A stretch of 64,000 bases of DNA from Planococcus shixiaomingii (GTDB lineage Bacteria; Bacillota; Bacilli; Bacillales_A; Planococcaceae): contig NZ_CP129236.1 in assembly GCF_030413615.1 (NCBI RefSeq), forward strand, positions 1,224,001-1,288,000, in the 5' to 3' direction. The notes under the pieces are model-generated. The model was given only the letters and a program-made list of their open reading frames with translations. It made no database searches and had not been told where the DNA came from. Positions 1 through 64,000 of this stretch are shown piece by piece (position 1 is the first letter of the stretch; each line of letters starts with the position of its first letter). Position numbers and translations under genes: made by a program.

Positions 1-307
1 TCCGCTTGGCAACGGCGGCCGGTATGACGGGCTGATGAAACAGTTTGGCCTGCAAGTCGGCGCAACTGGATTCGGCTTGCGAGTCGATCGGTTACTGGAA
101 GCAATTTCCCCGAATCAGGAAGACGCTATGGATATCCTGATTTTATTCGTAGAAGAAACGGAGCAGCAGGCGCATGAGGAGGCCCAGAATTCACGGGCAC
201 AAGGTGCACGGGTGACGCTGCAATATGCGCCTGCGGTTCAGGCGATAGAGGAATTTACCGGCTTATTTAAGGAAGTTAGACGATTGGATGGTGCTTCAAA
301 TGGATGA
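1..307 (+). CDS. hisZ: ATP phosphoribosyltransferase regulatory subunit HisZ, C-terminal part (5' end outside window)
   Basis: The reading frame is open from base 2 and ends at the TGA at 305-307. The visible residues begin [11 protein letters not shown] and continue into [12 protein letters not shown], the class II aminoacyl-tRNA-synthetase-like glycine-rich segment conserved in HisRS and its paralogue HisZ. HisZ has no synthetase activity; it is the regulatory partner that the short form of HisG needs. Position directly before a short-form hisG and a full his operon favours HisZ over HisRS. The end overlaps the start of hisG, so translation is probably coupled. Only about 101 codons are visible, so the start and promoter cannot be judged. 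Confidence 0.9.
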
Positions 308-926
308 ATTAACGATTGCGATGCCGAAAGGGCGTATATTTGAAGAAGCGTATGAACTGCTGGTCAATGCAGGCTACGATTTGCCGAAAGAAATTGATGA
401 CTCCCGCAAACTGATCGTCGAAGCGCCAAACGAAAAGATCCGTTTTATCTTGGCGAAACCGATGGATGTTCCAGTTTACGTAGAACACGGTGTGGCCGAT
501 GTAGGGATTGCCGGCAAAGACGTCATGCTCGAGCTTGATCGGTCCGTTCATGAACTGCTCGATCTTGGAATCAGCCGCTGCTATATTGCCACCGCGGGCT
601 TGCCGAATACAGAAATGAATCCAGTAACGCCACGCATTGCGACAAAATATCCACGCATCGCCTCCCGTTTTTACCGGGGCTTGGGTGAACAAGTGGAAAT
701 CATTGAGTTGAACGGTTCGATTGAATTGGCTCCAATGATCGGCCTTGCCGACCGCATTGTCGATATCGTGTCGACCGGCAAAACGTTGAAAGAAAATGGC
801 TTAGTGGAATACGAAAAAATTGTCGACATCACTTCCCGGTTGATTGCTAATCCGGTAAGTTATCGGTTAAAGCAAGACCGTATTCAGGACCTTGTAGAAA
901 AGCTGAGAAAGCAGGCGGCACGATGA
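288..926 (+). CDS. hisG: ATP phosphoribosyltransferase, short form, catalytic subunit
   Basis: HisG condenses ATP with PRPP, the first and feedback-regulated step of histidine synthesis. The protein is about 212 residues and lacks the C-terminal regulatory ACT-like domain of long HisG, which agrees with the hisZ gene upstream. The N-terminus [14 protein letters not shown] and the PRPP-loop region [14 protein letters not shown] are typical. Two in-frame ATGs are possible, at 288 and 300. Family alignment would favour 300, but the only Shine-Dalgarno-like sequence (AAGGAAG, 269-275) lies 12 bases before 288, so 288 is given. The gene overlaps hisZ at its start and shares an ATGA overlap with hisD at its end. 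Confidence 0.95.
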
Positions 927-2206
927 AAATTACTCAATTAGGTTCGGAAATTTCCATCAGACGGACCATCGCCGAAGGGACAGAACAGCAAGTCCAAGCC
1001 GTCAAAGAAATTATCGCAACTGTGCGGGCGGAAGGGGATGCGGCGCTCCTCCGCTATACAGAAAAATGGGACGGGGCGAAACTGGCTCGCTTACGAGTTG
1101 CGCCGGAAGAAATCTCAGAAGCCGTCGAGCGACTGGACCCTCAATTATTGGCGGATTTAACGGAAGCGGCGGACAACATTCGGCGCTATCACGAAAGCCA
1201 GAAACAGGAAGGCTACAAGCTTGAAAACAGTGACGGTTCTTATGTGGCGCAGCGTGTAACGGCGATCGAATCGGCTGGACTATACGTGCCAGGCGGCACA
1301 GCAGCTTATCCGTCGTCGGTATTGATGAACGTCATTCCAGCTCAAGTGGCAGGGGTCGGACGCATCGTGCTGATCTCGCCGCCTGGAAAAGACGGCACTT
1401 TGTCAGACGGCGTGTTGGCGGCGGCTCATATTCTAGGCATTGATGAAGTGTACAAATCAGGGGGAGCGCAAGCCATTGCGGCGTTGGCTTATGGAACAGA
1501 ATCCATTGCGGCTGTCGATAAAATAACAGGTCCTGGAAATATGTATGTTGCACTGGCAAAGCGGGAAGTGAACGGAGACGTCGCAATTGATATGATTGCG
1601 GGGCCGAGCGAAATTGCCGTCATTGCCGACGATACGGCTTACCCGGATGAAGTGGCGGCGGATTTATTGTCCCAGGCGGAACATGACCCGATGGCAAGCG
1701 CTGTACTCCTCACAACGAGCCGAAGTTTAGCAGAAGCGGTCTCGAAAGAAGTCCAAAAACAGGCAGCAACCTTGCCGCGGTACTCCATTGTTCAGCCGGC
1801 CATCCAGGATCACGGCATGATTTACATTGGCGAAACGCTCGAGCAAGTGATTGAGGCGGCCAATGAATTGGCGCCAGAGCACTTGGAAATTATGACGGAA
1901 GATGCAGAAGCGGTGGCAGACAAAATCCGCCATGCCGGCGCTATTTTTATCGGCCGCTATTCTTCAGAACCGGTCGGAGATTATTTCGCCGGCACCAATC
2001 ATGTACTGCCGACAAACAGCACAGCCCGTTTCTCAAGTGCTTTATCGGTTTACGATTTTCTGAAACGGACAAGCATCATCCATTACAGTGAACAACAATG
2101 GCAAAACAGCAAAGAAAAAATCGCACGCCTCGCGCGTTTGGAAGGCTTAGAAGGCCATGCCCGCGCTGTCGAATCCCGGTCGTGGAAAAAGGAGACGCAA
2201 TTATGA
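923..2206 (+). CDS. hisD: histidinol dehydrogenase
   Basis: HisD oxidises L-histidinol to L-histidine in two NAD-dependent steps and is a cytoplasmic zinc enzyme. At 427 residues it has the usual length. Visible motifs are the [11 protein letters not shown] segment of the nucleotide-binding region, QAEHDPMA near residue 255 and APEHLE near residue 317; family knowledge places metal-ligand and catalytic Glu/His residues in the last two. The ATG at 923 overlaps the hisG stop (ATGA), and its own stop overlaps the hisB start in the same way, so the genes are translationally coupled in one operon. Confidence 0.97.
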
Positions 2207-2790
2207 GAAAAGCTGAACTGACGCGCAATACGAATGAAACAAAAATCGCCGTATCGTTTGCTCTTGATGGCGAAGGAAAAGCGGACATCGCTACAGGAGT
2301 TCCTTTCATGGATCATATGCTGGACTTATTTATCAAGCACGGCATGTTTGACGGCGACATCAAGGCAGATGGCGATACCCATATCGACGATCACCACACG
2401 ACAGAAGATATTGGCATTGTTCTTGGACAAGCGGTGAAAGAGGCGCTTGGCGACAAAAAAGGCATCCGCCGCTATGGAAATGCGTTCGTGCCGATGGATG
2501 ACGCACTGGCGCAAGTGGTCATTGACTGTTCAAATCGCCCGCATTTGGAATTCCGCGGCGACATTCCAAACGCCAAAGTCGGCACGTTTGATACGGAGCT
2601 GGTCTATGAGTTTTTATGGAAGTTTGCTTTGGAATCCCGCATGAATGTCCACGTTATTATCCATTACGGCAAAAATACACACCACATTATCGAAGCGGTA
2701 TTCAAAGCGCTTGCCCGTGCACTCGATGAAGCGACAATCATCGATCCGCGCGTGAAAGGCGTGCCTTCGACAAAGGGGCTGTTAACATGA
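2203..2790 (+). CDS. hisB: imidazoleglycerol-phosphate dehydratase
   Basis: HisB removes water from imidazole glycerol phosphate to give imidazole acetol phosphate. The monofunctional 195-residue protein shows the metal-binding DDHHTTED motif around residues 62-70 and the second histidine cluster THHIIEA near residue 162. The frame is open further upstream, but the start is placed at the ATG at 2203 because it overlaps the hisD stop in an ATGA junction, has GGAG at 2191-2194, and gives the usual [10 protein letters not shown] beginning. There is no phosphatase domain, as is usual for Firmicutes. Confidence 0.96.
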   Translation: MRKAELTRNTNETKIAVSFALDGEGKADIATGVPFMDHMLDLFIKHGMFDGDIKADGDTHIDDHHTTEDIGIVLGQAVKEALGDKKGIRRYGNAFVPMDDALAQVVIDCSNRPHLEFRGDIPNAKVGTFDTELVYEFLWKFALESRMNVHVIIHYGKNTHHIIEAVFKALARALDEATIIDPRVKGVPSTKGLLT

Positions 2791-3440
2791 TTATCGGCAT
2801 TATCGATTACGGCATGGGCAATTTGTTCAGTGTCGAACAGGCGTTGAAAAAACTGGAATGCACGGTCATCCTATCCGATGATCCTGAAATTCTTGGCAAA
2901 GCGGAAGCGATTCTTTTGCCGGGAGTCGGTGCATTTCCAGATGCTATGGAATTGTTGAACGAAAAAGGCTTGTCTTCTTTTATTCAGTCCCTGCCTGAAA
3001 AAAACATTCCGCTCCTCGGAATTTGCCTAGGGATGCAATTGCTGTATGAAGACAGCACCGAAGGGAAATTGACACAAGGGTTGGGTTTATTGAAAGGCCA
3101 TGTTCGGCGTTTTGAAAAAGGAACGGACCGTATTCCACATATGGGCTGGAACCGGCTTGAATTTTCCCGCATGCCGTATTGGCTCAACGATGTGCAAAGC
3201 GATACCCACGTCTATTTTGTGCATTCATTTTTAGCTGTAGAGACAGCGCCGGAGGAAGTTTGGGCGACGGCCGGCTATAGCGGCGTTGAAGTGCCTGGAG
3301 TAGTCGGCAGCGGCTGGATCACCGGTATGCAGTTCCACCCGGAAAAATCCGGAGATTTCGGCCATTATTTATTGGAGCAATGGATTGCAAACGTCAGGAG
3401 GAACCAAAATGAGCAAGTTTCAAATTTATCCCGCGATTGA
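2787..3440 (+). CDS. hisH: imidazole glycerol phosphate synthase, glutaminase subunit
   Basis: HisH hydrolyses glutamine and passes ammonia to HisF to form imidazole glycerol phosphate and AICAR. It is a class I glutamine amidotransferase of 217 residues, with the nucleophile cysteine in GICLGMQ (near residue 80) and the His/Glu pair in QFHPEKSG (near residue 184). The start overlaps the hisB stop by four bases. The last ten codons run past the hisA start, giving a 32-base overlap, longer than the other junctions here. The extended polar tail ([12 protein letters not shown]) is a consequence of that overlap. Confidence 0.95.
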   Translation: MIIGIIDYGMGNLFSVEQALKKLECTVILSDDPEILGKAEAILLPGVGAFPDAMELLNEKGLSSFIQSLPEKNIPLLGICLGMQLLYEDSTEGKLTQGLGLLKGHVRRFEKGTDRIPHMGWNRLEFSRMPYWLNDVQSDTHVYFVHSFLAVETAPEEVWATAGYSGVEVPGVVGSGWITGMQFHPEKSGDFGHYLLEQWIANVRRNQNEQVSNLSRD

Positions 3441-4137
3441 TTTGCGCGGCGGAAAATGCGTCCGCTTGTTTCAAGGGGACTATGCGCAGGAGACGGTATA
3501 CGGCGATTCGCCCTATGACATGGCGAAAAAATTCGCCGATGCTGGTGCCGAGTGGATTCACATGGTCGACTTAGACGGTGCGAAAGACGGTGTTCGCATC
3601 AACGACGAATCCGTCTTGAAAGCGGCCACTTTGCCGGTCAACGTCCAAGTGGGCGGAGGCATCCGGACGCGCGAAGATATTGAGCATTACTTGGCGAACG
3701 GCGTCAGCCGCGTCATCATTGGCAGCCTGGCAATCCGGGAACCGGAACTTGTCGTGTCGTTCATTGAAGAGTTCGGTCCTGAAAAAATCGTCATTGGCAT
3801 CGATGCAAAAAACGGCATGGCGGCAACAGAAGGCTGGATTGAAACGTCCGGCCAATCGGCAAAAGACGTCGCCAATTTCTTTGCCTCAAAAGGCGCAAAG
3901 CATTTTATATACACCGATATCGCAACTGACGGAACGCTTGCCGGCCCGAACATTGAAGCGAATAAAGAATTGGCCGATTCCCCGCAAGCGGAAATCATTG
4001 TTTCTGGTGGCATCGGTACGTTAAACGATATCCGCAACGTCAAACGAGCGGCGGAAGAAAGCAATATTGCCGGTGTCATCATCGGCAAAGCGCTTTATGA
4101 AAACCGCTTTAGTTTAGAGGAGGCATTATCATGCTGA
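3409..4137 (+). CDS. hisA: ProFAR isomerase
   Basis: HisA performs the Amadori rearrangement of ProFAR to PRFAR. The 242-residue TIM barrel has catalytic aspartates in AIDLRGG (D11) and GIDAKNG (about 130), and the phosphate-binding GGGIRT and SGGIGT loops. The ATG at 3409 is chosen over the longer frame (3385) because CAGGAGG at 3395-3401 sits seven bases upstream and the protein then begins [11 protein letters not shown]. The start lies inside the hisH end, and the stop overlaps the hisF ATG by seven bases. Confidence 0.96.
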
Positions 4138-4883
4138 CAAAACGAATCATTCCGTGTCTGGATGTAAAAGAAGGGCGTGTAGTGAAAGGCGTCAGTTTCG
4201 TGTCGCTGCGGGATGCCGGGGACCCGATGGAACTTGCGCGTTTTTATGACAAGCAAGGAGCGGATGAGCTGGTCTTTTTGGATATTTCTGCTTCCCACGA
4301 AGGCAAAGAAACGATGGTCGAAGTCGTGAAGACGGTGGCGTCGGAATTGTCCATTCCGTTTACGGTAGGCGGCGGCATCCGGACGCTTGACGATATGAAG
4401 CGCATGCTGCGCGCTGGAGCGGACAAGGTTTCGTTAAATACAGCGGCTCTTGACCGGCCGGAACTGATCAAAGAAGGAGCGGACTTTTTCGGTTCACAGT
4501 GCATCGTCGTAGCAATTGACGCCAAACGAAACGGCGACAGCTGGGATGTTTACACGCACGGAGGCCGCAACAAAACCGACTGGGACGCCATAGAATGGGC
4601 CAAGAAAAGCGTCGAGCTTGGAGCCGGCGAACTGTTGGTGACGAGCATGGACATGGATGGCGTTAAAAACGGCTTTGATCTGGAGCTGACAAAAGCGATC
4701 CGCGATGCCGTGGAAGTGCCGGTCATTGCCAGCGGCGGAGCAGGAACGCGAGAACATTTTGAAGATGTCTTTAAAAAAGTCGATGCGGATGCGGCATTGG
4801 CAGCCTCCATTTTTCATTATAGAGAAACGAGCATCGCTGAAGTGAAAGAGTATTTGCGGAAAGAAGGAGTGAATGTCCGATGA
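4131..4883 (+). CDS. hisF: imidazole glycerol phosphate synthase, cyclase subunit
   Basis: HisF is the ammonia-using cyclase that partners with HisH. It is a TIM barrel of 250 residues with the two catalytic aspartates visible as D11 (CLDVKEG) and D130 (AIDAKRNG), plus the phosphate-binding VGGGIRT and ASGGAGT loops. It overlaps hisA at the start (GGAGG upstream within hisA) and hisIE at the stop (ATGA). The tight packing implies stoichiometric production with HisH and HisA. Confidence 0.97.
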
Positions 4884-5506
4884 CAGATGTGAAATTTGAT
4901 AAAGACGGCCTAATCCCTGTTATTATTCAGGACGCGGCAACGAAAGAAGTATTGACGCTGGCGTATGCCAACGAAGAAGCACTCCAAAAAACGATTGAAA
5001 CGAATGAAACTTGGCTATATTCAAGAAGCCGGAATGAGCTGTGGAACAAAGGCGCAACAAGCGGCAACACGCAGCAAGTCACAGCGGTGCGCTTAGATTG
5101 CGACGGCGATTCGTTGATCTATGAAGTGATTCCGAACGGACCGGCTTGCCACACTGGCGAAAAGAGCTGCTTCCATAAAACGATCCACGGCACTGCAAAC
5201 GAATCGGCGGCAGACATGTTCAAGCAATTGACATCTCTCATCGAAGACCGGGAGCAGGAAATGCCAGAAGGCGCCTATACGACGTATTTGTTTACAGAAG
5301 GCGTTGACAAAATTTGCAAGAAAGTCGGAGAAGAAGCGGCTGAAGTGATTATCGCTGCGAAGAACCGCGATGCACAAGAATTATCGATGGAAACGGCCGA
5401 CCTTTTCTATCATGTGCTCGTTTTGCTGCAAGAGCAGAAAGTGAGCTTGGATCAAGTGGTAGAGGTATTAAAAGAGCGTCACGCAACTAAAACCGCAAGT
5501 AAATAA
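4880..5506 (+). CDS. hisI: bifunctional phosphoribosyl-AMP cyclohydrolase / phosphoribosyl-ATP pyrophosphatase
   Basis: This is the fused HisI-HisE enzyme for steps 2 and 3 of the pathway, 208 residues. The N-terminal half is the cyclohydrolase with the metal-binding DCDGDS and [10 protein letters not shown] clusters. The C-terminal part from about residue 115 is the helical MazG-like pyrophosphatase with [15 protein letters not shown]. It is the last his gene; the next gene starts about 80 bases on with its own ribosome site. No clear terminator follows, so read-through into the TPR gene is possible. Confidence 0.95.
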
Positions 5507-5587
5507 TAGGGAAATATGCTATACTCAAAAGTATATTTAAGTATGGGACGAAGCTATTCGTTCCTTTTACTTTTTCGGAGGCATAAT

Positions 5588-7114
5588 TTGGAAAATAAAA
5601 AGAAAAAACACAAAGAGAATGTATTGTCGTTCATTCCGACAGGGGAATATTACTACAAGAAGGCACTCAAAGAGCTGCAGCGCGACCAGTTTCCGAAAGC
5701 CCATAAATACTTGCAGCGCGCTTCGGAATTGAGTCCTAAAGATCCGCTCATCTTGATGCAATTTGGCATTGTGCTGATGGAAATGCAGGAGTTCGAACAA
5801 GCTATGGACGTCTTGCGGGACGCCTACAGCATCGATCCGGAAGAAACGGATATCCTCTTTTTCCTGGCAGAAGTGCATGCGCATATGGGCATGTTTTTGG
5901 ATGCCCGGAAATACGCCAAAAAATACATCGAGCAGGATATTCAAGGCGAATATGCTGCAGAAGCGATGGAAATCATCGATTTTGCCGAACAGGAAGACTG
6001 GCAGCTTTTCGATGACGATGGAGAAGCCCAAGACAGCGAACATTTCTACCAGCAGGAAAAAGCGCGCCGCTGGATGGAACAAGGCAATTTTGCCGGTGCC
6101 ATTCATTTGCTGGAACAGCTGATTGAAGAAAAGCCCGATTTTTGGGGAGCCCATAACAACTTGGCGCTCGCTTATTTCTATATAGGAGAATCGGAGATGG
6201 CCAAAACGCTGCTCCATGATGTTCTAAGGAGAAATCCTGGGAATCTTCATGCATTGTGCAATTTGGCGGTCTTTCATTATTATGAGAAAAACGACGAACT
6301 GGAAGATATATTGGAACTGCTGAAAAAAATCCAGCCGTATGTGTTTGAACACCGCTACAAGTTGGGGGCAACATTTGCGCTAGTCGGCAAGTATAAAGAA
6401 GCGTACCGCTGGCTGAGAAGCTTGCAAAAACGCGGCTTTGACGGAGATCCGGCTTTTTATTTCTGGCTATCGCACGCGGCCTACCACTCAGGGCATGAAG
6501 AAGTGGCAAGGCAGGCATGGAAGCAGTTGACCAAGATGGATCCGGACAAAGACGGCTATGAGCCGTGGTCGGAAAATGCAGTCATGCCGCACGTTGATGC
6601 GCTTGAACACGACCGTGACTATTTAGTGGAAAAGCTCGATCATTCCCATAAAAGCGAGCGGTTATTCGGGCTGTTTTTGCTCGGCAAATCTTCCCATAGA
6701 CAAGAAATCATTTCCCATCCTAAATGGCTGCAGGCCGATCAGCCGTCTGCACTGGAAACGTATTTGCTCGGATATGCTCTTGGGCATCGTTTTAAAGAAA
6801 CGGTTCCGGAAGAGCAGGCATTTATGCGCGCCATGCAAACGACAGAAATTCTTTATGCTAAAGAAGGCATGGTGACCCAGCAAGGTTCCTATGCTTTCCA
6901 AATGTGGTTCATGATTTTCGATAAAGCGTTTGACCGCAATTATCAATTCAAAAATCCGAATGCGTTGGCAGCTGCAGCGGACTATATGTTCAACTCCTCA
7001 CGCGACCATTCGGTAACGAAAAAAGCGATTGCGGAAACATACGGCATTTCTCCTGCAACGCTTACGAAGTACGTTAATGAACTGATTCAATATTTGCCGC
7101 TTTTTGAATCATAG
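5588..7114 (+). CDS. TPR-repeat protein, YvcD-like, with C-terminal helix-turn-helix
   Basis: The 508-residue protein consists mostly of tetratricopeptide-like helical repeats (about residues 15-120 and 160-330), with blocks such as AHKYLQRASELSPKDP and AHNNLALAYFYIGE. The last 40 residues resemble a helix-turn-helix (KKAIAETYGISPATLTKYVNEL). The start is taken as the TTG at 5588 because GGAGG (5577-5581) lies six bases upstream; a longer frame from the ATG at 5516 has no ribosome site and would add a 24-residue extension unlike the family. B. subtilis yvcD has the same position between hisI and trxB. The function is unknown; a scaffold or regulator role is only inferred from TPRs plus a DNA-binding-like end. 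Confidence 0.85.
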   Translation: MENKKKKHKENVLSFIPTGEYYYKKALKELQRDQFPKAHKYLQRASELSPKDPLILMQFGIVLMEMQEFEQAMDVLRDAYSIDPEETDILFFLAEVHAHMGMFLDARKYAKKYIEQDIQGEYAAEAMEIIDFAEQEDWQLFDDDGEAQDSEHFYQQEKARRWMEQGNFAGAIHLLEQLIEEKPDFWGAHNNLALAYFYIGESEMAKTLLHDVLRRNPGNLHALCNLAVFHYYEKNDELEDILELLKKIQPYVFEHRYKLGATFALVGKYKEAYRWLRSLQKRGFDGDPAFYFWLSHAAYHSGHEEVARQAWKQLTKMDPDKDGYEPWSENAVMPHVDALEHDRDYLVEKLDHSHKSERLFGLFLLGKSSHRQEIISHPKWLQADQPSALETYLLGYALGHRFKETVPEEQAFMRAMQTTEILYAKEGMVTQQGSYAFQMWFMIFDKAFDRNYQFKNPNALAAAADYMFNSSRDHSVTKKAIAETYGISPATLTKYVNELIQYLPLFES

Positions 7115-7156
7115 GCAAATAAGTTGAAGCTACTGCAAGAATCTTATACGATTTAG

Positions 7157-8134
<978 letters not shown>

Positions 8135-8230
8135 TTTAATGTTTTCTTAATACGTTTGTAATATGTTTGTCATGAATCAGGGGTATAGTAGGAATAGTAA
8201 ATTGACCCCCTTTTTATAAAAACATTGATA

Positions 8231-8270
8231 GGTCGCTACTTGAGTTTCTCGAGTAGCGGCCTCTTTTTTT
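8231..8270 (+). terminator. Rho-independent terminator after trxB
   Basis: A 14-bp stem (GGTCGCTACTTGAG pairing with CTCGAGTAGCGGCC, two G-U pairs) with a three-base loop is followed by CTCTTTTTTT. It ends the trxB transcript. Confidence 0.9.
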
Positions 8271-8372
8271 GTGGTGAAGAAGAGGCTTTTCTGGCATTTC
8301 ACTTCAAGTGGATGTTTTTTGTAGAGAAAGAGATGATATTTCTTTAGCTTAGTTTAGTTTGTTGGAATTGAT

Positions 8373-8477
8373 GAGTTCCAACTTAGTTAAAGTGAGTTTC
8401 AACTTTATAAGTTCGAGTTTCAACTTATTTGGAGTGAGTTGCAACTTTTTAGGTTCGAGTTGCAACTTTCATTTGAA
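8373..8477. repeat. tandem array of five 21-bp units, core GAGTTnCAACTT
   Basis: Five units begin exactly 21 bases apart at 8373, 8394, 8415, 8436 and 8457. Each starts GAGTT(C/T/G)CAACTT; the last two contain the perfect palindrome AGTTGCAACT. The unit ends alternate AGT, TTC, AGT, TTC, which suggests an older 42-bp duplication. A partial palindrome TTGGAA...TTCCAA overlaps the first unit. The spacing equals two helical turns, as expected for a multi-site protein-binding array; it is also a multiple of three, and both strands can be read as heptapeptide repeats, but no start or ribosome site is seen. Confidence 0.85.
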
Positions 8478-8686
8478 GCTTAGTGATCACGAAACCTCGT
8501 TCCCGTTAAATATTTTTAATTAAGAATAACTCTTTTTTATAGAGTTCTCACTAGCGGAAGAAGCCGGGGCCTCGGAAAATGCCTTCCGGAACGGGAGGGA
8601 ACCCTTAAGAAACCTCATCCATTTATGCAATTAAGCAGGATTGTTCACAATGAAGAGAAGCTATAGGCGCCATTGCTTTTCTTTTT
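8478..8686. other. gene-free stretch upstream of the Nudix gene, with hairpins
   Basis: No coding sequence is supported between trxB and the Nudix start. B. subtilis has cwlO (yvcE) in this interval; no trace is seen here. A small AACTCT/AGAGTT hairpin lies near 8526-8545, and TCCCGTT (about 8502) can pair with AACGGGA (about 8591). AGAGAAGC and GCTTTTCT around 8654-8683 form an 8-bp stem followed by Ts and may be a weak terminator just before the next promoter. Confidence 0.45.
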
Positions 8687-8716
8687 TTGCATGACACGCC
8701 AGGATAGTTGTATAAT
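8687..8716 (+). promoter_or_regulatory. SigA-type promoter for the Nudix-rapZ-yvcK-whiA-crh operon
   Basis: A TTGCAT -35 (8687-8692) and perfect TATAAT -10 (8711-8716) are separated by 18 bases. Transcription would start near 8723, about 28 bases before the GTG start of the Nudix gene. This excludes the longer reading frame beginning at 8673. Confidence 0.75.
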
Positions 8717-8750
8717 GGAGAGAGTTTACAATAGATGCGGAGTGTCGAAT

Positions 8751-9239
8751 GTGCAGCGAATCGCGAATTTATTAGTTATCCAAAACAATCATGTATTATT
8801 GCTTAAGAAACCGCGCCGTGACTGGTATGTGGCACCAGGCGGCAAGATGGAAGCCGGCGAATCGATTTATGAGGCGGCCATCCGGGAATTTACCGAAGAA
8901 ACCAATGCGAAGCCCATTGGCACCCATTTAAAAGGCATCTACACAATGGTCATCGAAGAAGCAGGAGCAAAAGTAGATGAGTGGATGCTTTTTACTTTTG
9001 TGGCCAAAGAGTTGACCGGCGTTCCATTTGAAGAAACGCGAGAAGGTATACTCGAATGGCATCCGGTGGAAAGCCTGGCATTTTTGCCTATGGCAGAAGG
9101 CGATCGGACCAATTTACAATTTGCCGCTCATCAAAAAGGGGTGCAGTATGGAACGTTCCATTACACGCCTGAATTTGATTTATTAGAAGAAAATATTCAA
9201 ATGTCGACGGAAGAGGTGGATTGCTATGATGGAAAATAA
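8751..9239 (+). CDS. Nudix hydrolase, YvcI family
   Basis: This 162-residue Nudix protein has the box [21 protein letters not shown], the metal-binding diphosphate hydrolase signature (GX5EX7REUXEEXGU). It begins [10 protein letters not shown] if the GTG at 8751 is used; GGAG at 8739-8742 lies eight bases upstream and the promoter -10 is 35 bases upstream, so this start is preferred. The family includes 8-oxo-dGTP hydrolases and RNA 5' pyrophosphohydrolases; the true substrate is not visible. It is first in the conserved yvcI-yvcJ-yvcK-yvcL-crh cluster and its end overlaps rapZ by 14 bases, implying translational coupling. Confidence 0.9.
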
Positions 9240-10110
9240 GAGTGAAGAAACTGAGTTGATCGTCATTACCGGCATGTCCGGAGCGGGCAAGACAGTCGCA
9301 ATTCAGAGCTTCGAGGATTTAGGCTTTTTCACCATTGATAATTTGCCACCCAATTTACTGTTGACGTTTATGCAATTGATGCGGGATTCCGGCAAGTCGA
9401 TGAAACGGGTAGCGGCAGTAATGGATTTGCGCGGCGGCGACTTTTTCGACAATCTTGTCGATGCCATCGATGGCTTGTCGAAAGAGCCGAAAATTTCCGT
9501 TACCATTCTTTTCCTCGATGCAGACAACCAGACGCTTGTCAGCCGATATAAAGAATCTCGCCGCTCCCACCCATTATCTCCAGGTGGTTTAGTGCTTGGC
9601 GGCATTAAAAAAGAACGTGATATTTTAGAAGATTTGAAGGGAAGAGCGCAGTATATCTACAACACATCCGAAATGTCTCCACGGCAGCTGAAAGAAAAAA
9701 TCATTACGGATTTTTCAACAAAATCCAGCAATGTTTTTACGGTCAACGTTATTTCGTTTGGCTTCAAACACAGCATGCCGATAGACGCGGATCTTGTATT
9801 CGATGTCCGTTTCCTGACAAATCCCTATTATATAGAAGAATTAAATCCGTTATCCGGATTGGATGAGCCTGTATCCAGCTATGTGCTGGAAAAACCGGAA
9901 ACCCAAACCTTGATTGAAAAATTAACCGATCTCTTTGAATTTATGATTCCACTGTACAAAAATGAAGGAAAAGCGCAATTGGTCATCGCTTTCGGTTGTA
10001 CTGGAGGTCAACACCGTTCAGTGACATTGGCGGAGTACTACGGAAAATTACTGGCTAAAGACTATAAAACCATCGTGACACATAGAGACGTCAAAACAAG
10101 AAAGGGCTGA
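9226..10110 (+). CDS. rapZ: RNase adapter / nucleotide-binding protein RapZ (YvcJ)
   Basis: The 294-residue P-loop protein has the Walker A motif GMSGAGKT at residues 16-23 and the conserved C-terminal segment [13 protein letters not shown]. In enterobacteria RapZ guides RNase E to GlmZ RNA; in B. subtilis YvcJ binds and hydrolyses nucleotides and has a role in competence. The gene begins with two successive ATGs (9226 and 9229) inside the end of the Nudix gene. It is followed after four bases by yvcK. The C-terminus ends shortly after [10 protein letters not shown], normal for the family. Confidence 0.93.
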
Positions 10111-10114
10111 GTGG

Positions 10115-11110
10115 ATGGAACTAAACGTTCGCCGTAAGCGCATCGTGATTATTGGCGGAGGCACTGGACTTTCCACTCTCCTTCGGGGTTTGAAAAAATT
10201 TCCACTTGATTTGACTGCAATTGTCACAGTAGCGGACGATGGCGGCAGTTCAGGGCGCTTAAGGGATGATTTGGATATTCCTCCTCCGGGAGACATACGC
10301 AACGTAATGGCGGCATTATCCGATGCTGAACCATTAGTGGCAGAAATGTTCCAGCACCGTTTCAAAGGATCATTGGATTTAGGCGGCCACTCGTTAGGCA
10401 ATCTAATGCTGGCTGCTTTAACTGAAATAACGGGAGACTTTTCGCTAGCAGTACGGGAAATGAGCCGCGTTCTCAATGTCAACGGCACGGTACTGCCGGC
10501 GGCAAACCAATTGGTCACACTTCATGCAGAGCTGGAAGACGGATCGACGATCAAAGGAGAATCTAAAATACCGGCTTATTTGCAAAAAATCAAACGGGTG
10601 TTTCTGGAGCCTCACGACGTCGAAACGCTGCCGGACACCATTAAGGCGATCCGCAATGCCGACGTCATCGTCATAGGGCCCGGCTCGTTGTATACGAGCA
10701 TTTTGCCGAATTTATTGGTGAAAAATATCAAAAAAGAACTGATTGCATCACAAGCAAAGAAAATTTATATTTGCAATTTGATGACGCAAGCAGGTGAAAC
10801 GTATCGCTATACCGCAGCGGACCATGTCCAAGCTCTCTACGACCATGTAGGAGAAGCTTTTTTGGATGCGATTTTGCTTGATAAAGCCGAAATACCGGCC
10901 GACATTGCAGAGCGCTATAAAAAAGAGAAGGCATGGCCGGTAGAATACGACGAAGAACGGCTGCGCCAAATGGGGCTTTGCATTTTTAAGAAAGACATTG
11001 CCAATATCCTAGGGGAAGCTGTACGGCACGAACCGATGAAAGTAGCAGAATGGCTTTTTGAATATGCAGGTGGCCTCGCCAAAGATGATTCAACACAAAT
11101 GTATTTTTAG
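10115..11110 (+). CDS. gluconeogenesis factor / cell-shape protein YvcK (MgfK, CofD-like fold)
   Basis: YvcK binds UDP-sugars and is needed in B. subtilis for growth and normal shape on gluconeogenic carbon sources. The 331-residue protein shows the N-terminal IIGGGTGLSTLLRGLK loop, VTVADDGGSSGRLR, and the IGPGSLYTSILPNL motif of the CofD/YvcK family. The ATG at 10115 follows AAAGGG four bases after the rapZ stop. Its presence beside crh and upstream of glycolytic regulation fits a carbon-flux role. Confidence 0.92.
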   Translation: MELNVRRKRIVIIGGGTGLSTLLRGLKKFPLDLTAIVTVADDGGSSGRLRDDLDIPPPGDIRNVMAALSDAEPLVAEMFQHRFKGSLDLGGHSLGNLMLAALTEITGDFSLAVREMSRVLNVNGTVLPAANQLVTLHAELEDGSTIKGESKIPAYLQKIKRVFLEPHDVETLPDTIKAIRNADVIVIGPGSLYTSILPNLLVKNIKKELIASQAKKIYICNLMTQAGETYRYTAADHVQALYDHVGEAFLDAILLDKAEIPADIAERYKKEKAWPVEYDEERLRQMGLCIFKKDIANILGEAVRHEPMKVAEWLFEYAGGLAKDDSTQMYF

Positions 11111-11134
11111 TGTTTGAAAAGGGGGGAACATGCT

Positions 11135-12085
11135 TTGTCTTTTGCATCTGAAACCAAAAAAGAAATGACGCAAATCGAAGTAGATGATTGTTGTGGAAAA
11201 GCTGAACTCTCGGCATTGATCCGCATGAATGGAACATTATCGTTTTCAAACCGGCAATTGAGTCTCGATATACAGACAGAGAATGCCGCGATTGCAAGAC
11301 GTATCTATACATTGCTAAAACGTTTTTATCCCGTCTACCCAGTAGAACTGTTGGTGCGGAAGAAAATGCGCTTAAAAAAGAATAATGTGTATATTTGCCG
11401 TATCCGCGAAGGATCGAAGCACATCCTGGAGGATTTGGCGATTATCTCAGAAGGTTTTCAATTTCAGCATGAAATTGATAAAGAATTGATCGAAAAGAAT
11501 TGCTGCAAACGTGCATACTTGCGCGGTGCTTTTTTAGCGGGAGGATCCGTCAACAATCCGGAAACTTCATCATATCATTTGGAGATTTATTCACTTTACA
11601 AAGATCATGCTGATTCCTTAGTGGAATTAATAAACGAATTTCATTTGAACAGCAAAACCATTGAACGAAAAAAAGGGTTCGTCACTTATTTGAAAGAAGC
11701 AGAAAAAATTTCGGATTTCCTCAGCATTACTGGAGCGCATTCCGCTTTGCTGAAATTTGAGGACGTCCGCATTATTCGGGATATGCGAAATAGCGTAAAC
11801 CGGCTAGTGAATTGTGAAACCGCTAATCTGAACAAAACTATCGATGCTGCCTTGCGGCAAGTGGAAAACATCCGTTTTATCGATAACGCAATCGGCATCG
11901 ACCAATTGCCTGAGCGGCTTCGTGAAATTGCCCGGCTTCGTGTAGAATTCCAGGACATCACGCTCAAAGAGCTCGGGGAGATGGTTTCGTCCGGAAATGT
12001 CAGCAAATCTGGCGTCAACCACCGTTTGCGGAAAATTGATGAAATCGCAGAATCACTGCGCAATGGAGAAATGATCGGCCGGTAA
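11135..12085 (+). CDS. whiA: DNA-binding protein WhiA (YvcL)
   Basis: WhiA has an N-terminal degenerate LAGLIDADG homing-endonuclease-like fold and a C-terminal helix-turn-helix. In Firmicutes it affects cell division and chromosome segregation; in Streptomyces it is a sporulation regulator. The 316-residue protein starts [11 protein letters not shown] if the TTG at 11135 is used: AAAAGGGGGG (11117-11126) lies eight bases upstream, and the family begins MSFA. The segment [14 protein letters not shown] lies in the LAGLIDADG half; [20 protein letters not shown] near residues 272-291 is the HTH. A longer frame from 11114 is rejected because it crosses the ribosome site. Confidence 0.93.
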
Positions 12086-12137
12086 AATCCGGCTGTTCTT
12101 TTATATATGTAAGTTCAGTTTCTGGAGGAGGATCAGC

Positions 12138-12395
12138 ATGATAGAAAAAGAAGTCAAAGTTTTATTGAATACCGGTCTTCAAGCAAGACAAGCGGCGTTG
12201 TTTGTCCAAGAGGCAAACCGTTTTAATGCCGATGTCTATTTAGAAAAAGAAAACAAAAAAGTAAACGCTAAAAGCATCATGGGCATTATGAGCCTAGCCA
12301 TCAGCAAAGGGACAAACATTAAAATTTCCGCTGACGGATCAGACGAAGAAACTGCAGTAAATGCATTGACCGCTTTGGTCGAAAAACAAGCATAG
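12138..12395 (+). CDS. crh: catabolite repression HPr-like protein Crh
   Basis: The 85-residue HPr paralogue has glutamine in place of the active-site histidine (GLQAR, Q15) and keeps the regulatory serine in NAKSIMG (S46), the diagnostic combination of Crh. It therefore cannot carry phosphate in the PTS but can be phosphorylated by HPr kinase and act as a CcpA corepressor. One oddity: the residue after R17 is Q, where both HPr and B. subtilis Crh usually have P. The ATG follows GGAGGAGG. It is last in the operon and followed at once by a terminator. Confidence 0.93.
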   Translation: MIEKEVKVLLNTGLQARQAALFVQEANRFNADVYLEKENKKVNAKSIMGIMSLAISKGTNIKISADGSDEETAVNALTALVEKQA

Positions 12396-12396
12396 T

Positions 12397-12430
12397 AAAA
12401 CTCACAGCCCAGAAAGCTGTGAGTTTTTTT
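12397..12430 (+). terminator. terminator after crh
   Basis: AAAACTCACAGC pairs with GCTGTGAGTTTT around a seven-base loop and runs into a T tract. The inner CTCACAGC/GCTGTGAG stem is also found in the clpP terminator at 12850. Confidence 0.92.
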
Positions 12431-12495
12431 ATTTTAGTGAGGAGAAATGAATTTGTAAATCTATCTATGTTGAATTTAAAGGATAAACTTTTATA

Positions 12496-12590
12496 CTTCG
12501 CTTCGGACGCTTTGGGCTTGGCTCTCACAATAAGCCGGGAAAAGCACCCGTCTTATTGCTTCGCCTAGCCCGTGGACGCGCCGGCGCTGG
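12496..12590 (+). repeat. structured intergenic repeat, family 2, copy 1
   Basis: About 95 bases with a central hairpin (CAATAAGCCGGG 12528-12539 pairing with CCCGTCTTATTG 12547-12558, one C/T mismatch), flanked by GGGCTTGGC and GCCTAGCCC and ending GGACGCGCCGGCGCT. A near-identical copy lies inverted at 23336-23436 and a diverged copy with compensatory changes at 63475-63575. It is non-coding. Confidence 0.85.
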
Positions 12591-12650
12591 ATAAATTTTA
12601 ATAGTTAAATTTTAAACTCCTTGTTGGTCTCTTTTTGTTGTTATCTATAT

Positions 12651-12787
12651 AGATATGGAGCAAAACAGCTGAGAAGCCCTTGTGCTCCTGCAGCGCTGTG
12701 CGCTTCGTCGCAAAGACTTGGCCTCACAAGCTTCGGGCAATGTCTTTCCTGCGAGCCCGCGGAAAGCGCAGCTGTTTTGCGGAATAT
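12651..12787 (+). repeat. structured intergenic repeat, family 1, copy A
   Basis: The outer frame AAAACAGC...GCTGTTTTGCGGAATAT encloses a variable middle, here with AAAGAC/GTCTTT pairing. GCCCGCGGAAAGCGCAGCTGT near the 3' side is shared with the copies at 39146, 63628 and (inverted) 23121. Only frame and stems are conserved, which suggests a folded element rather than a gene. Confidence 0.85.
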
Positions 12788-12849
12788 TAGCAATTAAAGA
12801 AATTAAGTTCAACTTAATAGCTATGAATTATAAAAGTATATTGTAGCAG

Positions 12850-12886
12850 AAAAAAACTCACAGCCGAATCGGCTGTGAGCTTTTTA
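12850..12886 (-). terminator. terminator after clpP
   Basis: CTCACAGCC and GGCTGTGAG form a 9-10 bp stem with T tracts on both sides, so it could stop transcription in both directions. On the minus strand it lies immediately after the clpP stop. Confidence 0.9.
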
Positions 12887-12889
12887 AAA

Positions 12890-13492
12890 TTAAACTTTTT
12901 CGTTTGGCAATTTGTTGCGTGTGATGATTTTATCGACTAAACCATATTCAAGCGCACGTTCAGCAGTCATGAAGTTATCGCGATCTGTATCTTTCGAGAT
13001 AATGTCCATTGGCTGGCCTGTACGGTCTGCCAAGATTTGGTTTAGTTTTTCGCGCAAGTGCAAGATGCGTTTTGCAGCGATTTCGATTTCAGTTGCTTGG
13101 CCTTGAGCTCCACCAAGTGGCTGGTGAATCATAACTTCTGCGTTTGGAAGCGCATAGCGTTTGCCTTCAGTACCAGCAGCAAGGAGGAATGCGCCCATTG
13201 AAGCGGCCATACCGATGCACACAGTTTGAACATCCGGACGGATGAACTGCATAACATCATAAATTGCCATACCAGCAGTAATACTGCCGCCTGGGCTATT
13301 GATGTAAATGGAAATATCTTTTTCAGGATCTTCGGCTTCGAGGAATAGAAGCTGTGCCACAATTGAATTGGCAACATTATCGTCAATGCCGCTTCCTAGC
13401 ATAATGATGCGGTCTTTCAGCAAACGTGAATAAATGTCATATGCGCGTTCGCCACGGCTTGTTTGTTCAATTACTGTTGGGATTAAGTTCAT
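12890..13492 (-). CDS. clpP: ATP-dependent Clp protease proteolytic subunit
   Basis: ClpP forms the two-ring serine-protease chamber that works with ClpX, ClpC or ClpE unfoldases. The 200-residue protein has the full catalytic triad: S98 in GMAASMG, H123 in MIHQPLGG and D172 in KDTDRDN. The ATG at 13492 is preceded by GAGGAGG. It is transcribed alone, between its own terminator and a promoter overlapped by a CtsR-type operator. The location next to crh and tRNA-Arg matches B. subtilis. Confidence 0.97.
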
Positions 13493-13542
13493 GAATGGAT
13501 CCTCCTCGTAAAAGTGAATTTATAGCTTTGCTGAAACGGGTT

Positions 13543-13587
13543 TCAGCTGTATCATTATCATACACATGATGGTCAATGAAGGTCAAA
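13543..13587 (-). promoter_or_regulatory. clpP promoter with overlapping CtsR operator
   Basis: On the plus strand GGTCAATGAAGGTCAAA (13571-13587) matches the CtsR heptad direct repeat (RGTCAAA NAN RGTCAAA) with one mismatch. Read on the minus strand, the same bases supply a TTGACC -35 (13586-13581), followed after 18 bases by TATGAT. The operator covers the -35 region, as at CtsR-controlled clp promoters, so heat- and stress-induced derepression is expected. Confidence 0.8.
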
Positions 13588-13609
13588 TATAATGAATTGA
13601 AAAATTGGC

Positions 13610-13638
13610 TTGATAATTTGAAAATACTTTTGTATAAT
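13610..13638 (+). promoter_or_regulatory. promoter of tRNA-Arg
   Basis: TTGATA (13610-13615) and TATAAT (13633-13638) are spaced by 17 bases, ending 31 bases before the tRNA 5' end. Confidence 0.85.
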
Positions 13639-13668
13639 AGAAAAGTCGCCAATAGCGAAAAGTATTGC

Positions 13669-13740
13669 GCCCTCGTAGTGTAATGGATCACACGCAAGAT
13701 TCCGGTTCTTGAAATGGGGGTTCGATTCCCTCCGAGGGTA
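13669..13740 (+). tRNA. tRNA-Arg (anticodon CCG)
   Basis: The acceptor stem GCCCTCG/CGAGGGT (closing G-U pair) and discriminator A are visible. The anticodon arm is CAAGA-TTCCGGT-TCTTG with anticodon CCG, reading CGG (Arg). The T arm carries GGTTCGATTCC. CCA is not encoded. A single tRNA-Arg also neighbours clpP in B. subtilis (trnQ-Arg). Confidence 0.93.
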
Positions 13741-13747
13741 TTAATTG

Positions 13748-13797
13748 AAAAGCCGATTCCACCGCTTGTATATGCAGGCAGGGGAATCGGCTTTTTT
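13748..13797 (+). terminator. terminator after tRNA-Arg
   Basis: AAAAGCCGATTCC pairs with GGAATCGGCTTTT across a 22-base partly structured loop, followed by Ts. Confidence 0.88.
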
Positions 13798-13891
13798 TCA
13801 TATATGCCATAAGGCGCACACCTTGCTGTTTAGCCATCTGGCTTTTTACTAAAGTTTCTACTATATATTGAGCTGAAAAGGGGTAAGGGAA

Positions 13892-14470
13892 ATGAAGAAG
13901 ATATTGATTCCAATCATTATTACAGTACTCATTATCGCAGCGGTTTCAACGGTGTTCATTACAAATTACAACGGATTTGTCCAACTAGAAGAAGATATCA
14001 ACGAATCGCATGCACAAATCGACAACCAACTGCAGCGCCGTTTGGATTTGATTCCTAACTTGGTGGAAACGGTAAAAGGGTTTGCCAAACAAGAGCAGGA
14101 TGTTATTCAAGACGTGACCGATGCCCGCGCTAATCTAGCCGGAGCAAATGCTCTTGGAGAACAAGCGGAGGCCGATTTGCAATTGAGCGGAGCACTCAGC
14201 CGTTTGTTGGTAGTGGTAGAAAACTATCCGGAGCTAAAATCGAATGCCAACTTCCAGCAATTATCGGATGAACTGGCAGGAACAGAAAATCGCATTGCAG
14301 TAGCGCGCCGGGATTACAATACAACGGTCGCCGACTTTAACCGAAAAGCCAAAGCTTTTCCAGGCAATGTGACGGCTGGATTATTCGGTTTCGAAGAAAA
14401 ACCGTATTTTGAAGCAGATGGAAAAGCCACAGAGGTTCCAAAAGTAGATTTTGAAAATGATAAAGACTGA
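13892..14470 (+). CDS. LemA family protein
   Basis: The 192-residue protein has one N-terminal membrane segment (about residues 5-23) and the LemA helical-bundle signature: YNGFVQLEEDI, RRLDLIPNLVETVKGFA, LVVVENYPELKSN and RRDYNTTVADFN. The bulk should lie outside the membrane face after a short cytoplasmic start. The biochemical function is not established in this family. The stop overlaps the ATG of the TPM-domain gene by one base; the LemA/TPM pair is a common operon in Firmicutes, implying joint action at the envelope. Confidence 0.9.
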   Translation: MKKILIPIIITVLIIAAVSTVFITNYNGFVQLEEDINESHAQIDNQLQRRLDLIPNLVETVKGFAKQEQDVIQDVTDARANLAGANALGEQAEADLQLSGALSRLLVVVENYPELKSNANFQQLSDELAGTENRIAVARRDYNTTVADFNRKAKAFPGNVTAGLFGFEEKPYFEADGKATEVPKVDFENDKD

Positions 14471-15243
14471 TGAAGAAACTGTTGTTTCTGTTGCTGTTGG
14501 TCAGCTTGTGGGCTACTCCTGTTTTTGCAATTGACTTTCCTGAACTTACGGATGATATTTACGTACAGGATATTGCCGACGTTTTGACTCCTGACGAAGA
14601 AGAGGAACTGCGGAGATTAGGGACAGAGCTGGAAGACGCCACCACTGCCCAGCTCGCAGTCATGGTCGTTCCCTCATTAGAAGGAGAACCGATTGCCGAT
14701 TACGCTTTGGAAGCCCTGCGGCATTATGGGGTAGGAACTAAAGAAGACAATAACGGAGCACTCATGGTTCTCTCCACCGGCGACCGGGAGATTTATATCA
14801 CGACGGGCTACGGACTGGAAGAGGTTCTTTCCGATGGCGAAGTGGGTCGCATTTTAGATGGCTATGCTGTTCCTTTCCTCCAGCAGGATGAGTACGGCCA
14901 AGGAATCATGAACACCTATAAAGCGCTTTACAAAGAAGTGGCGGCTGCATATGATTGGAACGATGAAGCTTTAGCGCCGCAACCTGTCGCACAGCAATCG
15001 CCTGTTCCCGAGGAGAAGGATGAATGGCTGGTCTTCCGGGGGATCATCGTCGCCGGAATTGTTATATGGATCATCATCTCTCTGTTTGGCGGAGGTGCCG
15101 GAAGAGGGAATAGCAAAAGTGCAGGCAATAGAAGCAGTTCGTCCAGTTCTTATCGCAGCAGCAGCTCCCGAAGCAGCAGTAGCAGTTCTCGCAGTGGGCG
15201 TGGTGGTTCAGGAGGCGGCGGCGGAGCTGGCCGTAAATTTTAA
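14470..15243 (+). CDS. TPM-domain membrane protein (YgcG/DUF2207-associated type)
   Basis: The 257-residue protein has a signal peptide (residues 1-20, ending VFA), a TPM (TLP18.3/Psb32/MOLO-1) domain at about 25-155 with YVQDIADVLTPDEEEEL and ITTGYGLEEVLSDGEVGRILD, a membrane segment near 185-208, and a low-complexity tail of serines then glycines (SSSSRSGRGGSGGGGGAGRKF). The same tail type occurs in other bacterial TPM proteins. The first gene of the pair is lemA. TPM domains have been linked to membrane-protein quality control and to phosphatase activity in plants; the function here is unknown. Confidence 0.88.
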   Translation: MKKLLFLLLLVSLWATPVFAIDFPELTDDIYVQDIADVLTPDEEEELRRLGTELEDATTAQLAVMVVPSLEGEPIADYALEALRHYGVGTKEDNNGALMVLSTGDREIYITTGYGLEEVLSDGEVGRILDGYAVPFLQQDEYGQGIMNTYKALYKEVAAAYDWNDEALAPQPVAQQSPVPEEKDEWLVFRGIIVAGIVIWIIISLFGGGAGRGNSKSAGNRSSSSSSYRSSSSRSSSSSSRSGRGGSGGGGGAGRKF

Positions 15244-15259
15244 TGAAAGAGGGAAAGAA

Positions 15260-15490
15260 ATGATTACGCTATACACCCGTTCGAATTGTCCGTTATGTGA
15301 TGAGGCGAAACTGATGCTGCAGCTCGTGCAGGAAGATTTCCCTGTGGAATTCGAAGAAGTGGACATCGAAAGTGACGATGATCTCCATGAAAAATACATG
15401 CTGATGATTCCAGTTCTCGAGAAAAATAACAAAATTTTATTATTTGGCAATATTGGTTATGCCGATTTACTAGAAGCGTTGGAATTATGA
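15260..15490 (+). CDS. glutaredoxin-like thiol protein (DUF836 type)
   Basis: The small 76-residue thioredoxin-fold protein begins MITLYTRSNCPLC, giving a C10-P-L-C13 active site, followed by the cis-proline segment MIPVLE. The start is the ATG at 15260, with GAGGGAAAG upstream; the frame is open earlier because it overlaps the serine-rich gene in another frame. It ends about 50 bases before the CggR-controlled promoter, a frequent position for this family in Bacillales. Its redox partner is unknown. Confidence 0.85.
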   Translation: MITLYTRSNCPLCDEAKLMLQLVQEDFPVEFEEVDIESDDDLHEKYMLMIPVLEKNNKILLFGNIGYADLLEALEL

Positions 15491-15503
15491 CGCTTCTTTT
15501 TGT

Positions 15504-15532
15504 TTGCTATTTTATCACGGATTCGCTAGAAT
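15504..15532 (+). promoter_or_regulatory. promoter of the cggR-glycolytic operon
   Basis: TTGCTA (15504-15509) and TAGAAT (15527-15532) are 17 bases apart, just before the CggR operator. Confidence 0.75.
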
Positions 15533-15540
15533 GAATCTAG

Positions 15541-15576
15541 TGGGACATTATTTAATGAGGCGGGACGAAAAACGTC
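15541..15576 (+). promoter_or_regulatory. CggR operator
   Basis: The bases fit two tandem half-sites of the B. subtilis CggR operator: TGGGAC-N6-TAAT, then N4, then CGGGAC-N6-CGTC. The second half-site is a better match (CGGGAC). It lies directly downstream of the -10 element, where bound CggR would block elongation until fructose-1,6-bisphosphate releases it. Confidence 0.88.
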
Positions 15577-15597
15577 CAACTAAGAAGGAGTGAAGCA

Positions 15598-16641
15598 ATG
15601 GATCCATTAACGGAAGCGCAACAAAAGCTCATGCCGGAAATGACCAAACTCCTAAAGAAACGCTATCAAATTTTATTAACGATTCAATTGGAGGAGCCGA
15701 TTGGCAGGCGAGCGCTTAGCGAACTTGCCGGTTCCACCGAAAGAGAGATTCGGAAAGAAACCGATCTATTGCGCAATCAGCAATTGATCGAGGCAAGGCC
15801 CGCCGGCATGATTGTTTCTGAGCAAGGCTTGGCTGTACTTGACGCCTTGAAAGATTTCATGCGTGATGTGTCCGGCTTGATCGCGATGGAAAAGCAGTTG
15901 AAGTCCCTTCTTGGGATTTCAAAAGTGCTGATCCTTCCGCAAGATAGCGACGACATTCCCGCTGTGAAATCGAATATTGGCAAAGAAGCAGCCCGTCTCT
16001 TAGAAGCCTTTTTCCCACAGTATAAGAAGATCGCTGTAACGGGCGGCAGCACGATGGCCGCCATCGCAAGAGAATTGCCTTCGGATAAGAAGAACAGTTT
16101 TTTACAGTTTATCGCTGCTCGCGGAGGGCTTGGCGAAGATGTTCTGCATCAAGCCAATACAATCGCTTCCTCGTTCGCGGGAAAAACCGGAGGGTCTGTC
16201 AAAACGCTTTACCTGCCTGATCATTTAAGTGAAGAAGCTTATGAAATGATGATGCGGGAGCCGGTGATCAAAGAAATGATGGACTTGTATGACCAGACAG
16301 ATTTAGTAGTCCATGGAATTGGAAACGCCGAGGAAATCGCTCTTCAACGGAAATCTTCATTAGATGAAGTTGAAAGGATTCGATCTGGCGGAGCTGTAAG
16401 TGAAGCATTCGGCTATTACTTCGATAAAGAAGGAAAAGTTGTTTATCGCATCCGTACAGCGGGAATTCAATTAGAGCAAGTTCAAAAAGCTCCAGCCATC
16501 CTGGCAGTTGCAGGCGGGCGGTCAAAAGCAAAAGCAATTCTTTCTTATTTCAGAAACGCAGCAAAGCAGACGGTATTGGTTACGGATGAAGGCGCTGCTC
16601 GAAAAATACTTGAGTTAACTCAAAAACAGGAGGAAATTTAA
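15598..16641 (+). CDS. cggR: central glycolytic genes regulator CggR
   Basis: CggR represses the gapA-pgk-tpiA-gpmI-eno operon and responds to fructose-1,6-bisphosphate. The 347-residue protein belongs to the SorC/DeoR family: an N-terminal winged HTH (about residues 20-75, RRALSELAGSTEREIRKETDLL) and a C-terminal sugar-phosphate-binding domain with VTGGSTMAAIA and VVHGIGNAEE. The ATG follows AAGGAG. A matching operator lies 22 bases upstream. The stop directly abuts the gap ATG, with the gap ribosome site (AGGAGG) inside cggR. Confidence 0.95.
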   Translation: MDPLTEAQQKLMPEMTKLLKKRYQILLTIQLEEPIGRRALSELAGSTEREIRKETDLLRNQQLIEARPAGMIVSEQGLAVLDALKDFMRDVSGLIAMEKQLKSLLGISKVLILPQDSDDIPAVKSNIGKEAARLLEAFFPQYKKIAVTGGSTMAAIARELPSDKKNSFLQFIAARGGLGEDVLHQANTIASSFAGKTGGSVKTLYLPDHLSEEAYEMMMREPVIKEMMDLYDQTDLVVHGIGNAEEIALQRKSSLDEVERIRSGGAVSEAFGYYFDKEGKVVYRIRTAGIQLEQVQKAPAILAVAGGRSKAKAILSYFRNAAKQTVLVTDEGAARKILELTQKQEEI

Positions 16642-17646
16642 ATGACTTTAAAATTAGCAATTAACGGATTTGGACGTATTGGACGCATCGTATTCCGCCA
16701 GGCATTGGCAAACCCAGAAGTGGAAGTAGTAGCGGTAAACGATTTAACAGATGCAAAAATGCTTGCACACCTTTTGAAATATGATTCTATCCACGGCATC
16801 TTGGACGCAGAAATTTCAGCTGAAGGCGATGAACTGATTGTTAACGGCAAAAGAATCCGCGTTTACTCTGAAAAAGATCCTGCTAACTTGCCATGGGGCG
16901 AAAACAACATCGACATCGTAATCGAGTCTACTGGATTCTTCACAAACGCTGACGATGCTAAAAAGCACATCCAAGCAGGCGCTAAAAAAGTTATCGTTTC
17001 AGCTCCAGGTAAAGGCATGAAAACTATTGTAATGGGCGTTAACGATGACAGCTACAACCCGGAAGAAGACGATGTAGTGTCAAACGCATCTTGTACAACT
17101 AACGGACTTGCTGGAATCTCTAAAATCTTGAACGATAAGTTCGGCATCAAAAAAGCGATGATGACAACAATTCACTCATACACAAATGACCAAATTTTGT
17201 TGGATTCACCGCACAAAGACTACCGTCGCGCACGCTCTGCAGCAGAATCTATGATTCCGACTACAACAGGCGCAGCAGTTGCGGTAACTCAAGTATTGCC
17301 AGAACTAAAAGGCAAACTTGACGGAATGGCAATCCGCGTTCCAACACCAAACGTATCGTTGATCGACTTGGTTGCTGAATTAGAAACGGATGCAACTGTA
17401 GAAGAAGTTAACAACGCATTAAAAGAAGCAATCGATAACGACAGCAACGACTTCTTGAGCTACAGCGATCTTCCGCTTGTATCAAGCGACTACAACGGCA
17501 ACACTTCTTCATCAACTGTTGACCTTTTATCGACAATGGAACTTGGCGGCAACATGGTGAAAGTTCTTGCTTGGTATGACAACGAATCAGGCTACTCTGC
17601 ACGTTGTATCGACGTTGCATTGCACATGTACAAAAAAGGCTTGTAA
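16642..17646 (+). CDS. gapA: glyceraldehyde-3-phosphate dehydrogenase (NAD type)
   Basis: This 334-residue GAPDH oxidises glyceraldehyde-3-phosphate to 1,3-bisphosphoglycerate. The catalytic pair is C151 (NASCTTN) and H178. Asp at residue 34 in AVNDLTD suggests NAD rather than NADP preference, in keeping with a glycolytic role. In most GAPDHs the residue four after the catalytic Cys is also Cys (CTTNCLA); here it is glycine (CTTNGLA). The codon choice is strongly biased toward a highly expressed set. A terminator-like hairpin follows, so a short cggR-gap transcript may be more abundant than the full operon. Confidence 0.97.
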   Translation: MTLKLAINGFGRIGRIVFRQALANPEVEVVAVNDLTDAKMLAHLLKYDSIHGILDAEISAEGDELIVNGKRIRVYSEKDPANLPWGENNIDIVIESTGFFTNADDAKKHIQAGAKKVIVSAPGKGMKTIVMGVNDDSYNPEEDDVVSNASCTTNGLAGISKILNDKFGIKKAMMTTIHSYTNDQILLDSPHKDYRRARSAAESMIPTTTGAAVAVTQVLPELKGKLDGMAIRVPTPNVSLIDLVAELETDATVEEVNNALKEAIDNDSNDFLSYSDLPLVSSDYNGNTSSSTVDLLSTMELGGNMVKVLAWYDNESGYSARCIDVALHMYKKGL

Positions 17647-17699
17647 TCTCAAAATCATAGCTTAATTTCTTATGAACCTCTATAATAAAAGAGGGTATA

Positions 17700-17733
17700 A
17701 AGGGGTGGGGACTTACCCTGCCCCTTCTTTTTT
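17700..17733 (+). terminator. hairpin after gapA, partial terminator
   Basis: AAGGGGTGGGG pairs with CCCTGCCCCTT (two G-U pairs) before CTTTTTTATTT. It separates gap from pgk by 190 bases; the operon genes after it still need read-through or a second promoter. Confidence 0.75.
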
Positions 17734-17835
17734 ATTTCAGTAGAAATGCTGTTTCACGCTAAGGCAATGGAAAGGGACGCTTCTTATCCTGCTTCAGCTC
17801 TTAAGCTTTTCTAAAGACAAACGGGAGGTATTTTC

Positions 17836-19020
17836 ATGACGAAGAAAATGACCATGAAAGACGTAGACTTAAAAGGAAAACGTGTATTTTGCCGGGTGGA
17901 TTTCAATGTACCGATGTCAGCAGGACAAGTCACGGATGACACACGAATTCGTGCAGCTCTTCCGACTATTCAGTACTTGATTGAAAACGGAGCAAAAGTA
18001 ATACTTGCAAGTCACTTGGGCCGACCGAAAGGCACTGTCAACGAAGACATGAGACTGGCTGCTGCTGCAGCAAAACTGAGCGAATTATTACATAAAGAAG
18101 TTAAGAGCCTCGATGAATCAATCGGGGAAAAAGTGGAACAAGAAATTGCTTCGATGAACGAAGGCGACGTTATTTTGCTTGAAAACGTGCGTTTCCACGC
18201 AGGCGAAGAGAAAAACGACGACGAATTGGCTCAAGCATTTGCCGATTTAGCGGATGTTTTCGTCAATGACGCGTTTGGAGCAGCTCATAGAGCGCATGCA
18301 TCTACCGCAGGCATCGCGAAGTATTTGCCGTCGGTTTCCGGCTTATTGCTGGAAAAAGAACTGGACGTGTTAGGAAAAGCGTTGTCTGAACCGGACCGTC
18401 CATTTACGGCAATTATCGGCGGAGCGAAAGTAAAAGACAAAATCGGCGTAATCGACAACTTGCTGGAAAAAGTCGACAATTTATTGATCGGCGGAGGTCT
18501 TTCTTATACATTCCTGAAAGCTCAAGGCATGGAAATCGGCACTTCGCTGCTTGAAGAAGACAAGATGGATCTAGCTTTATCGTTTATCAAAAAAGCAGAA
18601 GAAAAAGGCGTGAAGCTTTATCTGCCGATCGACGTCGTCATTGCCAAGGAATTTTCAAATGACACAGAAACGAAATCGGTCAAAATCGATGAAATTCCTT
18701 CCGACTGGATGGGGCTTGATATCGGGCCAGAGACAACGAAATTGTATGCGGATGTTATTGCCGATTCCAAATTGATTCTTTGGAACGGACCGATGGGCGT
18801 GTTTGAAATGACGTCTTATGAAAATGGCACAAAATCAGTTGCAGAAGCAATGGCAAAAACAAGTGCTTATACGATTATCGGAGGAGGAGACTCGGCTGCA
18901 GCTGTAGAACAGTTCCATGTAGCAGAAAAAATGGATCATATTTCTACTGGCGGCGGAGCTTCTCTCGAATTCATGGAAGGCAAGGAATTGCCTGGCGTTA
19001 CAGCGTTAACAGATAAATAA
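17836..19020 (+). CDS. pgk: phosphoglycerate kinase
   Basis: Pgk makes ATP from 1,3-bisphosphoglycerate. The 394-residue protein has the N-terminal RVDFNVP substrate motif, ASHLGRPKG, the hinge region, and the nucleotide-binding [12 protein letters not shown] and [12 protein letters not shown] segments. The ATG follows GGGAGGT. It is a standard full-length enzyme in the lower-glycolysis operon; the gap to tpiA (about 108 bases) contains a long imperfect hairpin. Confidence 0.97.
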
Positions 19021-19052
19021 GAAGAACTTCATTTGGTCGAGTTGGACAATTA

Positions 19053-19108
19053 AAGCTTAATCGCCAGTAAAATCCGGCGAAAGCGGGAAATTACTGGCCG
19101 TTAAAGCT
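19053..19108 (+). other. long hairpin between pgk and tpiA
   Basis: AGCTTAA...GCCAGTAA pairs with TTACTGGC...TTAAAGCT around an inner CCGGCGAAAGCGG hairpin. No T tract follows, so it is not a classic terminator; it may be an mRNA processing or stability element. It ends just before the tpiA ribosome site. Confidence 0.6.
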
Positions 19109-19128
19109 GGATAAAGGGAGTGGCTTTT

Positions 19129-19890
19129 TTGAGAAAACCAATCATTGCAGGAAACTGGAAAATGTATAAAACAGCTACCGAAGCAAACGAATTTGTTGAA
19201 AAGGCAAAAGGACTTGTTCCGAATACGGATAACGTGGACGCGGTGATTTGTGCCCCTGCCTTATTTTTGAACCAATTGGTGACTTCAGCCCAATCGAGCC
19301 CGCTTCAAATCGGCGCTCAGACGATGCATGAAGAAAACGAAGGTGCGTTTACAGGCGAAATCAGCCCGGTTCAATTGGCTGATTTGGGCGTTAAATACGT
19401 GATCATCGGCCATTCAGAACGCCGTCAATATTTTAACGAAACAGACGCTTCCGCAAACAAAAAAGTGCATGCTGCATTTGCTAATGGCTTGACGCCAATC
19501 ATGTGCGTTGGGGAAACACTTGAAGAACGCGAAAGCGGCTCAACTGGCCAAATCGTGGAAACTCAAGTAGAACAAGGCCTTTCTGGTTTGTCAGATCAGC
19601 AAGTGGCTGACCTAGTAATCGCTTATGAACCGATTTGGGCGATTGGAACGGGCAAAACAGCAACTGCTGAAGATGCCAACGAAGTTTGTGGAACGATCCG
19701 CAAGAAAGTTGCAGCTCTTTACAGCCAGGAAACGGCTGATAAAGTCCGCATCCAATACGGCGGCAGTGTTAAACCGGCCAACATTGAAGAATTGCTCGGT
19801 ATGGAACATATCGACGGTGCTTTAGTCGGCGGCGCTAGCCTTGAAGTGGAGTCTTTTGTGAAATTGCTGGAGGCTGGTTCAAATGCGTAA
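19129..19890 (+). CDS. tpiA: triosephosphate isomerase
   Basis: TpiA interconverts dihydroxyacetone phosphate and glyceraldehyde-3-phosphate. The 253-residue TIM barrel has the catalytic His in IGHSERR, the catalytic Glu in [11 protein letters not shown] and phosphate-binding YGGSVKP. The TTG at 19129 is preferred: AAGGGAG (19114-19120) lies eight bases upstream and the protein then starts [12 protein letters not shown]; the GTG at 19120 overlaps that ribosome site. The stop overlaps the gpmI start by eight bases. Confidence 0.95.
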
Positions 19891-21415
19891 AGGGAAATAC
19901 CCGGCGGCACTGATCATTCTGGATGGTTTCGGTTGCCGTGAAGAAACATTTGGCAATGCAGTGGCGCAGGCGAAAAAACCAAACTTCGACACGTTGTGGA
20001 ACAGCTATCCGCATAGTCTTTTGACAGCATCCGGCGAAGCGGTCGGTTTGCCAGAAGGGCAAATGGGCAACTCGGAAGTTGGCCATTTGAATATCGGAGC
20101 AGGGCGCATTGTTTATCAAAACTTGACGCGCATCAACAAATCCATTCGAGAAGGCGATTTCTACTTGAACCCGGCATTTGTGGAAGCCATCACCCATGCG
20201 AAAGCAAACGGCAAAGCGCTGCACTTGATGGGCTTGTTGTCAGACGGCGGCGTCCATAGCCATTATGAGCATTTATTCGCTCTTTTAGAGTTGGCGAAAC
20301 AGCACGGCTTGAAAGAAGTTTTTGTTCACGGCTTTTTGGATGGACGCGACGTCGGACCAAGAACCGCACTCGGTTATGTTGAAAAAACTGAGGATAAAAT
20401 GAAAGAAATTGGTGTCGGGAAATTTGCATCGATCAGCGGACGCTATTATGCAATGGACCGCGACAATCGCTGGGAACGCGTTGAAACGGCTTATCGGGTA
20501 ATGGTGGATGGAGACGGCTCGACAGCTCCTTCAGCCATTGAAGGGATTTCCCGGTCATACACTACGGACGTTGTCGATGAATTTATCGTTCCATTTGCAA
20601 TTACAGAAGATGACAAACCGGTAGCTACGGTTAAATCCGGCGATTCGGTTATCTTTTTCAACTTCCGTCCCGACCGGGCCATTCAATTAACTTCAGTTTT
20701 CATTAATGAAAATTTTAATGGCTTCGCTAAAAGCGTGCGGCATCCAGAGGATATTTCCTTTATTACGTTTACTGCTTATAGCGATGAATTGCCGACGCTA
20801 GTAGCTTATACGGCGCAGAATTTGGTTCAAACAATCGGCGAAGTCGTGTCAGCGCATGGCTTGACGCAACTCCGGATTGCCGAAACGGAAAAATACCCGC
20901 ATGTTACATTCTTTATGAGTGGCGGGCGTGAAGATGTGTTTGAAGGAGAAGATCGAATTTTGGTCGATTCTCCGAAAGTGGCAACATATGACCTACAACC
21001 GGAAATGAGCGCTTATGAAGTGACGGACCGGCTGGTGGAGCAAATTCAAAACGATGCCCATGACTGCATCATCTTGAATTTCGCAAATCCGGATATGGTC
21101 GGACATAGCGGCATGCTGGAGCCGACCATCAAAGCGATCGAAACGGTTGATGAATGCTTGGGCCGGATTATCCAAGCGCTGCATGCCAAAGGCGGATACG
21201 CGATTGTTACTGCGGATCACGGCAATGCCGATGAAGTAGTGACGCTGGACGGTATGCCGATGACGGCCCATACGACCAATTTGGTTCCGGTCATCGTCAC
21301 TAAAAACGGAGTCGAGCTGCGGAAAGATGGAATTCTTGCAGACCTTGCACCAACGCTTTTGAAATTATTGAACGTTGAACAACCAGTAGAAATGACTGGA
21401 AAACCATTATACTAA
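19883..21415 (+). CDS. gpmI: phosphoglycerate mutase, 2,3-bisphosphoglycerate-independent
   Basis: The manganese-dependent mutase converts 3- to 2-phosphoglycerate. The 510-residue protein of the alkaline phosphatase superfamily has ILDGFG at the metal site, the phosphorylated serine in [11 protein letters not shown] (near residue 62), FLDGRDVGP, and C-terminal VTADHGNAD metal ligands. It begins within tpiA, so translation is coupled. This is the type used by Bacillales, whose activity depends on Mn and pH during sporulation. Confidence 0.96.
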
Positions 21416-22735
<1,320 letters not shown>

Positions 22736-22830
22736 GCGATCAGCCATCTTTTTCCTCTCGCTATTGTCTTAGTTCAAAAATTTTGATAAACTAAATGATA
22801 GTGTTAGGTTCTTTTCAGGAGGTGGAATTT

Positions 22831-23058
22831 ATGCATACGTTGTTAATGACTTTACTCGTCATCGTATCGCTCGCATTGATCGTTGTCGTATTATTACAAT
22901 CAGGGAAAAGTGCAGGTCTTTCAGGAGCCATCTCCGGTGGAGCTGAGCAACTTTTTGGCAAGCAAAAAGCACGCGGGGTGGACTTGATCCTTCACCGGGT
23001 TACGATTGTACTTGCTGCCTTATTCTTTATACTGGCTATCGCCGTAACGAAAGTTTAA
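22831..23058 (+). CDS. secG: preprotein translocase subunit SecG
   Basis: SecG is the small accessory subunit of SecYEG. The 75-residue protein has two membrane helices (about residues 3-22 and 50-71) separated by the conserved loop [27 protein letters not shown]. The ATG at 22831 follows CAGGAGGTGG; the longer frame from 22795 is rejected. It precedes est-rnr-smpB-ssrA, as in B. subtilis. Confidence 0.95.
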
Positions 23059-23070
23059 TGTAGATGATCT

Positions 23071-23106
23071 ACGCCTAACCGATCTTTGGTTAGGCGTTTT
23101 CTTTTT
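23071..23106 (+). terminator. terminator after secG
   Basis: ACGCCTAACC pairs perfectly with GGTTAGGCGT around GATCTTT and is followed by TTTCTTTTT. Confidence 0.92.
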
Positions 23107-23120
23107 ATGGGGTTTAGTAT

Positions 23121-23247
23121 TGAAGAAATCGCTTCAGGCAGACGCTTTCCGCGGGCACGGCCTCAGCCGCTTCCCTCGCTGCGCTCAGTCCAGGGTCTTC
23201 GGCTCGTGCTGTCCCGCAGGAGTCGCCGCCTTCCGCTCTTTCTTCTT
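23121..23247 (-). repeat. structured intergenic repeat, family 1, copy D (inverted)
   Basis: On the minus strand this reads GGCGACTCCTGCGGGACAGC, a variable middle, then GCCCGCGGAAAGCGTCTGCC, the same frame as copies A, B and C but with a different outer stem. A 60-codon frame that covers it (23086-23268) is an artefact of the repeat. Confidence 0.8.
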
Positions 23248-23335
23248 AGTTTAATATTAATTTTATAAAAAGCTTTATTTTTGAATATGATGTTAGGTGT
23301 ATATTTCTAAAATGGCTCTGTTTTTTACAGAAACA

Positions 23336-23436
23336 GAGCGCCGGCGCGTCCACGGGCTAGGCGAAGCAATAAGACGGATGTTTTTCCCGGCTTATTGTGG
23401 GAGCCATGCCCAGAGCGACCGAAGCGGTCTATAGAA
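23336..23436 (-). repeat. structured intergenic repeat, family 2, copy 2 (inverted)
   Basis: The minus strand is almost identical to 12496-12590, including the CAATAAG...CTTATTG hairpin and the GGACGCGCCGGCGCT end. The two copies are about 10.8 kb apart in opposite orientation. Confidence 0.88.
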
Positions 23437-23489
23437 GGTTAACTATTTTCAACTTAACGAAACTTTAACAACTAAATGGAGGGATTTTG

Positions 23490-24236
23490 ATGCGAGTATC
23501 GCAGCCAAAACCATTTTTCTTTAAATCAGGGCCTCGTGCTGTTTTATTGCTGCACGGGTTTACAGGAAATTCAGCGGACGTGCGCATGCTTGGGCGTTTT
23601 CTTGAGAAGCATGGCTACACTTCACTGGCACCTCATTATGCCGGTCACGGTGTGGAACCGGAAAAGTTGCTGGGCACAGGTCCAGCTGACTGGTGGAAGG
23701 ATGCAGAAGCCGCTTTTCAGCAGTTGAAGAATGAAGGATACGAAGAAATCGCAATCGCCGGTTTGTCTTTAGGCGGCGTATTCACGTTGAAATTGGGGTA
23801 TACATTCCCTGTAAAGGGGCTAATCACGATGTGTGCGCCGATGTATATGAAAACGACCAATCTAATGTACGAAGGTGTATTGAAATATGCGCGTGAATAC
23901 AAGAAATATGAAGGAAAAGACCAGGCTGTTATCGAAGAAGAAATGAAGAAGTTCCAAGAAACCCCGATGGAGTCTTTAGATGATCTCCGCAAGTTAATTG
24001 CAGATGTTCGAGCACATGTTGATCATGTGTACGCCCCATTGTTTGTGGTTCAAGGTTCTTTGGATGATGTCATTAACCCAGATTCCGCCAATGTGATTTA
24101 CGAAGAAGCGGAGTCTTTTGATAAAAAAATTAAATGGTACGAGAAATCCGGGCATGTTATTACGCTCGATCAAGAAAAATCGCAACTGCACCACGATGTG
24201 TTAGAATTTCTCGATTCGCTCGATTGGAGTGAATGA
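23490..24236 (+). CDS. est: carboxylesterase / monoacylglycerol lipase-like (YvaK family)
   Basis: The 248-residue alpha/beta hydrolase has an HGFTG oxyanion loop, the nucleophile elbow GLSLGG (S about 93), an acid in GSLDDVINP and the catalytic His in SGHVITLD. It resembles the Geobacillus Est30 / B. subtilis YvaK esterases that cleave short-chain acyl esters. The ATG at 23490 follows GGAGGG; a TTG one codon earlier is less likely. Its stop overlaps an in-frame start in the rnr leader, but the likely rnr ATG is about 24 bases on. Confidence 0.9.
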
Positions 24237-24259
24237 GACCGTCAGAAGGAGGAGTATAC

Positions 24260-26575
24260 ATGGCTACAAATGAAATGACGCTAGATCAACGATTATTAAC
24301 ATTTATGCGCGAAGACGCATACAAGCCGTTGACCGTTCAGGAAATAGAAGAACAATTTGGATTTGATGATGCAGATGAATTTAAAGAATTGGTGAAAACC
24401 TTAGTGAAACTCGAGGAAAAAGGACTGCTTGTCCGCTCGAGATCAAACCGCTACGGAGTTCCGGAGCGCATGAATTTAATGCGCGGAAGATTTATCGGAC
24501 ACGCAAAAGGCTTTGGTTTTGTAGCACCGGAAGAAGCGGGACTTGATGATGTCTTTATTCCACCGAATGAAGTGAACGGAGCAGTAAATGGCGACACGGT
24601 AATGATCCGGGTTTCTGAAAGTTCTTCAGGTGACCGCCGCGAAGGAGCCATTATCCGTATTTTGGAACGCGGAACGACGAAAGTGGTCGGGTCCTTCCAA
24701 GACAACAAAGGATTCGGCTTTGTCGTATCCGATGACAAGAAAATGAATATCGATATTTTTATCGCCAAAGAAAATACGCTCGGTGCAGTTGACGGACATA
24801 AAGTAGTTGTTGAAATTACGGAATGGCCGAACGGACACAAATCGGCAACCGGTATGGTAACGCAAATCTTGGGTCATAAAAACGACCCAGGCGTGGATAT
24901 CTTATCGATCATTCACAAATACGGCATTGAAACCGAGTTTCCGGAAGACGTGATTGAACAAGCGAACAATGTACCGGACTCGATTGACCCGGCTGATTTA
25001 AGAGACCGCCGCGATCTTCGCGACCAGCAGATCGTCACGATTGACGGAGCTGACGCAAAAGACTTGGATGATGCGGTACAAGTCGTGAAATTGGAAGATG
25101 GTACGTATAAACTGGGCGTTCATATCGCAGACGTTAGCCATTACGTGACGGAAGATTCGCCGATTGACCGCGAAGCGTATGACCGCGCAACGAGCATTTA
25201 CTTGACGGACCGCGTTATTCCGATGATTCCTCACCGTTTATCAAATGGGATTTGCTCATTGAATCCGCAAGTGGACCGCTTGACTCTTTCTTGTGAAATG
25301 ATTTTCAGTGATCAAGGGGAATTGTTGTCGCACGATATCTTCCAAAGTGTTATCAATACGTCAGCGCGTATGACGTATACCGATGTTTACGAAATTTTGG
25401 AGCAGGACAACCAGGAACTAAAAGAGAAATACGCAGAACTTGTTCCTATGTTCGAACTAATGGGAGAATTGGCTGCTATATTACGCGAGAAGCGAATGAA
25501 TAGAGGCGCGATTGATTTCGATTTCAAAGAATCGAAAGTATTGGTTGATGAAGAAGGTTATCCAATTGACGTTGTTGTTCGTGAACGCACAGTTGCTGAA
25601 AAACTGATTGAAGAGTTTATGTTGGCTGCCAACGAAACAGTAGCGGAACATTTCCACCGCATGGAAGTGCCTGCACTTTACCGCATTCACGAAGATCCGA
25701 AACCGGAAAAACTGCAGCGGTTCTTCGAATTCGTTACCAACTTTGGTATCGTCGTAAAAGGAACAAGCAATCAAGTGCATCCAGCTGCATTGCAGAAAAT
25801 CATCCGTTCGATCGAAGGATTGCCTGAAGAGCCGGTTATCTCAACGATGATGCTTCGCTCGATGCAACAAGCGAAATACTCAGCGGAAAGCCTGGGGCAT
25901 TTCGGTTTATCTACTGAATTCTATACGCATTTTACATCACCGATCCGTCGTTATCCGGATTTGGTCGTTCACCGTTTGATTCGCGCTTATATCATCAATA
26001 AAGATCTGTCTAAAGCGACGATCATGCATTGGGAAGCAAACATGGATGACATTGCTGAACATACATCAGAACGCGAACGCCGTGCAGTTGAAGCGGAACG
26101 CGATACCGATGCATTGAAGAAAGCTCAATATATGCAGGATAAAATTGGTGAAGAGTTTGATGGCGTCATTTCGTCTGTTACGAACTTCGGATTGTTTATC
26201 GAATTGCCGAATACAATCGAAGGTTTGGTCCACGTATCGAATATGACGGATGATTTCTACCGCTTCGATGACCGCTCGATGATGATGATCGGGGAACGCA
26301 CGAACAAGCAATTCCGCATTGGTGATGAGATCAAGATCAAAGTGATCGGCGTCAAACCGGAAGAGTCATCCATCGACTTTGAAATTTCCGGCATGATCCA
26401 AAGCCCGCGCCGTCCAAGAAGAGACGCACCAAAAGTGATCCGGGCGACGAAAAAAGAAGGCACCGGCACGAAGAGACAAGGCGAAGCGGGACCAACAAGT
26501 AAGCCGAAAAACAAAAAGAAAAAGTTTTATGAAGGCGCTGCGAAAAAATCAGGCGCACGCAGAAAGAGAAAATAA
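24260..26575 (+). CDS. rnr: ribonuclease R
   Basis: RNase R is a processive 3'-5' exoribonuclease able to degrade structured RNA and works with SmpB-tmRNA in clearing defective messages. The 771-residue protein has an N-terminal winged HTH (about 10-70), two cold-shock-like OB domains (70-215), the RNB catalytic core with [12 protein letters not shown], a C-terminal S1 domain (about 630-715) and a lysine/arginine-rich tail (KNKKKKF, ARRKRK). The ATG at 24260 follows AAGGAGGAG; the longer frame from 24233 crosses it. Confidence 0.96.
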
Positions 26576-26602
26576 GGAAGCGGCTTAACTGCCGCCTCTT
26601 TT
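26574..26602 (+). terminator. weak hairpin between rnr and smpB
   Basis: AGCGGC and GCCGCCT around TTAACT are followed by CTTTT. It is too weak to exclude read-through into smpB. Confidence 0.4.
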
Positions 26603-26625
26603 AACTGTACATGGGGTGAAAAAAC

Positions 26626-27090
26626 ATGGCAAAAGGTGACGGAAAAGTTATCGCGCAAAACAAAAAAGCGACATTTGATTATTTTATTGAAGAAACGATT
26701 GAAGCGGGTATTGTGTTGCTGGGAACCGAAATAAAATCAGCACGCAAAGGCAAAGTGCAACTGGTTGATGCGTTCGTGCGGATCCGAAACGGAGAAGCAT
26801 GGATTTCGAATATGCATATTGCGCCTTATGAACAAGGGAACATCTTTAATCATGAACCGACGCGTGTTCGGAAGCTATTGCTGCACAAAAAGCAGATCAA
26901 TGAATTGATCGGGGTATCCAAGGTCCAGGGCTCAAATATTATTCCGTTGAAGATGTACTTGAAGGATGGATACGCAAAAGTTTTGCTTGGCGTCGGTAAA
27001 GGGAAGAAGAACTACGATAAGCGCCAAGATTTGAAGCAAAAAGACGCGAAACGGGAAATTGATCGTGCATTAAAAGACCGCAGCCGTTAA
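26626..27090 (+). CDS. smpB: SsrA-binding protein SmpB
   Basis: SmpB carries tmRNA to stalled ribosomes. The 154-residue protein begins with the characteristic [16 protein letters not shown] and has [20 protein letters not shown] and the basic C-terminal tail ([23 protein letters not shown]) that probes the empty mRNA channel. The ATG follows GGGGTG. The tmRNA gene it serves is directly downstream. Confidence 0.97.
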
Positions 27091-27093
27091 TGC

Positions 27094-27122
27094 TTGAAGT
27101 CTGACCATTATTGTCTTATAAT
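27094..27122 (+). promoter_or_regulatory. promoter of ssrA
   Basis: TTGAAG (27094-27099) and TATAAT (27117-27122) are 17 bases apart, about 50 bases before the mature tmRNA 5' end, leaving a short leader for RNase P removal. Confidence 0.8.
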
Positions 27123-27173
27123 ATCTATATAACACATGCACAGAAGTTCTTCTTCCGTGTTCCTTTATAATGA

Positions 27174-27524
27174 GGGGACGTTACGGATTCGACAGGGATG
27201 ATCTGGGCTTGAGTTGCGCGTCGGAGGGTCGGCTTCGTCACAAACGCACTTATAATAACAGGCAAAACAAACCAAAACCTAGCATTCGCAGCGTAAGCTC
27301 GGATCTGCTTTATTCATCCATCGCCCATGTGGCTGGGTAAAGCTCAACTTTAGTGGGATACGGTCGGCAGTGCCACTTGAGCTGCAGGCAAGAGATTTTC
27401 AAGTTAGTGCCCAGGACGCCCGCTTATTGGCAGATTGGCGCATGAAACCCTAATAAGTAAGCTACACGCGTAGAGGCTCAAGTAGCGGAGTTTCTGGACG
27501 CGGGTTCGACTCCCGCCGTCTCCA
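27174..27524 (+). ncRNA. ssrA: tmRNA (SsrA)
   Basis: The one-piece tmRNA begins GGGGACGTTACGGATTCGAC and ends with the T arm GGGTTCGACTCCC and CGTCTCC; 5' GGGGACG pairs with 3' CGTCTCC as a tRNA-like acceptor stem, discriminator A. The tag reading frame is 27261-27293 and encodes GKTNQNLAFAA followed by TAA (27294-27296), giving the usual AA degradation end. CCA is not encoded. The 3' end is a classic integration target, and partial copies of it lie at 34393 and 42084. Confidence 0.95.
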
Positions 27525-27527
27525 TAG
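27502..27527 (+). other. att-like site 1: 3' end of ssrA
   Basis: The T-arm/acceptor segment of ssrA plus CATAG is repeated with two mismatches in 23 bases at 34395-34417. Islands inserted into tmRNA genes regenerate the 3' end in this way, so this is read as the left boundary of accessory DNA. Confidence 0.7.
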
Positions 27528-27550
27528 ATTAATTTCATGGAGTTTCATAG

Positions 27551-27594
27551 AACGTCAAAATCCTTGATATACCAAGGGTTTTGGCGTTTTTTGA
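27551..27594 (+). terminator. terminator T1 after ssrA
   Basis: AACGTCAAAATCCTTG pairs with CAAGGGTTTTGGCGTT (two G-U pairs) and is followed by TTTTTTGATGTCATGG. The 3' arm GGTTTTGGCGTTTTT and the downstream bases recur at 34456 and 42134. Confidence 0.9.
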
Positions 27595-27892
27595 TGTCAT
27601 GGAATTTCATAGAATATCAAATAAACCTAGTCAAAACCTTGTCAGTAACCTCGTCACTCAATGATGAAAGGGTTAAACGTTATCCCAATCACTAATAGTA
27701 TAATTTCCATTTATCATGAAAAGTAGTAAGAATAATTTTTGTTTTCATATAATTATGATAACATTATTTATAATGGAGTTTTATATTTTAGCTATGATAT
27801 GAAAGTCTTAACCAATTTTTGGTACTGGGTTTCAGGGGACTGAATTTTAGTATATATTCAGTTTAATATTTTAGGAAAGGGGAGGAAAAACG
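27595..27892. other. AT-rich gene-free leader before the sugar dehydrogenase
   Basis: This stretch is very AT-rich and holds no supported gene. TCATGGAGTTTCATAGAA (27537) recurs nearby as TCATGGAATTTCATAGAA (27597), a short direct duplication flanking T1. No confident promoter was identified. Confidence 0.5.
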
Positions 27893-29230
27893 ATGACGAA
27901 AGTTTCGTGGTCAAGATTACTGTTCTTTACAATGCTGATCTTTTTATTGGCTTTGGCAGCATGTGGCAATGGTGATACTTCAGACGAAGAATCAACTGCT
28001 GACTCGGATGCTACAACAGAAGAAAGTGCTGACAAGAGCCCTGAAACAGCAGAAGGTACTGACGAGGGCGTTGAGGAAAGTGCAGATGGAGAAGCTGCAG
28101 AGACTGAACCAAAAGTTACTGAGTTTGAACCAGCATTTCCAGAACAAACAAGAGCACCTGCAATAGAGACTGAAACAGAACTTGATGTGGAAGTTGTTGT
28201 TGACGGTCTTGGCGTGTCTTGGGGTATGGCAGAGTTTGAACCAAACCGCTTACTTGTTACGCAAAGAGATTCAGCAGAACTTCTTATTGTAAACCTTAAT
28301 GAGTTCTCTGTTTCAGAACCAATCGAAGGTACACCAGAAGTAAATAGCGAAGGTCAAGGTGGTTTACTTGATGTAACCATTGCACCTGATTTTGAAGATT
28401 CAAGATTAGTATTTTTGACGTTTTCTCAAGATGTCGAAGGTGGTACTGTAACTGCTGTCGGTAAAGGTGTTTTATCAGAGGATGAAGCCTCACTTGAAGA
28501 TTTTGAAGTAATCTTCCAAGCCGAACCAGCATATGATGGTGACTTACACTATGGTGGACGTATTATCTTTGATGATGAGGGCAACCTATTCTTAACAACT
28601 GGTGAACGTTCAGATGATCCAATTCGCGAACGTGCACAAGACTTGGATGCTTACTTAGGTAAAGTAATTCACATTACACAAGATGGAGAAGCAGTAGATA
28701 CGAATCCATTTATTGAAGATGAAGACGCACTGGGTGGCATTTACAGCTACGGTCACCGTAATATTCAAGGTGTAGACTTCCACCCTGAAACAGGAGACTT
28801 ATGGATTGTTGAATTCGGTCCACAAGCTGGGGATGAACTGAATATTATTGAACCAGGCAATAACTATGGGTGGCCGATTGTTTCTTATGGTATCGAGTAT
28901 ACTGGTGAATTAATCAATGATGGTATTTCAGAACACGAAGCGCAAGGCTTTGTTGAACCAAGATATTATTGGGATCCAACAAGTGCGCCAAGTGGTATGG
29001 CATTCTATGATAACGATGCAATTCCTGAATGGGAGAACAACTTGTTCATCGGTGGTTTAGTGTCGAGCTATATTGCACGTGTCGTTATTGAAGGTGACAC
29101 CATCGTTGGAGAAGAACGTCTATTAACTGATGAAGGCGAACGTTTCCGTGATATTCTTGTAACTGAGGATGGTGCGCTTATTGCAATTACTGATGGCGGT
29201 GTGATTTATAAGATTACTGCAGCAGGTTAA
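27893..29230 (+). CDS. PQQ-dependent sugar dehydrogenase-like lipoprotein (YliI/GSDH family)
   Basis: The 445-residue protein has a lipoprotein signal with lipobox LAAC (C24), an acidic threonine/serine-rich linker (residues about 27-75), and a six-bladed propeller of the soluble glucose/aldose dehydrogenase family (GGLLDVTIAPDFEDS, LHYGGRIIFDDEGNLFLTTGE, YSYGHRNIQGVDFHPETG). It should sit on the outer face of the membrane; no PQQ synthesis genes are in the window, so cofactor use is uncertain. GGGGAGG precedes the ATG. The codons after its stop stay open and acidic for 21 residues (to 29293), as if a longer C-terminus had been truncated. It lies in the AT-rich module next to ssrA. Confidence 0.85.
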   Translation: MTKVSWSRLLFFTMLIFLLALAACGNGDTSDEESTADSDATTEESADKSPETAEGTDEGVEESADGEAAETEPKVTEFEPAFPEQTRAPAIETETELDVEVVVDGLGVSWGMAEFEPNRLLVTQRDSAELLIVNLNEFSVSEPIEGTPEVNSEGQGGLLDVTIAPDFEDSRLVFLTFSQDVEGGTVTAVGKGVLSEDEASLEDFEVIFQAEPAYDGDLHYGGRIIFDDEGNLFLTTGERSDDPIRERAQDLDAYLGKVIHITQDGEAVDTNPFIEDEDALGGIYSYGHRNIQGVDFHPETGDLWIVEFGPQAGDELNIIEPGNNYGWPIVSYGIEYTGELINDGISEHEAQGFVEPRYYWDPTSAPSGMAFYDNDAIPEWENNLFIGGLVSSYIARVVIEGDTIVGEERLLTDEGERFRDILVTEDGALIAITDGGVIYKITAAG

Positions 29231-29362
29231 GGTGGCGCAGTTGAAAGCACGGAAGAAGACGATGTTGATACTGATGAAGACGACGACGCTAAATAATTTA
29301 TTATTCTCTAAAAGCACCCAACCTTATGTCTATGTCATTAACTTAAGGCGCTTGACAATATT

Positions 29363-29409
29363 AAAGAAGCAGGCATTCATGGAAATCCATGAATGCCTGC
29401 TTCTTTTTT
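29363..29409 (+). terminator. terminator after the sugar dehydrogenase
   Basis: An 18-20 bp near-perfect stem (AAGAAGCAGGCATTCATGG with CCATGAATGCCTGCTTCTT), loop AAAT, followed by TTTTTT. Confidence 0.95.
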
Positions 29410-29788
29410 GCTGCCTGTGCAGATTGCTGTATTGATCATGGTCATCATAATTTTTAAACCATTTCGTTTAGAACCGCTAACTCCAAAAATTTCAGTAGCA
29501 GAGACGGGAATTCCTACAACACAAGAATCTTATTGCTGGGATGGATTTTCATTTCCGCAGTGTGTAGACCATTCATACTACCCCAATTGACATGACAGCA
29601 TCCCATACCCCAACTAGGATATTCAAAAACGAGGAAATCGATATTGAATTCCCCATAGGATATCAACCCAAAAACCTGAGATTAGAGCAATAGATAGATG
29701 TAGACAATTCAAAAGTTATTGAAATAAATAATGAAAAAATTGGAATCAAGCAGATGGTAATTATGCATTCTTGATAGAGGTAGAGTAA
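29393..29788 (+). pseudogene. decayed gene for a small secreted/membrane protein (IPTTQxSYCW family)
   Basis: A hydrophobic segment (VQIAVLIMVIIIF) is followed by IPTTQESYCWDGFSFPQCVD, recalling small Bacillus proteins of unknown function with a PT-x-Q-x-SYCW motif. The frame stops at 29590, but the similarity continues in a shifted frame (PTRIFKNEEIDIEFP), breaks at an internal TAG near 29694, continues (DNSKVIEINNEKIGIK) and shifts again to DGNYAFLIEVE before a TAA at 29786. At least two frameshifts and one nonsense codon make it non-functional. Family identity is from memory of the motif. Confidence 0.65.
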
Positions 29789-29926
29789 ATAAGTAATCAA
29801 GCTGCTAGCTAACGGCGTTTACTGCCTACTTTTACTTGTCAAAACATTATTAAGAGCAACTGAATCGTGGAATTTTATACCTTCATTATTAAATACTTTT
29901 AATGCTTTCTTTGAATTACTAATACT

Positions 29927-30355
29927 TTAATCGATTAAATTTTTAAACCAGTTAGTCAATAAAGGTATCTCATCCTTATAAACTGTAGCAATGACATTAT
30001 TTCCATCTGTTATGATCAGGGAATCCAAAGGTATCTTGTTTGCCTCTACAACTTCAGCTATTCCACTAGCCGGCCAGTTAGTTCCACACAAAAATGGTGG
30101 CTCTGCTCCAACTAAAAATCGTGAAGGGTCTTTTTCTAGCTGTGAAATCAACTTGTGGTTGAGAATATAACCTCCAAATTCATACACTTGATTATTTACT
30201 TCTGCAATAATTGCTAATTTATATAATGAGGTTCTAAACAATCTTTTTTGTTCTTTAATGTGAGGTTTAATCTTAAAATTTACTTCTTTTAGTTTCAGTG
30301 ATTTCGTTTTTTCTACATGAATAGTTGCTTGGTCTAAATTCATAGGCACTTCCAT
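29927..30355 (-). CDS. hypothetical protein, 142 aa
   Basis: No known family is recognised. The protein has no signal peptide or membrane segment; it starts with a charged stretch (KTKSLKLKEVNFKIKPHIKEQKRLF) and ends with a hydrophobic/aromatic tail (LLTNWFKNLID). The ATG at 30355 is preceded by AAGGA at a suitable distance; a second ATG lies four codons in. It is AT-rich, lies alone between a broken gene and a gene-free stretch of about 320 bases, and belongs to the module next to ssrA. Confidence 0.6.
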   Translation of the reverse strand: MEVPMNLDQATIHVEKTKSLKLKEVNFKIKPHIKEQKRLFRTSLYKLAIIAEVNNQVYEFGGYILNHKLISQLEKDPSRFLVGAEPPFLCGTNWPASGIAEVVEANKIPLDSLIITDGNNVIATVYKDEIPLLTNWFKNLID

Positions 30356-30675
30356 CGTCTCATTCCTTTATCAACAGTTTGTTGTTTCATAATCTGGTCC
30401 GTTTAGTGAAGATTAACCTTTCTTAATTACATAATTAGTTTACCTAACACGCCAATAAGCCATAACGTCAACAGCTTCATTCGTACTTTCTATAAATATA
30501 CCATTTAAGTATAGAAATTAGAGGAATGTCTATATTTAATAATAAAAGTTAAAAAACCAAATTTGTGAAAAATTGATCTATCCTACTTGATGGTTACACC
30601 AACGTTCTAGCATTATAATTGTTAAAAAAACTCAAATGGTTTAAAGTTAGAAAAACACCTAAAGGAGAAAAGATA
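30356..30675. other. AT-rich stretch between divergent genes
   Basis: It contains no supported gene. A good TATAAT (30614-30619) lies about 55 bases before the desaturase start and is its likely -10, with no convincing -35 at standard spacing. Confidence 0.45.
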
Positions 30676-31572
30676 ATGTTAAATTCAGATTTGGATATAC
30701 GCTTAGAACCGCGCATTAAAGAATTATATCAATTGCATAAGGAACGTTCTGCAAATATTGACTGGAGCTATCACGAATTTATTCCATGGGACAAGGCCAT
30801 GTCCTTTAAACGAGTTCCTTGGGATGAGAGTCAAGTAACTCTTCCAGAAGGTGTAATTATTGCGGTAGAAACAGCATTACTTACAGAAGTAAATTTACCT
30901 TGGTATACTTCGCATTTGGATTATACATTTAAAAATTCAATGGAAGTAATAAATGATTTCGTACGCACTTGGACGGCTGAAGAAGATCAGCACTCTAACT
31001 TACTTGAAACGTATTTATTGGTGACACGAAACGTAAATCCCGTGAGATTGCATGAATTAAGAAAACGAGTAGTTGAAAGTGGCTGGTTTCCAGATTTCAC
31101 TAATCCTTTAGCAACAATGGCCTATACTACTTTGCAAGAGTTAGCTACACTAGTTTTTTATAATAATGTAGCTAGAGTAGCGGGTCTTTACGACAAAGAT
31201 TTAGCAACATTACTTCGACGTGTAGCGAAAGACGAAGCACTTCATTATGCATTCTATCGCGATACAGTCAAAGCACATCTTGAACTTGATCCGAATTTCA
31301 TTGTTTATTTTGAGAAGGTAATTATTAATTTCTCTATGCCAGGTGCCGTTATGCCAGACTTTAACGAGAGAATGAAAACCATTGCAATAGATACGAATTA
31401 TGGACCACTACAATACTTTGACCAAGTATTAGATGTAGTTGTTAAATACTGGGATATTGCCAACTTGCAACCTACTAGCGAAGATGCAAAACAATCACAA
31501 GCGAATATATTGAAATATCATGGGCGTTTAAAAAGAATTACAGATCGCCAGCTTGAAAAAAATAAAAGGTAG
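30676..31572 (+). CDS. acyl-[acyl-carrier-protein] desaturase, diiron (FA_desaturase_2 type)
   Basis: The 298-residue helical-bundle protein carries two iron-binding motifs, EEDQH (E102, E103 and H106) and DEALH (D186-H190), with the additional glutamates in VETALLTE and TLQELATL. This is the soluble plant-type stearoyl-ACP desaturase family, which introduces a double bond into acyl-ACP with oxygen and ferredoxin. Most Firmicutes use the membrane desaturase Des instead. The ATG at 30676 follows AAAGGAG; a longer frame from 30619 is rejected. A small CxxC protein gene follows by 23 bases. The AT-rich composition and setting suggest acquisition. Confidence 0.82.
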   Translation: MLNSDLDIRLEPRIKELYQLHKERSANIDWSYHEFIPWDKAMSFKRVPWDESQVTLPEGVIIAVETALLTEVNLPWYTSHLDYTFKNSMEVINDFVRTWTAEEDQHSNLLETYLLVTRNVNPVRLHELRKRVVESGWFPDFTNPLATMAYTTLQELATLVFYNNVARVAGLYDKDLATLLRRVAKDEALHYAFYRDTVKAHLELDPNFIVYFEKVIINFSMPGAVMPDFNERMKTIAIDTNYGPLQYFDQVLDVVVKYWDIANLQPTSEDAKQSQANILKYHGRLKRITDRQLEKNKR

Positions 31573-31595
31573 AAGTATGAAAGGGTTTTTTTATC

Positions 31596-31850
31596 ATGAA
31601 AACAACTTGCGAATTATGTGAAAAAGAAACGAAAGATAAAGTAAGTTATTTGGAACTTGAAACGTGGGAATTTAATTTTTTAAAGAAAGAGAAAAAAGAT
31701 TTTTACTCTATTTGTTTTAATTGTTTTGACAAACATACGAATAATTTTATTGACAAAGAAATGGATCTTGAATTGAGAAAAAAACGTTCTCTTTTGGTGA
31801 ATAGAGAGGTCCAAGAAGAAATCGAGGCTATTCTTGAAATCGAAAATTAA
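31596..31850 (+). CDS. small cysteine-pair protein, 84 aa, possible zinc ribbon
   Basis: Two cysteine pairs, TCELCEKE near residues 5-8 and ICFNCFDKH near residues 39-42, are arranged like a treble-clef or zinc-ribbon knuckle, followed by a charged helical tail (KEMDLELRKKRSLLVNREVQEEIEAILEIEN). It starts 23 bases after the desaturase stop and probably shares its transcript. GAAAGG precedes the ATG. No family is recognised; a metal-binding or redox helper for the desaturase is only a guess from adjacency. Confidence 0.65.
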   Translation: MKTTCELCEKETKDKVSYLELETWEFNFLKKEKKDFYSICFNCFDKHTNNFIDKEMDLELRKKRSLLVNREVQEEIEAILEIEN

Positions 31851-32520
31851 TTACTCAACTATATTTATTGAGCCTAAGTTGAAAGCATATGAGCAATAAA
31901 TTGAATCTCTTAAAATAGTATTACATGTACGTAATTTATTAAAGATGCATCACTTTAGTGAAATAGATGAAATTTGGATTGGTGAAAAGAAAATCCAATT
32001 AGGTTCCAATGATATTAACACGGCAAGAATAAATAATTGCTTCATTATATATGAGGAACCGAGGATACAGGAGTCGGAAAAAGGAAAGCCATCTTCTTTG
32101 GAGGATGGCTTTTTACGTTCTAAAATATTGAGATAGACAATAGAGGATTGTTTTGATTAAACTGTGCCAAAAAAAAAATAAACAAATAAATACAATATAA
32201 AATTTATTTTCAAGAGCACCATATAGGAAGTTATATTCCTTTGAAATCACAACCTTTATTAGTTTGAGGTTTTTTTAAATGTTTTTAAATCAACGTTTAT
32301 AGGCAATTAGCGTTCCTTTTAGTAGTTCAAATAGCTGGTGAATCGATTGAGTACATGTCTTGTTGTAAGGTGATTTTTCTTATTATAATCAAATAAAAAA
32401 AGGACCAATCACAGTCCTCTAATAACATTATTTTTTTTACAATCAATCCTCACATTAACAGACTAACCGAAAGTTTATTCATATATTAAACACACTCGGC
32501 AATTTATTAAACTATAGTAA
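31851..32520. other. AT-rich gene-poor stretch
   Basis: Apart from the terminator at 32083 nothing firm is seen. A 63-codon frame (31945-32136) runs through that terminator and has no ribosome site. An imperfect GGAC/GTCC hairpin near 32401 could end the minus-strand gene at 32521. Confidence 0.45.
32083..32116 (+). terminator. terminator downstream of the desaturase pair
   Basis: AAAGCCATCTTC pairs with GAGGATGGCTTT (one G-U) around TTTG, then TTTTA. Confidence 0.85.
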
Positions 32521-33111
32521 CTAATCTTCCCAGTAAAAAATAGCATCCATCACCAAATATTGTCGTGCATTGCGATAGATTGTCGGAATAGTTGTCTTAA
32601 ATGACAAAGGTTGATTAAGTTCTTCTGCTTCTAGTATTTCATAATTAAATTCTTTCAGCGCTTTTTCTGATTCTTTCCTAACGTTTTGAAATCTTTCACT
32701 TATGTGTAACGAATTTGGCCTATCGATTATAGAACCATATGCACCGCTAACTTCTTTGTTCGTCTCTATGTGAAGTTTCTTATATCGGTAGTCTTCACCC
32801 ATTATCGCAACTGGTGCCAACCGGCTAATATCTAGTACAATCCCTTTTGTCTCTATCTCTTGCATTCCATGCTGCTCTTCCACAATTACACGATCTTCTT
32901 TTTGATAACAAAAAAATTCAATAAAAGAGGCATAACCACTGCCAAAATGATTCCATTCAGCTTCACACACTACATTAGGAATACGGTTTATTCGATGAAA
33001 CATCCTATTGATATGCGCTACAATCTCTTGTTCATCCTTTGTATCATATGGATATGCATCACCTACAACTTTCCCCGCAATAAGTGTTTGTAATTGCTCA
33101 TTAGAAAACAT
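32521..33111 (-). CDS. hypothetical protein, 196 aa
   Basis: The protein is not recognised. It is soluble-looking with no signal or membrane segment; it has a mixed alpha/beta character with aromatic patches (AEWNHFGSGYASFIEFFCYQ) and ends AIFYWED. AGAGG lies upstream of the ATG at 33111. It stands alone, transcribed leftward and divergent from the ureohydrolase gene. A broader resemblance to immunity-type proteins of contact-dependent systems was considered, but no toxin gene is nearby. Confidence 0.6.
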   Translation of the reverse strand: MFSNEQLQTLIAGKVVGDAYPYDTKDEQEIVAHINRMFHRINRIPNVVCEAEWNHFGSGYASFIEFFCYQKEDRVIVEEQHGMQEIETKGIVLDISRLAPVAIMGEDYRYKKLHIETNKEVSGAYGSIIDRPNSLHISERFQNVRKESEKALKEFNYEILEAEELNQPLSFKTTIPTIYRNARQYLVMDAIFYWED

Positions 33112-33287
33112 ACGACAGACCTCTTTTCTGTAACTTATATCTAAAAGAAGGGAACAAGTCTTCCTTCAGAACTGTTCTTGTTAATGGACAGTACTATAGC
33201 ATCTTTGACGGATTAACCTTCGATTATTTCAATTATATCAGTATGAATACTAACAAATTATGTTTATCGGAAGGGGAGAAACATTAG

Positions 33288-34184
33288 ATGCTCAACAAAC
33301 CGATCGAGGTATATGAATTTCCTACTAATTTCGGATTGCGAAGAAAAGCGGAGGAGATTGAACCTGGGGTCAAGGCATTGCCCAAGTGGCTGAAACATCA
33401 TGGCTTTTATGAAGCACTGGGCATAGATACGGTTTATGGGCTGTCGGCTCCTATCTATTTAATGGATTATAACTCGAAGACAGGAATGCTGAACGAAAAT
33501 CAGGTGATTGAATATGCTAAGCGACAGGCGCAACTACTGGGAAAACAACTAGAGCGCAATACTTTTAAGCTGCTTATTGGAGGAGATTGCAGCATTCTGA
33601 TTGGAACGGTATTGGCATTAAAGAAAAAAGGAAATTATGGGCTATTCTTTTTGGATGGGCATACAGACTTTATCACTCCGGCACTTTCGCAAACAGGAGG
33701 AATTGCAGGGATGGATTTGGCGATAGCGGCAGGCATTGGAGAGGAAGCAATTACGAATATAGATAGACTGAAACCTTATATTCAAGAAGACCATATTTTT
33801 TGCGTAGGAAATCGAGAATTTGACACTTCATATGTCGCTCCTATCCTTGATTCTAAAATCCATTACTTCGATCTGAATCGGGTGCGCGCTGTCGGCTCTA
33901 CTAAAATTGTCGAATCGTTTCTCAAGATGGTTGAAGAAAAAGCATTGGACGGATTTTTCATTCATCTGGATGTGGATGTGATAAACGATGAGCTGATGCC
34001 TGCCGTCGACAGTAGAGAAAAAGATGGTTTTACTTATGAAGAGCTTGCTTCACTACTTCAGCCCCTTCTTCATCACTCTTTATGCATTGGGATAGAAATC
34101 ACTATTTTGGATCCTTCCTTGGATGAAAATGGTGTTTACACAAAAAAGTTTATCGATTTTTTCTTGAGTTTATTAAAAGAGTGA
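33288..34184 (+). CDS. arginase/agmatinase-family ureohydrolase
   Basis: The 298-residue protein has the ureohydrolase metal motifs: DGHTD (D123-D127), HLDVDV (D228, D230) and IGIEITILDP near residue 275. The first ligand motif, normally GGDHS, is GGDCS (C101), so one manganese site has Cys instead of His; this variant occurs in a subset of the family and leaves the substrate uncertain (arginine, agmatine, formiminoglutamate or another guanidino compound). AAGGGGAG lies nine bases before the ATG. It is the last gene of the first module and is followed by a weak terminator and the second att-like site. Confidence 0.85.
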   Translation: MLNKPIEVYEFPTNFGLRRKAEEIEPGVKALPKWLKHHGFYEALGIDTVYGLSAPIYLMDYNSKTGMLNENQVIEYAKRQAQLLGKQLERNTFKLLIGGDCSILIGTVLALKKKGNYGLFFLDGHTDFITPALSQTGGIAGMDLAIAAGIGEEAITNIDRLKPYIQEDHIFCVGNREFDTSYVAPILDSKIHYFDLNRVRAVGSTKIVESFLKMVEEKALDGFFIHLDVDVINDELMPAVDSREKDGFTYEELASLLQPLLHHSLCIGIEITILDPSLDENGVYTKKFIDFFLSLLKE

Positions 34185-34287
34185 AGGTCAAATTGCCTTA
34201 ACGAAGGCATTCCGAAGTATTAAACATGTTCTCCGTAAACCAGATAACATCATCGGTTGCTATAATCGCAACTTAATGAAGATAAAA

Positions 34288-34328
34288 TGAAAAGACAGGA
34301 ACCCAGCAAAGCTACTGGACTCCTTTTT
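34288..34328 (+). terminator. imperfect terminator after the ureohydrolase
   Basis: AGGAACCCAG (34297) pairs with CTGGACTCCT (34314), two mismatches, followed by TTTTT. Confidence 0.5.
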
Positions 34329-34392
34329 AAGAGAAGTACAAAAGTATATGTATAAAAAAACTTTGGTTCTAACATATGATTGCTAGAAAATC

Positions 34393-34417
34393 GATTCGAA
34401 TCTCGCCGTCTCCATAG
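34393..34417 (+). repeat. att-like site 2: truncated copy of the ssrA 3' end
   Basis: GATTCGAATCTCGCCGTCTCCATAG matches ssrA 27503-27527 (GGTTCGACTCCCGCCGTCTCCATAG) with only three differences. No tRNA or tmRNA body precedes it, so it is a leftover boundary (attR-like). Confidence 0.75.
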
Positions 34418-34438
34418 TGAGATAAAACAGTTAATAAG

Positions 34439-34476
34439 CGCCAAAACCTTGTTATAGGTTTTGGCGTTTTTTGATG
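34439..34476 (+). terminator. terminator T2, copy of the ssrA terminator
   Basis: CGCCAAAACCT pairs with AGGTTTTGGCG, then TTTTTTGATGTAAT. Sequence past the T tract still matches that after T1, so the whole downstream region of ssrA was duplicated, not just a hairpin. Confidence 0.85.
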
Positions 34477-34581
34477 TAATAAATTTTCTTAGAGCCTAAG
34501 ATTTAGTGGTAAACAATCTATTTAATAGGTTTGCAGACTCTGATAAGATTCTCAGACAAGGAATCAAAGTAGTTAAAATTA

Positions 34582-34650
34582 GGTGCAAAAATATTTTGCG
34601 CAAAAAAATTAAAGCATAAATTTTCTGAAAAAAACATTTGCACCTTTTTG
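34582..34650 (+). promoter_or_regulatory. inverted-repeat leader upstream of nhaC
   Basis: AGGTGCAAA (34582-34590) pairs with TTTGCACCT (34638-34646), directly followed by TTTTT; the palindrome TTTTGCGCAAAA lies between them. It could be an attenuator or a two-part operator for the antiporter gene. Confidence 0.45.
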
Positions 34651-34708
34651 TAAGTCATGGCAATATAAATGAAAGGGTTTTCAAAAAAAGACAGCAAGGG
34701 GATGAATT

Positions 34709-36178
34709 ATGAAAAAGCAGCAGGAGATAGAGATACCTTTTTTAATGGCTTTAATTCCTTTAGTAATTATGATTGCTCTTATGGCAGTCACAATCATTAA
34801 GTTTGAAGGAAGTCCGCATGTACCTTTATTGATTGGTGCAGCAGTTGCAGCAGCTATTGGTTTGCGTTATGGGTACAAATGGGATGTGATTGAAGAAGGC
34901 GCTTATAAGGGGATCCGCATGGCGCTGCCGGCAATTGTGATTATTATTTTGGTTGGCTTGATCATTGGAGCATGGATTGGCGGAGGTATTGTCGCTACCA
35001 TGATTTATTACGGATTGAAAATCATCACACCGTCGTTGTTCCTAGTAACAATCTGTATCATATGTTCAATTGTCACATTGGCAATTGGCAGTTCATGGTC
35101 CACTATGGGAACCATTGGCGTTGCCGGTATGGGTATTGGCGTGAGTATGGGAATACCGGCAGCAATGGTGGCCGGTGCTGTCATTTCTGGGGCTTATTTC
35201 GGTGATAAAATGTCTCCGCTGTCTGATACAACAAATTTAGCTGCCGGAATTACTGGCACGGACTTGTTTGAACACATAAAGCATATGATTTATACCACGA
35301 TTCCTGGTCTTATTATTGCTTTAATTGTTTACTTTATCCTTGGCAGGCAGTTTGCAGGCGCGGCAGTAGATACAGGGAACATCAGCAGTATTTTAACAGC
35401 ATTGGAAAGCAATTTCGTTATATCCCCCTGGTTATTGCTTGTGCCGCTTACAGTTGTTGTAATGGTAGCCAAGAAGGTTCCTGCATTGCCGGCTCTTGCT
35501 ATCGGAGTTTTGCTGGGCTGGCTATGCCATGTATTCATCCAGGGAGGCAGTGTGGCAGATGCAGTTAATACCCTCCATGATGGGTTTGCCATTACGAGTG
35601 GAAATGAGATGGTCGATAACCTGTTTAACCGCGGCGGTATCGATTCGATGATGTACACTGTCTCCTTGACGATTGTAGCTATGATATTCGGCGGAATCAT
35701 GGAACAAGTCGGAATGCTTCAAGCAATTGTGAAACAAATCTTAAAGGTGGCAAGATCAGCCGGCAGCCTTATCGCAGCCACAGTTGTTTCTGCATTTTTC
35801 ACAAACGCTACAGCATCTGAACAATACATATCTATTCTTCTTCCTGGAAGAATGTATGCTAAAGCTTTCAGGGACAAAAAATTGCATTCGAAAAACTTAT
35901 CCCGAGCATTGGAAGATGGCGGGACAGTCACTTCGCCTTTAGTGCCTTGGAATACGTGTGGTGTCTTTATATTTGCGACACTGGGAGTCGGGACATTTGC
36001 CTACGCCCCTTATGCCGTTTTGAACTATACCATTCCGATCATTTCAATCACCATGGCGTACTTAGGATTGAAAGTCGAATTCTTATCGGATGAAGAAATA
36101 AAAGCGCTGGAAGAAAAAGAAGCAAGACAAACGGAGGAAAATGGGGAAACCGAACCTTCAGGGTCTTTACTGACATAA
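34709..36178 (+). CDS. nhaC: Na+/H+ antiporter, NhaC family
   Basis: The 489-residue protein has about 11-12 membrane segments and the NhaC signature region SGAYFGDKMSPLSDTTNLAAGITG (split by loop residues), with SSWSTMGTIGVAGMG earlier. NhaC exchanges external protons for internal sodium and supports growth at high pH or salt. The ATG follows AAGGGGATG. The C-terminal tail is charged and cytoplasmic (EEIKALEEKEARQTEENGE). It lies just after the second att-like site, and a perfect 20-bp inverted repeat separates it from the convergent esterase gene. Confidence 0.92.
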   Translation: MKKQQEIEIPFLMALIPLVIMIALMAVTIIKFEGSPHVPLLIGAAVAAAIGLRYGYKWDVIEEGAYKGIRMALPAIVIIILVGLIIGAWIGGGIVATMIYYGLKIITPSLFLVTICIICSIVTLAIGSSWSTMGTIGVAGMGIGVSMGIPAAMVAGAVISGAYFGDKMSPLSDTTNLAAGITGTDLFEHIKHMIYTTIPGLIIALIVYFILGRQFAGAAVDTGNISSILTALESNFVISPWLLLVPLTVVVMVAKKVPALPALAIGVLLGWLCHVFIQGGSVADAVNTLHDGFAITSGNEMVDNLFNRGGIDSMMYTVSLTIVAMIFGGIMEQVGMLQAIVKQILKVARSAGSLIAATVVSAFFTNATASEQYISILLPGRMYAKAFRDKKLHSKNLSRALEDGGTVTSPLVPWNTCGVFIFATLGVGTFAYAPYAVLNYTIPIISITMAYLGLKVEFLSDEEIKALEEKEARQTEENGETEPSGSLLT

Positions 36179-36226
36179 CTACAAAGAAACATCAAGCTAA
36201 TCAAAGCTTGATGTTTCTTTGTAGTT
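36178..36226. terminator. 20-bp perfect inverted repeat between convergent genes
   Basis: ACTACAAAGAAACATCAAGC and GCTTGATGTTTCTTTGTAGT flank an eight-base loop. The T tract is poor, but the position between the convergent nhaC and esterase genes supports a bidirectional terminator. Confidence 0.7.
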
Positions 36227-36298
36227 ATATAAAAGAGGACCACTATTTTGTAACTGTCAAAAAAGAGAAGCAGTAGTATAAGAAAAGCCAACCACTAA

Positions 36299-37207
36299 TT
36301 AACTAAGTATATCTTTGTTTCGTTCCTCATATAAATCAACCGCTTCCGTGATCTTTTCCGCTACCAGCTTCCACGCCTTCTCAGCTTTATCTTTCGGACC
36401 TAAATGTGTAAATGCATGAGAAACGCCTTCGAAAACCTCATCATGAACTTCAATTCCAGCCGCTTTTAATTTCTCGACATAGAGTTCGGCTTCCGGTCTG
36501 AATGCGTCGTGTTCGGCAACGATGACCAGGGCAGGGGCTAAGCCTCTCTCGATTTCCGCATAGACAGGGGAAGCGAGCGGATTGGAAGCTTGAGTTCGAT
36601 CAGGCAGGTAACACATATTCAAAAAGTTCGCGACTTGAGGGTATTTGGCGCGCAACGGATTCGGCTCGGGTTTATCTGCGTGCGGCGTGACAAAATCCAG
36701 CATCGGACAAGATAATACTTGGAGCAGGGGCTGACTGTCCGCTTTGTCTTCAAGGTACAGACAAAGGGCTGCTGCGATGTTCGCTCCTGAACTTTGTCCG
36801 CCGACCATAATTTGTTTCGGGTCGATTTTTAACTCATGGGCTCTGTTCTTTATCCATTGGAGAATCTCGTAACTTTGTTCGAGCGGTTTCGGAAACGGGT
36901 ATTCCGGAGCTTTTGCGTAATCGATGTTAAGGATTACGCAGCCTGTCTCATTGGCCAGGAAGCGGCAATACGGATCGTCCAGCTCTTTTTCATTCATAAT
37001 GAATGCCCCACCGTGGAAGTTAATGTAAACAGGATAGTTTTCCTGTTTAGCACCTAAAGGATAGTAGAATGAAAGGTAAGTGGGCTGAACAGAAGTATCA
37101 ACCAGGAAATCTTTTTTCTCTTTTACAGGCTGCGGAGAGATCGTAGGATTTTTATATGACGAATCAGGAAGGAATCGCAGTATCTTTGCGCCAATAGTAG
37201 TTAGCAT
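36299..37207 (-). CDS. alpha/beta hydrolase, hormone-sensitive-lipase type
   Basis: The 302-residue protein has the HGGAF oxyanion motif of the HSL family, a nucleophile elbow GGQSSGAN in place of the common GDSAGG, the acid in EHDAFRPE and the catalytic His in GVSHAFTH. It probably hydrolyses short acyl esters; the substrate is unknown. GCGAGG lies before the ATG at 37207. It is convergent with nhaC and divergent from the carotenoid genes. The shifted elbow (Q-S-S-G) should still supply a nucleophilic serine. Confidence 0.85.
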   Translation of the reverse strand: MLTTIGAKILRFLPDSSYKNPTISPQPVKEKKDFLVDTSVQPTYLSFYYPLGAKQENYPVYINFHGGAFIMNEKELDDPYCRFLANETGCVILNIDYAKAPEYPFPKPLEQSYEILQWIKNRAHELKIDPKQIMVGGQSSGANIAAALCLYLEDKADSQPLLQVLSCPMLDFVTPHADKPEPNPLRAKYPQVANFLNMCYLPDRTQASNPLASPVYAEIERGLAPALVIVAEHDAFRPEAELYVEKLKAAGIEVHDEVFEGVSHAFTHLGPKDKAEKAWKLVAEKITEAVDLYEERNKDILS

Positions 37208-37359
37208 AGGGACCTCGCTTTTTTAGAACCATTTTATCCATAGGGGGGTAAATAGTCAATTGCTGAACTCTCAGCCGGCGCCAAAGAGATTTTATTCAAG
37301 TCAGTGGTGGGCTGCTGTTTAGGAAGTTCGAAGTTCGATAGTTTTGCTGTCCGGCAGAA

Positions 37360-37388
37360 TTGCCGTGCAGGTGTTGAACGGATATGAT
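37360..37388 (+). promoter_or_regulatory. possible promoter of the carotenoid genes
   Basis: TTGCCG (37360-37365) and TATGAT (37383-37388) are 17 bases apart, about 78 bases before crtP. Confidence 0.45.
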
Positions 37389-37465
37389 GAGGGTATTAAA
37401 GAAAAAGCTATGAATTGACGATATTGCTGAAAGTTGCCCTAAAATACGGGAAGGTGCTGGTTGAA

Positions 37466-38965
37466 ATGACTGAAAATAAAAAAGTTTTAATTATCGGGGG
37501 AGGACTTGGGGGCATATCCGCCGCCATTTCTCTTGCGCAACGCGGCTATAAAGTTTCCTTGTTCGAAAAAAACGACCATATCGGCGGGAAATTGAACCGG
37601 CTTGAACAGGATGGTTTCGGTTTTGACCTTGGTCCTTCGATTTTGACGATGCCGAAAGTTTTCGCTAAATTATTTGCGGACAGTGGAAAACGGATGGAGG
37701 ACTATGTGCCGATCACTCGGCTGGATCACCAATGGCGTTCTTTTTTTCCGGATGGAAACGTTATTGACTTGTATGAGGATTTGAATGAAATGGGCGAGAA
37801 GAATCCGTCATTGAGCAAACGGGATATGCGCGAATATGCAAATCTGCTGAAATACTCCAAAAAGCTGTACGATATGACCGAAAAAGGCTACTTCAATGAG
37901 GGACTGGACAGCGCCAAAGAGCTCGGGAAGTACCACGGAGCGTTTGAATCCTTCAAAGGTTTCGATCTTTTTTCGACTGTACATAGTGCCATTGATAAAC
38001 GGATCAGCAATAAGCAATTGAAGGATATGCTTTCCTACTTCACTAAATATGTCGGTTCTTCCCCTTACGATGCGCCGGCCGTTCTGAATATGATGCACTA
38101 CATGCAGCATGACCAAGGCGCCTGGTATGTGCCCGGCGGGATGAACCGGCTTGCGGACGCATTGGTGCGGCTGGCTGAAGAAATAGGCGTCCATATTTAT
38201 ACGGGAGTGGGGGTCGTGCGCCTTTACAAAGAAAAAGGCAAGATTACTGGCGCGCTGTTGGAAGACGGAGCAAAGGTAGCTGCGGATTACTACATCTCCA
38301 ATATGGAAGTCATTCCGTTTTATGAGAAGCTTCTGGATGAAAAGAAGCCTTACGTTGAAAAGCTGAAGAAGAAATTTGAACCAGCCAGTTCCGGGCTCGT
38401 GATGCATCTGGGCGTCAAAAAAACGTATCCGCAGCTGCGGCACCATAATTTCTTCTTTGCGGAAGATATGAAAAAACAGATGCAGACGATTTTCCACAAA
38501 CATGAACTGCCGGATGATCCGGTCATTTATTTGGTGAATGTGAATAAAACCGACCCGGCCCAGGCGCCGCCCGGACATGAAAATATTAAAGTGCTTCCGC
38601 ACATTCCTTATATCCAGGACAAACCTTTCACGAAGCAGGAGTATGACTGCTTTGCAGAGAAAGTATTGATCAAATTGGAACGGATGGGTCTGGTCGGTTT
38701 GCGGGAAAACATCGTGACGAAGGACATCTGGACGCCTGATGATATTCAAAAAGTCTACGGCTCCGACCGCGGCGCAATTTACGGTACATTGTCGGACCGC
38801 AACGTAAACAAAGGCTTCAAGCACCCAAAACAGAGCGACCGATACGATAATCTCTATTTTGTCGGTGGAACGGTGAACCCGGGCGGCGGTATGCCGATGG
38901 TCACCTTGAGCGGTCAGCAAGTCGGAAGAAAAATTGTTGAACGGGATAAGGCTTTAAGAAAATAA
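37466..38965 (+). CDS. crtP: diaponeurosporene oxidase, CrtP/CrtNb type
   Basis: The 499-residue FAD enzyme begins KVLIIGGGLGGISAA and matches Staphylococcus aureus CrtP throughout by recall (FGFDLGPSILTMP, FFPDG near residue 95, YVGSSPYDAPAVL, NPGGGMPMVTLSGQQV). CrtP oxidises the terminal methyl of 4,4'-diaponeurosporene toward the aldehyde/acid in staphyloxanthin-type C30 pathways. The ATG at 37466 is chosen because family proteins start there; GGAAGG is about 11 bases upstream. The longer frame from 37415 would add a poor extension. It is separated from crtN by about 370 bases containing a structured repeat. Confidence 0.9.
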   Translation: MTENKKVLIIGGGLGGISAAISLAQRGYKVSLFEKNDHIGGKLNRLEQDGFGFDLGPSILTMPKVFAKLFADSGKRMEDYVPITRLDHQWRSFFPDGNVIDLYEDLNEMGEKNPSLSKRDMREYANLLKYSKKLYDMTEKGYFNEGLDSAKELGKYHGAFESFKGFDLFSTVHSAIDKRISNKQLKDMLSYFTKYVGSSPYDAPAVLNMMHYMQHDQGAWYVPGGMNRLADALVRLAEEIGVHIYTGVGVVRLYKEKGKITGALLEDGAKVAADYYISNMEVIPFYEKLLDEKKPYVEKLKKKFEPASSGLVMHLGVKKTYPQLRHHNFFFAEDMKKQMQTIFHKHELPDDPVIYLVNVNKTDPAQAPPGHENIKVLPHIPYIQDKPFTKQEYDCFAEKVLIKLERMGLVGLRENIVTKDIWTPDDIQKVYGSDRGAIYGTLSDRNVNKGFKHPKQSDRYDNLYFVGGTVNPGGGMPMVTLSGQQVGRKIVERDKALRK

Positions 38966-39145
38966 CAGGCGATTTCTAAATAGAGAATCCATAATTGTTG
39001 CGAAAAGAGTCTGAAATTAAAACCATTATTCAAAAAACCTTTCTAAAAAAGATATTGCTTCAATCAACCATTATTTTTATAGCGATTTTCTGGATAAGAA
39101 GTTCCTGGAAAGTTAAGCTCTCTTTAGGTTCTTTCCTGTTATCAA

Positions 39146-39264
39146 GATATGGAGCAAAACAGCGGAGACTCCCGCGGGACAGCGCAGTGCCGAAATCCAC
39201 TCGGGCATAAGCCCGAGTTAGTTCGGTGCAAGCCCGCAGGAAAGCGCAGCTGTTTGCGGAATAT
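39146..39264 (+). repeat. structured intergenic repeat, family 1, copy B
   Basis: The outer AACAGC...GCTGTT frame encloses a perfect ACTCGGGC-ATAA-GCCCGAGT hairpin within a GTGCCGAA/TTCGGTGC stem. It ends TTTGCGGAATATC like copies A and C. It sits between crtP and crtN and could affect read-through between them. Confidence 0.88.
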
Positions 39265-39332
39265 CGGTTACGTAAACATAAGAGAACAGTTTCATTAACA
39301 CCATCGTATCCAATGAAAGGAGGGGAATTCAT

Positions 39333-40859
39333 GTGAAAAAGAAAGTGATCGTGATCGGTGCAGGGGTGGCCGGTCTGGCAAGCGCCATCAGACTTCAGAA
39401 TACCGGCTACCAGGTAGCGTTATACGAAAAAGAATCTACTCCCGGCGGAAAGATGAACCGGGTTGAAGTCGATGGCTATAAATTCGATTTGGGTCCGAGT
39501 ATTGTCATGATGCCGGAAGTATATCAGGAACTATTCGAGCTGTGCGGCCGCAACCCCGATGATTATATTCCGATGGAAAAACTGGATCCGATGTACCGGG
39601 CTTATTTCACGGACCGGCCCACCGAGCCTATCGATATGTCCTCTGACCTTCCACAGCTGACAAAAACGCTTGATTCGATCAGTCCGTCAGATACAGGTGG
39701 ATTCTTTCAGTATCTTCATGAGGCGCACAAGCTTTTTGCGTATGCACGTTATGATATTTTGCAGAAGCCTTTCCGCAGACACCGGGATTTCTATAATCAG
39801 GCCATAACGAAGCGGAGTTCGAAAATACGGGTGTTGGACACAGCCGACCAATTTATCGGCCGCTACATCAAAAACGAGCGGTTAAAGCAGATCATCAGTT
39901 TTCAAACGCTTTACATAGGCATTTCCCCGTATAAGAGCCCATCGTTTTATACTATGATTCCGATGCTCCAGTTTCTATACGGCGTCTGGTTCATTAAAGG
40001 CGGCATGTACACAATGGCGTCTTCGATGGAAAGGCTCTTCAAAGAACTTGGAGGTGAAATTTTCTATAATCAGACGGTGCAGGAAATCTGCATCGACAAT
40101 AAAAAAGCCACCGGAATCGTTGTAAACGGCGAGAAGGTTTCTGCAGACTTCGTGATGTGCAATGCGGACTTTCCGTATGCCATGAAAAACCTGGTCAAAG
40201 AACCGGCGGCTAAAGGAAAGTTTACCGACAAAAAAATCGACAATATGAAATACACCTGTTCTTGTTTTTTATTGTACTTGGGCATGGACAGAAAATATAC
40301 GGAAGTGAAACATGTTCATAACTTCATTTTCAATGAAAAGCTGGACAAAAACTTGGCGGACATTTTCTCTGGAAAAAAACTGACGGATGCTTCTTTCTAT
40401 GTTTATCTTGCTTCGAAAATGGATCCAACTCTTGCGCCCGATGGAAAAGATGGCTTGTATATTTTAATGCCGGTTTCAAATGTTGAGACAGCCCTTTACG
40501 ACTGGAACGATGAAACGATCGCGTATTACCGCGGCTACATTTTGAATGAGTTGAAAAAGATTCCGGGATTTGAGCACGTTGAAGAGGAAATTGTTGCGGA
40601 AACGTGCATCACGCCAGTGGATTTCGAAACGAAGTTCAATGCCTATAAAGGAGCCGCTTTCGGCCTGCAGCCGACGTTAAGTCAAAGCAACCACTTGCGG
40701 CCGCAAAGCAAGGCGACGCACTGTTCGAATTTGTATTTTACCGGAAGCAGCACACACCCGGGAGCAGGGGTCCCGATTGTGCTTTTATCCGCAAAGATTG
40801 CCGCGCAGGAACTGATAGATGACGATCAAGCGATCATTTCTACAGCTCACACCACTTAA
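39333..40859 (+). CDS. crtN: dehydrosqualene (4,4'-diapophytoene) desaturase
   Basis: CrtN makes the yellow C30 chromophore 4,4'-diaponeurosporene from dehydrosqualene. The 508-residue FAD protein begins VIVIGAGVAGLASAI and shares with S. aureus CrtN the segments FDLGPSIVMMPEVY, FQTLYIGISPYKSPS, FIKGGMY and STHPGAGVPIVL. The start is the GTG at 39333 after AAAGGAGGGG; an ATG two bases earlier runs straight into TGA. The partner dehydrosqualene synthase (crtM) is not in the window. It is followed by a glycosyltransferase 41 bases downstream. Confidence 0.93.
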   Translation: MKKKVIVIGAGVAGLASAIRLQNTGYQVALYEKESTPGGKMNRVEVDGYKFDLGPSIVMMPEVYQELFELCGRNPDDYIPMEKLDPMYRAYFTDRPTEPIDMSSDLPQLTKTLDSISPSDTGGFFQYLHEAHKLFAYARYDILQKPFRRHRDFYNQAITKRSSKIRVLDTADQFIGRYIKNERLKQIISFQTLYIGISPYKSPSFYTMIPMLQFLYGVWFIKGGMYTMASSMERLFKELGGEIFYNQTVQEICIDNKKATGIVVNGEKVSADFVMCNADFPYAMKNLVKEPAAKGKFTDKKIDNMKYTCSCFLLYLGMDRKYTEVKHVHNFIFNEKLDKNLADIFSGKKLTDASFYVYLASKMDPTLAPDGKDGLYILMPVSNVETALYDWNDETIAYYRGYILNELKKIPGFEHVEEEIVAETCITPVDFETKFNAYKGAAFGLQPTLSQSNHLRPQSKATHCSNLYFTGSSTHPGAGVPIVLLSAKIAAQELIDDDQAIISTAHTT

Positions 40860-40900
40860 ACTGCCAGCGACAGCCTAATTTATTCTAAGGAGGTATTCTA

Positions 40901-42019
40901 TTGGCAGCTTCAGATATTATTAATCTCACAGTCGGTTTTGTTGCAGTCGGGGTCGGCTTCCTCATGTTCAAATCGTTGCCAAGGCCAAAGCCAAAGCCGC
41001 GTGACGAATCAGATGTGCCATTTCTGTCGGTCATTATTCCCGCTAGAAATGAAAGCGCACGGATTACACCGTTATTGGAGTCATTAAGAGAGCAAAATCA
41101 TCGCTCATTTGAAATATTGGTGGTTGATGATGATTCAATTGACAACACAGCAGCAGTCGCGGAAAGTTTAGGGGCGAAGGTTCTTCAGAAGAAGGCAGAG
41201 CAGCAGGGGGCAGGAAAATCGGCGGCCTGCTGGTACGGCGCCACTCAAGCAAAAGGGGAATGGCTCTTGTTCTTGGATGCGGATACTTACTTCACGAACA
41301 GGGACGGCGTCCGGAATTTGCTTCTTTCTTACAAAGAAAAAGGCGCAAAGGGAATTCTGGCATTGCAGCCGTTCCATACGGTCCGAAGGCTGTATGAAAA
41401 TCTCTCTGCCGTATTCAACGTGATCGTGATTGTCGGAATGAATGTATTTACTGTTTGGGGAGATCGGTTCCAAACGGCCGGCTCGTTCGGTCCATGTATA
41501 TTAAGCAATAAAGAAGACTATTTTTTATCAGGAGGCCATAAAAAAATCGAAGGCGCTCTTATGGATGATTTGGCGCTGGGTGAGGCGTTTCTCGAAAAAA
41601 ATCTTCCCGTTCACTGCCTCGGAGGTAAAGGGATCATCTCGTTCCGAATGTACCCGGAAGGCCTCCAAAGCTTGATCGAAGGCTGGTGCAAAAGCTTTGC
41701 CATCGGTTCAAAGTCTACCCATCCCTTTGTTATGGCGATGACGATCATCTGGATTGCCGGCAGCTTCATCAGTGCCAATGCCTTAATTTCCGCCATCTCC
41801 TCAGCTGATGCTGCTGCGATAACTAGTAGTGGTCTATTGTATGGAATTTATGCGATTCAAACTGGATTGTTCGCGCGCAGAGCCGGTAATTTCCCTTGGT
41901 TCATTTTCTTGTTCCATCCCGTTCTGTTTTTATTTTTTATCGGACTCTTTATGTACTCCTTGTTCCGGGTGAATGTTCTGCACACGGTGACTTGGAAGGG
42001 ACGAAAGATAAACGTCTGA
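40901..42019 (+). CDS. crtQ: family 2 glycosyltransferase, CrtQ-like (diaponeurosporenoate glycosyltransferase)
   Basis: The 372-residue protein has an N-terminal membrane segment (about 7-25), a GT-A domain (45-270) with SVIIPARNES, VVDDDSID, the DXD-like FLDADTYF, and three membrane segments in the C-terminal quarter. S. aureus CrtQ has the same layout and adds glucose to 4,4'-diaponeurosporenoate; position after crtP and crtN supports that role. The start is the TTG at 40901 with AAGGAGG seven bases upstream. No crtO-type acyltransferase or aldehyde dehydrogenase is nearby, so the end product cannot be named. Confidence 0.85.
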   Translation: MAASDIINLTVGFVAVGVGFLMFKSLPRPKPKPRDESDVPFLSVIIPARNESARITPLLESLREQNHRSFEILVVDDDSIDNTAAVAESLGAKVLQKKAEQQGAGKSAACWYGATQAKGEWLLFLDADTYFTNRDGVRNLLLSYKEKGAKGILALQPFHTVRRLYENLSAVFNVIVIVGMNVFTVWGDRFQTAGSFGPCILSNKEDYFLSGGHKKIEGALMDDLALGEAFLEKNLPVHCLGGKGIISFRMYPEGLQSLIEGWCKSFAIGSKSTHPFVMAMTIIWIAGSFISANALISAISSADAAAITSSGLLYGIYAIQTGLFARRAGNFPWFIFLFHPVLFLFFIGLFMYSLFRVNVLHTVTWKGRKINV

Positions 42020-42083
42020 GCGAAGGGATGGTTTAGCATAGGGAATGAAAGTTTATGCTGGTATAACTGAACTTCTTACAGGA

Positions 42084-42099
42084 GCGGTTTAACTCTCGC
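42084..42099 (+). repeat. att-like site 3: very decayed ssrA T-arm remnant
   Basis: GCGGTTTAACTCTCGC resembles the ssrA T arm (GCGGGTTCGACTCCCGC) allowing several changes. On its own it would be weak, but the same terminator as at the other two sites lies 12 bases downstream. Confidence 0.45.
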
Positions 42100-42110
42100 A
42101 AACCCGTTGT

Positions 42111-42150
42111 AAAAACGCCAAAACCTAATTAAAAGGTTTTGGCGTTTTTG
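42111..42150 (+). terminator. terminator T3, third copy of the ssrA-type terminator
   Basis: AAAACGCCAAAACCT pairs perfectly with AGGTTTTGGCGTTTT. Downstream, TTTTTGAAGTAATTG parallels TTTTTGATGTAATAA after T2. It ends the crt transcript. Confidence 0.85.
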
Positions 42151-42273
42151 TCTTTTTGAAGTAATTGTTGAGTTCCTCTGCGGCTGTATGCATCAATCAA
42201 TTAAAGCTGATTTTAAAAGTCTCTATGCTCCCGCATCAAGAAAACAGAACTTCCAAAAAGCAGGAACTGCAGC

Positions 42274-43065
42274 TTATTTAACTTTCGTTAAGGGATTGTT
42301 TAAGTATGCCAGCACTTGCTGCACAGTCGAGAAAGTTAGAAGAGACTGATCCTGCCCTTTGATTCTGGAAATATCCATTGCAGTTGCGGGTGTAATGCCA
42401 GAGATATAAAGCATACATCCCATAAGCCGCAATACATGCTGGATCATCAATAGGTTGTCGTATAAGAAGTTTTCTCTCCATATAACTCCTGTGACGTCGA
42501 TAATGACATGAACGGTTGATGTTTGTTGCACAAACTCGCTCAATTTATTCGTTAAAATACGGAAACGTCTATTGTCCATTTTGCCGACCAATGCAACGGC
42601 TCCTAAGCCCTCATGAAGCGGGAGGATGGGCAAAAGCAGTTGATTGATTTCTTCTTCTTGTTCATCCAGTAAAAGGCGTTGATGGATCTCATTGGTGATG
42701 TCTGTTTGGGTGCCGATGAAATAGAGGTGTTCCTCGATGACAATCGGTTCAATGTTTAATCGGTTCCAGAAGGGGAGGCCGTCTTTTCGATAATTTTGAA
42801 GTGTAACAGTCGTTTTCTCTTTATTCGCAATACCGTTTCTTAGTTGGTCAACGGTTTCAGAATTGGTATCGGGTCCTTGTAGGAAGCGGCAATTCTGGCC
42901 AATGATTTCTTCGCTTGAGTAGCCAGTCAGTTGTTGAAAGGTTTGGTTTGAATAAATAATGGGATTATCTTCTCGTTGAGGATCGGTTACTACTGCGGCC
43001 ACTTGGCTGCCATTAAGCATAGCTTCTAGTATGGCAAACTGAGTTTTACTACTTAAATGTTCCAT
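42274..43065 (-). CDS. ytvA: blue-light photoreceptor, LOV-STAS (YtvA family)
   Basis: The 263-residue protein has an N-terminal LOV domain with the flavin-binding GQNCRFLQ motif including the photoactive cysteine (C59), a J-alpha-like linker (TNEIHQRLLLDEQEEEINQ), and a C-terminal STAS domain (about 150-258). In B. subtilis YtvA joins the stressosome and turns blue light into SigB activation. The ATG at 43065 is preferred over a TTG five codons earlier because GGAG lies nine bases upstream. It faces the carotenoid genes convergently, a functionally suggestive neighbour. Confidence 0.92.
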   Translation of the reverse strand: MEHLSSKTQFAILEAMLNGSQVAAVVTDPQREDNPIIYSNQTFQQLTGYSSEEIIGQNCRFLQGPDTNSETVDQLRNGIANKEKTTVTLQNYRKDGLPFWNRLNIEPIVIEEHLYFIGTQTDITNEIHQRLLLDEQEEEINQLLLPILPLHEGLGAVALVGKMDNRRFRILTNKLSEFVQQTSTVHVIIDVTGVIWRENFLYDNLLMIQHVLRLMGCMLYISGITPATAMDISRIKGQDQSLLTFSTVQQVLAYLNNPLTKVK

Positions 43066-43340
43066 GAAATTGAACTCCAATCTTTTTATGAAGGAATAGT
43101 ATATACCTTGGATATGGGAAAAAATGAGTGATAAATTACTAAAGAAGCTGTCGTGAGGTGAAGTTGGAGAAAAGCAGGAACTTTGAGAGCCAGTTTTACT
43201 ATCTCTATTTCTAACCCTATAATATATAGGTTTTTGCGGTCAAGATTAAACCCTTCTAAATAGGTCAGATTTTTCTCTGCTTGAAAGATGTATTTTATTA
43301 GATGACCTATGTTTTATATTTAATAGTATTTAAGCAATAT

Positions 43341-43397
43341 AAAAAAGCTGAACTTGTATCATAGGTGAATGACAGGCAAGTAGGAGTTCAGCTTTTC
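43341..43397 (-). terminator. terminator after the CHRD gene
   Basis: On the minus strand AAAAGCTGAACT pairs with AAGTTCAGCTTTT across a 28-base loop and is followed by Ts, just after the CHRD stop. The bases from 43066 to 43340 are AT-rich and show no gene. Confidence 0.75.
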
Positions 43398-43408
43398 AGG
43401 GAAATTAA

Positions 43409-43993
43409 CTATGCAGTTTTCTTATTGCTTCGGCCGATGAACAAGAGTCCACCTGTCACTGCGATAAGCATGCCAAGCATTGTGTAAAGAGGGCCATTGG
43501 ATGCTGTGGTCGGCATTTCGTCGCCCATCATAACTTGTCCACGAAGTTCTCCATCAGGATATTGCTCCGTATGAAGGTTTACGTAGATATTTCCATCCAC
43601 CATAGCTTTAGTGAACTCCTCCCAGTTCATATCCCCAGCTAAATCTTCTTCCGTCACCGTGCCAGTTGCCACTTCTCCGTTGTAATCCATCGGTTCGTCA
43701 TTTTCAAATAATGCCACTTCTACAGGACCGTTCTCACCAGGAGCTCCGCTGTGGAAATGTCCTGCCAACGTGTTCTCCAAATCATGAGCATTTACCGTGA
43801 ATTCTAAAGACATCCCATCTTCACTAAACTGGATATGCGCATCCCCTGTAGCGTTGCTTTCCACTTCCATGGGTTCTTGGTCTGGCGTCATTTGCGCCAT
43901 GAATTCCTGTCCTTCATGAGCAGCAAATACTGATCCAGCAAACCCTGCGACGGCCAACACTGTAGCTACCGGTAAAGACATCCATTTCTTCAT
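43409..43993 (-). CDS. secreted CHRD-domain protein with sortase sorting signal
   Basis: The 194-residue protein has a signal peptide (cleavage near VFA-A, residue 24), one CHRD domain (about 28-155, with GHFHSGAPGENGPVEVALF and NIYVNLHTEQYPDGELRGQV), and a C-terminal wall-sorting signal: MPTTAS (160-165), a hydrophobic stretch and RSNKKTA. The motif resembles the LPxTA/S type used by class D sortases; a class D sortase gene is immediately divergent. It should be attached to peptidoglycan. CHRD domains are of unknown biochemical role in bacteria. AAGGAGA precedes the ATG. Confidence 0.85.
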   Translation of the reverse strand: MKKWMSLPVATVLAVAGFAGSVFAAHEGQEFMAQMTPDQEPMEVESNATGDAHIQFSEDGMSLEFTVNAHDLENTLAGHFHSGAPGENGPVEVALFENDEPMDYNGEVATGTVTEEDLAGDMNWEEFTKAMVDGNIYVNLHTEQYPDGELRGQVMMGDEMPTTASNGPLYTMLGMLIAVTGGLLFIGRSNKKTA

Positions 43994-44023
43994 ATATCAA
44001 TCTCCTTCTTGCAAATTTCGCCA

Positions 44024-44046
44024 TTTGGCGATACCATATTATACAA
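44024..44046 (-). promoter_or_regulatory. CHRD promoter -10 and adjacent palindrome
   Basis: On the minus strand a perfect TATAAT is followed at once by the 12-base palindrome CGCCAAATGGCG, then the ribosome site. The palindrome in the leader may be an operator or a 5' hairpin. Confidence 0.5.
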
Positions 44047-44193
44047 CAAATAATTCTTAAATATGTGAAAAATCTGATAAAATGAATAATACAACCTGAC
44101 TGAAGACCTGAATTTTCCATTTAATAAAATACTGGGTCACGAATATAAAAGAAGAGGAAGCTTATTCTATTATGTTAGTGGGAGTGAAAGGCA

Positions 44194-44904
44194 TTGAGGA
44201 GAAAACTTGGAGTCATGCTCATCTTAATGGGGGTGTTGTTCGGAGGATGGAACGGCTATGTGTGGTTCTCTGAACTCTCTTCAGGCCGGGAGCCCATCGG
44301 TGAAAATGATATTGCAGTAACGGACGAAAGTGAAAACCTGGCAAGCGAAAGTATGGAGGTTTCGACGCTTTCCCAGGAAGAACCGCCGGTGAAAAAGCTA
44401 GAAGAGCCTCCCATTAAAAAAGCTGAAAAACCGAAAGAACCGAAAAAACCAAAAGAACCAAAACAGCGGGATTATAAGGAATATGAACGGGGAGAAAAAA
44501 TTGGCTGGCTGCTGATTCCTTCCCTCGATATGAAATACCCGATGTATTGGGGAACGGATGATGAAACATTAACCCAAGGGGTCGGTTACCATGCAGGGAA
44601 ATTCACCACACCTCCTGACGGAGAGCGCCACACAGTGTTATCCGGCCACCGGGATACCGTTTTCCAAGAACTTGGCGACTTAAAAGAAGGCGACAAAATG
44701 TACGTTCAATTCGAAGGCGTGCAGTACGAATATGAAATAAAACGGACTTGGGTAACGGATGCCGAAGACCGCACGGTGATTGTTAAAAAAGATGAACCGA
44801 TACTGACACTGACCACCTGTTATCCGTTTACGTTTATCGGAGCGGCTCCGGATCGCTATATTATTGAAGCTCCGCTTGTGAATATCACAAAAATGAAATC
44901 ATAA
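44194..44904 (+). CDS. class D sortase
   Basis: Sortases cut a sorting motif and join the protein to the wall. The 236-residue protein has an N-terminal membrane anchor (about 6-22), a long proline/lysine-rich spacer (EEPPVKKLEEPPIKKAEKP, 60-93) and a catalytic domain with H152 (LSGHRDTVF), C209 (TLTTCYPF) and R221 (APDRYI). The start is the TTG at 44194, with GGGAG nine bases upstream. It is divergent from the CHRD protein, its likely substrate. Class D rather than A is inferred from size, TLTTCYPF and the LPxTA-like partner. Confidence 0.9.
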   Translation: MRRKLGVMLILMGVLFGGWNGYVWFSELSSGREPIGENDIAVTDESENLASESMEVSTLSQEEPPVKKLEEPPIKKAEKPKEPKKPKEPKQRDYKEYERGEKIGWLLIPSLDMKYPMYWGTDDETLTQGVGYHAGKFTTPPDGERHTVLSGHRDTVFQELGDLKEGDKMYVQFEGVQYEYEIKRTWVTDAEDRTVIVKKDEPILTLTTCYPFTFIGAAPDRYIIEAPLVNITKMKS

Positions 44905-44936
44905 CGACTTGTTTTAAAACCTTGAGGAATAGGGGA

Positions 44937-44978
44937 CAAAACAACCCGCCAACTGCATGCCGTTGGCGGGTTGTTTTA
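44937..44978. terminator. bidirectional terminator between sortase and UspA genes
   Basis: AAAACAACCCGCCAAC pairs with GTTGGCGGGTTGTTTT around TGCATGCC, with T-rich ends on both strands, between convergent genes. Confidence 0.93.
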
Positions 44979-45013
44979 TTTAGTGTTAAGTTGCTGTGAA
45001 AGTAAGCTGGAAG

Positions 45014-45478
45014 CTACGCATTTGCCTCTGCATGTTCTTCCGTACGAACGACCAAAACGTCACAAGGGCTATTCCGAAGGATATAGTCGGTCACGCTGCC
45101 AATCAGAAACCGCTGAATGGCATTCAGTCCAGTTGCGCCACAAATAATCAAATCAGCTCCTAATTTTTTCGGGTATTCACGGGCGATTAAAGCTTTTGGA
45201 GAACCCGAAGCGATAATTGGATTTATATATTGGACTCCCGCCGCTTCCGCTTCTTTGCTGTAATTTCCGAGCAGCTCTTCTCCGAATAGGACAGCGTCCC
45301 GTTCAATTGCAGGATCGAACGCTGCTTCAACAGTGCTGTAGGTCGGCGAATCGATAACAAAAATAAGATTCAACGTCGCATTGTTGCGCTTGGCAATCTG
45401 AACCGATTTCTTATACGCGAATTCCGCTTCTTTTGAACCATCTACGGCTACAAGAATTTGTTTGTACGCTAACGTCAT
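45014..45478 (-). CDS. universal stress protein, UspA family
   Basis: The 154-residue protein has the Usp fold: ILVAVDGSKEAEFAYKKS at the start and the ATP-binding GATGLNAIQRFLIGSVTDYILRNS motif (G-2x-G-9x-G-S/T) near the end. It is cytoplasmic and probably dimeric; physiological targets are unknown. GGAGGG precedes the ATG. It is a single gene between the sortase terminator and a phosphotransferase gene. Confidence 0.93.
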   Translation of the reverse strand: MTLAYKQILVAVDGSKEAEFAYKKSVQIAKRNNATLNLIFVIDSPTYSTVEAAFDPAIERDAVLFGEELLGNYSKEAEAAGVQYINPIIASGSPKALIAREYPKKLGADLIICGATGLNAIQRFLIGSVTDYILRNSPCDVLVVRTEEHAEANA

Positions 45479-45663
45479 GATGATCCCTCCGGTCAGTAAT
45501 TTTAGTTATGAGGTATTTCTCTAACGGTGTATAGGAATCCTGCTTTTAATTTACGAAAATGAAAGTTACTAGAGTTCTATTAAGTGAATTTGTGAATATA
45601 TCCCATATATTCCCGGCCTTAGTTTACAATTAGTTAAAACCAGAAAAGAAGGCGGGAAGCAGG

Positions 45664-46758
45664 ATGAATGAGCTGAAATTAGAAGCGGCGTTAAAGCATG
45701 CCGATGTGGAATTAAAAGAGTATCTTGGCGAGGGAGCTTGGCACCGGGCTTGGAAAGTGTCGAAGGATGCTAACGAATTGGTCTTGCGCATTCCAAAAGA
45801 GGTAGCTTACGGCAAGCCGGTTCCATTTGACGAAGAGGCCTTGAGAGCAGAATACGGAGGAACGGAGCTTTATTACCAGGCCGTCAATAAAGCAGTGCCG
45901 GGGGCGGCTCCTGCATTTTATAACTTCCATGTGGCGCAGGAGCTGAGCTATACGCTCGAATCGTTTGGCGGACAGCAGATAGATTTACATACAATGACGG
46001 AAGAAACCGCATTTCAGACCGGTAAGAAAATAGGAGAGATCTGTTGGAAGACAGAAGAGATTCCGCATGGTTTAGACGGTTTCGGTTATCTTGCCTGGTC
46101 GCGAGATCAAGGGCTCCATGGCAGTAATAGCGGAGATGCAACAGCAGCTCTCAGAGAAGAAAGTGAAGAACATTTAGCCGATTACCAAGCGCTATGCAAC
46201 GCTCTTCCGCAGTTCAAAGACAAAACGGCGAGCGAAGCACTTCGACTGGCAGCAGAACTTAGAAACGAAAGATTCACGACACCGCTTATAGCAAATCAAG
46301 ACGCTTCCCCTGAGAATATCTTAATGAATGGCGATGGGGTTTGCCTGATTGATCCTTATCCTCTCCTTTATTATCCAAGAGGGATGGCAGGGAATTTTGT
46401 GAATTTGTATGAAACTTTTTTTGTCGCTCTGGCGGATACGGAACGCTACAGGAAACATCGATTTTCAGCGTGTGCGGGTAAGTTAAAAATGGTAGCAAAG
46501 GGCTTTATTGCAGGATACAGCGCGGGAGATGCGCAGATAGTGAGCGAAGTCAGAGGAGAGCAGTTGCTGCAATTGCTTGAAACAGCGTTCAGCCACTATC
46601 AGTTGCTGTCAGAAGAGTTGACTGAAGAAGCAACAATTCGGTATGGCAGCAAAGAAGAGATAGAAGACCGGCTTACATTCCTGTGCGAGGAGCTAAAAAG
46701 CTTAGCAGCTTTCGAAATCGATGGTCTCCTTTGTTCGGCAGCACGGAAGTTTATCTAA
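45664..46758 (+). CDS. aminoglycoside-phosphotransferase-like kinase 1
   Basis: The 364-residue protein has the APH/choline-kinase fold: N-terminal lobe with GEGAWHRAWKV and VLRIPKE, then the catalytic loop NQDASPENIL and the metal-binding LIDPYP. APH families normally show HGDxxxxN and DWE/DxE; here the catalytic His is replaced in the N-Q-D version but Asp and Asn are kept, so activity is plausible. The substrate is unknown and a resistance role should not be assumed. A second APH-like gene follows 10-36 bases downstream, suggesting one operon. Confidence 0.75.
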   Translation: MNELKLEAALKHADVELKEYLGEGAWHRAWKVSKDANELVLRIPKEVAYGKPVPFDEEALRAEYGGTELYYQAVNKAVPGAAPAFYNFHVAQELSYTLESFGGQQIDLHTMTEETAFQTGKKIGEICWKTEEIPHGLDGFGYLAWSRDQGLHGSNSGDATAALREESEEHLADYQALCNALPQFKDKTASEALRLAAELRNERFTTPLIANQDASPENILMNGDGVCLIDPYPLLYYPRGMAGNFVNLYETFFVALADTERYRKHRFSACAGKLKMVAKGFIAGYSAGDAQIVSEVRGEQLLQLLETAFSHYQLLSEELTEEATIRYGSKEEIEDRLTFLCEELKSLAAFEIDGLLCSAARKFI

Positions 46759-46794
46759 TAATAAACCATGAAAAGAAGGCGGTGTGTAGGCCCA

Positions 46795-47565
46795 ATGAAA
46801 GCCAGTTTACAGACGGAAATTGAAAAAGTGGTCGGTAAGATTATTGCAGTTGAAGTGCTCGGTGAACAGGGATGCACGTCCGAAGTATGTAAACTTGAAA
46901 CCGCTCAAGGTTCTTTTCTGCTTAAACGTTCTTTTGAAAAGCGATACCGAATGTGGCTAGCTGAAGAGGCGAAGGTGTTGAAAAAGTTGATGCAAGAAAA
47001 GGGGATACCCGTACCCCAATACTATGGGTTTATTGAAGAAAGCGACAGCAGCAGCCTTATTATGTCATTCGAGAACGGAATGACGTTGACCGCTGCTTTA
47101 ACAGCAGCAGAGTCAATTGCTGAAAAGAAGGTTCTTATTAAAAGTTTTGGCGAATTTCTTCACAAATTCCATGAACAAGAGCCGCTCCGTATGCTTGACG
47201 AAGAAAGTGATTGGCTGGAGAGGCAATTTGGAAAAGCTCAAAGTTACGTCGATAACGGAGAAACTGAAGGAAGCCAGGAGTTGTTAAATCATCTAAAGGC
47301 CCATAAACCCTTTTCAGTAAAACAGACCATGATCCACGGGGATTGTACAACCGATAACGTGTTTGTTCAAGACGGGGAAGTAAGACTTTTCATTGATGTA
47401 GCGGGAATGACTATAGGCGATCTCCGTTACGATATTTCATTGGCCATCAGCGATTTTATAGACTCACCCGAACTGTTGGATGCTTTTTATGATGGTTACA
47501 CGCGTTATAGAGTTTCCCCAGAAGAGATTCAATATTTCGATGGAGGGCTATATGAGTTTTTCTAG
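46795..47565 (+). CDS. aminoglycoside-phosphotransferase-like kinase 2
   Basis: The protein (256 residues from the ATG at 46795; 265 from the ATG at 46768) has an APH fold with the classical catalytic loop IHGDCTTDNVF and metal-binding FIDVAG. Neither start has a strong ribosome site; 46795 is slightly favoured by family length and by AAGGCGG upstream. It lies in tandem with another APH-like gene, but the two are not close in sequence, so this is not a recent duplication. Possible substrates include small alcohols, sugars or antibiotics; nothing decides between them. Confidence 0.75.
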   Translation: MKASLQTEIEKVVGKIIAVEVLGEQGCTSEVCKLETAQGSFLLKRSFEKRYRMWLAEEAKVLKKLMQEKGIPVPQYYGFIEESDSSSLIMSFENGMTLTAALTAAESIAEKKVLIKSFGEFLHKFHEQEPLRMLDEESDWLERQFGKAQSYVDNGETEGSQELLNHLKAHKPFSVKQTMIHGDCTTDNVFVQDGEVRLFIDVAGMTIGDLRYDISLAISDFIDSPELLDAFYDGYTRYRVSPEEIQYFDGGLYEFF

Positions 47566-47638
47566 TTTTTTCTTTCATACTTAAAATGACATAGGAAATT
47601 TAAAGATGGAAGGCTTTTTGATAGAAATGGGGTGAACT

Positions 47639-47821
47639 ATGGCAGCCAGGTATACAATTGTATTTTTGTTAGGATTCTTACTGACATTTATTCCTAAAGT
47701 TAATATTTTCGATCATAGCAATTTAGCGCTCAGTTTGTTTTTCAGATTCCTGTTTGCTTTGTTTTTCTTATTTGTTTGTTGGCTTGTACAGGAATCGCTT
47801 AATAAAAAGAGAAAGAAATAA
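47639..47821 (+). CDS. small membrane protein, 60 aa
   Basis: It consists of two membrane helices (about residues 4-18 and 30-51) joined by a short loop and ends with a basic tail (ESLNKKRKK). GGGGTG lies at good distance before the ATG. No family is recognised. It follows the APH-like pair by 73 bases and is followed by a 175-base AT-rich gap. Confidence 0.55.
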   Translation: MAARYTIVFLLGFLLTFIPKVNIFDHSNLALSLFFRFLFALFFLFVCWLVQESLNKKRKK

Positions 47822-47996
47822 AAAAGGATTAGTTAAGTTTTTTTGAGTAAAGCAGAGAATTCTAAACAAATTTTTTCAATTTAAACACCTTCAATTAATT
47901 AAAAAAGTGGAAGGAAGAAAAAAACTAGTGAAGAACAAAGTCTTTATATAAGCCGGATTCATAGCGGTTCATACAAAAGGAAAGAAGGTTTGAGTA

Positions 47997-48854
47997 ATGT
48001 TAAAGAATATAACGGATAGAGTGTATTATAAACCTCATTTTCAACCTACCGACCGTCCTGCTCTCGGCTTGGTAAACGGCGATAACTTCAGTTTAGTGGT
48101 GGATGCGGGGAATTCCCCAAACCATGCCTTGGAGTTTCTGGAAAACGCAAAAACAATGGATATTGCTCCTTTAAAATTCCTTGCCATCACCCACTGGCAT
48201 TGGGACCATATTTTCGGCATCCATACGATGGATTTAGTGACCTTTAGCCACATGGATACAAAAAAGAAAGTAGATTACCTGAGTACCTTAAAGTGGGATG
48301 ACGAGTCTTTGGATATGCGTGTACAAACAGGCGAGGAAATTGAATTCTGCAGAGGGATGATCAAACTTGAAATGCCGGAAAGAGACAGTCTTCTTCTGGA
48401 ATCGCCGACCCTTTCTTTTTCAGACAAAATGGAAGTGGACTTAGGAAACGTGACTTGCGTAATCGAACACGTTGGCGGTGTGCATGCCACAGATTCATCG
48501 ATTGTTTATATCCCGGAAGAAAAAGTAATGTTTCTGGGAGATTGCATTTCACCTGATTTTTACAGCGGAGATTGGAGCTACGACAGAAAAGAGCTCCAGA
48601 TCCTATTTAATAAAATCCGCAAATATGAAGTGGACTATTATTTGAGTTCTCACAATGAGCCAGAAACTCATGCGGAGCTATGGGATGAGTTGAACGGGCT
48701 GACAGAGCTTGGAGACATTGTTGGGGATGGAGTGTCGTTGGAATCGGCAGCAGCTCGATTTAAAGAGAAGAAAAACAAAGCACCAAATGAAGAAGAACGG
48801 ACTCTCATGGAGTATTTCATAAATGGAAACAAAAAAATTCAGGCGAAAGCATGA
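47997..48854 (+). CDS. metallo-beta-lactamase-fold hydrolase
   Basis: The 285-residue protein has the MBL zinc motif HWHWDH (H66-H71), a later histidine in GGVHATDSSI, the bridging aspartate in FLGDCISPDF and the final histidine in SSHNEPETH. It is cytoplasmic (no signal peptide), so a housekeeping hydrolase is more likely than antibiotic resistance. AAAGAAGG precedes the ATG. Its last codon overlaps the start of a cytidine-deaminase-like gene (ATGA), indicating coupled expression and possibly sequential action. Confidence 0.85.
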   Translation: MLKNITDRVYYKPHFQPTDRPALGLVNGDNFSLVVDAGNSPNHALEFLENAKTMDIAPLKFLAITHWHWDHIFGIHTMDLVTFSHMDTKKKVDYLSTLKWDDESLDMRVQTGEEIEFCRGMIKLEMPERDSLLLESPTLSFSDKMEVDLGNVTCVIEHVGGVHATDSSIVYIPEEKVMFLGDCISPDFYSGDWSYDRKELQILFNKIRKYEVDYYLSSHNEPETHAELWDELNGLTELGDIVGDGVSLESAAARFKEKKNKAPNEEERTLMEYFINGNKKIQAKA

Positions 48855-49276
48855 ACACGTATCCGCTGGCACCAACCGATTTTCAATTGATTGATGAAGC
48901 CAAAAAGAAAATAACGTTGCTCTACAAAGAAGGAAAGCACCACGTGAGTGCTGCACTGCATACCACCTCCCAAAACATCGTTTCCGCGGTTCATATCGAA
49001 GCGTATATTGGGCGAGTAAGTGTGTGTGCTGAAGCTATTGCCATCGGCAGCGCAATCTCGAATGGAGAAAGCGAATTCGATGCCATCGTAGCGGTTAGGC
49101 ACCCTCATTCGGATGAAGTGAATCAAGAACTGAAAGTAGTCAGCCCGTGTGGAATGTGCAGGGAATTGATATACGATTATTCTCCAGCATGTTTTGTCAT
49201 TCTTGAAATTGATGGGGTATTGCAGAAAGTGAAAATCGAAGAATTGATCCCATTAAAATACACACGGCAAGGTTAA
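48851..49276 (+). CDS. cytidine deaminase-like protein (blasticidin S deaminase-like)
   Basis: The 141-residue zinc deaminase has the CAEAIAIG motif (Cys in place of the common His, as in the CDA branch) and the downstream SPCGMCREL pair of zinc cysteines. Such proteins deaminate cytidine, or related nucleosides and antibiotics. The length is near that of B. subtilis Cdd (136), but the N-terminus and YIGRVSVCAE region look more like the blasticidin S deaminase branch, judged by memory. It overlaps the MBL gene by four bases. Confidence 0.8.
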   Translation: MNTYPLAPTDFQLIDEAKKKITLLYKEGKHHVSAALHTTSQNIVSAVHIEAYIGRVSVCAEAIAIGSAISNGESEFDAIVAVRHPHSDEVNQELKVVSPCGMCRELIYDYSPACFVILEIDGVLQKVKIEELIPLKYTRQG

Positions 49277-49372
49277 AGAGATTTTCACTTCTTTTTATCT
49301 GTGAACTTTTGATGAACCAAACGTACAATTAAGGTACATCCCGGGGAATATTTTTTAAAGAAAGGGGATTAC

Positions 49373-49561
49373 ATGAAAAATCACTATTGGTATTTTTATA
49401 TTGGATTATTACTGACCACTATATTTGGAGGCAGTTTTCTGATCCGCCTTATACGTGACGGCGATTTTTACATCGCTGAATTTATTGGAGGTATTGTAGG
49501 CATTGTCATTTTGCTAATAGGCGTTTTTTCAAAAAAAGAAAGTTCGACGATGAAAAGCTGA
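49373..49561 (+). CDS. small membrane protein, 62 aa
   Basis: Two hydrophobic helices (about residues 6-22 and 36-52) are separated by a charged turn (RLIRDGDFYIAEF), with a polar tail (SKKESSTMKS). AAAGGGG precedes the ATG at 49373. It resembles many short, uncharacterised Bacillales membrane proteins; no function is assigned. A bidirectional terminator follows 40 bases downstream. Confidence 0.6.
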   Translation: MKNHYWYFYIGLLLTTIFGGSFLIRLIRDGDFYIAEFIGGIVGIVILLIGVFSKKESSTMKS

Positions 49562-49601
49562 ATGCAATAAGCTATTTAACCTCAGTAAATCTATAAAAAT
49601 G

Positions 49602-49640
49602 AAAAAGGGCAGCCTGAATATTTCCGGCTGCCCTTTCTGT
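49602..49640. terminator. bidirectional terminator
   Basis: AAAGGGCAGCC pairs with GGCTGCCCTTT around an 11-base loop, between the small membrane protein gene and the convergent MFS gene. Confidence 0.88.
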
Positions 49641-49649
49641 CCAATTCGT

Positions 49650-50855
49650 TTATTCTTGCACCGTTCTCCACAAAAGAACTCTTCCTTTAAACGCAATTAA
49701 ACCAACTACAGCCAGTAAGATACCGGACAAAACAAAGACGCTTCGGATACCGAATGCATCTGCCAGTATGCCCATCACTAATGAGGCAATGCCGAATGTT
49801 CCGGTTCCAATCGCACCCAAAGTAGTGAAAATGGTCGGCAACCGGTCTTTCGGAACACTTGTCTGAACTACGGTTTGCTGTGGGATGTTCTTGATTTGGC
49901 TAAAAATGCCGACCAAGAAGGAAAGAATCAGTGCCACAGCCGGGATGCTGGTTAATCCAAATAAAAACGTCACAAGACTGCTGGATACAGCTCCTGTAAA
50001 AATGAAGAAACTGAGGTTCTTTTCGATCAACGCAGAGAATCTTAGACAAAAGATACTTCCTCCGATAAGCCCCAAGAAGAATGAGCTATTGATAAAGCCC
50101 CACCATTGCTCATCCGCTAACAAGGCGTCGCTGACAAATACATATAAAATAGCCGCAATCCAAACGGTTCCGGCAATCGTCTCCAACACATCCATCCACG
50201 CAATCCGTTTTAAGACGGGAGTCATAGAAACGGTCTGCCAGCCATTGGCGATTTGCTGCCATTTTCCTTGCTGCTTGGAAGGCGTGGAGCTGACTGGTTC
50301 CAACTTGCTTAACAAAAGGCTGGACAAGAAAAACAAAAGGGCCGTTAGCCAGACCAGCTGAGTTGCCGTTAGGAAAATCAACAGAGAGCTGCCGACAAAC
50401 CACATAGCGGTTTGGATAAACTGTGTCACGGTTTCGGTCGTTCCGTTCGCTTTCATAAGCTCTTCATTCTCTACGTAATTTGGAAGAAGAGAACGAGTGA
50501 CCGGATTGGCGCAACCATCGAGCAAAGCCACCAGGCTGATTGCCAAAAACAGCAAATAGTAATTGGCTAAAGTGAGATGCGGCACAAACAAAGCGAACGT
50601 GATCAGTAACCCCGTTTTCCCCATTTGTGATCCTGCAAGCAGCCATTTTAAGTTGAACCGCTCCATCAGCAAGGGTGTTAGAATGTTCGACACGAATATC
50701 GAACTAGTAATGGTGAAAGGCACAAATGCCGCAGCGGTAGCTGAGCCGGTCAATTCGAAAATGACGTAAATGATGCTGACAATGTACAAGACGTCTCCGA
50801 TATTGGCAAGAGACTGGCCAGTGAGCAGCAAGTTGAAATTTCTATTCCGTTTCAT
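49650..50855 (-). CDS. MFS transporter, MFS_3 (macrolide-efflux-like) type
   Basis: The 401-residue protein has about 12 membrane segments, beginning NFNLLLTGQSLANIGDVLYIVSIIYVIFELTGSA in the manner of the MefA/Bcr-like MFS_3 group (the first helix carries the GD motif). ALLDGCANPVTRSLLPNYV around residue 115 is the family's typical post-helix-4 region. Export of a drug or a metabolite is likely but the substrate is unknown. GGGG lies before the ATG. It stands alone with a terminator downstream. Confidence 0.85.
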   Translation of the reverse strand: MKRNRNFNLLLTGQSLANIGDVLYIVSIIYVIFELTGSATAAAFVPFTITSSIFVSNILTPLLMERFNLKWLLAGSQMGKTGLLITFALFVPHLTLANYYLLFLAISLVALLDGCANPVTRSLLPNYVENEELMKANGTTETVTQFIQTAMWFVGSSLLIFLTATQLVWLTALLFFLSSLLLSKLEPVSSTPSKQQGKWQQIANGWQTVSMTPVLKRIAWMDVLETIAGTVWIAAILYVFVSDALLADEQWWGFINSSFFLGLIGGSIFCLRFSALIEKNLSFFIFTGAVSSSLVTFLFGLTSIPAVALILSFLVGIFSQIKNIPQQTVVQTSVPKDRLPTIFTTLGAIGTGTFGIASLVMGILADAFGIRSVFVLSGILLAVVGLIAFKGRVLLWRTVQE

Positions 50856-51067
50856 AAGTAAGGTCCCCCAAAGGTTTTATTGGTAAATGATTTTTCCTAT
50901 AGGGGGTGAATCAGATTGGACGAATTGTCATATCGGATTTTCCTTTCTGTTGGCAGATAAATCTGGGGGGCAATTTATCAAGAATTTTGGTTATTTTTAT
51001 TATATGTCACTTTTATGGAAATGAAATATTGAATAAAGAAAATTCGGATGGAGGGTTATATTAAACC

Positions 51068-51607
51068 CTAAGGCCGTTTTTCCCACGGTTCAAGAGTGCC
51101 GATAAGAAGTTCGGATTTTCCTTCCCGAATGGTCTCAATGACACCGTCGGAAATTTCTTCGTTAGTTAGCCAGCGAGAAAATCCGTATTCGATCTTGAAT
51201 CCCAGCTGAATCTGATGATAAAGCACGTGGGCGGGAAGGGCTGTTTTGGCTTTGATTTCTTGTAAGTTTGAACTGCTGCCATGCACTTGGAAAAGGCTCC
51301 ATGGCTGAGTTGAAGAAAGCAATTCGGTTAAACAAGGGATAACGTGCTGTCCAGTTGAATGGACCCAGGCTACGACCAACTGGATCGGCCCATTCTGTTG
51401 CTGGATGCGGTGAATTTGTTCAATGAATTCTTTCGGATTGCTATAGTCAACTAAGACTGGTGTCAACTGTTCTGGGTTTTGAGTGGTGAGGTGCTGCATT
51501 TTTTCCGGATTTCTGCCGATTACAGAAACATGATAGCCATGTTCAGCTAGCCAAAGCGAAACATTGGCAAGCATGCCTGTCCCGCCAATTACTAATGCAT
51601 GGTTCAA
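51068..51607 (-). CDS. short-chain dehydrogenase-like NAD(P)-binding protein
   Basis: The protein of about 179 residues has an N-terminal Rossmann motif (ALVIGGTGMLANVS) and a short SDR-like body; the usual YxxxK is not clearly present (YHQIQLGF is the nearest), so it may be a reductase variant or non-enzymatic. The TTG at 51607 is preferred over the ATG at 51613 because AAGGAG lies eight bases upstream of it but only two from the ATG. It follows the alpha/beta hydrolase gene by 36 bases on the same strand, probably one operon. Confidence 0.75.
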   Translation of the reverse strand: MNHALVIGGTGMLANVSLWLAEHGYHVSVIGRNPEKMQHLTTQNPEQLTPVLVDYSNPKEFIEQIHRIQQQNGPIQLVVAWVHSTGQHVIPCLTELLSSTQPWSLFQVHGSSSNLQEIKAKTALPAHVLYHQIQLGFKIEYGFSRWLTNEEISDGVIETIREGKSELLIGTLEPWEKRP

Positions 51608-51643
51608 TCTCATCGCTCCTTTCTGTATGAGTATTAAATAGTT

Positions 51644-52504
51644 TTATATAACTGGCCTTTTTTCGAATACCCATTGATTTATTATAGAGGCGGTTTGTTC
51701 AGGCTCATCCCATTGAAGCATATGAGCTGAATCGATAGCCGTTACCGTAATATCCTCTATATGAGTTTTAAGCTGAAGAATGCCTTTCGCTCTTGCCTCG
51801 TTCAAGTGCTCAGGATGCGCAGCGTAAATCAAAAGTGTCGGCACTTTAATGAACGGATAAGCATCCGCAAACGGTTCTTTGAAAAAGGCTTTAATGATGG
51901 CTAGCACGGTAAATTTTGATGCCGTTAATCCAAGTTTTCCGTCGTTCCTCTTACTGAAGAGAGAGGCAGCATATTGTTCTTTGCCGGTGTCCCACCGCTT
52001 TGTATACGTCCGGTATTCTTGAAAAATGTCTTCCTCATCCGCAAACTCAGACTGTTCCATATAAGTATTCCAGCCGGAATAGGTGTAATCGAATGTCATT
52101 TCCGGCTGGTTTTGCGGAAAAGTAAAACCGCCATCAAGCAAAATCAAGCCCGATACTTTCTCAGAGTAAAAGCGGGTGAAATGCAGAGCCACATCCGCTC
52201 CCCAAGAATGACCCAAGATGATAAAAGGGACTTGAACAATTTTTCCCACTATTTCATGAACCCAGGTTGCTAAACTTGAGAACATATAATCATTTTCGTG
52301 AAGGAAGGCGGTAGTTTTTCCATGGCCCGGGCTGTCCAAGATGATTAAGTGAAAGTTCTCTTGTAGAAGCGGAGCCAACTCACCGAAACTATAGAAACCG
52401 TTTCCTGCTAGTCCATGTAGGCAGACAATGGTGGGGTTTCTTTCATCCCCGTATTCCCAATAACTCACTATCCCTTCTTGCGTTGCAATTTCATAGTTAC
52501 GCAT
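51644..52504 (-). CDS. alpha/beta hydrolase
   Basis: The 286-residue protein has HGLAGN (oxyanion), ILGHSWGADVAL (nucleophile serine near residue 97), the acid region IYAAHPEHLN and the catalytic His in DSAHMLQWDEP. It is a general esterase/lactonase/haloalkane-dehalogenase-like fold; the substrate is unknown. The ATG at 52504 follows GGAGGAAGGG; an earlier in-frame GTG overlaps that site. It is the first gene of a two-gene unit with the SDR-like protein. Confidence 0.85.
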   Translation of the reverse strand: MRNYEIATQEGIVSYWEYGDERNPTIVCLHGLAGNGFYSFGELAPLLQENFHLIILDSPGHGKTTAFLHENDYMFSSLATWVHEIVGKIVQVPFIILGHSWGADVALHFTRFYSEKVSGLILLDGGFTFPQNQPEMTFDYTYSGWNTYMEQSEFADEEDIFQEYRTYTKRWDTGKEQYAASLFSKRNDGKLGLTASKFTVLAIIKAFFKEPFADAYPFIKVPTLLIYAAHPEHLNEARAKGILQLKTHIEDITVTAIDSAHMLQWDEPEQTASIINQWVFEKRPVI

Positions 52505-52807
52505 TCTTTTCCCTTCCTCCACAAATGATCATTGCAGTTCACTTCCTATTTAAATAAATCGAGTATTTCCATTATACTATAATATTCTGGGAATTAATTG
52601 GATTAGAATAGGTAAATTCGTTATAGTTAAGAAAGCCTTTAATTTTTAAAACATCTCAATAATCTTCATCTTTTAATGTAAAAATCAAGTATGTCCATCC
52701 TCAGCCTCAGTAAAAGATTCTGAGGTATCTATATCTTAAAAGGATGCATTGAACACAAAAATTAGTTTATGAAATAACAAGATACTAATGCTAGGGCGGG
52801 GGTTGAA

Positions 52808-53257
52808 ATGATGTTTATTGTAAATGTCGAAGCAGCAATTTATAAAGACGAAAAGTGGTTGATTGTTAGAAGAAGCGAAAAAGAAGATCACGCGGCTGGT
52901 GCACTGGCTTTAGTTGGAGGGAAAGTGGAAAAGGAAGGGAACTCAACAGATATTCTGGAGCGGACATTAATAAGAGAAGTAGAGGAAGAAGTTGGTGTAA
53001 CCGTATCAAATCTTAGCTATGTTAATAGTTCTTCATTTGTTACCGATTCAGGTGTTCAAGTGGTAGACATTGTATTTATCTGCTCATATCAAACGGGAGA
53101 ACCATTCGCGAAAGATCCGGATGAAGTTGCCGGTATTAGTTGGATGACTACAGAAGAAATTTTAAACCATGCTGAAACTCCAAGTTATTTGAAGGACAAT
53201 ATCCAGCTTGCCGAGAATCTAGTGAAAAGCACGGGATTATATACGCTTATCCGTTAA
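52808..53257 (+). CDS. Nudix hydrolase 2
   Basis: The 149-residue protein has a Nudix box (GGKVEKEGN...LIREVEEEVGV) with an extra few residues between the first Gly and the REUXEE part compared with the strict signature. An N-terminal VNVEAAIYKDEKWLIVRR strand pattern and a late DEVAGISWM substrate loop are normal. It is unrelated in detail to the Nudix protein at 8751. The substrate is not evident. Two adjacent ATGs (52808 and 52811) could start it. It is a single gene with a bidirectional terminator downstream. Confidence 0.85.
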   Translation: MMFIVNVEAAIYKDEKWLIVRRSEKEDHAAGALALVGGKVEKEGNSTDILERTLIREVEEEVGVTVSNLSYVNSSSFVTDSGVQVVDIVFICSYQTGEPFAKDPDEVAGISWMTTEEILNHAETPSYLKDNIQLAENLVKSTGLYTLIR

Positions 53258-53300
53258 AGATATGAAGATTTCATTGAACGTTGAACAAAAGGATGCTTAA

Positions 53301-53342
53301 AAATAAACCTATGCAGCGGAAACATGCTGCATAGGTTTATTA
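53301..53342. terminator. bidirectional terminator
   Basis: AATAAACCTATGCAGC pairs perfectly with GCTGCATAGGTTTATT around GGAAACAT, between convergent genes. Confidence 0.92.
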
Positions 53343-53372
53343 ATGGAAAGAGTTTCTATTGTAACTGTTGTA

Positions 53373-54164
53373 TTAAATAACACTGATTTCTGCTGACTTC
53401 AAATCCGTGATAAACATATGTCCCGGCGCATGGGTAATCATGATTTCAGGTTTCACGTGCATCGCGATAGCTTGGGGAGTCACACCGCATGCCCAAAACA
53501 CTGGAACTTCTCCGTCTTTAATCGTGACGCGGTCCCCGAAATCCGGAGCATTAATATCATTGATCCCGATGCTTGCTGGGTTGCCGATATGGACAGGCGC
53601 ACCGTGGGCACTCGGAAAGCGGCTTGTTACTTGCACCGCGCGGATGACGTCTTTTTCCACCATCGGCCGCATGCTGACAACCGTCGGACCTTCAAACCGG
53701 CCGGCTTTTACTGCGGGTATGGAAGTTCTATACATCGGCACATTGCAGTTTTCTTCGTTATGCCGAATTGGTATGCCGTTGGTGATCAGTGCTTCTTCAA
53801 ACGTGAAGCTGCAGCCAATCAAAAAGCCGACCATGTCATCAGTCCATAAATCCACGATATTATCCTTTTCTTCCGCAAGAACGCCGTTCCGATAAACGCG
53901 GTATTTCGGAAGATCTGTCCGCAAATCGGCAGCCGGTGCTGAAAGGGCGGGCACAAATGAGCCGGGTTCTGTAACGTCGATTAGCGGGCAGAATTTTGGA
54001 TTGCGCTGGCAAAACAGCAGGAATTCAAAGGCCATATCCTTTGGCAATATAGCCAAATTGGCTTGAAGATAGCCGTTTGCTAAACCGGAAGTTGGCTGTT
54101 GCCAGCGTCCTTCTCTGATCAGCTGGCGAATCTCCGCAGGCGTTTGGAAATCAGTTACGTTCAT
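53373..54164 (-). CDS. DUF1445 / YcsI-family putative hydro-lyase
   Basis: The 263-residue protein matches the D-glutamate cyclase-like/UPF0317 family: TPAEIRQLIREGRWQQPTSG at the start, CSFTFEEALI, SMRPM, RFPSAHGAPVHIG and the end THAPGHMFITDL. Family members have been called D-glutamate cyclases or hydro-lyases, but the activity in Bacilli is not established. The ATG at 54164 follows AAAGGAGTGG; a longer frame from 54215 crosses it. No lactam-utilisation genes are adjacent. Confidence 0.85.
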   Translation of the reverse strand: MNVTDFQTPAEIRQLIREGRWQQPTSGLANGYLQANLAILPKDMAFEFLLFCQRNPKFCPLIDVTEPGSFVPALSAPAADLRTDLPKYRVYRNGVLAEEKDNIVDLWTDDMVGFLIGCSFTFEEALITNGIPIRHNEENCNVPMYRTSIPAVKAGRFEGPTVVSMRPMVEKDVIRAVQVTSRFPSAHGAPVHIGNPASIGINDINAPDFGDRVTIKDGEVPVFWACGVTPQAIAMHVKPEIMITHAPGHMFITDLKSAEISVI

Positions 54165-54470
54165 TAAAGTCCACTCCTTTTCAAATAAACTCTTGGGTTT
54201 TATTCTGAAAGGCATTAAAGTTCTTACAATAAATAACGGCTTAAAAACAAAAGGATACTCTTATAATACCGAGTATATCTTTCAGTACCCAACATGTAAA
54301 TTCAAAGAATTGGAGCTGGAAATTATTAAGTAATCTATGGTATGACTTTCACTTTTCACTACTTAGTTGACTCAATGTCCAGGCAATAGTTAAGCTTAAC
54401 TGCCAGAAAATCGGGTAATCTACTAATGTTTTAGTTTGGCAAAAATAACTTATTTCAATAGGAGGATTTC
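54165..54470. other. gene-free interval between divergent genes
   Basis: About 300 bases that must hold promoters for both the DUF1445 gene and the aldo/keto reductase. No promoter pair with good spacing could be chosen by eye. Confidence 0.4.
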
Positions 54471-55541
54471 ATGGAGTACATTTATTTAGGAAACTCAGGC
54501 TTACGGGTTCCAAAATACATACTTGGAACAGTCCCTTTTAGTGGAACAAACGGTTTTGAAGCAGCGGGCAATATAAAAGAAGATAGTGCCCGCCGAATGG
54601 TTGATTTATCACTCGAAGCAGGCATCAACATGTTTGATACAGCGAACCTTTACTCGAAAGGAGATGCGGAACGGGTTCTTGGCGGAGCTATCCGCGGCCG
54701 CCGGGATGAAGTGCTGTTGACGTCGAAGACAGGTTTTCCTCTGGGAGAAAATCCGAATGCCCGAGGAGCTTCCCGCAATAACATTTTAGCTTCCATCGAT
54801 CGATCGCTGAAGCGGCTCGGAACCGATTACCTCGATTTGTATTTCGTGCATCTTTGGGACGGCCAGACGCCGATTGAAGAAACGGTGGAAACGATGACGA
54901 GTTTGATCAAATCCGGGAAAATCCGTCACTGGGGCGTCTCGAACTACAGCGGTTGGGCACTTGCGAGAACGTATTCCGTTGCACAGCAGAACGGATTTAT
55001 TCCGCCAATCACCCAGCAAATCTACTACACGCCGGAAGCACGAGAAGCGGAATACGAGCTGCTTCCGGCCGGAAAGGAGCTTGGTATCAGCTCAATGATC
55101 TGGAGCCCGCTCGGTGAAGGTCTGCTCAACGGAAAAATCGGACGGCATAAAGAAACGCCTGAAGATACGCGCCAAGGCGGCGGTTGGCCAGAGCCTTGGG
55201 TTCAAGACTGGGAACGTCTTTACCAAGTGATCGATGCCTTGGAGGAAGTTGCGGCCAATCATAATGCTTCCGTTCCACAGATTGCTTACTCATGGGTTAA
55301 AGACCGTCCGAATGTCGGCCCGATTGTGATTGCTGCTCGCAATGAAAAGCAATTGAAGGAAAACATTGCTTCTTTTGATATCAAGCTCACCCAAGACGAA
55401 CACGACCGGATTGAATCGGTCGCCCGGCCAGCGCCGATTTATCCACTTTGGCACCGCGCCATGAATTCTCTTGAACTGGGAAGCCCTTCAGAAATTCCTT
55501 ACTTGAAGGGGTATAAGCAGTCGATGGGGATAGAAGAGTGA
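54471..55541 (+). CDS. aldo/keto reductase
   Basis: The 356-residue NADPH-dependent TIM-barrel oxidoreductase has the tetrad: Asp in FDTANLYSKGDAE, Tyr in the same loop, Lys in LTSKTGF and His in YFVHLWDGQTPI. GVSNYSGW and the C-terminal PIVIAARNEKQLKENI (cofactor-binding) are also present. It resembles the AKR11/12-type general stress and aldehyde reductases; the substrate is unknown. AGGAGG precedes the ATG. It is a single gene with its own terminator. Confidence 0.9.
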   Translation: MEYIYLGNSGLRVPKYILGTVPFSGTNGFEAAGNIKEDSARRMVDLSLEAGINMFDTANLYSKGDAERVLGGAIRGRRDEVLLTSKTGFPLGENPNARGASRNNILASIDRSLKRLGTDYLDLYFVHLWDGQTPIEETVETMTSLIKSGKIRHWGVSNYSGWALARTYSVAQQNGFIPPITQQIYYTPEAREAEYELLPAGKELGISSMIWSPLGEGLLNGKIGRHKETPEDTRQGGGWPEPWVQDWERLYQVIDALEEVAANHNASVPQIAYSWVKDRPNVGPIVIAARNEKQLKENIASFDIKLTQDEHDRIESVARPAPIYPLWHRAMNSLELGSPSEIPYLKGYKQSMGIEE

Positions 55542-55562
55542 ATAAAGCCGGGTTATAGCTGA

Positions 55563-55608
55563 AAGCACCGTTCTCAGAATGAAAGCTAATTCTGAAAACG
55601 GTGCTTTT
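55563..55608 (+). terminator. terminator after the aldo/keto reductase gene
   Basis: AAAGCACCGTTCTCAGAAT pairs with ATTCTGAAAACGGTGCTTT (one or two mismatches) followed by TT and a G. Confidence 0.88.
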
Positions 55609-55714
55609 TGTTTTATTAGTATTTTGATAAAAAATAAGCGCCAAAAGTGCAAAAGCTGAATATTTAACAACTTAATTTTAACGACATTAATGCCTGAGCC
55701 TAATAAACAGTCAT

Positions 55715-55743
55715 TTGACAGTACGGTGAAACTGCCGTATCGT
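55715..55743 (+). promoter_or_regulatory. promoter of the BCCT transporter gene
   Basis: TTGACA (55715-55720) and TATCGT (55738-55743) are 17 bases apart; TACGG and CCGTA form an inverted repeat between them that could be a repressor site. Confidence 0.65.
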
Positions 55744-55778
55744 AATTATTTGTGAGAAAAATAAAAGGAGGATACTAT

Positions 55779-57275
55779 ATGAAGAAAGTAACAAACGTTT
55801 TTTGGATTGCGTTGGCGTTGGTCATTTTGTCAGCGGTTTATGGAGTTGTAGCTCCAACCAATTTTGCAGAAGTTACAGGAAATATAGAATCATTCCTGAC
55901 TACTTCGTTCGGTTGGTATTATTTATTGGTCGTTTCGTTCATGGTGTTGTTCTGCCTGTTCTTCCTCGTCAGTCCGATGGGGCAGATTAAACTGGGGAAA
56001 GACCATGACAAACCGGAATATTCCTTTATTTCGTGGATTTCCATGCTATTTTCAGCAGGGATGGGAATCGGTCTGGTTTTCTGGGGAGCCGCTGAGCCGC
56101 TTTCGCATTTTGCGATTGATCCAGCGACAGCCGAACCCGGTACAGCCGAGGCTTTCCGCGAATCACTGCGCTTTACCTTTTTCCACTGGGGAATACACGC
56201 CTGGTCGATTTATGCAGTAGTTGCTCTAGTTTTGGCTTATTTCCAATTCCGAAAAGGGGAACCTGGCCTGATTTCGGCCACCTTAAAACCGTTATTCGGC
56301 GATAAGATGAAAGGGCCATGGGGCACTATGATCGATGTTATTGCGGTGTTTGCGACAGCTGTCGGAGTGGCAACGACGCTTGGGTTTGGAGCAGTCCAAA
56401 TCAATGGCGGTTTGGCCTATCTGTTTGACGGTGTGCCGAGCAATAATTTTACAGTTCAAGTGATCATTATTATTGTCGTGACCATCATGTTCTGTGCTTC
56501 TGCATGGAGCGGCTTAAGCAAGGGAATCAAGTATTTATCTAATACCAATATGGTATTGGCAATTCTGTTGTTGATTTTAGTAGTTGTGATAGGACCAACT
56601 TTGTTGATTCTCAATACCTTTACCGATACAATTGGAAGCTATATCCAAAATATCGCTCAGATGAGTTTCCGGACAGAGCCAGTCGATGGTGCAGAACGTG
56701 ACTGGATTAACGGCTGGACCATCTTCTACTGGGCATGGTGGATTTCTTGGGCTCCTTTCGTGGGAATTTTTATTGCCCGCGTTTCAAGAGGCCGAACCAT
56801 CCGCCAATTCCTAACGGGTGTATTATTAATTCCCGTAGTTATCAGCTTTCTTTGGTTTGCAGCGTTTGGAACTACGGCGATGGACTTTCAAAGTAGCGGC
56901 GTGGACTTAACTGGTTTGTTGACGGAGGAAACTTTGTTTGCCATCTTTAACGAAATGCCGTTTGGAACCATTTTATCGATCATTGCAATTATGCTGATTA
57001 CCATATTCTTTGTCACCTCAGCAGATTCAGCAACTTTCGTATTAGGGATGCAATCGACTAACGGTTCATTGAACCCATCGAACAAAGTCAAATTGTCATG
57101 GGGAATCGGCCAATCGTTGATCGCAGGTGTCTTGCTGTCGACCGGAGGGCTCGATGCACTCCAAAGTGGATTGATCATCGCAGCGTTTCCGTTTTCTTTC
57201 ATCATGCTGCTCATGATGACTTCTTTCTACAAATCGATCAGTTCAGAATACCAGACTATCAAACGCAAAAGATAA
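55779..57275 (+). CDS. BCCT-family glycine betaine/choline transporter (OpuD-like)
   Basis: The 498-residue protein has 12 predicted membrane segments and the BCCT signature [25 protein letters not shown], plus [14 protein letters not shown] (the Na+/substrate helix with G-x-G-x-G). These carriers import betaine-type osmoprotectants with sodium. The ATG at 55779 follows AAAGGAGG; the frame from 55752 is rejected. The charged cytoplasmic C-terminus is short (YQTIKRKR) compared with BetP, so osmosensing by a long tail is unlikely. Confidence 0.93.
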
Positions 57276-57299
57276 AACCGCCGCTTCGGCGGTTTTTTT
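57274..57299 (+). terminator. terminator after the BCCT gene
   Basis: AAAACCGCCG, CTT loop and CGGCGGTTTT followed by TTTT; the stop codon lies at its base. Confidence 0.92.
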
Positions 57300-57352
57300 G
57301 TCGCGTAAACGGTATAATGGAGAAAGTGTTTGGAGTGAATGGAGGATTTACA

Positions 57353-58252
57353 ATGAATGAAAAACCACATGTATTATTAGTGGACGGGATGGCGTTACTG
57401 TTCCGCTCATTTTTCGCCACTTCGGCGGTCGGCCAATATTTCCGGACGACGGAAGGTTTAGCGACGAACGGAGTGCAGGGATTTGCCCGCCACGTGCTTG
57501 CAGCGAAAACAATGATGAAGCCGACGCATATCGCGGTGTGCTGGGACATGGGAGCGCATACGTTCCGAACAGATATGTTTGATGGCTACAAATCGAACCG
57601 GCCAGCGCCACCTGAAGACATGCTGCACCAATTCGATTTGGCGAAAAAAGTTTCGGAGCAGCTTGGCTGGATGAATTACGGAGAAAAGGGAATCGAGGCA
57701 GATGATTTCATCGGCTCGTTCACGAAGCAATGGCAAGACAAAGCAAAGTTCACCATCATTACTGGTGACAAGGACATGCTACAGTTGTTGAATTCATCGG
57801 TCGAAATCGCCTTCATGAAAAAAGGCTTCCATGTATACGATGTGTATACGGAAGCCCGTTTCAAAGAAGAATACGGCATTGAACCGACGCAATTTGCAGA
57901 TGTCAAAGCGTTCATGGGAGATGCCAGCGACGGCTATCCGGGGGTCAAAGGCATCGGGCCAAAAACCGCGCTTCAGCTGATCCAGCAATATGGCTCAACG
58001 GATGGCGTACTTGCAGCCATTGACGAACTGAAGCCGGCGCAAAAGAAAAAGATAGAAGAGCATAAGGATATGCTGCTGCTATCTAAAGAGCTGGCGGTTA
58101 TTAAATGCGACATTCCGCTGAACGTTTCACTTGATGAGATCATTGTGCCGAATTACACGAGTGATATGGTGCAGCTGTTCGATGACCAGGAACTAAAACT
58201 GTTGGCGCGGCAGCTTGAAAAAAGTGTAGCCCCAGTTAATCCTTTTGAATAG
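57353..58252 (+). CDS. 5'-3' exonuclease, PolA-N/FEN-like (YpcP family)
   Basis: The 299-residue protein equals the 5' nuclease domain of DNA polymerase I as a stand-alone enzyme. Metal-binding acids are seen in LLVDGMALLFRS, GIEADDFIG and TGDKDMLQLL; the helix-hairpin-helix follows in FMGDASDGYPGVKGIGPKTALQLI. It is expected to act on flaps and RNA primers. The ATG at 57353 follows GGAGG; a perfect TATAAT lies at 57313-57318. A much longer frame reaching back into the transporter gene is an artefact. It is convergent with, and overlaps by 17 bases, the next gene. Confidence 0.92.
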   Translation: MNEKPHVLLVDGMALLFRSFFATSAVGQYFRTTEGLATNGVQGFARHVLAAKTMMKPTHIAVCWDMGAHTFRTDMFDGYKSNRPAPPEDMLHQFDLAKKVSEQLGWMNYGEKGIEADDFIGSFTKQWQDKAKFTIITGDKDMLQLLNSSVEIAFMKKGFHVYDVYTEARFKEEYGIEPTQFADVKAFMGDASDGYPGVKGIGPKTALQLIQQYGSTDGVLAAIDELKPAQKKKIEEHKDMLLLSKELAVIKCDIPLNVSLDEIIVPNYTSDMVQLFDDQELKLLARQLEKSVAPVNPFE

Positions 58253-58751
58253 GAACAATTTTAATGAACGTCAGAACGTTTTGATCTGTTTTATAAGAAA
58301 CCGTCCGGATTTTGCTCGGACGGTTTTTTTGTCCGTTATCATGGAAATACAAAATCAAATCGTCCGGTTTTTCTTCAAAACCGATGAGCGGGACCCAGTG
58401 ATAATTATAAAGCGGTTTTGAAAACCAGCGAAAAGAGAACCAGCGGTCGAACTTCATCGCAAGCGGCCGTCCCGCAAGCAGCTCGCGCTTCACGTCTTCG
58501 ATGTTTTGGACTTTTTTAACGTCGTAGCGCTGACCTGTGATGCGGCGCAAATTTTTCAGCAGCCGCCAGGTGAACAAACCGATTGGTGTGGCGCCGAGCA
58601 TTTTGTACAGCTCGTTGATGCCGTAGTCGGTTTTTTCGTAATGGTTAAGGATAGCGGCCGCTGTAACCGGCCCACATGCCGAACCGCGCTTTTTTGAGTC
58701 GATAGTGTCCACATATTGGGACCGGCCTTCAAATGGAATGACGGTTTTCAC
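58236..58751 (-). CDS. C39-like papain-fold peptidase family protein
   Basis: The 171-residue protein has the cysteine-protease start SACGPVTAAAIL (C26), a histidine in YHWVPLIGFE (near 125) and an Asp/Asn in FHDNGQK, matching Peptidase_C39_2. No signal peptide or membrane segment is seen. The GTG at 58751 is used because AAGGAG lies nine bases upstream; a TTG at 58769 lacks a ribosome site. The target is unknown. It overlaps the convergent exonuclease gene end by 17 bases. Confidence 0.78.
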   Translation of the reverse strand: MKTVIPFEGRSQYVDTIDSKKRGSACGPVTAAAILNHYEKTDYGINELYKMLGATPIGLFTWRLLKNLRRITGQRYDVKKVQNIEDVKRELLAGRPLAMKFDRWFSFRWFSKPLYNYHWVPLIGFEEKPDDLILYFHDNGQKNRPSKIRTVSYKTDQNVLTFIKIVPIQKD

Positions 58752-58780
58752 TGCCACCAGCTCCTTCAAGTAAACGTAGT

Positions 58781-59248
58781 CTATTTAATGGTCGACATAG
58801 AACCGGCATTTTCTTTAATCAATACTGTCAACGCTGCCCGGAAATTTGTATAGACTTCCAATTCCACCTGGATGCCAGCATGGACGATTTCGCGTGCGAA
58901 ACGGGGATTGAATCCGACGTAGAGAGGGCGGAGACCCATTAATTTTTGGGCGCTGTTTAATTGGGACAGCTCACTTGCCAGTTCATTGTAATCGAACGCT
59001 TCGACGTCTTCTGTGTTGACTCCAGTAAAATCGAAAATGACAGCCTCGGTTTCCCGATGTTCGGCCGCATATTGCAGAACTTTCGTCCGAATAGCTTCAA
59101 AGCGTTCACGGTAAATAAATCCGGCAATCGGCACTAAAATGGTGCGAGGCACGATAGATGGAATGATCGGTACAGACATATTCTTAATCACTTTCTCGTA
59201 ATACTCTACCAATCTTTTTAGTTCCTTTATTTCTTGCTGCTCTTCCAT
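58781..59248 (-). CDS. STAS-domain protein, RsbR-like
   Basis: The 155-residue protein has a short N-terminal coiled-coil-like helix (EQQEIKELKRLVEYYEKVIKNM) and a STAS domain (about 30-150). The usual phospho-accepting S/T region reads VIFDFTGVNTEDVEAFD, with T in place of the common D-S/T pair. RsbR paralogues of the stressosome have an N-terminal sensor domain; none is present here. GAGGTG precedes the ATG. The LOV-STAS photoreceptor at 42274 is another STAS protein in the window. Confidence 0.85.
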   Translation of the reverse strand: MEEQQEIKELKRLVEYYEKVIKNMSVPIIPSIVPRTILVPIAGFIYRERFEAIRTKVLQYAAEHRETEAVIFDFTGVNTEDVEAFDYNELASELSQLNSAQKLMGLRPLYVGFNPRFAREIVHAGIQVELEVYTNFRAALTVLIKENAGSMSTIK

Positions 59249-59307
59249 ATATACACCTCAATTATTCAAAATAAAGTTAGGAGAGACAAGAAAGAATAGG
59301 CAAATGC

Positions 59308-59628
59308 CTATTCTTTTTGCTCAGATAAAAATTGGGTAACCGATTCTGGAGATTTTGCATTCGCGCTGTGAAGGTGGGCCGTCTTTTCGCCATTCTTGAA
59401 AATCAACAAACTCGGAATACCCATCACTTCCCATTGTTCTGCAACTTCCGGCAATTCGTCGCGGTTGACGTCAAACCACTGGTAGTTATTATATTCTTCT
59501 ATAATAGGGTCAATAAACATATCCATGCGTGTGCAATCCGGGCACCAGCCAGCTTGGAATTTCACGATGACCGGTTCAGATCCTTCAATCACTTTAGTAA
59601 ATTGTTCAGTAGTAGTTATTGATTTCAT
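59308..59628 (-). CDS. thioredoxin family protein (YtpP-like)
   Basis: The 106-residue thioredoxin-fold protein has the active site WCPDC, here with a P-D dipeptide instead of the classical G-P, and the cis-proline in MGIPSLLIF. It resembles the small Bacillus YtpP proteins by recall, whose targets are not well defined. GGAGG lies before the ATG at 59628. It is upstream of, and divergent from, the fad operon; no shared operator was seen apart from the FadR site near fadN. Confidence 0.88.
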   Translation of the reverse strand: MKSITTTEQFTKVIEGSEPVIVKFQAGWCPDCTRMDMFIDPIIEEYNNYQWFDVNRDELPEVAEQWEVMGIPSLLIFKNGEKTAHLHSANAKSPESVTQFLSEQKE

Positions 59629-59730
59629 TTAAATCGCCTCCATATATTCTAACTTTTAGTGTAACCTTCTTCAGCTTTTTCGAAAAGACATTAAGCTTTT
59701 GATCGTCGTAAATTTTATGTCGATTAAATA

Positions 59731-59759
59731 TTGCGAAAAAAGAAAAAATGGCGTAAACT
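59731..59759 (+). promoter_or_regulatory. promoter of the fad operon
   Basis: TTGCGA (59731-59736) and TAAACT (59754-59759) are 17 bases apart. The palindrome AGAACGTTCT (59771-59780) follows. Confidence 0.6.
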
Positions 59760-59798
59760 AGGAGACATAGAGAACGTTCTATTTTTTTAATCTAAAAA

Positions 59799-59816
59799 TG
59801 AATGAGTGTTCATTCA
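59799..59816 (+). promoter_or_regulatory. FadR operator
   Basis: TGAATGAGTGTTCATTCA is a perfect 7+4+7 inverted repeat identical in its arms to the B. subtilis FadR (YsiA) consensus. It lies downstream of the promoter and 21 bases before the fadN GTG, so long-chain acyl-CoA would relieve repression. Confidence 0.9.
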
Positions 59817-59837
59817 AAAAATTAGGAGGGCTTGATA

Positions 59838-62222
59838 GTGGCATACCAAATACAAAAAGCAGCGGTGCTCGGTTCCGGCGTTATGGGTTCAGGAATTGCA
59901 GCACACCTTGCAAACATTGGAATTCCCGTTTTACTGCTCGACATCGTTCCGCGTGAATTGTCAAAAGAAGAGGAAGCAAAAGGCCTTTCTCTGGAAGACA
60001 AAGCGGTTCGCAACCGAATTGCAACAACGTCCACTCAAAAATTGCTGAAACAAAAACCCGCCCCTTTGACGGCGAAAAAGAATTTAGAACTTATAACGCC
60101 TGGCAACTTGGAAGACGATTTGGAAAAGCTGAAAGATGTCGACTGGATCATTGAAGTGATCGTTGAAAATCTGGATGTAAAAAAATCGCTTTATGAAAAA
60201 ATTGATGCAGTCAGAAAACCAGGTACGATCATTTCTTCGAATACATCTGGCATAAGCATCAACGCGATGGCGGAAGGGCGATCAGAAGATTTCCAAGCGC
60301 ATTTCCTTGGAACGCATTTCTTCAATCCGCCGCGCTATTTGAAACTGCTGGAAGTGATTCCGGCAAACACAACTGCTCCGGAAGTGGTCGAATTTATGAC
60401 CGGGTTCGGTGAAGACCGTTTAGGAAAAGGCGTCGTCATTGCGAAAGATACGCCAAACTTTATCGCGAACCGCATCGGTACATACGGCTTGCTTGTTACT
60501 ATCCGAGAAATGCAAAATCGCGGCTACTCGGTCGGCGAAGTGGATTCGGTAACCGGTCCATTGATCGGACGCCCGAAATCAGCTACATTCCGGACGCTTG
60601 ATGTAGTAGGCTTGGATACATTTATGCACGTGGCAAAAAACGTTTATGACCAAACTTCAGGGGACGAACAAAAAGTATTTGAAGCTCCTGGATTCATGAA
60701 GAAAATGGTGGAAAACGGCTGGCTCGGCTCGAAAAGCGGCCAAGGTTTCTTCTTGAAACAAGACAAAGAGATTCTTGAACTGAATCCTGAAACCTTGGAA
60801 TACCAACCAGCCGGAAAATTGAAAACGCCTTCACAGGAAATGGCGCAACAGCAAAAAGGTCTTTCCGCTAAAGTGAAAACGCTTGTCTACGCAAATGACC
60901 GCACCGGTGAATTGCTGTGGAGCATCTTTTCACCGGTACTTCGGTATTCAGCGCAATTGACTGGCGAAATCGCCGACGACATCGTCGCAATCGACAACGC
61001 CATGAAATGGGGCTTCGGTTGGCAGCAAGGGCCGTTTGAAACGTGGGATGCGATTGGCGTTGGGCAATCCGTTGAAAAGATGAAGCAAGAAGGCCAAGAC
61101 ATTCCTGCATTTGTCCAGGCATTGCTCGATTCAGGAAATGAAACCTTCTATAAAGAAGTCGAAGGCGACCTGCATTTCTTTAATGGTTCGGATTACCAGC
61201 CGGTGCCGGTCAATGAAAAAGCAATCGACTTGAAACGCTACAAGAAAAAACATGGCGTCATCAAGTCCAATGCTGGAGCAAGTTTGATCGATCTCGGAGA
61301 TGGCATTGCATTGCTTGAGTTCCACTCCCAGTCAAACTCTATCGGCCTTGATATTATCCAGATGATCAATTTTGCCGTGGACGAAGTCGAGAAAAACTTC
61401 AAGGGGCTTGTCATCGGCAACCAAGGAAAGAACTTCTGTGTCGGCGCCAACCTCGGCATGATTTTAATGGAAGCGCAAGACGACAATATTTTTGAATTGG
61501 ATTTCACAATCAAAGCTTTCCAAAACGCCATGATGAAGATCAAATATTGTACGAAACCGGTTGTTGCAGCGCCATTTGGCATGTCTCTCGGCGGCGGTGC
61601 GGAAGTAGCGCTTCCTGCAGCGCATATCCAAGCTTCAATGGAAACGTATATGGGCTTAGTAGAAGCGGGCGTCGGACTGATTCCAGGCGGCGGCGGAAAC
61701 AAAGAGCTTTATATTAAGCATTTGAAAGGCATGCCAAAAGGCGTGCTAGTGGACTATCAAAATGTTGCCAGCAAAGTGTTCGAGTCTATTGCGATGGCAA
61801 AAGTGTCGACTTCGGCAGAAGAAGCCCGTGAAAACAACTTCCTTAATTTTGTGGACGGCATCAGCGTCAATAGCGACCATCTGATCCATGATGCAAAACA
61901 AGCGGCATTGTCACTTTACGAAATGGGTTACCAAGCACCAAAACGCGAAAAAGTGCCAGTTACCGGGGAACCGGGATATGCAACCTTGCTGCTAGGAGCG
62001 GAAGGCATGCATTTGTCAGGCTACATTAGCGAATACGATTTGAAGATCGCCAAAAAACTGGCTTTTGTCTTATCAGGCGGAAAAGTTCCATACGGCACAT
62101 TAGTGGATGAACAATACTTGCTCGATTTAGAGCGTGAAGCATTCTTAAGTTTAGTAGCACAACCGAAAACACAGCAGCGCATGCAGCATATGCTCGTTAA
62201 AGGCAAACCGCTGCGCAATTAA
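59838..62222 (+). CDS. fadN: 3-hydroxyacyl-CoA dehydrogenase / enoyl-CoA hydratase FadN
   Basis: The 794-residue bifunctional enzyme runs steps 2 and 3 of beta-oxidation. The dehydrogenase comes first (NAD motif VLGSGVMGSGIAAHLA near residue 9, HFFNPPRYLKLLE), followed by the hydratase domain from about residue 470 (SLIDLGDGIALLEF; GMSLGGGAE near 580). This order is the reverse of E. coli FadB and is typical of Bacillus FadN. The GTG at 59838 lies seven bases after TTAGGAGGG; a TTG at 59832 is too near. fadA follows 31 bases on. Confidence 0.95.
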   Translation: MAYQIQKAAVLGSGVMGSGIAAHLANIGIPVLLLDIVPRELSKEEEAKGLSLEDKAVRNRIATTSTQKLLKQKPAPLTAKKNLELITPGNLEDDLEKLKDVDWIIEVIVENLDVKKSLYEKIDAVRKPGTIISSNTSGISINAMAEGRSEDFQAHFLGTHFFNPPRYLKLLEVIPANTTAPEVVEFMTGFGEDRLGKGVVIAKDTPNFIANRIGTYGLLVTIREMQNRGYSVGEVDSVTGPLIGRPKSATFRTLDVVGLDTFMHVAKNVYDQTSGDEQKVFEAPGFMKKMVENGWLGSKSGQGFFLKQDKEILELNPETLEYQPAGKLKTPSQEMAQQQKGLSAKVKTLVYANDRTGELLWSIFSPVLRYSAQLTGEIADDIVAIDNAMKWGFGWQQGPFETWDAIGVGQSVEKMKQEGQDIPAFVQALLDSGNETFYKEVEGDLHFFNGSDYQPVPVNEKAIDLKRYKKKHGVIKSNAGASLIDLGDGIALLEFHSQSNSIGLDIIQMINFAVDEVEKNFKGLVIGNQGKNFCVGANLGMILMEAQDDNIFELDFTIKAFQNAMMKIKYCTKPVVAAPFGMSLGGGAEVALPAAHIQASMETYMGLVEAGVGLIPGGGGNKELYIKHLKGMPKGVLVDYQNVASKVFESIAMAKVSTSAEEARENNFLNFVDGISVNSDHLIHDAKQAALSLYEMGYQAPKREKVPVTGEPGYATLLLGAEGMHLSGYISEYDLKIAKKLAFVLSGGKVPYGTLVDEQYLLDLEREAFLSLVAQPKTQQRMQHMLVKGKPLRN

Positions 62223-62253
62223 TCGGAAACAAGAATTAGAGGAGGAAACACAC

Positions 62254-63429
62254 ATGCGCGAAGCAGTAATCGTATCCGGTGCTCGGACACCGGTCGGAAA
62301 AGCAAAAAAAGGATCTCTCGCAACTGTACGCCCGGATGATTTCGGCGCATTGGTTGTTAGAGAAGCATTAAACCGGGCAGATGGCTATGACGGACCTATC
62401 GATGATTTGATCATGGGTTGTGCGATGCCAGAAGCGGAACAAGGCATGAATATTGCCCGCAACATCGGCGCACTTGCTGGTCTACCTGAAACCGTATCAG
62501 CTGTAACGATCAACCGTTTCTGTTCATCCGGATTGCAATCAATCGCTTATGCGGCTGAACGCATTATGGTCGGTTCGGCAGAAGCGATCATTGCCGGCGG
62601 TGTGGAATCAATGAGCATGGTACCGATGATGGGCAACGTCATCCGCCCGAATGCGAAATTGGCAGAAACTGCGCCTCAGTATTATATGAGCATGGGCCAC
62701 ACGGCAGAACAAGTAGCAACGCAATACGGCGTCAGCCGTGAAGACCAGGATGCATTTTCAGTCCGTTCACACGAAAAAGCGGCGGTTGCCATCGCAGAAG
62801 GCCGTTTCGTCGAACAGATTGTTCCTGTAGAAGTTGTGCAGCGCTTTGTTGATGAAAACAATAAATACCAAGAAAAGAAATTCATGTTCGAAATGGACGA
62901 AGGCGTCCGCCACGGCACGACTATCCAAACTTTAAACAAGCTGCGTTCTGCCTTCTCGGCACGCGGCACGGTAACCGCCGGCAACTCGTCTCAAACGTCT
63001 GACGGCGCAGGAGCACTTCTCGTCATGGATCGTGAAAAAGCGGAAGCGCTAGGGCTTAAACCGATCGCCAAATTCCGTTCATTCGCAACAGGCGGCGTTC
63101 CACCGGAAGTAATGGGCATCGGCCCGATTGTCGCTATTCCAAAAGCATTGAAACTTGCCGGTTTAACGATTGAAGACATCGACGTCTGGGAACTGAACGA
63201 AGCATTCGCATCGCAATCGCTTGGCGTCATCCGCCATTTGAACATTGATATTGACAAAGTCAACTTCAACGGCGGCGCCATCGCACTAGGCCATCCGCTT
63301 GGAGCGACTGGCACGATTTTGACGCTTCGCATGATGAGCGAGTTAAAGCGCCAAGGCAAGCAATTCGGCGTCGTTACAATGTGCATCGGCGGCGGTATGG
63401 GCGCAGCAGGCGTCTTTGAAATGCTTTAA
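62254..63429 (+). CDS. fadA: acetyl-CoA C-acyltransferase (3-ketoacyl-CoA thiolase)
   Basis: FadA performs the last step of beta-oxidation, thiolytic cleavage. The 391-residue thiolase has the acyl-accepting cysteine C90 in NRFCSSGLQ, the His in GGAIALGHPLG and the second Cys in TMCIGGGMGAAG. The ATG follows AGGAGGAAAC, 31 bases after fadN. The spacing to fadE is unusually long (about 370 bases) because two structured repeats lie between them. Confidence 0.95.
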   Translation: MREAVIVSGARTPVGKAKKGSLATVRPDDFGALVVREALNRADGYDGPIDDLIMGCAMPEAEQGMNIARNIGALAGLPETVSAVTINRFCSSGLQSIAYAAERIMVGSAEAIIAGGVESMSMVPMMGNVIRPNAKLAETAPQYYMSMGHTAEQVATQYGVSREDQDAFSVRSHEKAAVAIAEGRFVEQIVPVEVVQRFVDENNKYQEKKFMFEMDEGVRHGTTIQTLNKLRSAFSARGTVTAGNSSQTSDGAGALLVMDREKAEALGLKPIAKFRSFATGGVPPEVMGIGPIVAIPKALKLAGLTIEDIDVWELNEAFASQSLGVIRHLNIDIDKVNFNGGAIALGHPLGATGTILTLRMMSELKRQGKQFGVVTMCIGGGMGAAGVFEML

Positions 63430-63474
63430 ATCTGCTGCTATATAATTCGTTTCAATTTAGTAAGCGATCAAAAG

Positions 63475-63575
63475 CCGCTTCGACCGCTCAGAGGATGGCT
63501 CACGCTAGAAGCCAGGCCGCTTCGCTTGCCAGTCTTCTAGCTTCGCTCACCTCATGGTCGCGTCGGCGCTTGTGA
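63475..63575 (+). repeat. structured intergenic repeat, family 2, copy 3 (diverged)
   Basis: The hairpin here is GCTAGAAGCCAGGC/GCCAGTCTTCTAGC (63504-63517 with 63528-63541). It occupies the place of CAATAAG/CTTATTG in copies 1 and 2, with both arms changed so that pairing is kept. CCGCTTCG before and GTCGCGTCGGCGCTT after correspond to the flanks of the other copies. Confidence 0.75.
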
Positions 63576-63627
63576 ATAAATCAAAATTTAAGAGATGCGA
63601 ATTCGTCACTATTCTTATTAAATTTAA

Positions 63628-63750
63628 GATATGAAGGAAAACAGCGGAGACGCCTGCGGGATAGCGAGACAGCCGAGACCCCGCAGGGAGCGAAGCGACC
63701 GAGGAGGCTTGGCGCTCGCCCGCGGCAAGCGCAGCTGTTTTGCGGAATAT
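63628..63750 (+). repeat. structured intergenic repeat, family 1, copy C
   Basis: It carries the outer AAAACAGC...GCTGTTTTGCGGAATAT frame and inner GCGAG/CTCGC and AGCC/GGCT pairings. It lies in the fadA-fadE gap, 46 bases before the fadE start. A 63-codon antisense frame here is an artefact of the repeat. Confidence 0.85.
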
Positions 63751-63796
63751 CTATAGAAAACTAAATATAACCAACAAAATATAGGAGGAATATAAA

Positions 63797-64000
63797 ATGG
63801 AACAGCAAAAAACATTGATCAAAGGCGGCAGTTTCTTAATCGAAGAGGCGGATCTTTCACGCGTTTTCACACCGGAAGACTTTACAGATGAGCACAAAAT
63901 GATCGCTAAAACGACCGAGGAATATGTAGAAAACGAAGTAATGCCGGTTGTCGAAAACTTGGAAAACCATGAATTTGAACATTCCGTTCGTTTGTTGAAA
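63797..64000 (+). CDS. fadE: acyl-CoA dehydrogenase FadE, N-terminal part (3' end outside window)
   Basis: The open frame starts at the ATG at 63797 after AGGAGG and runs to the window edge (68 codons). It begins MEQQKTLIKGGSFLIEEAD and continues VFTPEDFTDEHKMIAKTTEEYVENEV, the start typical of Bacillus FadE. FadE makes the first, FAD-dependent double bond of beta-oxidation. Position after fadN-fadA confirms it. Confidence 0.9.
   Translation, partial: MEQQKTLIKGGSFLIEEADLSRVFTPEDFTDEHKMIAKTTEEYVENEVMPVVENLENHEFEHSVRLLK

Follow-up and report, generated by a model that had tools for sequence, protein, structure and literature searches.

The DNA downstream of the tmRNA gene ssrA in Planococcus shixiaomingii, here analysed in a stretch of 64,000 nucleotides (the window), is very probably a stack of integrase-less remnants of islands that inserted site-specifically at the 3' end of this gene. 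The comparisons support the insertion of at least two islands at ssrA, one after the other. We found island ends, displaced terminators and, in relatives, native sites and integrases beside ssrA. Serial insertion at ssrA had already been proposed in a sequence-only reading of the window, and the native sites, the outward-displaced terminators, the ssrA-side integrases and the stacked copies in relatives bear this proposal out.

The host locus comprises smpB (26626..27090, forward strand; an open reading frame for which the best match of the query, 99% identical, is from Planomicrobium soli) and an intact ssrA (27174..27527, forward strand; ARAGORN, which places the gene at 27174-27524, and Rfam RF00023), the 3' end of which is the insertion target. 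The adjoining flank (27528..27665, forward strand) is an attL-type left end of a class A island whose integrase is missing. It is 97.5% identical over 121 nt to the flank in the genus genome G038; over 134 nt the left flanks are 94.8% identical, as against an smpB identity of 81.1% in this pair of genomes. Similarity of this flank to G030 and G038 ends at the start of an integrase C-terminus there. Within the flank lies a terminator-like hairpin (27545..27595, forward strand; fold -26.7 kcal/mol, z -8.2), which is island-borne as part of the class A left end. The sequence-only reading had described one ssrA block shared with two further copies; three ssrA-type ends are indeed present, but the hairpin at ssrA is not the parent of those in copies 2 and 3. 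The left end also keeps one ACCTAGTCAA repeat (27625..27634, forward strand), a candidate integrase arm site by virtue of the repeats in relatives. It occurs, exactly or with one mismatch, in the left ends of G030, G038 and G032, and repeats of this type are also found about 80 nt ahead of the distal copies in G030 and G038. A second full repeat was not found in the left end studied here.

Copy 2 (34393..34490, forward strand) consists of a displaced ssrA 3' end, a terminator hairpin and a class A-like flank, and we read it as the probable junction of two insertions. As noted earlier from the letters, it matches 25 ssrA bases with 3 mismatches (34393-34417); two such 25-base matches were obtained in 0 of 100 shuffles. 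When the genome was searched with the ssrA end and its flank, copy 2 was also the sole other significant match (E 2e-9; next E 0.3). Copy 3 combines the right end of a class A island and an ssrA end, both decayed (42058..42099, forward strand), with a displaced ssrA-type terminator that forms a perfect palindrome (42111..42149, forward strand), just as the sequence-only reading had it: more decayed, with its terminator perfect. The tmRNA-like letters ahead of this terminator are weak alone, since 2 to 3% of random windows score equally, and copy 3 was kept because the 42 nt preceding the terminator resemble the right end found in an ssrA island of a relative. The match of 42058-42099 to the island right end in G030 amounts to 81% over 43 columns (window E 8e-6), and in a genome-wide search with this right end copy 3 was the third-best match (E 7e-4). 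Its likeness to the right end in G038 is weak (E 0.015), a point that we counted against the stack. The three blocks originally described do exist; the similarity said to continue past the T tract is borne out in copies 1 and 2 and is not visible in copy 3.

Comparison of the ssrA ends in 46 genus genomes revealed an island-type left end at ssrA in 15 (4 class A, 11 class B) and a second ssrA end only in 2, while 3 were ambiguous. The remaining 26 carry a native end with no second copy in the stretch examined, so that the empty sites sought at the suggestion of the sequence-only reading do exist. When occupied and empty genomes were paired, 8 of 9 pairings (7 genomes) matched the empty ssrA flank behind the displaced copy, in pieces of 72 to 97% identity. 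The ninth, G038 against G021, gave no match and was counted against the stack. In G030, ssrA is accompanied by three stacked copies and by remnants of both integrase classes.

In the window, class A and class B integrase queries gave no match above background over 27.4-54.5 kb, and none of the 5 PF00589 matches in the genome falls in the window, in agreement with the earlier claim that no integrase is present. Because the tract holds no integrase, we classed it as remnants and not as an intact island; the absence of even an integrase remnant was itself counted against the stack. Pfam matches of the 27 tract proteins (small ORFs partly covered) included no transfer families and no conjugation or phage structural genes of an ICE or prophage. 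No class A integrase was found in the genome at E 1e-60. One integrase (C1:549682-550260) was considered as a helper in trans and rejected, being about 30% identical to class A; within the surrounding 15 kb, ARAGORN identified neither a tRNA nor a tmRNA.

This left flank runs, in G030 and G038, directly into a tyrosine integrase at ssrA, the kind of enzyme that had been proposed as worth seeking in relatives. The left end in the window, being that of an integrase-bearing island from which the integrase is missing, agrees with the earlier wording of fixed relics or modules mobilised in trans. Class A ends and integrases pass between species: left end plus integrase are 96.3% identical between G030 and G038, compared with 81.8% for smpB. 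From 261 genomes of the family we also examined the best 12 integrase loci of class A and the best 12 of class B, 5 of the 24 being in genus genomes already counted above. All 24 adjoin an ssrA 3' end; 20 lie beside a full tmRNA, and at 23 the restored tmRNA end is followed by a terminator-like hairpin.

Module 1 (27666..34392) is AT-rich, as had been stated (35.6% G+C versus 45.9% upstream), and according to Pfam it carries a sugar dehydrogenase-like gene (27893-29230), a fatty acid desaturase-like gene (30619-31572) and an arginase-like gene (33288-34184), besides small genes of unknown type. The last of the three enzymes and a gene at 29927-30355 are also present in G032, in the same place. 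None of 3 unknown proteins of the module matched a defence gene in PADLOC. Where module 1 ends, ahead of copy 2, it shows no class A right-end likeness beyond about 27 core bases, which we likewise counted against the stack. Module 2 contains an Na+/H+ antiporter-family gene (34709..36178, forward strand; Pfam) that is also found in the ssrA regions of G032 and G025; in the stretches fetched, it lies behind ssrA in only 3 of the 46 genomes (G000, G025 and G032). In G032 it directly adjoins a CHRD gene with no copy 3 in between, an adjacency entered on the same side of the balance. Next to it in the window, at 36285..42025, Pfam identified an alpha/beta hydrolase gene, two amine-oxidase-family genes, which we take to be CrtN-like, and a glycosyltransferase gene. 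This block was rejected as island cargo because four close relatives (G025, G024, G030 and G032) have a like block, 82 to 85% identical, at other loci. The carotenoid-type block is thus a separate insertion next to copy 3, a correction to the two stacked modules proposed earlier.

Nor does the accessory region end at 42.1 kb, as had been assumed; by comparison with relatives it extends to about 54393. The further tract (42160..54392; Pfam) encodes PAS, CHRD, sortase, Usp, APH-like, metallo-beta-lactamase fold, deaminase, MFS, NUDIX, D-glutamate cyclase-like and other proteins, and no ssrA copy was recognised in it, with no profile match below E 1. The true outer edge near 54393 likewise has no copy recognisable by profile, which was held against the stack. 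Native chromosome resumes at 54393..55541 (forward strand), which is 78% identical over 1146 nt to DNA lying 130 bp behind ssrA in G024, and similar matches were obtained in G013 and G004. It includes an aldo/keto reductase gene (54471-55541, forward strand; PF00248) that follows ssrA in G004, G013 and G024.

Copies 2 and 3 could in principle be unrelated terminators that resemble that of ssrA by chance, an explanation to which the weak tmRNA-like part of copy 3 lends some colour. A profile built from ssrA ends in 24 further genomes of the genus, however, found three places in the window, at 27480 (E 1e-28), 34395 (E 2e-12) and 42106 (E 2.5e-6), with the palindromes matched on the other strand too and the next place at E 0.9. 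Only these three ssrA-type ends were found, all of them within one 15 kb tract. In a genus-wide search for the copy 3 terminator (8 candidates scored per genome, own copy 3 excluded, counted by hand), 26 of 29 distinct places were ssrA ends, either in position or displaced; the other three, as chance resemblance would allow, lay elsewhere, in G026, G045 and G009. The terminator is therefore not scattered over unrelated loci. Together with the island right end at copy 3, the profile scan and this placement make chance resemblance of the three terminators extremely improbable, and we rejected it; for copy 2 it is already refuted.

It is also unlikely that 34.4-42.1 kb is no island at all, the antiporter gene being native and copies 2 and 3 stemming from local duplication or from insertion plus rearrangement. 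In its favour, G032 lacks copy 3, and in G025 the gene is flanked on both sides by ssrA-like terminators (recognised by motif; the profile is weak, E 0.66 and 0.02), but there the order relative to the CHRD gene differs. Copy 3 moreover contains island right-end sequence absent from ssrA, and the rarity of the gene behind ssrA speaks against a native position. We consider it similarly doubtful that the modules are working cis-mobilizable elements, whose ends could still recombine on the arrival of an island that encodes a class A integrase. The nearly intact ssrA flank with its one retained repeat and the movement of class A ends and integrases between species would suit such elements; the missing second full repeat, the decayed state of copies 2 and 3, a module 1 right end without recognisable class A character and the lack of a class A integrase in the genome at E 1e-60 would not.

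Under the preferred reading, a stack of island remnants, each island would make the gene whole again with its own copy of the ssrA 3' end, and each insertion would move the previous 3' end outward together with its terminator. Copies 2 and 3 would mark the left and the right end, respectively, of an older class A island. A later one, recombining at ssrA, would have contributed the present ssrA flank as its left end and would be bounded on the far side by copy 2. The integrases would have been lost, presumably by deletion, and the carotenoid-type block would have been added separately beside copy 3.

Such stacked remnants are like tandem ssrA islands and cis-mobilizable elements already described. 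The tandem ssrA islands of Dehalococcoides (PMC3146451) use a serine recombinase, whereas two groups of tyrosine recombinases are involved here; in addition, a terminator here remains attached to the displaced end, and the island supplies a hairpin of its own. With CIMEs and IME/ICE-CIME accretion (PMC5704250), the tract shares the loss of integration genes and the tandem arrangement at a gene's 3' end. The proteins scanned included none for integration or transfer. Of the attL and attR that such elements retain, attL is clear here, and a class A right end is seen at copy 3 but not before copy 2. Unlike in the CIMEs, the target is ssrA, and conjugative origin and mobilisation are putative. Islands with large serine recombinases in Bacillota (PMC10061031) also target ssrA, in Clostridioides difficile and Clostridium perfringens, and form tandem composites at rlmH; they differ in recombinase type, and the Planococcus example there is listed with a large serine recombinase and, in the passages considered, is not tied to ssrA. 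These passages do not describe ssrA islands in Planococcus, and the passages considered of PMC7294307, which predicts islands in one Planococcus strain, do not name ssrA as a target. As in islands at tRNA and tmRNA genes (Islander, PMC4383910), the RNA gene is split and restored and a displaced fragment marks the far end. The window has the restored gene at one end and a displaced 3' fragment, and relatives have the empty site; in contrast to those islands, there is no integrase left, and the fragments have decayed and form a stack.

The locus is a well-documented case of a known type of genome growth, an insertion hotspot with two integrase groups at which integrase-bearing, integrase-less and native sites occur within one genus. 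It points to tyrosine integrases associated with ssrA ends, and displaced terminators can be used for reading past insertions. A possibly new point is the terminator-like hairpin that both island families bring behind the restored tmRNA end. We tentatively suggest, at somewhat less than even chances, that two Planococcaceae ssrA integrase groups restore the tmRNA 3' end and supply a strong terminator along with it; each insertion would then exchange the terminator of ssrA, insulate the gene from the cargo and leave the native terminators as an ordered fossil record. If the island hairpins do terminate transcription, this would explain why an essential RNA gene can be hit repeatedly at its 3' end without harm. 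The class A hairpin is conserved at class A loci of other genera; native ssrA flanks of several species match it at 74 to 81% over 50 to 69 nt, and it may have been captured from a Planococcus ssrA.

The intact tmRNA gene, ssrA, was located at positions 27174 to 27524/27 by ARAGORN and Rfam in the 4.02-Mb genome (window, G000:C1:1224001-1288000), whose SmpB is closest to that of Planomicrobium soli (99% of residues). When the ssrA end plus flank was searched against the genome, the sole further significant hit was copy 2 (34395-34493; E = 2e-9), and an exact-match search found the palindromic terminator GCCAAAACCT/AGGTTTTGGC plus GTTTTT at two genome sites, 34440 and 42117. We scanned the window with a profile built on the ssrA ends of 24 further members of the genus, including G023, truncated before its terminator, and G037, which itself carries a second copy. 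Besides the ssrA end itself, both copy 2 and copy 3 (42058-42149) were detected, with the next place at E = 0.9, confirming that the three ssrA-type ends of the sequence-only reading are real.

From 27528 to ~27665, the window tracks the left ends (the island flanks at ssrA) of the relatives G030 and G038, one ACCTAGTCAA repeat included, and departs from them where their integrase gene starts. This class A left end is 94.8% identical between our genome and G038 over 134 nt, while smpB reaches only 81.1%; for the pair G030 and G038, the corresponding figures are 96.3% over 1309 nt for left end plus integrase and 81.8% for smpB. Because end identity lies far above that of smpB, the class A end travelled and was not inherited along with the gene. 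Copy 2 is likewise similar to the class A left end in the DNA behind its hairpin (79%, gaps included), and its counterpart in G032 is closer still (94% over 34 nt); on the best reading, copy 2 is therefore both the left end of an older island and the outer limit of a younger one. Positions 42058 to 42099, before copy 3, match the right, distal end of the G030 island, with 26 columns preceding the ssrA-like core, so that the older island probably spanned copy 2 to copy 3; the match of this upstream DNA to the G038 right end was weak (E = 0.015). We infer the order of insertion events from position and decay. Neither the right end of module 1 (27666-34392, between the ssrA flank and copy 2) nor the true outer edge of the tract was recognised.

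The accessory DNA extends well beyond copy 3. The window matches the stretch 130 bp behind ssrA in G024 from ~54393 onward (78% over 1146 nt), and comparable matches were obtained with G013 and G004. The gained tract thus measures ~26.9 kb, and 42.1 kb is an inner boundary, not the outer one initially proposed. In eight of nine pairings of occupied genomes with hand-picked empty partners, the DNA behind the displaced copy likewise matches the empty relative's ssrA flank again, in pieces (G006, G008, G022 with two relatives, G019, G028, G045 and G027); no such match was found for G038 versus G021. Immediately behind the occupied ssrA, no match to the empty flank was obtained; the exceptions are G045 and G027, in which the distal copy falls within the 1.5 kb that was compared.

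Analysis of the genus revealed ssrA in all 46 genomes searched. For the 45 relatives, 20-kb stretches starting 1 kb before ssrA were taken; five were shorter (G004, 19.8 kb; G009, 14.8 kb; G036, 3.4 kb; G026, 1.6 kb; G040, 1.3 kb), and those of G008, G038 and G030 were extended to 40 to 80 kb. The class A left flank is present in four genomes (G000, G030, G032 and G038; 93 to 100% identity over 121 to 125 nt) and a second type, class B, in 11 (G006, G008, G019, G022, G025, G026, G027, G028, G034, G044 and G045; 80 to 100%, E = 2e-17 or better). Two have a native-type flank with a second ssrA end (G031 and G037), and three are assignable to neither the native nor an island type (G009, G021 and G040). 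The remaining 26 are native from end to end, without a second copy at E below 0.1, and bear out the expectation of empty-site relatives, with the reservation that 23 of them helped build the defining profile, which makes the label partly circular; they may also have gained other genes further downstream. A distal ssrA-type end was found in 15 of the 46 genomes (E = 1e-4 or better), and G025 adds a weaker one (E = 0.0016). Nine of the 11 genomes with class B flanks have a profile match behind ssrA that stops short of the terminator, whereas the distal copy matches in full, terminator included; of the other two, G025 shows distal terminators that are all weak, and the G026 stretch ends too early. 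A tiny module of ~0.7 to 1.3 kb behind ssrA, ended by a second ssrA end, occurs in G027, G031, G034, G037, G044 and G045 (four of the six with class B flanks), and all six share a 70-amino-acid open reading frame. In G025 (L146), CHRD and sortase genes lie nearer ssrA than the antiporter gene, opposite to the window, with ssrA-like terminators between; from this gene order, modules may have been reshuffled.

Each island class has its own tyrosine integrase. Among the matches listed, that of class A (395 amino acids; Arm-DNA-bind_4, SAM-like and catalytic domains) lies directly behind ssrA on the minus strand in G030 and G038, with a second integrase adjoining, and that of class B (SAM_4 and catalytic domains) on the plus strand in G006, G008, G019 and G022, and broken in G028. 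Leaving G026 aside, queries of both classes found none at E = 1e-5 in the ssrA stretches of G000, G032, G025, G027, G034, G044 and G045, and the five PF00589 matches of our genome all lie outside the window, in agreement with the integrase-free locus noted from sequence. Short remnants of one class B and one class A integrase lie behind inner copies in G030. In G038, the ssrA adjoining the integrase-bearing island (L185) lacks three bases of the T arm region and received no ARAGORN tmRNA call, reflecting either damage or an assembly error.

Among 261 family genomes, a class A match at E = 1e-60 was obtained in 88, and one for class B at E = 1e-40 in 70. The best 12 loci per class, five of these 24 being from genus genomes already surveyed, query genomes included, all had an ssrA 3' end within the 1.5-kb flank (E about 2e-12 or better), and ARAGORN called a complete tmRNA at 20. 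In another genus, three class B integrase matches cluster at G199:C1:590541-613495, one of them next to a 3' fragment of ssrA but no complete tmRNA; this is probably also a stack.

By one rule devised for this analysis, at a single setting, 23 of these 24 loci have a terminator-like hairpin in the 120 nt that follow the ssrA end, versus 25 of 400 random windows, as do 11 of 15 island-type genus flanks (none in G027, G034, G044 and G045), five genomes being common to both sets. The island-borne hairpin behind ssrA, the two displaced terminators, a native hairpin (G024) and a class B hairpin (G006) were all much more stable when folded than their shuffles (z = -4.8 to -8.2), and these hairpins would terminate transcription.

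Our locus is a further case of an already described kind, akin to tandem ssrA islands and cis-mobilizable elements (CIMEs). In Dehalococcoides, PMC3146451 reports ssrA islands stacked in tandem, some with integration genes and some lacking them, and gives the same explanation; PMC5704250 reviews island decay into CIMEs and later accretion, and PMC10061031 mentions, for Clostridia, ssrA islands that have serine recombinases. The present case goes with tyrosine integrases and comes from another bacterial family.

Pfam assigned 27 proteins of the tract, a set that takes in part of its small ORFs, to enzymes, transporters and similar families, and none of their matches was to integrase, phage or conjugation families. 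Module 1 is AT-rich with unusual enzymes, as the sequence alone had indicated: its DNA has 35.6% G+C, and a gene of the fatty acid desaturase 2 family (30619-31572) is accompanied by sugar dehydrogenase-like and arginase-family genes. Ending ~33 bp short of the right end at copy 3, the block 36285-42025 comprises genes for an alpha/beta hydrolase, two CrtN-like proteins and a glycosyltransferase. Counterparts with 82 to 85% identity lie elsewhere in the genomes of G025, G024, G030 and G032, with sharp edges and at loci that differ between G025, G024 and G030/G032, and a rearranged one (71 to 74%) is present in G023. Among the block flanks compared, long likeness exists only on the right-hand side between G030 and G032; G025 and G030 share 49 nt. 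The block seems to be mobile as a unit. Our genome has another CrtN-like pair elsewhere. Among a few chosen proteins, class A islands of relatives bear anti-phage genes, namely QatA/QatC plus type I restriction in G038 and a Dsr2-like gene in G030.
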